This document shows positions 1 through 28,413 of a stretch of 28,413 nucleotides of DNA, in pieces (position 1 is the stretch's first letter; every line of letters starts with the position of its first letter). A program made the position numbers and the translations under genes. Origin of the DNA: a virus. The notes under the pieces are model-generated. The model saw only the letters and a program-made list of their open reading frames with translations, ran no database searches and was not told the DNA's origin. The stretch lies in IMG/VR virus record IMGVR_UViG_3300048908_000284, positions 1-28,413 of that record; one strand, given 5' to 3'.

Positions 1-6
1 GGTCAT
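1..6 (-). CDS. Start of a further minus-strand gene (only two codons inside the window)
   Basis: The stop codon of the 60-aa gene to the right (TGA at 5-3) overlaps an ATG at 6-4 in the ATGA arrangement. The same overlap joins many other gene pairs in this window, so a translationally coupled gene probably begins here and runs off the left edge. Nothing can be said about its product. Its position after the cysteine-peptidase gene would suit a lysis gene such as a holin, but that is inferred from position only. Confidence 0.4.
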
Positions 7-185
7 GACTGGTCGGCTCCGTTCTCGGTGTCGGGTGCGCCGTACACGCCGTCGCTGTTGGGGGCGCCGAACTCGTTCTCGAGGACGGTGGCCTCGTCGG
101 TGTCGGTCGGGCCGTTGCCGGTGCGGATGAGGTGCTTGGCCTGGTCCTCGGGGGACATGTCCGGGGTATCGGGGCGGTCGGGCAT
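3..185 (-). CDS. Small acidic hypothetical protein (60 aa)
   Basis: A short ORF starting with ATG two bases after the stop of the cysteine-peptidase gene, so it is surely part of the same transcript. The protein is acidic and hydrophilic (many Asp, Glu, Pro, Gly and Asn), has no membrane segment or cysteine, and looks partly disordered. I do not recognise a family. The lack of a hydrophobic stretch argues against a holin. Its stop overlaps a possible next start (ATGA) at the window edge, which supports it being a real, coupled gene. Confidence 0.65.
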   Translation of the reverse strand: MPDRPDTPDMSPEDQAKHLIRTGNGPTDTDEATVLENEFGAPNSDGVYGAPDTENGADQS

Positions 186-187
186 GG

Positions 188-1087
188 TCAGACTCCGTTC
201 TGGGTGAGGAGGTCGCGCATCTTGGCGGCCAGGTCCTCGGCGGTGATGGCGGGCGCAGGTTCCGGCGCCGGGCTCGGCTCGGGAGTCGGGGCGGGCTGGG
301 GCTGCGGGATCGGGTTGGGTTCGCCGGTGAGGGAGGCGAACTGCTCGCCCAGGGCGTAGAAGGAGGATGCGCCGGTGAAGTAGGCGGCCGCCTTGGTCAG
401 GCCGTCCGCGTCCAGCACCACCCAGGCCTCGTCGACGTATTTCCGCCAGAAAGCCTCGGTCATCTCGGCTTCTTCGCCCCAGGTGACCAGGCCGAACTTG
501 CCGTTGCCGTAGGCGCCGACGATGACGCAGTGCCCGCCCTCCACCTGCGCGCCCCGGGTGACGTCCCAGGTCTTGCCCTGGTTGAACTGGCGCATCGCGG
601 AGTCGGGGAAGTTCAGGCCGACGTACACGGCGCCGAACACGCTGATGGCCTGCTTGATCTCGGTCAGGTTGGAGACGTCCAGGGCCGCATACGCGACGAT
701 CTGGTGGCCCTCGAGACCCTTGGTGCGCCAGTAGCCGAGGACGTCCTGGCAGTAGGCGCCGGTGTCCGTGTTCGGGTCGGTCGGGGTGTAGCCGGTGATC
801 GCCGAGTACATGCCGAGGACGTTCGCCTCGGTCGGGACGACCTCGGCGCCGGTCCCGTAGAAGGTGAGCTGGTTGACCATGTGGCCGACGCCGGCGCAGG
901 TGCAGTCACCGACGGCGTCGTTGGCGTACATGGGCCAGCGGATGCTGTTGGACTGCCAGTCGGCCGAGGCGGCCGAGGCGGGCGGTGCAGCGAGCCGCTC
1001 CTGCAGGACTTCGGACAGCTTCAGGTGCGGGCGCGCGGGCTGCGCCGGCAACTTCCCGAGCGGATACTGGCGTTGCGTGGACCCCAC
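188..1087 (-). CDS. Papain-like (C1-type) cysteine peptidase fold protein, possible lysin or virion-associated protease
   Basis: The frame is open up to 1201. I prefer the GTG at 1087 because GAAGG and AAGGGG sit just upstream, giving 299 aa; an ATG at 1117 is the alternative. Residues 55-70 hold a NDAVGDCTCAG motif (Cys62 and Cys64) like the C1 nucleophile loop. GGHCVIVGAYG follows with His186, then a TWG at 202-204 where papain has Asn-Ser-Trp-Gly. Residues of about 250-280 form a Pro-Glu-Ala linker (PQPQPAPTPEPSP type), followed by a short helical tail. Proteins like this recur in actinobacterial phages, but their role is unsettled. Position after the tail genes fits a lysis or particle-associated enzyme. 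The classical Asn is not evident, so activity is unproven. No signal peptide is visible. It heads a small minus-strand cluster that may have its own promoter, because plus-strand genes separate it from the tail operon. Confidence 0.7.
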   Translation of the reverse strand: MGSTQRQYPLGKLPAQPARPHLKLSEVLQERLAAPPASAASADWQSNSIRWPMYANDAVGDCTCAGVGHMVNQLTFYGTGAEVVPTEANVLGMYSAITGYTPTDPNTDTGAYCQDVLGYWRTKGLEGHQIVAYAALDVSNLTEIKQAISVFGAVYVGLNFPDSAMRQFNQGKTWDVTRGAQVEGGHCVIVGAYGNGKFGLVTWGEEAEMTEAFWRKYVDEAWVVLDADGLTKAAAYFTGASSFYALGEQFASLTGEPNPIPQPQPAPTPEPSPAPEPAPAITAEDLAAKMRDLLTQNGV

Positions 1088-1104
1088 CGGAACCCCTTGC
1101 CTTC

Positions 1105-1120
1105 GAAATGCACACATTTC
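1105..1120. promoter_or_regulatory. Palindrome GAAATG-CACA-CATTTC upstream of the cysteine-peptidase gene
   Basis: A perfect 6-bp inverted repeat around a 4-bp centre lies 18 bases before the preferred GTG start at 1087. It is AT-rich against the local GC-rich background and could be an operator or a short RNA hairpin near the ribosome site. It overlaps the alternative ATG start at 1117. Function is inferred from position only. Confidence 0.35.
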
Positions 1121-1138
1121 ACGGGTCTTACTCTTCGC

Positions 1139-1149
1139 TTCAAAGGCTA
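1139..1149 (-). promoter_or_regulatory. TAGCCTTTGAA box, shared with the divergent late control region
   Basis: On the minus strand this 11-mer reads TAGCCTTTGAA, pointing toward the cysteine-peptidase gene. The same 11 bases occur on the plus strand at 19271-19281, pointing toward the terminase block, and its core GCCTTTGA also occurs facing the scaffold/capsid operon (19258-19251). Three copies, each upstream of and pointing to a phage operon, suggest a promoter element or activator site. No biochemical support is available. Confidence 0.45.
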
Positions 1150-1165
1150 GGGACTTTTGCGTCAG

Positions 1166-1201
1166 GTGTTCCCCCGGCTCGGATCGGGGCCGGGGGAACA
1201 C
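1166..1201. repeat. Perfect 13-bp inverted repeat (strong hairpin) between divergent genes
   Basis: GTGTTCCCCCGGC at 1166-1178 pairs exactly with GCCGGGGGAACAC at 1189-1201, leaving a 10-base loop. No T-run follows on either strand. It sits between the cysteine-peptidase gene (minus) and the 85-aa gene (plus). It could stop late transcription arriving antisense through the plus-strand pair, or be an operator or leader hairpin. A single copy is present, so it is not a CRISPR array. Confidence 0.55.
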
Positions 1202-1229
1202 GCGCTCCGAACGTGCTTACGCTCGGGAT

Positions 1230-1487
1230 ATGCCGCCGAGGAACACCGCCCGCACCCTCGTCCTGGCCCGCACACTGCAGGAGTTCCACGCCTGGTGCCG
1301 CCAGACCAACACCAGCCCCCGCGACCGTTCTGTCCTGTACGCCGCCGGGCCCCACGTCTTGCACAGCCTCGGCGCTGTCCGGATCGTCCGGCACGGCGAT
1401 TGGCAGGACCGGCCGGACGGCTGCGCCCTTGAGGCTGCCGTCGCACGGCTCGAGGCCCGACGCGAGCCTGAGAGCATCGCAGCATGA
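1230..1487 (+). CDS. Small hypothetical protein (85 aa), moron-like gene
   Basis: The ATG at 1230 is chosen because the coding character begins there and there is no purine-rich ribosome site before it. A TACGCT sequence lies six bases upstream, so a leaderless transcript is possible. The protein begins with a basic stretch, then shows FHAWCRQ, SPRDRSVLYAAGPH and VRIVRHGDWQ patterns, and ends in a helical Ala/Arg/Glu-rich tail. Short proteins with this SPRDRSV-type pattern seem common in actinobacterial phages, but I know no assigned function. It overlaps the next gene by ATGA, so the two are co-translated. The pair runs opposite to the surrounding late genes, which suggests an accessory insertion with its own promoter. 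Confidence 0.7.
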   Translation: MPPRNTARTLVLARTLQEFHAWCRQTNTSPRDRSVLYAAGPHVLHSLGAVRIVRHGDWQDRPDGCALEAAVARLEARREPESIAA

Positions 1488-1843
1488 CCCGCCGCACAAG
1501 CGATCCGGCATGGCGCAAGCTCGAGCCCACAGAGACGCCGCCGTTGGGCGCGCACATCATCGAGTACGACGTCACGCCGGGCCTGCACGAGTGGATCGGT
1601 GAGCAGATCGACCAGGCGCAGACCGCAACGGAGATCGGCTCCGTGGAAGACCGCTGGTGTGCCGCCCACCGGAAAATCCTCGAGGCCCACCCCTACACGA
1701 ACTCGGTCGTAGCGCCCGACTATGGGGCGCCCGGCGCGCCGTTCGGCTGCCAGACCTGCCACGACTGGGACGGCGCCACCCTCGGATTCGGCAACTGCGC
1801 CACGGTTCTCGCCCTCGCCGAGGGCTACGGCCTGGACGACTGA
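1484..1843 (+). CDS. DUF6221-like Cys-containing protein (119 aa)
   Basis: Starts in an ATGA overlap with the 85-aa gene. The N-terminal half contains LHEWIGEQI and DRWCAAHRKILEAH. The C-terminal half has a CQTC pair, an isolated Cys in FGNCATVLALAEGYGL, and ends at once after that motif. The layout (amphipathic N-terminal helix, His/Arg-rich middle, CxxC, then a Cys followed by a Leu-Ala-rich helix) resembles the Streptomyces DUF6221 family as I remember it, and a zinc site is plausible. A clear relative is encoded at 24488-25060 in this window, sharing the WCAA/RCAA, LExH, CxxC and AEGYGL elements. The molecular role is unknown. It ends 11 bases before the convergent 91-aa gene. Confidence 0.75.
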   Translation: MTRRTSDPAWRKLEPTETPPLGAHIIEYDVTPGLHEWIGEQIDQAQTATEIGSVEDRWCAAHRKILEAHPYTNSVVAPDYGAPGAPFGCQTCHDWDGATLGFGNCATVLALAEGYGLDD

Positions 1844-1854
1844 TCTCCGCCCCC

Positions 1855-2130
1855 TCATGCAGAGGCCACTTCCAGGGCGATCAACTCTCCGTAGACGGCC
1901 CGGAACTGATCTGGCGTCCACGCCCGGCCCGCGGCCAGGAACACCGGGTCCAGGCGCATCCCGCCCACGGCGGCCGGGTCGACGAACATCGCCCACGCCA
2001 CCACGGTGGACGGGGTCGGCACGCCCATGGTGGTGGCGGGCGCATACGCGTCCACGTGCAGGCCTGGCGGTGCGGCCACAATGCCCGCCACGGGCAGCAC
2101 GGGAGCACTCTCCTCGGTGATGAGCGGCAT
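1855..2130 (-). CDS. Hypothetical protein at the end of the tail operon (91 aa)
   Basis: Starts with ATG after a good ribosome site (GGGAGAGGGAG) 13 bases beyond the stop of the tailspike gene, so it is the last gene of the tail operon. The protein is rich in Ala, Val and Pro. It has two Thr/Ala/Val stretches, then DPVFLAAGRAWTPDQFRAV near the C-terminus, which looks like a short helical domain. I do not recognise a family. Small proteins downstream of tailspikes are often chaperones, fibre accessories or bridging proteins, but nothing here proves such a role. Confidence 0.7.
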   Translation of the reverse strand: MPLITEESAPVLPVAGIVAAPPGLHVDAYAPATTMGVPTPSTVVAWAMFVDPAAVGGMRLDPVFLAAGRAWTPDQFRAVYGELIALEVASA

Positions 2131-2143
2131 ACACTCCCTCTCC

Positions 2144-4030
2144 CTACGCAGGCTCGAAGATCACATACGCGACGGTCGACGTGTCGCCGGCGTTGGTCGA
2201 CTTCACCTGGAACGAGGTACCAGCGGTACGGGCCGACACGTACGCCGAGCCAGGGGTACCGCCCGGTGTCTGGATCGCCAGGAGGATCCGGCTGGTTGCG
2301 GTGACGGACGTGTTGGCGACGGTGACCGCGGTCGTGCCGTTCAACGTGGCGACGCCCATGCGGGCGTTGATGCCCTCCTTGATGCCGATGCCGCCGCCCG
2401 CACTGCCCAGGTTGAGGGCCTTGCTGGTGCCGTCCCAGATGTTCCACTGCCCGCCGGACTGGCCGGACGCGGCGGCCAGGTAGCCGCCGACGTTCAAGTT
2501 GCCGCCGACGTCCGTGGGCGGGGCCAGTGCATCGACCGGCGCCGCGGTGGTGCCGGTGCGTTCGGCAATGTTGAGGCCGCGGCGCAGGACGGCGTTGCCG
2601 CCCCCATCGGACCAGCCGGCGGTCGCGGCGTGCAGGAATCCGGCGGCCACGGCCACAAACGTGCAGCCGGTGAAGCGGGCGCCGTATTGCGGGGAGTTGG
2701 TGCCGGTACCGGTGTCGTCGATGCCCGGGTAGCAGGTGACCAGGCCGACGACGATGGGCACGGTGGCCGCGTTGCAGTTGAGGCCTGCGAAGCCGCCGCC
2801 GCCCGCGCCGCCGTTGCGGCCGTCCCTTCGGGTGAGGAGGTTGTCGATCTGGATGGGGGTGGCGCCGGTGGCGTCGATGAGGACGCCGTTGCCGCCGTTG
2901 CGGTCGGTCGAGCAGTTGCTCATGAGCATGCCGCCGGAGCCGGTCCAGTTGCCCCAGGCGCCGGTGATGCGGAAGCCGTGCGATCCGCACCATTCGGCGC
3001 GGCAGTTCGTCAGCTGGGTGTTGGTGCAGTTGGTGAGGACGATGCCCTGGGCGTAGCAGCCGATGACCTGCACGTCGTCCAGGGTGAGGTCGGTGTTGCC
3101 GACGAACAGGATCCCGTTGCTGTGGCAGTTGTCGACCATGACGTGGTGCAGGCGCCACGAGAAGGGGCACTTCCCGTCCGTGCGGGACGCGGTGACGATG
3201 CCGTTGTTGGGCATCTGCCGCACGCACACGTTGTCCAGCACCACGTTCTGCACGTTGCCGATTGCGTAGATGCCGTCGATGGTGGTGCCGGTGAGCTGCG
3301 AACCGTCGATCATCAGGTTGGTGATGCGCTGCTCGCCGCTGATGTCGGGGTGGATGCCGTCGGTGGCATCGCCGACGATCCTCAGGACGCTCGTGCCGGT
3401 GAACGGGGTCTGCGGCTGGATGTAGCAGGGGTACTCCACGCCAGTCATGCCGGGGCCGACCATCAGGTTGGCGTGCGCCCCGAGCAGGGTGACCCCGTTG
3501 AGGAGATCCAGGGTGGCGGTCGTCTTGTACACGCCGCGGGGGAAGTAGACGGTGCCGCCGGGCGGGCAGGCGTTGATGGCGGCCTGGATGGCGGTGGTGT
3601 CGTCGTGGACGCCGTCGCCGACGGCACCGTAGGCGGTGACGATGAGCCAGTCCAGGGCCTTGCGGAGCTGCGTGGCTGGGACCTGGCCGCTGCTGTCGAG
3701 GGTGGCGAGCCCGTTGGGTGCGCCGGCTTCGGCGATGAACGCGGCGAGCGTGCTGCCGGTGTCGGTGGCGGCCATGACGTAGCGGCGCCCGTACCCGAAG
3801 TCGACGTACAGCGAGGTGACGCCGTCGGGACCGTAGAAGGCTACGGCGCCGTCGGAATCTGCCGTGACGGTGGTGATAGGGGTGCCGGTCAGGTCGGTGA
3901 GGTCGGTGAGCTGGGTTCCTCCGCTGAGGGCATTCCAGACGGTGCCGACGGCAGCCGGCCGCAGAAGGAGGCTGGTGCCGACCTTCTCCATGGCGTAGTC
4001 GGAGGGGCTGCCGCCGAACTGATGACGCAT
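2144..4030 (-). CDS. Tailspike with pectate-lyase-type right-handed beta-helix (628 aa)
   Basis: Likely receptor-binding spike and possible polysaccharide depolymerase at the tail tip. The ATG follows an AAAGGAA ribosome site. Residues 1-110 form a particle-attachment region with a Gly/Asp beta segment and the linker GLATLDSSGQVPATQL. Residues of about 125-190 match the start of pectate-lyase-3 folds: VTAYGAVGDGVHDDTTAI, then GGTVYFPRGVYKT. Residues 200-480 show repeated short strands rich in Asn, Gly, Val and Ile (such as GIYAIGNVQNVVLDN and NGILFVGNTDLTLDD), typical of beta-helix coils. The last 80 or so residues form a separate beta-rich domain (TLNGTTAVTVANTSV) that may trimerise or bind the receptor. 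Catalytic acids cannot be named safely by eye, so enzyme activity is inferred from the fold. Confidence 0.88.
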   Translation of the reverse strand: MRHQFGGSPSDYAMEKVGTSLLLRPAAVGTVWNALSGGTQLTDLTDLTGTPITTVTADSDGAVAFYGPDGVTSLYVDFGYGRRYVMAATDTGSTLAAFIAEAGAPNGLATLDSSGQVPATQLRKALDWLIVTAYGAVGDGVHDDTTAIQAAINACPPGGTVYFPRGVYKTTATLDLLNGVTLLGAHANLMVGPGMTGVEYPCYIQPQTPFTGTSVLRIVGDATDGIHPDISGEQRITNLMIDGSQLTGTTIDGIYAIGNVQNVVLDNVCVRQMPNNGIVTASRTDGKCPFSWRLHHVMVDNCHSNGILFVGNTDLTLDDVQVIGCYAQGIVLTNCTNTQLTNCRAEWCGSHGFRITGAWGNWTGSGGMLMSNCSTDRNGGNGVLIDATGATPIQIDNLLTRRDGRNGGAGGGGFAGLNCNAATVPIVVGLVTCYPGIDDTGTGTNSPQYGARFTGCTFVAVAAGFLHAATAGWSDGGGNAVLRRGLNIAERTGTTAAPVDALAPPTDVGGNLNVGGYLAAASGQSGGQWNIWDGTSKALNLGSAGGGIGIKEGINARMGVATLNGTTAVTVANTSVTATSRILLAIQTPGGTPGSAYVSARTAGTSFQVKSTNAGDTSTVAYVIFEPA

Positions 4031-4049
4031 GGGAATTCCTTTCGGCGGC

Positions 4050-5063
4050 TCAGTCGAGCCAGTAGGAGCCGTCGAGGGTCAGCACGTCGTCGGTGCGGAT
4101 GTTGAACGGCGTGTTGTTGAACAGGGAGTAGGAGTTGGGGACGGCGCTGCTGGTGTTGCCGTTCGTCATCGAGTAACGGAAGCGGGCGATCTTCGACTGG
4201 GATTCGGTGGGGAAGACCATCGCGACACCGACAGCGGAGCCCTCACCGTTGGAGCTGGTGAAGTTCCACATGAACAGGGACCGTTGCGCGTAGGTGGCGG
4301 GCAGGCCAGGCGGCAGGGACACCTGCAGCGGGTCGGTGTATGCGCCCGGGTTCCCGGTCGGCACGAGGTGGATAGTCAGGTCGACGCGCTTTCCGACGAC
4401 CTGGACGCGGCCGATGTTCGTGCTCCCGGACCCCCAGTTGATCGTGGACGTGCCGGCGGACCACACCGGGGTGTAGGTGAACGACTTCTGGCCTGCGGAG
4501 GCCAGCCACAGCCAGTCCGCGCCGTCCCCGACATACAGGTCGGTGCCCTCCACGAGAAGGCTGTTCTTCGCGGACGGCCTGCGCCCGCCGGGCACGCTGG
4601 GGAACACGCCGCGCCCGGTCAGGTACCGCTTGTCGACGACGTTCGCGGCGGTGACGACGGAGGACCCGGCGGCGACGGTGCACTGAGCGAGGGGGATCTC
4701 CCACACCCCGGTCTCATCCTGCGTGAGGGTGGGGGCGGTGGCGCCGCCGGTCTTGTACACGGCGGTGACGCTGTTGGCGCCCTGGTCCGCGCGCAGCACC
4801 ACCAGGTCGACGCGGGCGACGCTGCCCGCGTTCGCCGGGACGGACAGGTTCTTGGTGGCGTCCAGGCTGTAGTAGAAGCCGTTGACGAACGCCATGCCGG
4901 CGCCGACGGCGACGGTTCCGGCACCGGAGCCGGTGACCTTCAGGACGGTGCTGTTGGGGTCTTCGGTGTGGACGCCGTCCGACCCCCACCGGCGGGCCAT
5001 CCGTGACCACTGCAGCTCGGTGGTGATGGGCGCCCCGTCGAACGGCGCGGAGAACTCAGCCAT
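4050..5063 (-). CDS. Minor tail protein, probable tail-tip or upper-baseplate component (337 aa)
   Basis: The open frame runs further upstream, but the ATG at 5063 is right: it lies two bases after the stop of the Gp37-like gene, and coding character starts there. The N-terminal 150 or so residues (APFDGAP, GAGMAFVNGFYYSLD, ARVDLVVLRAD, VVDKRYLTGRG) resemble the beta-rich N-terminal domain of many actinophage minor tail proteins that sits between the tail hub and the spike. The C-terminal half has the pattern VEGTDLYVGDGADWLWLA, then a beta-sandwich-like section ending LTLDGSYWLD. It lies between the Gp37-like gene and the tailspike, so it probably builds the tail tip or helps bind the host. 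Confidence 0.8.
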   Translation of the reverse strand: MAEFSAPFDGAPITTELQWSRMARRWGSDGVHTEDPNSTVLKVTGSGAGTVAVGAGMAFVNGFYYSLDATKNLSVPANAGSVARVDLVVLRADQGANSVTAVYKTGGATAPTLTQDETGVWEIPLAQCTVAAGSSVVTAANVVDKRYLTGRGVFPSVPGGRRPSAKNSLLVEGTDLYVGDGADWLWLASAGQKSFTYTPVWSAGTSTINWGSGSTNIGRVQVVGKRVDLTIHLVPTGNPGAYTDPLQVSLPPGLPATYAQRSLFMWNFTSSNGEGSAVGVAMVFPTESQSKIARFRYSMTNGNTSSAVPNSYSLFNNTPFNIRTDDVLTLDGSYWLD

Positions 5064-5065
5064 GG

Positions 5066-6244
5066 TCAGGCCGCCTTCCTGGTCTGCAGGCGCCTGATGT
5101 CTTTCTTCAGGGAGCCGATGAATGAGTAGATGCGGGCGACCGTGCTGGTGCCCGTCCCGTCGCCGCCGACGGTGACGCTGGCCTTCAGCCCTTCGGTGGC
5201 CGTGCAGGTCAGGGAGACCTCGCGGGCGACGTCGGTGTACCAGTCGCCGCGCACGTCCGCGGCGATGGTGTCGCCGACGTTGTAGTCGCGGCCGTAGCGC
5301 AGCTGGGGGATGTCGATGGGGCTGATGGACAGGGAACCTTGTCCGGCGCCGTTGGCGAGGGCCTCGGCACCGGCCTGGTTCATCTGCGCGGTCAGGTCGA
5401 CGGATGCGGTGTCCACGCTGGTGAGGTCGACGAACTGCTCGATGACCAGGCCCGGGAAGAGGGGGTCGGTGCGGTCGTAGATCTGGCACACCCGCGGGCT
5501 TGGGCTGCCGCCGGCGACGACGAGGGCGCGCGTGCAGGTGGGCGGGGTGGTGGAGTAGGTGGCGTCGGTGAGGTTCCCGAACCGGAAGCTGAAGCGGGCT
5601 GTGCTCGTACGGTCCACCGGTGTGTACACCTGGAACTGCAGCCCGGCCCCGACCTGCACGACGCGGATGCCGAGCCCCGCGCTGTTGGCGATGTCGCCGA
5701 GGACTGCGAGGAGGTTGTCGAACTGGTTGACCTGCCGGGTGATGGTCGGGCCGCGCAGCCCGTCCGCGGCCAGGGTGAGGAGGCTGTTCTTGCGGGAGGT
5801 GAGGGCGCCCGGTCCGGCGTTCAGATTGACCAGGGCGCGCATCGCGGTCTCCGCCACCGTCGCACTGATCTTGTAGACGGACGCGGTCTGTGAGCCGATC
5901 GCAGCGGTCGGGGTGGGCCAGCACGTGTACTGGGCCAGCAGGCTGGTGTCGTCGACGCCGCTGACGGTGAGTTTCCCGGATCCGCCGTCGGCGGAGGATC
6001 GGGACCAGTCGACGGCGCGGATCGGCCCGGACATGACGGTCGCGTTGTCCGCAGTGCGGATGATCAGACCGTTGCCCTCGACGAGGAGGGGCGCCTTGTC
6101 GGAGTCGGCGGACACCTCGAGGGTGTAGGCGCCGACCGCGTTGTGGCGGGGGACGACGGTGAGGGAGGTGTAGTCATCGACCCGCCCGAGCCGGGCCAGA
6201 CTCGCATCGCGTACGTACACGCGCAGCGTGGTGTCGTCGGGCAC
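5066..6244 (-). CDS. Siphovirus ReqiPepy6 Gp37-like tail protein (392 aa)
   Basis: Recognised as the Gp37-like tail family found next to distal tail proteins in actinobacterial siphoviruses. It starts with GTG at 6244 after GAGAGGAGG. The N-terminus (LRVYVRDASLARLGRVDDYTSL, then AVGAYTLEVSADS) and the segment GNGLIIRTADNATVMSGPI are typical of the hub-forming domains of this group. The middle contains a helical insertion (ETAMRALVNLNAG) and a region with QFDNLLAVLGDIANSAGLGIRVV, as in gp27/Tal-type hub proteins. The C-terminus is beta-rich and ends in a basic helix. It probably forms the central hub below the distal tail ring, through which the tape measure and DNA exit. Confidence 0.85.
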   Translation of the reverse strand: MPDDTTLRVYVRDASLARLGRVDDYTSLTVVPRHNAVGAYTLEVSADSDKAPLLVEGNGLIIRTADNATVMSGPIRAVDWSRSSADGGSGKLTVSGVDDTSLLAQYTCWPTPTAAIGSQTASVYKISATVAETAMRALVNLNAGPGALTSRKNSLLTLAADGLRGPTITRQVNQFDNLLAVLGDIANSAGLGIRVVQVGAGLQFQVYTPVDRTSTARFSFRFGNLTDATYSTTPPTCTRALVVAGGSPSPRVCQIYDRTDPLFPGLVIEQFVDLTSVDTASVDLTAQMNQAGAEALANGAGQGSLSISPIDIPQLRYGRDYNVGDTIAADVRGDWYTDVAREVSLTCTATEGLKASVTVGGDGTGTSTVARIYSFIGSLKKDIRRLQTRKAA

Positions 6245-6258
6245 GAGGTGTCCTCCTC

Positions 6259-7194
6259 TCAGGCGGCCAGGTAGCGGGGCTGGTAGGTCATGCGGACGCG
6301 GGTGTTGCTGGTGGAGCCGGTCACCGTGAGCGTGAGGTCGTTGAGGCCGGGCTCAAGCGCCCACAGCGTGGAGGCGTCGGAGATGTCGCCCCACAGGTTG
6401 GTGGCCCCGTTGAGGAGGGCGGTCTGCTGGCGCTCCCGGGTGTCGATGACGATCGTGTCGCCGACGGTGATGGTGTGGGTGAGGACGAGGACCTCGCCGG
6501 TGGTGACGTTGGTGAGAGAGACCGCGGTGGCCGGGCCGGTGATGGTCCAGATCGGGAAGGCGTTGTCGTCGCCGTCGTTGTCGACCGTCACCGACCCGAG
6601 GACCTGGCTGTTGCCGACCGTGAGCGGCAGGAACGGGAAGAACGTCCCGGACACGGCGGCCCGCCACTCGGTGGTGATCTCGGCGCCGAGCCAGAACGGG
6701 GAGGGGCAGGCGAACGTCAGCACGCCCATGCACCAGCGGGCGCCGGCCGCATCCAGGGATTCGTCGCCTTCGAGGCCGGAGGTGTACCGGGCGGTGATGG
6801 TGCGGGCGGTGCCGTCGGCCTGGGTGACGGTGAGGGTGCCGTCGCCGCGCTTGGGGTTGACCGACCTGATCAGGGTGCGGCGCCGGGTCAGGTAGGCGGC
6901 TCTCGAGTCGTCGGCCCAGAACGCGATGGGCAGGGCGATCTCTTTGCCGCCCGCGCGGACCTGCCGGATCGCGTACCCGTCAATGCCGGGGGATTCGTCC
7001 TGGGTGTACGCGTAGACGGGCATGTCGAGGCCCTTGGCGCCAGGCTGTAGCACCCACCCGTTGGCCCAGTCGGAGAAGTTCGTCACGAGCCCGGCCGGGT
7101 CGGTGAACCAGACGGTGGGCATCTCGTTGATACGGGTGGGCCACGGGACGCCGGGCGGGGCCTCCGGTAGGGCGGTGGGTACGAGGAGGGGCAC
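6259..7194 (-). CDS. Distal tail protein, siphovirus Dit-like (311 aa)
   Basis: Starts with GTG two bases after the tape-measure stop; its ribosome site (GGGAGG) lies within the last tape-measure codons. The N-terminal 200 residues have the usual phage tail-component pattern: WFTDPAGLVTNFSDWANGW, a GIDGYAIRQVRAGGKEIALPIAFWAD strand pair, a helix with YLTRRRTLIRSVNP, then GTLTVTQADGTARTITARY, and CPSPFWLG at about residue 155. The C-terminal part is a beta-sandwich (DNDGDDNAFPIWTITGP) often seen in longer Dit proteins. The order tape measure, Dit, hub is standard in siphoviruses. It should form the ring joining the tail tube to the tail tip. Confidence 0.88.
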   Translation of the reverse strand: MPLLVPTALPEAPPGVPWPTRINEMPTVWFTDPAGLVTNFSDWANGWVLQPGAKGLDMPVYAYTQDESPGIDGYAIRQVRAGGKEIALPIAFWADDSRAAYLTRRRTLIRSVNPKRGDGTLTVTQADGTARTITARYTSGLEGDESLDAAGARWCMGVLTFACPSPFWLGAEITTEWRAAVSGTFFPFLPLTVGNSQVLGSVTVDNDGDDNAFPIWTITGPATAVSLTNVTTGEVLVLTHTITVGDTIVIDTRERQQTALLNGATNLWGDISDASTLWALEPGLNDLTLTVTGSTSNTRVRMTYQPRYLAA

Positions 7195-7196
7195 GG

Positions 7197-10100
7197 TCAG
7201 CCTCCCACGATGACGGGCCGGTGCAGCGCGTCCTCGATGGCGAGCGCGGCTTGGATGGACTGGCGGGAGGCCTGTTCACGGACCAGGGCGTGGTAGTTGA
7301 GGACCCGGTCTCCGTACGTGGCGCTGGTGGTGTTGTTCTCCACCCGGGAGGCGGCTGCGGCGGCGCTGGTGCGGACGAGGCCGGCCATATGGGCGGCTGC
7401 GGCAGCCACATGGGGGACCGCGTCCTTCACGCCGTAGGCGAAGCCGAGCCCTGTGAACTTGCCCAGAGCACGCGTGATCCGCGACGGGCTGCCGATCTTC
7501 AGTTCGACCTTCAGCGTCTTCTGGATCTTCTTCGCCAGGGCCTTCATCGCCGCGGTGATGGCCGCCTCGGTCGCCTTCAGCCCGGCCAGGTAGCCCTTCC
7601 CGGACTGGGTGCCCGCGTCGTACATCGCGTCGGCGGCGTCCTGCCCGTACTGGGTGGAGGCCTTGACGAGGGCGTCCTGGGTGGCGTTGATGTCCTTCAG
7701 CTGCTGCGGGGTGGCATCGACGAGGGCCTTGGCGTAGGCGGCGCCCTGGTCGGGTCCGGCAGAGATGATCTGCTGTAGGAGGGCCTTGGACAGGCCGCGC
7801 TTGGCGAGGATCTGCAGGTTCGCGCCGAACGCCTTGATCTGCCCGAGGCGGGTGGTGAGGCCAGAGAGGATGCCGGCCGCGCCGAACGCGTTGCCGCCGT
7901 TAGGCAGGGAGGTGAGGGCCGCGAAGCTGTTGGCCTGGCTGGTGGAGTCCGCGGCCAGCGTGTTCGCCGCCGTGATCTTCGATGCGATGTCGTCGCGCTG
8001 CTTCGCGAGGGCCTGCAAGTGCTTGTTGGAGGTGTCGATCTGCGCGAGGAGCCGGTTGTCGAGGTCGGTCTTGACGCCCTTGAACGCGTTTTTCACCGCG
8101 GTCGCTACCTGCGTCATCGCGGCGCCGATCGCGGCGGCGGTGCCCTGGAGCTGCTTGAGGAAGTCTCCGCCGACCGCGGCGGCGATCGGCCCGGTGTCGA
8201 TGCTCTTGCCGCCGACCCGGATGATGCCGCCGGTGGCGTAGCCGCGGGGCAGGCCGCGGTTGATGCGGATGCCGCCGACGAGGCCGCCGCGGGCGTAGCC
8301 GCCCGGCCGGTTGTAGGCGGCCGACAGGGAGCCGTAGCGGGCGAGCGCGTACCGCATCGACGCGTAGATGTTGGCGAGCGGGTCCACCGACACGCCGTAC
8401 ATGAACGGGCCCTTGCTGCTGTACTTCCCGGCGTAGGAGCGGAAGGTGCCCTCGATGAGCTGCATCAGGCCGACGGAGGGGTGTCCGGCGCGGGCGTTGG
8501 AGTCCCACAGGTTGACGGCGCGCGGGTTGCCCCCGGATTCCTGGTTCTTGCGGCGGAGTGTGGTGTTGACCAGGGACAGGGACTGGTGGACCTGGCCCAG
8601 GGCCTGCTGGACGATGCCCCGATAGCGCTGCACGCCGTGCCCGCCGTCACCCCCGCCGCCGGTGAGGTAGGGCATGGGGTCGACGGGTGTGCCGTTGACG
8701 CGTGCCTCGAGGTGGAGGTGGGGGCCGGTGACGTTGCCGGTGGCGCCCACGGAGCCGATCCGGGCGCCCTGCTTGATGCCGATGCCGGCCTTGGCGGCGA
8801 TCGCGGACATGTGCGCATACAGGGAGGCGAGGCCGCCGCCGTGGTTGATGAGGACGTGCTTGCCGTACGGGCCGCCGTCGGTGACTTCTTTGACGGTGCC
8901 GTTGTCGACGGCGACGACCTTGGTGCCGATGGGGGCGGGGAAGTCGAGGCCGGTGTGCCGTCCGGACGACCAGCGCGGCCCCTTCACGCCGAACGGTGTC
9001 CCGAAGGGCACGTTGACGGGTTTGATCCACTGGCCGGAGGCGTCGGGGACGTCTATGCCGCGGATGTAGTCGATCGCGCGGTCGATGAGCATCATCGGCG
9101 CGGCCCCGATCATGCCGGGGTAGGTGTTCACGTTGGAGCCGAGGGCCCGGCTGATGCCCTTTTTGATCGGTTTGAAGGCGGCGGAGGCGACGTCGGCGAG
9201 GCCGCCGCGGACGGCGTCGGATCCCCTCTTCAGGATGCTGCCGACTCCGGAGGCGATGGACGATCCGACGCTGCTGATCGCGGAGCCGATGCCGCCGAGG
9301 ATGCCGCCGCCGGCGAACCCGTACTGGGCGCGGGCGACGGCGGGGTGCTGTCCGCGCATCGCGGCGGCGTTGAGGGCGTACAGGCGCTGGCGTTCGTAGG
9401 GGTCGCGCATGACTTCGGAGACGTAGACGCCTTCGCCGCGGCGCATGGGCACGAGCTGGTCGTCTCCGTCGCGCCAGGTGGACCAGCCGGGCAGGATGCC
9501 GCCGCGGGCGAAGCCCTTGGGGAGGCTGATGTGCGGCAGGCGGGGAACGCCGGGGATCTTGCCTGCGGTGGCGTTCCACACGGAGCTGACGCCCTGGTTG
9601 TAGACGACGTCGATCCAGAACTTGACGGGTCCCTTCACGTAGTCGCGGATCCCGCCCCAGACCGCCCCTAGCCCCTTCACTGTGATCTTGAATGATTCGG
9701 TCAGGGAGTCGGCGAAGGTCTGCCAGCCGGACTGCACCTTCCCCCACGTATCCGAGGCGGTCGACCGCACCCCGCTCAGGAAGCTGCGCCAGACCTTCAG
9801 GCTGTCGCTCTTCAGATTGCCGAAGATCCGGGTGCCGTTGTGCCACATGTCCGTGAACCACTTGGTGGTCCCGTGGACGATGTCCGGGATGACCGAGTGG
9901 CCGAGCAGGAAGTCGTACAGCCAGGAGAAACTGTCGGCGATCCCCTTGGTCAGCCACTTCACTGCGTCGATGCCTGGCTGGAGGGCCTTGCGCAGGCCCT
10001 CCATGGTCTTCACGACGGCGCCGATCGCGGGGATGACGAGCTTGAGGATGATGAACGTCGCCAGACGGATCATCAGCAGGGTCAGCGTGGTCAGCGGACC

Positions 10101-13052
10101 GATCAGCGGGACGATCGCTGGGAGGAGCTGGGTGATGAACTGCACGGACAGCAGCAGCAGTTGCGGCAGCAGCGGGGCGAGCGCGGTCAGGATCTGACCG
10201 ATCGAATTGGCCAGCTGCGTCACGAACGGGATGAGCTGCGGGATGACCGGCAGGAGCGCCGTCAGGATGTCGAGGAAGGCTTTGGCGTACTGCTTGGCGA
10301 GCTGGGCGATGATGTCCGCCAGGCCCTTGATGATGGGCAGCAGGACCGGGCCGAGCATCTGCGCGATCTGGCCGATGACCGGGGCCAGGGCGGTGAACAC
10401 CGTGGTCAGGGTGGACAGGATCGGGGTGATCGCCGGAAGGAGCGCGCCGATCAGCTGCCCGAGCGGCGGCAGCAGCGGTGCGATCGCCACCACCAGCGCG
10501 GCAACTGCCTTCGCCGCCTGGACCAGGACCGGTCCCAGAGCCTGCGCGATCGGCTGTAGCGCCTGCCCCAGCGCCCGGATCACCTGACCGACGACCGGCC
10601 CAAGAAGCTGCGTGATCTGGGTGACCGCGGGCGCCAGCGCAGCCAGCACCGGAAGCACGGCTTGGATGGCCTGCCCGAGCGCGCCCGCCAGGAGCTTGGC
10701 GACTGCGTTCAACGCGGTGAAGATCTGCGTGAGGGCCTTTTGCACCTCGGGCATGTTGATGACGCGGCGGATCTCGGCGAGGGCGGCGCCGATCGTCCCG
10801 AAGAAATCCCCGCCGGCCGCGCCGGCGGCCTTGAAGATCCCGGAGAAGATGCCGCCGATGTTCCCGAGGACCTTCCCGAACTGGATGGCCACATCGAGGG
10901 CCGTGTTGATGGCGTCCTCGAGGCCGCCGGACTTGAAGGCCTTGGCGAGCTTGCCCATCACCTTGTCGACGATCCCGGCGGCGCCGGAGGTGATCCGGTC
11001 GAATGCGGGCTGCGCCGCAACCGTGAGCTGCCCGAAGCCGGTGACCAGTTGTCCGGGCACTCGGGCCAGGTTGTGGACCGAGGTCCGCACCCCGTCAAAG
11101 ATCTTCTTGAGGATGCCGGTCCGCTGTAGGTTCGCGACCGCGGACAGGGCGTTCTTCCCGACCAGGTTGAGCTCGCCCGCGGTGCCGACCAGGCCGGTGC
11201 GGACGGTGGGCAGGACCTGCGTGCCGACCTGTCGGAGGCGGGTGCCGATCCCGGCGAACAGGCGGTCCTGGACGTCGAGTTTCATGTCCCGCCACGCCGG
11301 CGCCATGGCCTGGAGGTCGGCGACGAAGGCGCGCGCGTTCGGGGACAGTTTCGCCAGCGCGGTGCCCAGCTTCGTCGCCTGGGAGGAGGCGGCGCGCTGT
11401 GCGTCAGCAAGAGAGCGGACGGCGTCGGCGACGTTCTGCTGCGCGTCGCGGATCTGCCGCTGCCCCTGTACCTGGGCCTTGATGACGTTGGCCTGTGCCT
11501 GCGCGAGGGCCTGCTGACGGTCGGTGACCTGCTGGTCGGCGTTGGCGACCTGCTGCTTGGCCTGCACCACGTTCTTGGCGCCCTCGACCCCGGCTTTGTT
11601 CGCAGCGGCGGTGTCCTTGGTGAGGCGCTGGGTGGCGATCTGCTGCTCCGACAGCGCTTGCACGGCCTGGTCCTTGGCCAGCAGCGCCTGCTGGATCTGC
11701 AACTGGGTGGAGGCCGGGTTGGATCGGACCCGGGCGAGGTCTTCTTCGGCCTGCTGCACGGCGAGGGTGGCCTGGCGCTCGGACAGGCGGGAGTCCGTGA
11801 GGCTGTTGTTCATGTCCTGCAAGTCGCGGACCGCCTGGCGGCGGGCGGCCGTCAGGTCGAGTTGGGCCTGCTTGGCGTCGCGCTGGGCCACGGTCAGGTC
11901 GCGTTCGGAGGTGGCGACCTGCTGCTCGGCCTGCTTCACCTGCTGCGCGGCCTGCACCTGCGCGTCCTTCAGGGACTGCTGGGCCTTGGCGAGGGAGCGC
12001 TGGGCGTTCTCCACCTGCTTGATCGCGGAGGCGGCTTTCGTGGCCTCTGACGGGACTGGATTGAACGCGGCCTTGATGGCGTCGCCGACACCTGACGTGC
12101 CGACCTTCAACGTGGCGAACACCCCGCCGAGCGCGGCCACGGCGGGTGCGGCGGTCGCCGCGAGCGGTCCGAGTTGGAGGAGGGCCTGGCCGAGGGAGGC
12201 GATGGTGGGTGCGGCGGTCGCCGCGATCGCAGTGAACTTGAGGACGGTGCCGGCGAGGGAGGCGATGCCGCTGCTGCCGCCGGACCCGGACGACCCGAGG
12301 GAGCCGAGCTGACCGGTCAGTGCGCCCAGGCCGAGGGCGTTGACGCGGACGTTGACGTTTCGGTCCCGGGTCAGCGCCGTGATGCGGGTGGCTGCGGCCC
12401 GGTCGTCGAGGTCGGCCTGGATCGTCATGGTGCGGCGGCGGGTGAGGTTGGCGAGGGAGGCGGCGCCGACGCGGGTGTCAACGTCGGCGTCGATGCGGAC
12501 CTGCCGCCTGCGGATCAGGTTGTTGATTTCGTTGGCGCCGACGCGGGTGTCCACACTGGCGCGGATGGTGACGACCCGGTCCCGGGTGAGGCGGACCAGC
12601 TGCTGCTCGGCCTGCCGGTAGGCGGCCTCCTGGATCTTCGGGAGGATGTCGACGGTGTGCTGCCCCGACAGGGCGGACAGTTTGGCTCTGGCCGCGGAGT
12701 CGTCGACCTCCGCGATGACCTTGACCTTGCGGTCGGCGGTCAGCCGGGTGAGGCCCGCGACGGCAGCCTTGTCGTCGAGGTCGACCGTCACCTTGACCCT
12801 GCGGTCCTCGGTCAGACGGCGCAGGCTGGTCAGGGCCGCCTTGTCGTCCAGGTCGACGCGGACCTTCACGCCGATCGGCTTGGCCAGCTTCCTGGATATG
12901 GCGTTGCGGATCGTGTCCCCGGCGAGGTCGCCTGCGGCGCGGGCGGGTTCGCGGATCGCGGAGGGCAGCTCGATACGGAGCCGGTCGCCGAACTGGCTCA
13001 TGTCCGGGATCAGGCTGACCCGGGTGGAGCCGACGAGCGTGGCGTCCGCCAT
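7197..13052 (-). CDS. Tape measure protein with M23 peptidase and lytic transglycosylase domains (1951 aa)
   Basis: Sets tail length and probably digests peptidoglycan during DNA entry. Order of parts: short N-terminus; residues 62-240, about six 24-aa repeats with a VKVxxDLDDKAA core; 330-560, a long Gln/Ala-rich coiled coil; about 770-1030, a very hydrophobic section of LGPVLxQVI-type repeats that could insert in the membrane; about 1340-1460, an M23/LytM domain with HTGLD (His1366, Asp1370) and GPHLHLE (His1445, His1447); about 1480-1590, a transglycosylase-like domain with NQESGG (Glu1505), GLMQL and ALARYGS. The C-terminus is mixed helical and coiled coil. All four usual M23 metal/active-site positions look present. 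By the usual rule of about 0.15 nm per residue, the tail could reach roughly 290 nm at most. ATG start after GGAGAGGGAGGG. The gene lies between the chaperone and distal-tail genes, as expected. Confidence 0.95.
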   Translation of the reverse strand: MADATLVGSTRVSLIPDMSQFGDRLRIELPSAIREPARAAGDLAGDTIRNAISRKLAKPIGVKVRVDLDDKAALTSLRRLTEDRRVKVTVDLDDKAAVAGLTRLTADRKVKVIAEVDDSAARAKLSALSGQHTVDILPKIQEAAYRQAEQQLVRLTRDRVVTIRASVDTRVGANEINNLIRRRQVRIDADVDTRVGAASLANLTRRRTMTIQADLDDRAAATRITALTRDRNVNVRVNALGLGALTGQLGSLGSSGSGGSSGIASLAGTVLKFTAIAATAAPTIASLGQALLQLGPLAATAAPAVAALGGVFATLKVGTSGVGDAIKAAFNPVPSEATKAASAIKQVENAQRSLAKAQQSLKDAQVQAAQQVKQAEQQVATSERDLTVAQRDAKQAQLDLTAARRQAVRDLQDMNNSLTDSRLSERQATLAVQQAEEDLARVRSNPASTQLQIQQALLAKDQAVQALSEQQIATQRLTKDTAAANKAGVEGAKNVVQAKQQVANADQQVTDRQQALAQAQANVIKAQVQGQRQIRDAQQNVADAVRSLADAQRAASSQATKLGTALAKLSPNARAFVADLQAMAPAWRDMKLDVQDRLFAGIGTRLRQVGTQVLPTVRTGLVGTAGELNLVGKNALSAVANLQRTGILKKIFDGVRTSVHNLARVPGQLVTGFGQLTVAAQPAFDRITSGAAGIVDKVMGKLAKAFKSGGLEDAINTALDVAIQFGKVLGNIGGIFSGIFKAAGAAGGDFFGTIGAALAEIRRVINMPEVQKALTQIFTALNAVAKLLAGALGQAIQAVLPVLAALAPAVTQITQLLGPVVGQVIRALGQALQPIAQALGPVLVQAAKAVAALVVAIAPLLPPLGQLIGALLPAITPILSTLTTVFTALAPVIGQIAQMLGPVLLPIIKGLADIIAQLAKQYAKAFLDILTALLPVIPQLIPFVTQLANSIGQILTALAPLLPQLLLLSVQFITQLLPAIVPLIGPLTTLTLLMIRLATFIILKLVIPAIGAVVKTMEGLRKALQPGIDAVKWLTKGIADSFSWLYDFLLGHSVIPDIVHGTTKWFTDMWHNGTRIFGNLKSDSLKVWRSFLSGVRSTASDTWGKVQSGWQTFADSLTESFKITVKGLGAVWGGIRDYVKGPVKFWIDVVYNQGVSSVWNATAGKIPGVPRLPHISLPKGFARGGILPGWSTWRDGDDQLVPMRRGEGVYVSEVMRDPYERQRLYALNAAAMRGQHPAVARAQYGFAGGGILGGIGSAISSVGSSIASGVGSILKRGSDAVRGGLADVASAAFKPIKKGISRALGSNVNTYPGMIGAAPMMLIDRAIDYIRGIDVPDASGQWIKPVNVPFGTPFGVKGPRWSSGRHTGLDFPAPIGTKVVAVDNGTVKEVTDGGPYGKHVLINHGGGLASLYAHMSAIAAKAGIGIKQGARIGSVGATGNVTGPHLHLEARVNGTPVDPMPYLTGGGGDGGHGVQRYRGIVQQALGQVHQSLSLVNTTLRRKNQESGGNPRAVNLWDSNARAGHPSVGLMQLIEGTFRSYAGKYSSKGPFMYGVSVDPLANIYASMRYALARYGSLSAAYNRPGGYARGGLVGGIRINRGLPRGYATGGIIRVGGKSIDTGPIAAAVGGDFLKQLQGTAAAIGAAMTQVATAVKNAFKGVKTDLDNRLLAQIDTSNKHLQALAKQRDDIASKITAANTLAADSTSQANSFAALTSLPNGGNAFGAAGILSGLTTRLGQIKAFGANLQILAKRGLSKALLQQIISAGPDQGAAYAKALVDATPQQLKDINATQDALVKASTQYGQDAADAMYDAGTQSGKGYLAGLKATEAAITAAMKALAKKIQKTLKVELKIGSPSRITRALGKFTGLGFAYGVKDAVPHVAAAAAHMAGLVRTSAAAAASRVENNTTSATYGDRVLNYHALVREQASRQSIQAALAIEDALHRPVIVGG
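12331..12870 (-). repeat. Coding repeats in the tape-measure N-terminus (about 24-residue units)
   Basis: The encoded protein repeats a beta-strand followed by a helix: VKVRVDLDDKAA, VKVTVDLDDKAA, VKVIAEVDDSAA, VTIRASVDTRVG, VRIDADVDTRVG, MTIQADLDDRAA and finally VNVRVN. Each unit ends in an LTxDR-like stretch. One unit carries a longer insert (EAAYRQAEQQL). The units differ at the DNA level, so the duplications are old. Confidence 0.8.
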
Positions 13053-13067
13053 GCCGCCCTCCCTCTC

Positions 13068-13577
13068 CTACTTCTTCCGTGCCTGGAGTTCGCGGATCCG
13101 GGCCATCCACTGGTCGATCTCCGCCTGCTGTGCTGCTCGGTCGACTGGCCCGTGCTGGGGGGCGAGGCGCTCGAGGACGGCCCGGTTGCGGGCGTTGCGC
13201 GCCTCGGCGAGCTGGTCGCGTTCCTCGTCGGCGGCGAGCTTGGGCGGCGCCACCGCCGTCATCTGCGGGGGGTCGCCCTTCAGGTGGGCCTTCCACAGGG
13301 TTTGCGCGATCAGCTGGAGGAGGTTGACGGTGGTCGCGGCCAGGTAGGTCTGTTGCGACCACCGGTATCCGTCCCGGTCGCCGGTGGCGGCGGCCTTGGT
13401 GGCGGAGTCCTCGGGGAGGGCGTTGACGAGGTCGCGGAGTTCGGCCCAGGTCATCGTTCCCTCCCCCCACGAGTGGGCCCAGAATTCCTCTAGGCGGCGG
13501 CCGGGGTAGTAGCGCTGGAGGTCGGCGCGGACGGCTCCTGCGTGCTCGTCGAGGAGCTGGAGGAGCCAGCGCCTTCC
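13068..13577 (-). CDS. Tail assembly chaperone, downstream (T) frame, made by -1 frameshift as a GT fusion
   Basis: The frame is open well upstream of its first ATG (13454), and the translation there is clearly protein-like: RRWLLQLLDEHAG, AVRADLQRYYPGRR and LEEFWAHSW. This overlaps the end of the upstream G gene in the -1 frame. The upstream stop at 13490 would be bypassed by a slip at 13574-13580. The resulting fusion would be 285 aa: 116 from G and 169 from T. After the join come TWAELRDLVNALPEDSA, as in actinophage GT proteins, then a charged helix ending RIRELQARKK. GT proteins bind the tape measure and recruit tail-tube subunits. An SD-like GGGGGGAGGG just before ATG 13454 also leaves open independent translation of a 128-aa protein. 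Confidence 0.8.
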   Translation of the reverse strand, partial: GRRWLLQLLDEHAGAVRADLQRYYPGRRLEEFWAHSWGEGTMTWAELRDLVNALPEDSATKAAATGDRDGYRWSQQTYLAATTVNLLQLIAQTLWKAHLKGDPPQMTAVAPPKLAADEERDQLAEARNARNRAVLERLAPQHGPVDRAAQQAEIDQWMARIRELQARKK

Positions 13578-13924
13578 CCCTCGTCGGTGCCCGCCTCCTT
13601 GCCGAGTTCGTCGATGAGTTCCTTCAGCTCGCCCACCGTCAACCCGGCCACGGAGACGAGTTCGTCGAAGGCCTCCGGCGGGGAGGCGACCTTGCGCAGG
13701 ACTTCGATCTGGGCGCTGTTGCCGCCGGCGTCGTCGACGCTGCGGACGACGTCGACGGGCCAGTAGTCCTGGGTGAGGAAGGAGCAGGTGCGCTCCACCG
13801 GCAGGGCGAGCGGGTCGCCGGAGGGGATCTCGTAGACGACGTCGACGTACTTGATGCCTGCGGCCTGGGCGACCTGGGCGCGCATCTGCTGGAGGCGGAT
13901 GACCTTGCGGTTGGGCTTGGACAC
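13490..13924 (-). CDS. Tail assembly chaperone, upstream (G) frame (144 aa)
   Basis: Starts with GTG at 13924 and lies between the tail-tube and tape-measure genes, the fixed place of the G/T pair in long-tailed phages. The N-terminal 110 residues form the folded part (KVIRLQQMRAQVAQAAG, then VERTCSFLTQDYWPVDVVRS, PPEAFDELVSVAGLTVGELKELIDEL). The last 30 residues in this frame are a low-complexity Ser/Thr/Pro/Ala tail, as expected for a read-past region whose DNA also codes for T in another frame. Ribosomes that slip at the GGGGGAA run after residue 116 make the longer GT product. A strong hairpin upstream (13972-14022) may lower its expression relative to the tail tube. Confidence 0.85.
   Translation of the reverse strand: MSKPNRKVIRLQQMRAQVAQAAGIKYVDVVYEIPSGDPLALPVERTCSFLTQDYWPVDVVRSVDDAGGNSAQIEVLRKVASPPEAFDELVSVAGLTVGELKELIDELGKEAGTDEGEGAGSSSSSTSTQEPSAPTSSATTPAAA
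13574..13580 (-). promoter_or_regulatory. Probable -1 programmed ribosomal frameshift site (GGGGGAA)
   Basis: On the minus strand the G frame reads GAG GGG GAA GGC here. A one-base backward slip on the G-run moves the ribosome into the frame GGA AGG CGC TGG, which is open to the T stop at 13068. The P-site GGG codon re-pairs perfectly; the A-site pairing is imperfect, so the site departs from the strict X XXY YYZ rule. Position just before the G C-terminus matches the conserved arrangement in tail-chaperone genes. Confidence 0.7.
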
Positions 13925-13971
13925 GGCGGGTTCTTCTTCCTTGGGCAGGGGCTTGGGCGGGGACTGGTTCA

Positions 13972-14022
13972 GGTGGCCTGCTGTGCCGCCCCCGCCCAGG
14001 GATGTGAGCTCAGCAGGCCACC
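13972..14022 (-). terminator. 12-bp perfect hairpin between tail tube and tail chaperone (likely partial terminator)
   Basis: GGTGGCCTGCTG (13972-13983) pairs exactly with CAGCAGGCCACC (14011-14022) around a 27-base loop. It begins ten bases after the tail-tube stop. No T-run follows, so it is more likely an attenuator or an RNA-stabilising 3' end than a full stop, since the downstream tail genes need the same transcript. This would favour high tail-tube output. Confidence 0.55.
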
Positions 14023-14031
14023 AGCCTGGGG

Positions 14032-14616
14032 TTAGGTGAGGGTGACGTTGGTGAGGAACCGCTGGACGGCCTGGCCGCCGGACGGGGCGGCGAGCGGCTT
14101 GAACGTCAGCTCGAAGGAGCTGGCGTCGGACGCGCTGCGCTTGCGGTTGGCGCGGTCGGAGACGTCCGCGCGGGCGATCATGATGCGTTCGATCTCGTCG
14201 TCCTCGATGATGTCGATGCCCAGCGCCGTCTCGATGCTGGGGCTGGCCTGGCCGGTGCCGAAGCTGAGGAACTGGGGGACGGCGGGCGGGCCGGTGACGG
14301 CGGGAGTGCTGGTCATGTCGGCGGCCTGCACGGCGTAGTACAGCTGGAGGAGTTCCGCGGTCGTCTCCAAAAATGTGATCTTGAAGGTGGAGTCGCGGTT
14401 CTTCACCCGGGTCTTGACCGCCGCCTCCTCACCCCAGGCCTGGATCTCGGTGCGGTCCTCGTTGAGGGCCTCCTCGAGGCCGTCGGTGTGCATGTAGCCG
14501 AGGTCGACCCAGCCGGTTCCCCACGCAACGGTCGGGCTGGTGGGGAAGGTGGTTCCGATGGGGGCGACGTAGGCGCGGCCCTTGACGCCAATCTTGATGT
14601 TGTCTGCGTTGCCCAC
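14032..14616 (-). CDS. Major tail tube protein (194 aa)
   Basis: Starts with GTG after a strong AGGAGG. The N-terminus (NADNIKIGVKGRAYVAPIGTTFPTSPT, VAWGTGWVDLGYMHTDGLEEAL) and the centre (WGEEAAVKTRVKNRDSTFKITFLETTAELLQLYY) are typical for tube proteins of actinobacterial siphoviruses. The C-terminal half carries ELTFKPLAAPSGGQ and ends in a beta strand. Size fits a tube protein without an added Ig-like domain. Gene order (terminator, tube, chaperone, tape measure) agrees. Subunits should stack as hexameric rings around the tape measure. Confidence 0.88.
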   Translation of the reverse strand: MGNADNIKIGVKGRAYVAPIGTTFPTSPTVAWGTGWVDLGYMHTDGLEEALNEDRTEIQAWGEEAAVKTRVKNRDSTFKITFLETTAELLQLYYAVQAADMTSTPAVTGPPAVPQFLSFGTGQASPSIETALGIDIIEDDEIERIMIARADVSDRANRKRSASDASSFELTFKPLAAPSGGQAVQRFLTNVTLT

Positions 14617-14626
14617 GACGGGCCTC

Positions 14627-15082
14627 CTAGCTTGGGGTTCGGGGTGGGCGCACGCTCATCCCCAGGGTCATGCCGACCCGTCGGACACCCGTGTTGGGTT
14701 CCTCCGGGCGGTCTTGCGGGCCGGTCTCCTCGCTGGTGCCGGTGACGCGTCCGTCGGCGGTTGCTTGGCCGGGCAGCAGCTCCCACTCGCTGCGCACCCG
14801 CAAGGCCAGCCGCATCGCGGCGCCGAGGGCGGGCTTCATGGGCGCGTAGCAGTCGATGGAGAAGCGGGGCTGGTCCCTGGCAGATGGATCGGACCAGCCC
14901 CGCAGATCTGCGGTGCCGCCGATGCGCAGGACCCGAACGATGCCGCCATGCGCTGCGAGGGTCTGGTTGAACTCCTCGCCTTCCGGTAGTTCCGCCACGA
15001 CGAGGGCGGCGCTGCCGAGCGCGGCGGCGAGCAGGTCGATGGCGACCTGCTTTCCGTCGGGGAGCTGGACCGGCGTGGACAC
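14627..15082 (-). CDS. Probable tail terminator / tail completion protein (151 aa)
   Basis: GTG start; ends ten bases before the tail-tube gene. The protein has an N-terminal helix (GKQVAIDLLAAALG), a beta stretch (ALVVAELPEGEEF, GIVRVLRIGG), FSIDCYAPMKPALGAAMRLALRVRSEWELLPG, and a C-terminal disordered/beta tail. The phrase 'FSIDCYA...A..LA..VR..' fits the mixed alpha/beta fold of gpU-like tail terminators, which cap the tail tube at the end joined to the head. Assignment rests mainly on position directly before the tube gene and on this pattern. Confidence 0.65.
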   Translation of the reverse strand: MSTPVQLPDGKQVAIDLLAAALGSAALVVAELPEGEEFNQTLAAHGGIVRVLRIGGTADLRGWSDPSARDQPRFSIDCYAPMKPALGAAMRLALRVRSEWELLPGQATADGRVTGTSEETGPQDRPEEPNTGVRRVGMTLGMSVRPPRTPS

Positions 15083-15092
15083 GGCGTATCGC

Positions 15093-15353
15093 CTACTTGG
15101 CCCTGTTCGAGGACGCCTTGGCAGGCGTTGCGGGGGCGGCGGCCGGCTCGTCGGCCTTCACCGGCTCCGCCGCCGGCTCCGGCGTCTGGTCTGCCATGTC
15201 GGCGGGCTTGTCCTGTGTGTCCTCCACGGGGACGCCGAAGCCGCGCCACATCGGCAGTTCGTCGCGGCGGACCTGCACACGGTCGCCGGGCACCTTGCCC
15301 TTGTGCCAGAACGTCAGCTCCACGGTGACCTGGTCTGCCGGGTTCTCAGCCAT
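15093..15353 (-). CDS. Small neck-region hypothetical protein (86 aa)
   Basis: ATG start with a GAAGGAG ribosome site. The first 45 residues look folded and beta-rich (QVTVELTFWHKGKVPGDRVQVRRDELPMWRGFG). The remainder is Ala/Pro/Glu-rich, low in complexity, and ends in a basic tip (KASSNRAK). Small proteins with a similar strand pattern occur between the neck and tail genes of actinophages; I know no proven role. It lies between the HK97-gp10-like and tail-terminator genes in the same operon. Confidence 0.65.
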   Translation of the reverse strand: MAENPADQVTVELTFWHKGKVPGDRVQVRRDELPMWRGFGVPVEDTQDKPADMADQTPEPAAEPVKADEPAAAPATPAKASSNRAK

Positions 15354-15380
15354 GGCGGTACTCCTTCGTCAGTGATCGCA

Positions 15381-15716
15381 TCAGTGGTCTCCGCCTGCGG
15401 CGTCGAGTGCGGTCGACAGGGTGTAGTGCGGTGGGTGGATGGAGCGGCCGTTGCGGTCGGTCTGCCGGGTGCCGTGCTCCACGTAGATCGCGTAGGGCAC
15501 GTTCGCCTCGACGAACACCTCGCCGTCCGCGCCGGGTTCGGGCACGCGGTGGATGGACGCCTTGTAGCGGCCGGTGTCGACGGGGGCGATGGACTGGGCG
15601 ACCTCCACCACCCGGTCCATGCGCTGCGCGAGATCGTGCTGCACGACATCGGTGTGCGGCAGGTCGTGGAGGGCGTCCTCGTCGACGAAGACGTCGATGC
15701 TGACTTCGCTGCTCAT
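15381..15716 (-). CDS. Head-tail connector / HK97 gp10-like neck protein (111 aa)
   Basis: Start fixed by an ATGA overlap with the preceding gene (ATG at 15716-15714); the open frame upstream of this is not coding. The segment MDRVVEVAQSIAPVDTGRYKASIHRVPE is the typical helix-then-'PVDTGRYKASI' signature of HK97 gp10 family proteins, followed by VPYAIYVEHGTRQTDRNGRSIHPPHYTLSTALDAA, again usual for the family. These proteins sit in the neck or aid joining of tail and head. Size is normal or slightly short. Confidence 0.82.
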   Translation of the reverse strand: MSSEVSIDVFVDEDALHDLPHTDVVQHDLAQRMDRVVEVAQSIAPVDTGRYKASIHRVPEPGADGEVFVEANVPYAIYVEHGTRQTDRNGRSIHPPHYTLSTALDAAGGDH

Positions 15717-16054
15717 GCGCCCTTCACCTCCAGCAGCGTGATGGCCTGCCCGTCCAGCGGCCCCGACTGCTCCACATGGGCTGGCACGCCGTCGATGTCC
15801 CAGGTGCGGCCGTCCCACTGGATGCGGTGCTGGGGAAGCACAGTCGGGGCGGTGCGGGGCAGGTAGAGCTGGGCGCGGGTGATGGTCTGGTCGCCGGCCT
15901 GCTTGGTGCGGGTGGCGAACATGTAGTCGACCGTGCAGCCGGGGATCGGTGTCGATGTGGCGTGTTCCCAGTCGCGGACGGTGGTGTTGTAGTCGCCCGC
16001 CACCAGGGGCGCGTCGAGCAGGGTGACGGTCTGCCGGCCGATGTTCCCGATCAT
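15713..16054 (-). CDS. Head closure / stopper-like connector protein (113 aa)
   Basis: The ATG at 16054 is chosen over an in-frame one at 16072 because it forms an ATGA overlap with the previous gene. The protein is beta-rich: QTVTLLDAPLVAGDYNTTVRDWEHAT, PGCTVDYMFATRT, RAQLYLPRTAPTVLPQHRIQWDGRTWDIDGVPAHVEQSG. This pattern (barrel with a late RIxWDGRTWDIDG strand) is typical of head-tail stopper proteins that plug the portal after packaging. It lies between adaptor-like and gp10-like genes, the expected place. Confidence 0.75.
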   Translation of the reverse strand: MIGNIGRQTVTLLDAPLVAGDYNTTVRDWEHATSTPIPGCTVDYMFATRTKQAGDQTITRAQLYLPRTAPTVLPQHRIQWDGRTWDIDGVPAHVEQSGPLDGQAITLLEVKGA

Positions 16055-16425
16055 CCGATCACCAGCGGCCACATGGTCAGCAGGCCGGAGTTCCGCAGCA
16101 CGAGCGCGGCCTGGGGGCCGATCTTCTGCGCTGGCGAGGTTCCGCCGGCGGGAGCGCGGCGGGTGATCGAGCGTTGCCCGGTGGTCATGGACTGCACGTC
16201 GTCCTGGGCGCCGGTCTCATCTCCCCGCTCGATCATCCAGTGGACCTGCCGCACGCACGCCTTGCGCAGCACGTCCTGGACGGTGAGGTCGGTGGGTTCG
16301 TACATGGCGCCGATCAGGGCGGCGTCGATCGCGTCGGAGGCCTGCTCGAGCAGGCGCAGCGCGTTCGCCGGGGCGGGCTCGGGGGCGAGCCACGCCTCGA
16401 GGTCGCTGATCGTCGCGTACGCCAT
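16051..16425 (-). CDS. Head-tail adaptor (connector) protein (124 aa)
   Basis: ATG start three bases after the stop of the 200-aa gene. The sequence is mostly helical: YATISDLEAWLAPEPAPANALRLLEQASDAIDAALIGA, then VQDVLRKACVRQVHWMIERGDE. This matches the gp6/gp15-type adaptor fold, a helical bundle that docks on the portal ring. The C-terminus (AALVLRNSGLLTMWPLVIG) would reach toward the stopper. It ends in an ATGA overlap with the stopper-like gene. Confidence 0.78.
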   Translation of the reverse strand: MAYATISDLEAWLAPEPAPANALRLLEQASDAIDAALIGAMYEPTDLTVQDVLRKACVRQVHWMIERGDETGAQDDVQSMTTGQRSITRRAPAGGTSPAQKIGPQAALVLRNSGLLTMWPLVIG

Positions 16426-16428
16426 GGC

Positions 16429-17031
16429 CTACTCGCCCGCCTGCTCGGTGTCGCCGGTCGGCTGGGCGCTGGTGCGGGCGTCCTCGACGACCTGCGTGTA
16501 GTCCTGGCATTCGGCCTTGGTGGCGTCCTTGGCCTGGTCCGGGTCCATGCCGAGGGCGATCGCGTGGGCGCGCCAGTCGGCCACGGTGGCGTTCTTCGCG
16601 GGCCGCTCGGGCAGCTCTTCGGCGGGCGTGGCAGGGGATTCGGCGTCCTCGTTGGGGACCGGAGCCTCCTGCCCCTCCCCGAGCGCCTTCTCATGCGCCT
16701 CCACCCACTCCTGGAGCTGGGTGCGGGTGAGGGTGGACGCCTGGCTGGCGTTGAGACCGAGAGCGACCGCGTAGGTGGCCCACTCCCCCGGGTGCGCGTC
16801 GTCGCCCGGCTTCTCGCCGGGTGCGGCACGGTGGTCACCGACCCGGTTGATGGTGTCCGCCTCCGAGCCGTGCACCACCACGAGGGACTTGTTGCCGGCC
16901 TCGACGTCAACCGTCTTGCCGTCGACCGGGCTCAGCTTGCCGGTGGCAACCTGCTTCGCCATCTCCGGGGACAGCGGGTCATCCAGCGTGAGCCGGAGCC
17001 CTCCACTGCCCTGGTATTCGCGGGAGGCCAT
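16429..17031 (-). CDS. Hypothetical head-region protein with an internal helical duplication (200 aa)
   Basis: Lies between the probable decoration gene and the adaptor gene. The N-terminal 65 residues are a small beta domain (GGLRLTLDDPLSPEMAKQVATGKLSPVDG, SLVVVHGSEADTINRVGD). Two related segments of about 35 residues follow: near 82-117 (EWATYAVALGLNASQASTLT) and near 151-186 (DWRAHAIALGMDPDQAKDAT). They are joined by a Pro/Glu/Ala linker. Each resembles a short helix-turn-helix bundle of the SAP, LEM or Rho-N type, which would suit nucleic-acid or protein binding, but this is only a visual likeness. Position suggests a capsid or neck accessory. Confidence 0.7.
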   Translation of the reverse strand: MASREYQGSGGLRLTLDDPLSPEMAKQVATGKLSPVDGKTVDVEAGNKSLVVVHGSEADTINRVGDHRAAPGEKPGDDAHPGEWATYAVALGLNASQASTLTRTQLQEWVEAHEKALGEGQEAPVPNEDAESPATPAEELPERPAKNATVADWRAHAIALGMDPDQAKDATKAECQDYTQVVEDARTSAQPTGDTEQAGE

Positions 17032-17034
17032 GGG

Positions 17035-17415
17035 TCAGTTCCACGCCTTCGGCATCTTGAAGACGGTGATCGTGCCCGTGAACCCGGACTCGAAGTCCAC
17101 GTACAGGGTCGAGCCGTCCTGCTGGTAGTGGGCGCTGGTGAACGGGCCGAGGAACTCCTTGCCCGTGTTCGCGCCGACGGAGACGGTCAGGTCGCCCTGT
17201 CCGGCCATCCACGCCTGGATGCCGGAGCCGGTGCGCACGAAGACGTTCTTCGCGCCGGTCGCCGTGTTCGTGACCCGGATCAGGGTGTGCTCGGGGTCGG
17301 CGCCGTTGATGACGACACCGTTGGTGACGAGGGTGGAGTCGATGGTCGTCCCGGCAACGTCGGTGAGGTGGCTGTTGGGGACGAACGGGGTGTAGCTGAC
17401 GGCGGTGCGCGCCAT
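17035..17415 (-). CDS. Probable head decoration or minor capsid protein (126 aa)
   Basis: ATG start after a perfect AGGAGG. The protein is almost all beta: VSYTPFVPNSHLTDVAGTTIDSTLVTNGVVINGADPEHTLIRVTNT, KNVFVRTGSGIQAWMAGQGDLTVSVG, KEFLGPFTSAHYQQDGSTLYVDFESGFTGTITVFKMP. It lies directly downstream of the major capsid gene. Actinophages often encode such beta-rich proteins there, and a jelly-roll or decoration role is likely. A short hairpin (17456-17468) separates it from the capsid gene. Confidence 0.65.
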   Translation of the reverse strand: MARTAVSYTPFVPNSHLTDVAGTTIDSTLVTNGVVINGADPEHTLIRVTNTATGAKNVFVRTGSGIQAWMAGQGDLTVSVGANTGKEFLGPFTSAHYQQDGSTLYVDFESGFTGTITVFKMPKAWN

Positions 17416-17455
17416 GAGAGGCCTCCTAGGGGTTCAGCGCACGAGGGTGTTCAGT

Positions 17456-17468
17456 GCCCTGGGAGGGC
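17456..17468 (-). terminator. Short hairpin just after the major capsid gene
   Basis: GCCCT and AGGGC form a 5-bp stem with a 3-base loop, touching the capsid stop codon. It is weak and lacks a T-run. It may protect the capsid mRNA end or slightly reduce read-through; the following gene has its own strong ribosome site. Confidence 0.3.
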
Positions 17469-18326
17469 TCAGGGGTTGACGAAGGCGACGGCGATGCCGG
17501 TGGGGCGCAGGAGCTTCCCGCCGTAGACGTGGAGACCGCGGACGGCGTCGGCGATCGTCGACTGCAGGCGCAGCGCCTCGGTCTCGAGGATCTGCTCGGC
17601 GTAGGTGATGGCCCCGGGGTAGCCGGCCTGGATGACCTGGACGCTGCCGGTGGGGTTGGGGGTGTTGTTCGACTCGAGGATGTCGAAGCCTGCGGCGCGG
17701 CCGACCATGCCGTTGCGGAGGGCCTGGCCTCCGTCGCCGGACTCGTTGACCTTGATGAAGCGGGAGTCGCGCAGCAGGTCGCCGATGTACTCCGGGGAGC
17801 CGACGACGTAGCGGCCCTCGGAGGGGACGTTGGCCCGGTTGAGCTTGGTGCGCAGCGGGACGAGGACCTTGTCGTAGGCGTCGGTCGGGGTGGAGGTGAG
17901 GACGACGGGAGAGCCGGTCGAGCCGATGGTGTTGGCGGAGGCGACACCGGTGTAGAGGGAGGCGACGTAGGCGTCGGCCCGGTCGCGCAGGCCGTAGGCG
18001 GCGTTCTGCGCCATCTGCGCCATGGGGTTGAGGAGGGCCTGCGCCTTGTCCACGTCGTCGATCTTGAACGCGAAGGCCTTGGCCTGGTCGATGACCAGGT
18101 CAGTGCCCGCGGTCTCGACGTCCTCGTAGTTGAGGGTGTCACCCGAGTCGTAGTCGAAGATCGTCGGGTCGCCGATGGTGGTGATGTGCACGGACTGGCC
18201 GTGCGAGCTGATCTCACCCTCATAGTTGCGGTTGACGAGCTGCGGCTGCGCGTAGACGAGGGCGTTGCGAAGAGCCACGAGAAGCTGGGCAGACCAGATC
18301 TCCGGCTTGAAGTTGTTGATCGACAA
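17469..18326 (-). CDS. Major capsid protein (285 aa)
   Basis: Forms the icosahedral shell. The start is TTG (18326), placed six bases after AGGAG; no ATG or GTG nearby gives a sensible N-terminus. Residues 1-50 (FKPEIWSAQLLVALRNALVYAQPQLVNRNYEGEI) and GQSVHITTIGDPTIFDYDSGD form the usual N-arm and E-loop region of a scaffold-dependent coat. DLVIDQAKAFAFKIDDVDKAQA and the repeated helix MAQMAQNAAYGLRDRADAYVASLY mark the spine helix. GRYVVGSPEYIGDLLRDSRFIKVNE and GFDILESNNTP belong to the axial domain. It follows a scaffold gene, and no maturation protease is encoded nearby, which suggests an uncleaved coat. Confidence 0.93.
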   Translation of the reverse strand: MSINNFKPEIWSAQLLVALRNALVYAQPQLVNRNYEGEISSHGQSVHITTIGDPTIFDYDSGDTLNYEDVETAGTDLVIDQAKAFAFKIDDVDKAQALLNPMAQMAQNAAYGLRDRADAYVASLYTGVASANTIGSTGSPVVLTSTPTDAYDKVLVPLRTKLNRANVPSEGRYVVGSPEYIGDLLRDSRFIKVNESGDGGQALRNGMVGRAAGFDILESNNTPNPTGSVQVIQAGYPGAITYAEQILETEALRLQSTIADAVRGLHVYGGKLLRPTGIAVAFVNP

Positions 18327-18343
18327 CGGAGGCTCCTAGTGGC

Positions 18344-19150
18344 CTACCGGCCGCCGCCCAGATACGCGTTGAGGCGTCCCTCTGCCACGGCCTTGGTGAT
18401 TTGTTCGGGGTTCATCCGCTTGACGTCCTCCGCACCCAGCTGCCGCTTCTGACCCGGGGCCCCGTCCATCGGCGCACCCCCCGCGGGGACTGCGGGCTTC
18501 GGCTCGGCCGCCTTCGCGGCAAGCTTCGGGTTCGCCTCCACCGCCTGCTTGACCGCCTGCTCCACGCTGGCAGCGAAGTCAGGAGCGGACGGGTCGAGCT
18601 TGGCGATGGCCTGGGCGAAGCCCCGGGAGTCCAGAAGGCTGTCGGGGTCGCCGCCGTGCTTCCCGGCCGACTTGTAGACGGCGAGCTCCACCTGGGTCTG
18701 GCGGGCGGCGTCCTCGAACTCCTTGGTCCGGGACTGCTCTTCGGCCAGCTTCGCGGTGAGCTCTTCAGGGGTGGGCGGCTTCTCCTCGCCGGTGTCGAGA
18801 CCGAACGCCGCGGCGACCTTCTTCATCAGGTCGGCCTGCTGCTCTTCGGCCTTCTTCTCCGCTGCGATGCGCTTGGCCTTCTCGGCTTCGACGTCGCCGC
18901 GGATGTTCTCCACGAGCTTTTGGAACTTCTCGGGGTCGAAGTCGCCTTCGAACTTGGGCGCCTTGGCCTTGGGTTCGGTCGGCGGCTCCGCGGCCGGGGG
19001 TTCGGCGGGAGATGCGGGAGGAGCGGGCGGTGTTGCGGGTGCGGCCGGCTCTGGCGGAGTCGGCGCGGGAGTGCCGTCGGGCGCGGGCGGGGTGGCCGGC
19101 TGGCTGCCGGGGCCTGCGGGCGTGCTCGTGGGCTGGGCGGGGGTCGTCAT
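18344..19150 (-). CDS. Capsid scaffolding protein (268 aa)
   Basis: The frame is open to 19204, but the ATG at 19150 has a perfect AAGGAGG eight bases away and begins the coding pattern. Residues 1-75 are Pro/Ala/Thr-rich and disordered. Residues 80-165 form a charged coiled coil (KFQKLVENIRGDVEAEKAKRIAAEKKAEEQ, then ELTAKLAEEQSRTKEFEDAA). Then come VELAVYKSAGKHGGDPDSLLDSRGFAQAIAKLDPSAPDFAASVEQAVKQAVEANPKL, typical of phage scaffolds. The C-terminus ends EQITKAVAEGRLNAYLGGGR, a small helix likely to bind the coat. First gene of the minus-strand late operon, immediately before the major capsid gene. Confidence 0.88.
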   Translation of the reverse strand: MTTPAQPTSTPAGPGSQPATPPAPDGTPAPTPPEPAAPATPPAPPASPAEPPAAEPPTEPKAKAPKFEGDFDPEKFQKLVENIRGDVEAEKAKRIAAEKKAEEQQADLMKKVAAAFGLDTGEEKPPTPEELTAKLAEEQSRTKEFEDAARQTQVELAVYKSAGKHGGDPDSLLDSRGFAQAIAKLDPSAPDFAASVEQAVKQAVEANPKLAAKAAEPKPAVPAGGAPMDGAPGQKRQLGAEDVKRMNPEQITKAVAEGRLNAYLGGGR

Positions 19151-19307
19151 CCGGGGCCTCCTTGGGCTGCCTGCACGCGGGGCGGCGGAGCCTTGTCCGC
19201 ACACGTGTTGGCATGGATGCTAACCCAAACCTAGGCCCTATGCTGCACAATCAAAGGCGAGATTGCAAGATAGCCTTTGAATCCACGGATCTTTAGGGGG
19301 TGGTGTG
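19151..19307. promoter_or_regulatory. Divergent late control region between the scaffold/capsid and terminase/portal operons
   Basis: The only gap between the two back-to-back structural operons. The scaffold ribosome site AAGGAGG occupies its left end and the AGGGGG of the minor head gene its right end. The middle is less GC-rich than the genes around it and holds the dyad at 19251-19280. Promoters for both directions should lie here, but no consensus -35/-10 pair is convincing. TTGATT followed by TAGGTT (minus strand, about 19253-19226) is a weak candidate for the capsid operon. Confidence 0.65.
19251..19280. promoter_or_regulatory. 30-bp dyad: TCAAAGGC and GCCTTTGA arms around TTGCAA
   Basis: The 8-bp arms (19251-19258 and 19273-19280) are perfect inverses. 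Exactly centred between them, with four bases on each side, is the palindrome TTGCAA (19263-19268). Each arm reads GCCTTTGA toward one of the two divergent operons. The right arm extends to TAGCCTTTGAA, which recurs upstream of the cysteine-peptidase gene. This is the form expected of a binding site for a dimeric regulator or of paired outward promoter elements. Confidence 0.6.
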
Positions 19308-20201
19308 GTGGAGTCCACCAAGAACATCGCCGACACCGCACAGCGCCAGCCCGCCCAACTCCGCGCGCTCGAACACCGCCACGCCGCCGCAGCAGCCCGC
19401 CCCCTGGCCAAGGCCCTCACGGACGCCCAGGCGGACGCCACCAGCCGGTGGCTCCTCGCCACCACCGCCACCCAGCACCTGCCCGCCCCGGCCGAACTCG
19501 CAGCGCTCATCGAGCACATCCGCAAAGCCCTCGCCGCCGCCTTCCACGGCCAGGGCGCGTACGCGATGGCGGAGGCGCAGCGCGCCGCCTACACCGCCGC
19601 CGCCATGGGTGTTCAGCACACCTCCAGGATCGTCGGAATGCTCCGCGGTGTTCCCCCCACCGACATCCCGCCGGAGACCGGCGCCCCCGCCGACCGCGCC
19701 GCTGGGGGCATTCCGGCCGCGGTGCAGGAGGAGCACTCCCACGCCCTGGCCCTGCTGACGACGGCCGCGCTCACCGCGTACGGACTCGCCGGCCTCAAGT
19801 CGGTGTTCGCCCGCGCACGGCGCGCGGTCACCCGCATCACCGCGGGCGTCGCCGTCGCCATCACCTCCGCTGCCGCCCACGCCGCGCTCCTGGTGGCCCG
19901 TCACCTCGGGCCCGGGGTGCGGATGCTGTGGGTGGCCGAGCCGGGCGCCTGCCCAGCCTGCGCCGCCTACGCGGGCCGCACGGTCCGCCCGGGCGGAATG
20001 TTCCCCGGCGGCCTGTCCCTCGACCCGAAGCGCACCGTGTTCCTCAACCCCATCACCTCGCCGCCACGCCATCCGCACTGCAGGTGCGGAGTGATCCCGT
20101 GGCATCCGCGCTGGGTCACCAGCGGCCCCTCGCTGCCCGTCCTGCTGCAGCAGCGCGCCCGCGCCAGCTTCTCCCCCGCTCCCGCCCGAAGGACCGCATG
20201 A
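19308..20201 (+). CDS. MuF-like minor head protein (297 aa)
   Basis: First gene of the plus-strand packaging block. Two GTG codons are adjacent (19305, 19308); the second has better spacing from AGGGGG. The N-terminal two thirds are helical and Ala-rich, as in phage minor head proteins that line the portal side. The C-terminal part has the Mu-F signature: WVAEPGACPACAAYAGRTVRPGG (Cys215, Cys218), then ITSPPRHPHCRCG (His and Cys258, Cys260). These probably bind zinc. MuF proteins normally follow the portal gene; here it precedes the small terminase gene, which is odd. It ends in an ATGA overlap with the next gene. Confidence 0.8.
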   Translation: MESTKNIADTAQRQPAQLRALEHRHAAAAARPLAKALTDAQADATSRWLLATTATQHLPAPAELAALIEHIRKALAAAFHGQGAYAMAEAQRAAYTAAAMGVQHTSRIVGMLRGVPPTDIPPETGAPADRAAGGIPAAVQEEHSHALALLTTAALTAYGLAGLKSVFARARRAVTRITAGVAVAITSAAAHAALLVARHLGPGVRMLWVAEPGACPACAAYAGRTVRPGGMFPGGLSLDPKRTVFLNPITSPPRHPHCRCGVIPWHPRWVTSGPSLPVLLQQRARASFSPAPARRTA

Positions 20202-20737
20202 TGCCCGCACCCTGGCCTCTCCCTGAAGAGTTCCACGACCGAGTGCGTGAGCTGCACGCGCTCGGCTACGGCCGTAACCAGATCGCCCGCGAGATCGGGC
20301 AGCCGCCCGTGTCCGTGTCCCGGACAGCCGAGTACCTGGGTCTCACCTTCGACCGGTCGAAGATCGAGGCTGCGACGAAGGCACGCCTGGCCGACATCGC
20401 GGAGCGCAAGTCGCTGCTGGCCGAGGACCTCCTGGGGGATGCCGAAAAGCTCCGCGCGCAGATGTGGCAGCCGACGACCGTCTACTCCTTCGGCGGCAAG
20501 GACAACACGTACGAGGAGCACGAGTTCGATGAGGCGCCTGCGGCGGAGAAGCGGGCTTTGATGTCGACGGCGGCGACGGCGATCGACCGGGTGATGAAGC
20601 TGCTGCCGGAGCAGGAGTCGTCGAACCTGGATGCGGCCAAGAGCATGCTCGGGTCGCTGGGGGAGGCGCTGTCGGCGTTCTCGCGCAATGAGGATGAGCG
20701 TGAGGCGGAACTGGCCGGGGACGACGGCGAGGGCTGA
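20198..20737 (+). CDS. terS: Terminase small subunit (179 aa)
   Basis: Recognises phage DNA and hands it to the large subunit. The ATG at 20198 overlaps the stop of the minor-head gene (ATGATG; the second ATG is an in-frame option). Residues 8-45 hold a helix-turn-helix (FHDRVRELHALGYGRNQIAREIGQPPVSVSRTAEYLGL). Next come a basic helix (EAATKARLADIAERKSLLAEDLLGDAEKLRAQMW), YSFGGKDNTYEEHEFDEAPAAEKRALMSTAATAIDRVMKLL, and an acidic C-terminal tail, all usual for HTH-type small terminases. The large-subunit gene begins two bases beyond its stop. Confidence 0.85.
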   Translation: MMPAPWPLPEEFHDRVRELHALGYGRNQIAREIGQPPVSVSRTAEYLGLTFDRSKIEAATKARLADIAERKSLLAEDLLGDAEKLRAQMWQPTTVYSFGGKDNTYEEHEFDEAPAAEKRALMSTAATAIDRVMKLLPEQESSNLDAAKSMLGSLGEALSAFSRNEDEREAELAGDDGEG

Positions 20738-20739
20738 CC

Positions 20740-21996
20740 GTGACCACGCTGGAGTCGCTGCCCTTGTCCCGGAAGCAGATCCGGTCGGTTGCTGAGGCGA
20801 CGGTGAAGATTTGCTGCTGGGAGGGTGCGATCCGGTCGGGGAAGACGATCGCTTCCCTGCTGAAGTGGCTGATCTTCGTGGCGAACGCGCCGACGACGGG
20901 CGAGCTCGTCATCATCGGGAAGACCACGCAGACCATCCACCGCAACCTGTTCCTGCCGCTGCAGGACCCTGCCCTGTTCGGGGACATCGCAGCGCTGATC
21001 CAGTACACGCCGGGCGCGCCGACCGCTTCGATCCTGGGGCGGACGGTGCATGTGATCGGCGCGAACGATGCCAAGTCGGAGCCGAAGATCCGCGGTATGA
21101 CGCTGTGTGGCGCGTACGTGGACGAGGTGACGCTGGTCCCGCAGGTGTTCTTCGAGCAGCTCCTGGGCCGCATGTCGGTCCGCGGCGCGCAACTGTTCTG
21201 CACGACCAACCCGGACAATCCGGCGCACTGGTTCATGCGGGACTGGCTGTCGCAGGAGGGCAAGAAGCCGCTGCGCCGGTTCTCGTTCACGATCGACGAC
21301 AACCCGTTCCTGGATCCGGACTACGTCGCCGACATCAAGGCGATGCACGAGGGGTTGTTCTACCGCCGGTTCATCCTCGGGGAGTGGGTGGCGGCGGAGG
21401 GTGCGATCTATGACGCGTGGGACCGGGAGCGGCACATCGTCACCAGCCTCCCGGAGCAGGGCATCCACCGGTGGATCAGCCTCGGCGTGGACTACGGGAC
21501 CTCGAACCCGTTCCACGCCGTGCTGCTGGGCCTGGGCCGGGACCGGCGCTTGTACGCGGCCGCGGAGTGGCGCTACGAGGCGCGGCAGACCCGCAAGCAG
21601 CTCACCGACGCCGAATACAGCGAGCGGCTGCGGGGCTGGCTGCAGGACGTTACCGGGATCGGCGCGGTGCGCCCGCAGTTCGTCACCGTCGACCCGTCCG
21701 CAGCCTCGTTCACGGCCCAGTTGCGGCGGGACAAGCTCACCCCGACGCCGGCGAAGAACGACGTGATGGACGGTATCCGCACCGTCTCGAGCGTCCTGGC
21801 CTCCAACAAGCTGTTGGTGCACGCCTCGTGCAAGGCGCTGATCCAGGAGATCGGCGGCTACTCGTGGGATGACCAGGCTGCCCTGCGGGGTATCGAGCAG
21901 CCCCTGAAGGTCGCCGACCACGGGGTCGACGCACTCCGCTACGGAATCTTCACCACTCGTGCTCTGTGGCACCGGCATCTCGCCCTCGCCGCCTAA
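20740..21996 (+). CDS. terL: Terminase large subunit (418 aa)
   Basis: ATP-driven packaging motor and nuclease. GTG start two bases after the small-subunit stop. Walker A is GAIRSGKT at residues 29-36. Walker B is CGAYVDEV, with Asp128 and Glu129. The coupling motif is TTNP at 155-158. The RNase-H-like nuclease has Asp251 in SLGVDYG, Asp318 in TVDPSAASF and Asp397 in DHGVDALRY. All expected motor and nuclease residues are present, and the length is typical of actinophage enzymes of the SPP1/headful type. It lies directly before the portal gene. Confidence 0.95.
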   Translation: MTTLESLPLSRKQIRSVAEATVKICCWEGAIRSGKTIASLLKWLIFVANAPTTGELVIIGKTTQTIHRNLFLPLQDPALFGDIAALIQYTPGAPTASILGRTVHVIGANDAKSEPKIRGMTLCGAYVDEVTLVPQVFFEQLLGRMSVRGAQLFCTTNPDNPAHWFMRDWLSQEGKKPLRRFSFTIDDNPFLDPDYVADIKAMHEGLFYRRFILGEWVAAEGAIYDAWDRERHIVTSLPEQGIHRWISLGVDYGTSNPFHAVLLGLGRDRRLYAAAEWRYEARQTRKQLTDAEYSERLRGWLQDVTGIGAVRPQFVTVDPSAASFTAQLRRDKLTPTPAKNDVMDGIRTVSSVLASNKLLVHASCKALIQEIGGYSWDDQAALRGIEQPLKVADHGVDALRYGIFTTRALWHRHLALAA

Positions 21997-22022
21997 CCCC
22001 TCCCCTCCCGAAGGAGATCGTC

Positions 22023-23738
22023 ATGCCGCTGCCGCCGTCCGGGAAGACCGTGTGGCCGCCCGTCCAGTTCCATGAGCCGTTCGCTGACATCGAGACCTGG
22101 CGCGCCTGGTACGGGGGGGACACGAACCATCTGGCGCAGGTGTATGGCGGGCCGGCGGCGTTCATGTCGAACGCGAAGGCGCGGACCTTCTTCGACCTGA
22201 ACAAGCCGGCCCAGTTCCGGGGCGGGATCGTGGGCGGCCTGGCGCGGATGTTCTGGGGGGAGCCGATCACGCCGGGGCAGCCGCACGCGAAGCTGCACAT
22301 TCCGATCGCCGCGGACATTGCTGAGCTGTCGGCGAATCTGTTGTGGGCGGATATTCCGTCGGTGACGGTGGACACGGACTCGGTTGCCGGGGCTGAGGCG
22401 TTGGTGGCGACGCAGGATCAGATCCACCGGTATCTGGATGACCGGGGGCATGCGTCGTTGCGGGAGGGTGCGGAGATTTCGGCGGCGCTGTCGGGGGTGT
22501 ATGTGCGGGTGGTGTGGGACCTGTCGCTGCGGCCGCGGCCGTGGATGGATGTGCTGGGCCCGGATGCGGTGGTCCCGGAGTGGCGGTGGGGGCAGCTGGC
22601 GGCGGCGACGGTGTGGCGGGAGCTGGCGCCGCAGGGGGGGACGACGGAGGTGTGGCGGCTGCTGGAGCGGCACGAGCCCGGCAGCATCGAGTACGGGCTG
22701 TATCGGGGGGATGCGGACACACTGGGCATGATGATGGCGTTGGACGACCATCCGGAGGCCGAGGATCTGGTGGGCCGGGTCGACCAGAACGGCGTGGTGG
22801 CGACGGGCGTTCCCCGGCTGCTCGTCAGCTACATGCCGAATGTGGGGCCCAACCGGTGCTGGGATCACCTGCCGGAAGCGAAGGCTTTCGGCCGCAGCGA
22901 CTTCGCGGGCATCGAGTCCCTGATGGGCAGCCTCGACGAGGCCTGGACGTCATGGATGCGCGATTTGCGGCTGGGGAAGGCGCGGATCATGCTGCCGCAG
23001 TCGATGCTCGAGGTGGAAGGCCCGGGCGGCGGCGGCCTGTTCGACCTGGACCGTGAGGTGTTCGTGCAGTTGAACATGCTGGACGACGGGTCCGGCGCGT
23101 CTTCCCTGGCGATGAACCAGTTCGCGATCCGGGTGGAGGAGCATGAGCGGACGTGTAACGCGCTGCGCGGGCAGATCCTGTCCAGCGCCGGGTACAGCGC
23201 GCAGTCGTTCGGTGACGAGGGGAATGTGGCGGTGACGGCGACGGAGGTCGCCGCGCGGGAGAAGCAGTCGTTGACGACCCGCGGTCTGAAGATCCTGTAT
23301 CAGCGGCCGGCACTGTTGGACGTGCTGACGACGATGCTGTGGGTGGATGCGGTGAACTGCGGGGCGAAGGGCATCGACCCTGCGGCGGAGTTGACGGCGT
23401 CGTGGCCGCAGGCTGTCCAGCCGGACCCGGAGGCGACCGCGCGGACGTTGTCGTTCTTGGAGACGGCGGGGGCGATCTCGACGTGGATGAAGGTGAAGAC
23501 GCTGCATCCGGAGTGGGACGACGAGGATGTGGCGGAGGAGGTGGCGCGGATCCGGGATGACCATGCTGTGGCGAACCCGATCCCGGCCGGCGACCCGTTC
23601 GGCACGGCAACCGCGGGCGGCCCGGACGGCCAGGACCCGACAGCCGCGGGCGAGGACGGCGCACCCGAGGACGCGGGAGACGGGCAGGAGCCCGGGGACC
23701 CGGCCGACCCCAGGCAGGCGCAGGGGGCGGCAGCATGA
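22023..23738 (+). CDS. Portal protein (571 aa)
   Basis: The dodecameric DNA gate at the capsid vertex. The frame opens at 21966, but the ATG at 22023 has a strong GAAGGAG site and falls after the terminase stop. The start MPLPPSGKTVWPPVQFHEPFADIETWRAWYGGD is typical of SPP1-gp6-like portals in actinophages. AADIAELSANLLWADIP, EISAALSGVYVRVVWD and GPNRCWDHLPEAKAFGRSDFAGIESLMGSLDEAWTSWMRDL show the wing, stem and clip order. AREKQSLTTRGLKILYQRPALLDVLTTML marks the crown helices. The last 45 residues are an acidic, Gly/Pro-rich tail. The next gene starts in an ATGA overlap. Confidence 0.93.
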   Translation: MPLPPSGKTVWPPVQFHEPFADIETWRAWYGGDTNHLAQVYGGPAAFMSNAKARTFFDLNKPAQFRGGIVGGLARMFWGEPITPGQPHAKLHIPIAADIAELSANLLWADIPSVTVDTDSVAGAEALVATQDQIHRYLDDRGHASLREGAEISAALSGVYVRVVWDLSLRPRPWMDVLGPDAVVPEWRWGQLAAATVWRELAPQGGTTEVWRLLERHEPGSIEYGLYRGDADTLGMMMALDDHPEAEDLVGRVDQNGVVATGVPRLLVSYMPNVGPNRCWDHLPEAKAFGRSDFAGIESLMGSLDEAWTSWMRDLRLGKARIMLPQSMLEVEGPGGGGLFDLDREVFVQLNMLDDGSGASSLAMNQFAIRVEEHERTCNALRGQILSSAGYSAQSFGDEGNVAVTATEVAAREKQSLTTRGLKILYQRPALLDVLTTMLWVDAVNCGAKGIDPAAELTASWPQAVQPDPEATARTLSFLETAGAISTWMKVKTLHPEWDDEDVAEEVARIRDDHAVANPIPAGDPFGTATAGGPDGQDPTAAGEDGAPEDAGDGQEPGDPADPRQAQGAAA

Positions 23739-23941
23739 GCGGGCATCAGCATCTGCTGGCCAAGGATCCGACGCGGCTCGGCTGGAAGTGCACGGCCGCG
23801 GGCTGCGGGTTCTTCAAGCCTGCCGAGGAGTTCGACGGCATCGCGGTCCTGATGGGACAGGGGGAACAGCCGTGCCGCAACGGGCTACAGTCGAATCACG
23901 GCAGGACGTGCACGCCTGAGCCCAGCGTTCCGCGACGTTGA
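23735..23941 (+). CDS. Small Cys-containing hypothetical protein (68 aa)
   Basis: Begins in an ATGA overlap with the portal stop, so it is co-translated. Contains GWKCTAAGCGFFKPAEEFDG (a CxxxxC pair), a third Cys in EQPCRN, and a fourth in GRTCTPE. The four Cys residues with His nearby suggest a small zinc ribbon, inferred from spacing only. Last gene of the plus-strand block; an intrinsic terminator follows 30 bases later. Function unknown. Confidence 0.7.
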   Translation: MSGHQHLLAKDPTRLGWKCTAAGCGFFKPAEEFDGIAVLMGQGEQPCRNGLQSNHGRTCTPEPSVPRR

Positions 23942-23970
23942 TGGCCAAGGGTCTCAGACCCCACGTAGAG

Positions 23971-24000
23971 CCCCGCTCCTCGTGAGCGGGGTTTCTTGTT
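23971..24000 (+). terminator. Rho-independent terminator of the packaging operon
   Basis: CCCCGCTC (23971-23978) pairs exactly with GAGCGGGG (23984-23991) around a 5-base loop and is followed by TTTCTTGTT. This is the best classical terminator in the window. It ends plus-strand transcription after the Cys protein gene. Read from the other side it lacks a T-run, although the hairpin could still affect the convergent minus-strand transcript. Confidence 0.85.
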
Positions 24001-24032
24001 GCGGAAGTTAGGTGGGCGGGGGCTTGCGCGGG

Positions 24033-24197
24033 TCAGCGGCGTCGGACGCCTCGGCGCGGCGGTAGCGTTCGGAAGTCGGTCTTCTTGCCGTACGTGCGCT
24101 TACGCGCGTTGCTCCAGCGGCGGGCGAACGGCTTCTTCGTCGCCCACATCCACCTCCATTGCGCCTGGCTGCGTACTTTGCCCCGGTTTCCCGGCAT
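24033..24197 (-). CDS. Small very basic hypothetical protein (54 aa)
   Basis: Two starts are possible: ATG 24221 (62 aa) or ATG 24197 (54 aa). The second is preferred, with AGGAAGG eight bases upstream. The protein starts MPGNRGKVRSQAQWRWMWATKKPF and is full of Arg, Lys and Trp, ending PPRRGVRRR. Short basic proteins with a 'KVRSxAQWRWM' start recur in actinophages, where their role is unknown; binding to nucleic acid is possible from charge alone. Last gene of the right-hand minus-strand block, facing the packaging operon terminator. The 78-base gap upstream (24198-24275) shows no other gene. Confidence 0.65.
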   Translation of the reverse strand: MPGNRGKVRSQAQWRWMWATKKPFARRWSNARKRTYGKKTDFRTLPPRRGVRRR

Positions 24198-24275
24198 GGG
24201 GATCACCTTCCTCTCCCCCATAGCCTGCCCACCTATGCCGCGTTTCCGCAGGTCGCATCCGAACCAGCAGGTAAC

Positions 24276-24491
24276 TTACGGAGTCTTGTTCGGGTCGATC
24301 AGGTCGGCGCAAGCCGCTGGAATGTCAGCCGCGTCCCACCAGTTCCACGAATCACCCTCCCCGGAACCGTGAACGTTCCGGATGCGCTCGGCCAGCTCGT
24401 GGGCGTGGGTGTCGAGTACTTCCTTGATGACGTCTTCGGGCAGGCCGTGATCGGCGAGAAGCTCACGGGCTGAACGCGGGGGTTGCTTCAT
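24276..24491 (-). CDS. Small acidic hypothetical protein (71 aa)
   Basis: The ATG at 24491 overlaps the stop of the preceding gene (ATGA); the longer open frame upstream is a shadow. The protein has a helical N-terminal half (SARELLADHGLPEDVIKEVLDTHAHELAERIRNVHG) followed by a Trp-rich acidic segment (DSWNWWDAADIPAACADLID). The 'ELLxDHGxPEDVI...HAxELAExIR' pattern looks like small proteins common in Streptomyces phages and integrative elements, with no known function. It is coupled to the DUF6221-like gene, so the two may work together. Confidence 0.72.
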   Translation of the reverse strand: MKQPPRSARELLADHGLPEDVIKEVLDTHAHELAERIRNVHGSGEGDSWNWWDAADIPAACADLIDPNKTP

Positions 24492-25060
24492 GAAGTTCCC
24501 TCCTCCCCAGCCGACTGGTAGAGCGGGATAGTGCGCAGCTCGGGCCCGAGGATGCGCATCGCCTTCTCCTGCGGGCTCGTCTCCGCGGCCAGCACCTCTG
24601 CGGGCACCAGCTCGGCGGTGAGCGACGCACGGAGCGCCTCGGCCCACACTTCGCTGACCGCCACACCCAGCACCGACGGCCCATCCGGCCTTCGCGGCAC
24701 CCACTCCGGCCGCTCCAAGGCCGCCAGGATCTCCTCCGTGAGTCCGTAGCCCTCCGCCACGGCCAGGAGGACCGGGCAGTCGTTGGCGTGCGCGGTCACC
24801 CAGTCCTGACAGATGCCTTCCTGCCCGCATCCCTCACACACGTTCGGGTCACCGCCCCAGGCGCGGTCCTCAGAGCTCCAGCCGACGCCACGCGGCCTAT
24901 GCACCTCGAGGAGATTCCGGTCCGCCGCACACCGGCGGAAGACGACGCGCGCAACGTTGTCGGCGCCCAGGTGGATCTGCCGCAGGGCGCTCTCCTGGTC
25001 GCGGACGCTCCGCTCGGTTGCCGTGATCCGCTCCTGGATCCAGCCGTACAGGTCAGGCAT
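24488..25060 (-). CDS. DUF6221-like Cys-containing protein with C-terminal extension (190 aa)
   Basis: ATG start after AAAGGGAA. The N-terminal 110 residues resemble the plus-strand protein at 1484-1843: YGWIQERITATE, RRCAADRNLLEVH, a CEGCGQEGIC cluster (three Cys), and NDCPVLLAVAEGYGLTEE. A small zinc site is plausible. The remaining 80 residues (ERPEWVPRRPDGPSVLGVAVSEVWAEALRASLTAELVPAEVLAAETSPQEKAMRILGPEL) are a helical extension not found in the other copy. Its stop overlaps the next start (ATGA). The family has no assigned role that I know; it is common in Streptomyces genomes and mobile DNA. Confidence 0.78.
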   Translation of the reverse strand: MPDLYGWIQERITATERSVRDQESALRQIHLGADNVARVVFRRCAADRNLLEVHRPRGVGWSSEDRAWGGDPNVCEGCGQEGICQDWVTAHANDCPVLLAVAEGYGLTEEILAALERPEWVPRRPDGPSVLGVAVSEVWAEALRASLTAELVPAEVLAAETSPQEKAMRILGPELRTIPLYQSAGEEGTS

Positions 25061-25079
25061 GACGTTCCCTTTCTGCTGC

Positions 25080-25346
25080 TCACGCGCGCGATTCTGAGCT
25101 GGACCGGTCCGGGTTTTCGGGCCATCTGTGGAGGGCGTATCCGTGGCCTGCGAGGACGATGCTGATGCCGATGGTTCCTCGCCAGGTGTGGTGTCCGACG
25201 GGTCCGATGCCCCAGCGTCGGGTGGTGGCGTGGTAGTGCCAGGTGTTCCAGCGGTGTTGGCGGTGTCGCCAGGTGTCGTAGGCGAGGGTGAGGTTGGCGA
25301 GGATGGTGATGCTGAGGGCGCCTTGGAGGAGGGGTGTGGGGTTCAT
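25080..25346 (-). CDS. Small membrane protein (88 aa)
   Basis: ATG start with AGGAG about ten bases upstream. Residues 6-24 (LLQGALSITILANLTLAYD) form a likely membrane helix. The middle is rich in His, Arg and Trp (TWRHRQHRWNTWHYHATTRRW). Residues 58-75 (GTIGISIVLAGHGYALH) form a weaker second helix. The tail is polar. No family recognised. It is encoded between the nuclease and the DUF6221-like protein. Small membrane proteins beside Streptomyces tra genes often belong to the spread (spd) group, and that is one guess here. Confidence 0.62.
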   Translation of the reverse strand: MNPTPLLQGALSITILANLTLAYDTWRHRQHRWNTWHYHATTRRWGIGPVGHHTWRGTIGISIVLAGHGYALHRWPENPDRSSSESRA

Positions 25347-25374
25347 GGGCGGGGTTCTCCTGGGTGTGGGTCGA

Positions 25375-25405
25375 CCCCGTCACCGGGGGAAGGTTGGTGA
25401 CGGGG
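25375..25405 (-). terminator. 10-bp hairpin after the Mrr-like nuclease gene
   Basis: CCCCGTCACC (25375-25384) and GGTGACGGGG (25396-25405) are perfect inverses with an 11-base loop. It lies in the 167-base gap (25347-25513) between the nuclease and the small membrane protein. No T-run follows, so it may be a factor-dependent stop, an attenuator or an mRNA-stabilising end. I see no further gene in this gap; a weaker GGTGCT/AGCACC pair lies nearby. Confidence 0.45.
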
Positions 25406-25513
25406 CCGTGGTGCCTGGGTGCTGGGGCGGGGGACGGCCGAGCACCTGGGCTGACGTGTTTGATGCTGCCGTATGGGGGGCGGTTTGTCTGAGGGTCTTC
25501 CCCTGGGCGCGGT

Positions 25514-26182
25514 TCAGGTCCAGGGTGGGGTGCCGCCGTTGGCCCACTGCTCGAGGCCGTGGCCGTCGATGAGTGCGAGGGCGTTGCGGCCGAGGTCGGC
25601 GTTGGTGGCGAGGGCTTCGGCGGTGAAGGCGGAGGTGGTGACGATGATGCCGGCGTGGCAGCGGTGGGCGATGACGGAGCCGACGATTTCGCGGACGGTG
25701 GGGCCGCTGACGTTGTTGCCGGGTCGGTAGTGCTTGCACTGGATGAGGATGCGGCGGCCGTTGTGGAGGGTGATGAGGACGTCGGCGCCGCGGTCGCCTG
25801 TTTGTCCGGTTTGTTCGGCGTGGGCGACGTGGTGGTGGTCTTCGCGGGCGAGGGCGGTGATGGCGTGTTCGAAGCGGGCGGGGGTCATGCGCTGGAAGGT
25901 GTGGAGGGTGCGGTGGCCGCGGGCGGGGAGGTGGGTGCGCTGGACGTTGATGTCGGGGAGGCGGTGTGCGGCGCGCTGGAGCCAGGCGGGGCGGCGCGCA
26001 GCGATGACGAGGCCGATGGCGGCCACGCCGACGACCAGGGCGGTGATGATGGGCCAGGTCTTGGCGATGCCGATTGCGATGAGGGCGGCACCGAGCCACC
26101 ACCAGCCGAGGCGGGGTAACCGGCGGCCATGGCCGCTCCGTGTGCGGGGCCTGCGGCGGGGCGTGTGCTGGGTGGCGGTCAT
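25514..26182 (-). CDS. Membrane-anchored Mrr-like restriction endonuclease family protein (222 aa)
   Basis: A DNA-cleaving domain tied to the membrane. Residues 1-24 are basic. Two hydrophobic segments follow at about 25-41 and 44-62, then a short basic linker. Residues 98-205 match the Mrr catalytic domain: TPARFEHAITALAREDHHHV with Glu105, GDRGADVLI with Asp134, and LIQCKHY with Gln148 and Lys150, so the D-(Q/E)xK nuclease signature is intact. After it comes VREIVGSVIAHRCHAGIIVTTSAFTAEAL, also usual in the family. The ATG overlaps the stop of the translocase gene (ATGA), so the two are co-translated. Family members cut modified or foreign DNA in some hosts; others are of unknown role in mobile elements. 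Target and orientation in the membrane are unknown. Confidence 0.82.
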   Translation of the reverse strand: MTATQHTPRRRPRTRSGHGRRLPRLGWWWLGAALIAIGIAKTWPIITALVVGVAAIGLVIAARRPAWLQRAAHRLPDINVQRTHLPARGHRTLHTFQRMTPARFEHAITALAREDHHHVAHAEQTGQTGDRGADVLITLHNGRRILIQCKHYRPGNNVSGPTVREIVGSVIAHRCHAGIIVTTSAFTAEALATNADLGRNALALIDGHGLEQWANGGTPPWT

Positions 26183-28413
26183 TGGGTGTCGTCCTCCGGG
26201 TCGGTGGTGTCGTCCGTGCCGGGGCCGAGGCCGTAGTAGCCGCGGACTTCCTTGCCGTCCTTCTTCTGCCGGTGGATCTTCCCGGTCTTGGTGAGGCGGG
26301 ACAGGGCGTTGTCGAGGGTGGATCCCTCAAGTTTGGCGAGGGCGCCGATCTGGTCCTTGTGGCTGTAGTTGATGTCGATGCCGGCCGGGTCGGCCAGGTT
26401 GTTCAGGGCCGCCAGGATCTTGTCGTCGGCGCTGGCGGGCTTCTTCGGGGCGGACGTGATGAGGAAGGCGGGTCCGCCGTCCGGATCGGTGTCCGGGTCG
26501 GTGTCGTCTCCGGCCATGAGTTCGGCGACCAGGGTGTGGCGGTCGTCCCAGTCGGGCCAGTCGGAGGGGACGGTGATGCGGTCTTCGTTGATGTAGGCGC
26601 TGGCGTCCTCGAGGTCGTAGGTGCGGCCCATGGCGCAGACGCCGTCGGTGGTCATGAAGTAGCCGAGGCCGAAGGTGGATTCGGGGTCTTCGATGTGGAC
26701 GTCGTCGGTGTAGACGAGGGTGCCGGTGTCGTCTCCGGTCCAGGTGGCGGGGATGTCGGCGGGGTTGACGGATTCCATGCCGGGGGGCAGGTCGATGAGG
26801 TGGCGCTGGGAGGAGTCGGAGCGCAGCATGATGGATCCGCCGGAGCCGACGATGTTGTCGCGGATGGCGGAGTCGCCGCCCACTTCGGCGAGCTGCAGGA
26901 GTTGGTTGGCGAGGACTTCGGAGACGCCGAGGGAGCGTCCCTTCTTGGCGATGAGGCCGACGGCCTGGGTGGCGCGCGCCCGGTGTTTGGCCTTCTCGCC
27001 GAGGAGGGTGGAGATCTCGTCGCCGATGAACACGACGTGCAACATGACCTGCGGGTCGAAGTTCTTCTGCTTCATCTGGCCGGTGAGGTCAATGCGGTGC
27101 TTGACGAGCGCCTCGGCAAGGAGGAGAGCGCCCATGGCGCCGTCTTCGCCGAGTCCGGTGTAGGCGGCCATCTTCTCGATAGCGGGGTTGGAGGAGCCCT
27201 TGGGGTCGGCGTAGATGATGACGGCGCCGGCGAGGTGCGCGGCGAGGGCGATGAGCTGGAGGACGCCGCCCTTGCCGGAGCCGGTGACGCCGGAGACGAA
27301 GAGGTGACGGGCGCCGAGTTTGGGGTCGAGGAGCTGGGCGCGGACGGGGCGGCCGGAGACGGCGCGGCCGATGCGGAAGTAGCCGCCGGTGGAGGGCAGG
27401 AGGGCGTTTGGGCCGGGGAAGGGGATGCCGGCGCGGAGGGGGTTCTCCTTCATCAGGCGGACGACGGCGGTGCGGGGGTTGTTGGTGGGTTCGTAGGACA
27501 GGAGGAGGTGGTTGGTGCGCAGTGCGCCGACGAGGTCGCGCATGTTGGGGGTGGGCAGGGCGTCGGTGTCGTCGTTGGCGACGACGTAGGCGACTTCGCC
27601 GCCGGTGCCGGGGTCGGGCTGGGCCTGCTCGAGGTGGGTGCCGTCCATGACGCCGCCGGAGCGTGCCGCCCATTTCTTCCAGGCGCCGGTCAGGGTGTTG
27701 GTGTTCAGCTCGGTGGGTGCGGTGAGGTTGACAGCGATGTGGCGTTCCCCAGCGTGGGCCCCCTTGCGGAAGGTGATCCATTCGGCGGGGACGGGTCGGT
27801 AGACGGAGGAGATGACGTCTTTGGTGACGGTGACGCTGGCGCCGGGGGGTGCGGTGATGGTGCCGATCCAACGGGTGGCTGTGGCGTGGTGGACGGTGAG
27901 GTGTTGCTGTTTGTGGCTGCCGGTGTGGGGGTTGGAGATGTAGTCGTGCCAGCGGCGGGCGATCTTCTGCGGGTCGGTGAGTGGCGCCGGAAGGTGCGGG
28001 GGGGTGGCCGCGGGTGCGATGGCCGTCTGGTGGGCGGCGCGGGGCCTGCGGCGGCGCAGGAAGCGGCGCAGCTGCCAGGGCACGAGGGAGACAGCGCTCC
28101 ACCAGGCGAGGGAGACGATGCCGGGCAGCGGGTTTGCGGGGATGTCGAGGATGCCAGCCATGAGGGCGTCGGTGCCCGGGCCGCCGGAGAAGGTGCCCAT
28201 CCCGAGGGCGATGCCGGTGGTGAGGGTGGAGACGAACATGGGCAGGCGGTGCGCTTGAAGGATGTCCCCGGCGGGGAGCTGGTCGAGAACGTGCTGCGGG
28301 AGGAGGTCGCCGATGTTCGCGGTCAGGACGCCGGCGGTGCCCAGGTAGGCGAGGTCGACGGCGAGTTGGGCGTCGGAGCCCAGGAAGGGGGCGAGGACGC
28401 CGGCCACGACGGG
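26179..28413 (-). CDS. Tra/FtsK-SpoIIIE-type DNA translocase, 5' end beyond the window
   Basis: Probably a membrane-bound ATPase that moves double-stranded DNA, as Streptomyces plasmid and AICE transfer proteins do. At least 745 codons are present. A GTG at 28407 could be a start, but the frame stays open to the edge. Numbering from that GTG, residues 10-112 contain several hydrophobic stretches (VDLAYLGTAGVLTA, MFVSTLTTGIALGM, GIVSLAWWSAVSLVPW) before an Arg-rich stop-transfer segment. Walker A is GVTGSGKGG from residue 373. Walker B is HVVFIGDEI with Asp463 and Glu464. KGRSLGVSEVLANQLLQLAEVGGDSAIRDNIVGSG follows, as in FtsK motors. Near the C-terminus, DKILAALNNLADPAG and LDNALSRLTKTGKIHRQ resemble a winged helix that could bind DNA sites. 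The C-terminus is acidic. A chromosomal FtsK is unlikely given the context. Confidence 0.85.
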   Translation of the reverse strand, partial: PVVAGVLAPFLGSDAQLAVDLAYLGTAGVLTANIGDLLPQHVLDQLPAGDILQAHRLPMFVSTLTTGIALGMGTFSGGPGTDALMAGILDIPANPLPGIVSLAWWSAVSLVPWQLRRFLRRRRPRAAHQTAIAPAATPPHLPAPLTDPQKIARRWHDYISNPHTGSHKQQHLTVHHATATRWIGTITAPPGASVTVTKDVISSVYRPVPAEWITFRKGAHAGERHIAVNLTAPTELNTNTLTGAWKKWAARSGGVMDGTHLEQAQPDPGTGGEVAYVVANDDTDALPTPNMRDLVGALRTNHLLLSYEPTNNPRTAVVRLMKENPLRAGIPFPGPNALLPSTGGYFRIGRAVSGRPVRAQLLDPKLGARHLFVSGVTGSGKGGVLQLIALAAHLAGAVIIYADPKGSSNPAIEKMAAYTGLGEDGAMGALLLAEALVKHRIDLTGQMKQKNFDPQVMLHVVFIGDEISTLLGEKAKHRARATQAVGLIAKKGRSLGVSEVLANQLLQLAEVGGDSAIRDNIVGSGGSIMLRSDSSQRHLIDLPPGMESVNPADIPATWTGDDTGTLVYTDDVHIEDPESTFGLGYFMTTDGVCAMGRTYDLEDASAYINEDRITVPSDWPDWDDRHTLVAELMAGDDTDPDTDPDGGPAFLITSAPKKPASADDKILAALNNLADPAGIDINYSHKDQIGALAKLEGSTLDNALSRLTKTGKIHRQKKDGKEVRGYYGLGPGTDDTTDPEDDTQ

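What the first reader, a model, noticed from the sequence alone, without database searches (positions are those of the whole stretch)
19308..28413. Complete siphovirus module next to a plasmid/AICE-type Tra translocase: possible conjugative prophage or phage-plasmid
A full set of packaging, capsid and tail genes ends at a terminator at 24 kb, and the next block encodes an FtsK/Tra-type motor with membrane segments, an Mrr-like nuclease and a small membrane protein. In Streptomyces such Tra proteins alone can move double-stranded DNA between mycelial cells. An element carrying both could spread by virions and by mycelial conjugation. The sequence shows the adjacency; the dual lifestyle is inference. 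A phage genome that simply carries an FtsK-like gene, or a prophage next to an AICE, are the main alternatives.
Basis: partly seen in the sequence, partly recalled or inferred. Interest (0 to 1): 0.62.

Follow-up and report, generated by a model that had tools for sequence, protein, structure and literature searches.

The report
Conjugative phage-plasmid with swappable virion
This DNA is about a third of a roughly 90 kb Streptomyces phage-plasmid that carries both a set of virus-particle genes and a DNA pump of the kind used in mycelial mating; such elements are already known, but its relatives swap whole particle-gene blocks and whole mating-gene blocks almost independently on one shared plasmid backbone.

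Summary
The window is a complete 28,413-bp IMG/VR contig, so nothing lies right of 28413. A siphovirus head/tail module ends at 23.94 kb and is followed by an Mrr-type nuclease, a small ORF and an FtsK-fold Tra motor cut off by the contig end. It is not a chimera or chance neighbour: the same junction occurs in complete circular 88-93 kb Streptomyces plasmids. The motor's closest relatives are plasmid proteins, none from isolated phages. A fragment of a conjugative phage-plasmid is the best reading.

That concept is known: Streptomyces plasmid-phages pZL12 and pFP4 are reported to conjugate and to make virions. The window differs from pZL12 in both parts: its motor is only remotely related and its virion genes are unrelated.

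New here is the pattern. At least five virion modules and several motor lineages sit at this junction on one backbone. Three comparisons show it: NBC_01435/NBC_01369 share tra (91% nt) but not virion; NBC_01369/NBC_01005 share virion (99% nt over 22 kb) but not tra; NBC_01005/NBC_01590 share tra (92%) but not virion. On the Tra tree the window's virion type has four origins. Virion production and conjugation were not testable here.

The parts
26179..28413 (-). TraB-like FtsK-fold DNA translocase (744 aa seen, 5' end cut by the contig end): N-terminal membrane helices, P-loop motor, C-terminal winged-helix-like domain
   Evidence: model pLDDT 80, FtsK motor Z 24.7 and TcpA Z 24.4; NCBIfam plasmid_TraB E 2.4e-4 far under its cut-off; homologues at about 40-73% identity in plasmids
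25514..26182 (-). Mrr-type nuclease, 222 aa, with hydrophobic N-terminus; overlaps the end of tra
   Evidence: Pfam Mrr_cat 9.6e-23; homologues at the same place in NBC_01483, L009, L013, L043 and L070
25080..25346 (-). small ORF, 88 aa, one hydrophobic segment
   Evidence: no family match
24488..25060 (-). 190 aa protein of unknown function, recurrent at this junction
   Evidence: No family match; homologues in L009, L012, L013, L015
23978..23991 (+). terminator-like stem after the packaging block (weak)
23735..23941 (+). 68 aa ORF at the end of the packaging block
   Evidence: no family match
21966..23738 (+). portal protein
   Evidence: phrog_533 E 1e-101
20740..21996 (+). terminase large subunit (PBSX-like)
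   Evidence: Terminase_6N 2.2e-14; phrog_2 2.4e-46; 86.5-88.7% identical in plasmids of QHH-9511 and NBC_01483
20198..20737 (+). probable terminase small subunit
   Evidence: phrog_5536 (unknown function) 1.2e-56; role inferred from position
19305..20201 (+). MuF-like minor head protein
   Evidence: Phage_Mu_F 0.005, phrog_115 4.4e-6
18344..19204 (-). probable scaffold protein
   Evidence: phrog_15186 3.6e-58, phrog_2592 head scaffolding 1.1e-4
17469..18326 (-). major capsid protein, P22-coat-like
   Evidence: phrog_267 1.7e-71; Phage_capsid_4 2.9e-12
14032..17415 (-). head-tail connectors, tail terminator and major tail protein
   Evidence: phrog_2322, phrog_501, phrog_541, phrog_123, phrog_117
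7197..13052 (-). tape measure protein with a metallo-endopeptidase-like region, 1951 aa
   Evidence: phrog_4197 4.8e-190; metallo-endopeptidase profile matches around residues 1336-1490
188..7194 (-). distal tail protein, tail-tip, fibre and spike genes; the module continues past the contig's left end
   Evidence: phrog_106, phrog_538, phrog_11699, phrog_19005

Best explanation
The window is about a third of a roughly 90 kb phage-plasmid of Streptomyces or a close relative. It replicates as a plasmid (inferred from relatives). It can package itself into siphovirus particles using the module at 0-24 kb (genes shown, production inferred). Its FtsK-fold Tra protein probably assembles at the septum or hyphal-tip membrane and pumps double-stranded plasmid DNA into a neighbouring hypha, as Streptomyces TraB does (fold and plasmid kinship shown, activity inferred). 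The junction between tra and the packaging genes is a boundary between two exchangeable blocks: related plasmids keep a colinear replication, partition and regulation backbone while replacing the whole virion block, or the tra block, or both (shown by sequence comparison). The exchange is most simply explained by homologous recombination in the shared flanks (inferred).
For: Same gene order in complete circular plasmids: QHH-9511 (TerL 87%, Tra 53%), S. europaeiscabiei (TerL 62%, Tra 43%), NBC_01483 (TerL 89%, pZL12-type motor). Tra homologues in plasmids, none in INPHARED. FtsK/TcpA fold. Relatives carry ParA/ParB, an HTH initiator-like gene with a DciA-type neighbour, SSB, GntR-UTRA regulator and tyrosine recombinase. 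Exchange chain on one backbone: NBC_01435/NBC_01369 91% nt around tra and no detectable homology from 9.2 to 39.9 kb; NBC_01369/NBC_01005 99.05% over 22.2 kb of virion block, no match across the tra genes, backbone mostly 77-97%; NBC_01005/NBC_01590 92% over 7.4 kb of tra. On the Tra tree virion type 1 needs 4 changes, all forced by starred branches. TerL5 is 96% identical in L009 and L064, whose Tra are 53% identical.
Against: The contig holds no replication, partition, lysis or integrase gene, so plasmid state is inferred from relatives. No clt/TRS-like repeat array was found in 23.7-26.3 kb. Tra scores far below NCBIfam's TraB cut-off (19.7 against 800 bits). In S. ambofaciens, pSAM1, a relative of this family, gave almost no virion reads in one medium (PMC11302927), so carriage of virion genes does not prove virion production.
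Confidence: 0.85

Rival explanations
1. The element is a phage-plasmid, but the FtsK-fold protein serves its own partition, multimer resolution or movement across septa inside one mycelium, not transfer to a recipient.
For: FtsK and TraB share the motor fold; no oriT, clt array or recipient-side gene is visible; some V1 elements carry only remotely related motors at this place.
Against: Homologues at about 40% identity occur on large plasmids, including contexts where no virion genes were found within 10 kb, and the fold matches conjugation coupling protein TcpA as well as FtsK. [quoted passage not shown]
Confidence: 0.2
2. A prophage lying next to an unrelated AICE or plasmid; the adjacency is an accident of integration.
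For: Tra-type motors also define AICEs; a tyrosine recombinase is present in relatives.
Against: Virion and tra blocks are neighbours in complete free replicons and in many independent lineages; no tRNA gene lies in the window and no host gene lies between the blocks.
Confidence: 0.03
3. A defective phage-plasmid turning into a plain conjugative plasmid: the virion module is a relic and only conjugation works.
For: Published P1-like elements lose phage genes while gaining conjugation functions (PMC10879196); pSAM1 gave almost no virion reads in one medium (PMC11302927).
Against: The window's virion genes are open and full-length over 24 kb, and virion blocks are conserved and exchanged whole.
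Confidence: 0.12

Closest known systems
Streptomyces plasmid-phage pZL12 / phage phiZL12 (GQ919031, 90,435 bp; Zhong et al. 2010)
   Same: About 90 kb plasmid with ParAB, a GntR regulator, and an FtsK-like gene (pZL12.71c) near the terminase end of a virion module; reported plasmid and lytic-phage cycle and conjugal transfer (title and citing text; gene table; paper itself not held)
   Different: No BLAST similarity between the window's Tra and pZL12.71c, and none between the virion proteins compared. Window virion: divergent packaging and capsid blocks, P22-like coat.
Plasmid-phage pFP4 (Chen et al. 2012)
   Different: Sequence not compared here
Plasmid of Streptomyces sp. QHH-9511 (NZ_CP046906, 91,197 bp, circular)
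   Same: Same virion type (MCP 87%, TerL 87%, portal 77%) and same Tra family (53%)
   Different: A GIY-YIG nuclease and DUF6221 genes replace the Mrr block; Tra reading frame longer at the C-terminus (976 aa)
Streptomyces TraB and AICE conjugation
   Same: FtsK-homologous motor directing transfer of double-stranded plasmid DNA (PMC4170104); membrane N-terminus and C-terminal winged helix as in TraB (own knowledge of TraB; model)
   Different: Below the TraB family cut-off; element about 90 kb with virion genes; no clt found locally
P1/SSU5-type phage-plasmids
   Same: Temperate-phage genes on a plasmid replicon
   Different: P1-like phage-plasmids nearly all lack mob/oriT (PMC10879196). The title of the 2021 survey cited there stresses conserved phage and variable plasmid genes; here a conserved plasmid backbone carries variable phage blocks.

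Membership tests
Streptomyces conjugative plasmid-phage (pZL12/pFP4 kind) | structural gene set for virions | tested here: met
   lysis genes not in the contig
Streptomyces conjugative plasmid-phage (pZL12/pFP4 kind) | FtsK-type transfer motor on the same element | tested here: met
Streptomyces conjugative plasmid-phage (pZL12/pFP4 kind) | autonomous replicon with replication and partition genes | tested here: inconclusive
   Absent from this 28 kb fragment; present in complete relatives QHH-9511, NBC_01483, NBC_01435, NBC_01369 and others
Streptomyces conjugative plasmid-phage (pZL12/pFP4 kind) | infectious virions | not testable with these tools
   Needs culture
Streptomyces conjugative plasmid-phage (pZL12/pFP4 kind) | conjugal transfer | not testable with these tools
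   Needs mating and pock assays
Streptomyces TraB | FtsK-fold motor with membrane N-terminus | tested here: met
   Fold of one chain; long N-terminal helices in the model; hexamer formation not tested
Streptomyces TraB | C-terminal winged helix binding TRS repeats in clt | tested here: inconclusive
   Predicted H-H-H-E-E at residues 662-729; no repeat array at 23.7-26.3 kb; no consistent array in a quick 8-mer scan of relatives
Streptomyces TraB | sequence above the NCBIfam plasmid_TraB cut-off | tested here: not met
   19.7 bits against 800: so 'TraB-like', not TraB
AICE | chromosomally integrated, small, with Rep, Int/Xis and TraB and without virion genes | tested here: inconclusive
   Virion genes adjoin the motor; closest complete relatives are free circular plasmids; integration of this copy unknown

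The most novel reading that the evidence does not exclude
Streptomyces phage-plasmids have two adjacent exchangeable blocks, one for leaving as virions and one for moving between hyphae, on a common replicon. Recombination re-pairs them freely and recently, so one plasmid lineage can change its entire particle without changing its replicon, and can change its conjugation motor without changing its particle.
Probability: 0.72. Interest if true: 0.6.

Novelty: new variant of a known kind. Interest (0 to 1): 0.5.

Why it matters
Papers read here describe phage-plasmids as gaining conjugation functions when they lose phage functions. Here both persist side by side across a large Streptomyces group, and plasmid typing lists the examples read as non-mobilizable, probably because relaxase-based schemes do not see FtsK-type transfer. 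The natural swaps give near-matched pairs (same tra with different virion; same virion with different tra) that make it directly testable which route spreads the element, and under what conditions.

Tried and rejected
Megablast of 1-24 kb against INPHARED: no match. tblastn of Tra against INPHARED: no match at E<=1e-5, although pZL12 is held there, since its motor is of another lineage. tRNA scan for an att site: none. clt-like repeats near tra: none. Looking right of 28413: impossible, as the contig ends there. Prophage beside an AICE: rejected because complete plasmids show the same junction. Assembly chimera: rejected for the same reason. Pfam alone would have left the motor undecided (HerA_C E 0.0066, under cut-off), so the structure was predicted. 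Some remote motors at the same place in other type-1 elements (L075-L084) have only weak profile support, so they are called motor-like. The original pZL12 paper and the 2021 phage-plasmid survey are not held.
Full report
What the window is. Search of the window's own record shows that it is a whole IMG/VR virus contig of 28,413 bases, classed linear. Nothing can be read to the right of 28413, and the left end stops inside the tail-tip genes.

Observation. Gene calling by codon-position GC and family searches give two divergent virion blocks. On the minus strand, from 19.2 kb leftwards: scaffold, P22-like coat protein, connectors, tail terminator, major tail protein, a 1951-aa tape measure protein and tail-tip genes. 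On the plus strand, 19.3-23.9 kb: MuF-like protein, probable TerS, TerL, portal and a 68-aa ORF. A weak terminator-like stem lies at 23978-23991. On the minus strand beyond it: a 190-aa protein, an 88-aa small ORF, an Mrr-type nuclease (Mrr_cat 9.6e-23) and a 744-aa motor whose 5' end is cut by the contig end. The divergent layout was not mentioned, and 'complete' cannot be claimed.

The motor. Pfam gives only sub-threshold matches and NCBIfam finds plasmid_TraB at E 2.4e-4, far below its cut-off. An AlphaFold2 model from 26 homologues (mean pLDDT 80) matches the FtsK motor domain (Z 24.7, 334 residues, rmsd 4.0) and the conjugation coupling protein TcpA (Z 24.4, 310 residues, rmsd 8.4). Long N-terminal helices and an H-H-H-E-E domain at 662-729 agree with the membrane and winged-helix parts of Streptomyces TraB (own knowledge). 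Homologues are in 102 plasmid records, all Streptomyces or Kitasatospora, 58 of them over at least 80% of the query, and in no INPHARED record at E<=1e-5. I call it TraB-like.

Same junction elsewhere. The 91-kb circular plasmid of Streptomyces sp. QHH-9511 has the same virion type beside the same Tra family. Two S. europaeiscabiei plasmids have diverged versions (TerL 62%, Tra 42-43%), and IMG/VR contigs L070 and L071 do too. By hand count over, 23 of 24 plasmids of 84-94 kb with a full-length homologue also carry a virion module; Kitasatospora indigofera does not. Other type-1 virion contigs carry a large motor-like ORF of another lineage on the opposite strand beyond the portal; some of these rest on weak profile matches. 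Complete relatives carry parAB, an HTH initiator-like gene with a DciA-type neighbour, SSB, GntR-UTRA regulator and integrase. On relatives closest to the window's tra (L009), the genes that would lie right of 28413 are a 440-aa-type protein and a DUF2637 membrane protein.

Independent exchange. I found five terminase types with this Tra family or the pZL12 motor; types 1 and 4, and 3 and 5, are remote relatives, the other pairs show no significant similarity. Pairs with a common colinear backbone give a chain. NBC_01435 and NBC_01369: about 91% nt identity around tra, backbone pieces at 68-93%, and no match between 9.2 and 39.9 kb of NBC_01435, which is the virion block. NBC_01369 and NBC_01005: 99.05% over 22.2 kb of virion block, continuing mostly at 98-99% in further pieces up to tra, then no match across the tra genes, then backbone pieces mostly at 77-97%. 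NBC_01005 and NBC_01590: 92% over 7.4 kb of tra region with different virion genes. Further cases: L060 and L064 share tra at 89% nt with different terminases; L009 and L064 share a 96% identical terminase with 53% identical Tra. On a maximum-likelihood Tra tree, virion type 1 needs four changes, all forced by well-supported branches, and the window's nearest neighbours carry types 5 and 2.

Mechanism. Shown: gene content, predicted motor fold, conserved junction, exchange of whole blocks. Inferred: plasmid state of this copy, virion production, conjugation, and homologous recombination in shared flanks as the exchange route. [quoted passage not shown] No clt-like repeat was found next to it.

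Known or new. Conjugative plasmid-phages of Streptomyces are known: pZL12 (Zhong et al. 2010, cited; its paper is not held) and pFP4 (Chen et al. 2012, cited in PMC4170104). pSLE1 was annotated by its synteny with pZL12 (PMC4487206). I did not find the independent exchange of virion and transfer blocks described in the papers I could search, but subscription papers and the 2021 phage-plasmid survey are not held, so priority is uncertain. A caution: pSAM1 gave almost no virion reads in one medium, though strongly expressed in another (PMC11302927).

Noticed in passing
window 19204-19305: The virion module is split into divergent operons, with MuF-TerS-TerL-portal facing away from scaffold-capsid-tail; the layout is kept in QHH-9511, NBC_01483, S. 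europaeiscabiei and many IMG/VR contigs.
   Followed up: partly
window 25514-26182: An Mrr-type nuclease with a hydrophobic N-terminus recurs between tra and the virion block with different tra and virion types (L005, L009, L013, L043, L070); other elements have GIY-YIG or HNH genes there.
   Followed up: partly
L004-L006, L085, L086, L095 (plasmids of PLSDB): MOB-suite types these plasmids as non-mobilizable although they carry an FtsK-type transfer motor, so plasmid mobility surveys will miss them.
   Followed up: no
plasmids (e.g. NZ_CP108353, NZ_CP109524, NC_013449): Several type-2 terminase genes match in two pieces with HNH or LAGLIDADG endonuclease genes annotated there, suggesting introns or inteins in the terminase gene.
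   Followed up: no
L087, L088, L091, L093, L096: A PhlD/type III polyketide synthase gene next to an XRE/HTH regulator is a conserved cargo of these phage-plasmids.
   Followed up: no
L003:32755-35035: The Tra gene of the Streptomyces sp. JCM17656 plasmid matches in four pieces across three annotated ORFs, so it looks frameshifted (or mis-assembled).
   Followed up: no
L043 / L072 (S. olivochromogenes 93 kb contig): Carries this Tra and the Mrr gene but none of the five terminase types within 10 kb; a whole-record search with the window terminase found nothing. Possibly a sixth virion type or a virion-free plasmid.
   Followed up: partly
NBC_01590 53.8-58.1 kb and NBC_01435 85.0-89.3 kb: A 4.3 kb backbone stretch is 97% identical between plasmids that are about 70-90% identical elsewhere, another sign of recent recombination among these elements.
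   Followed up: no
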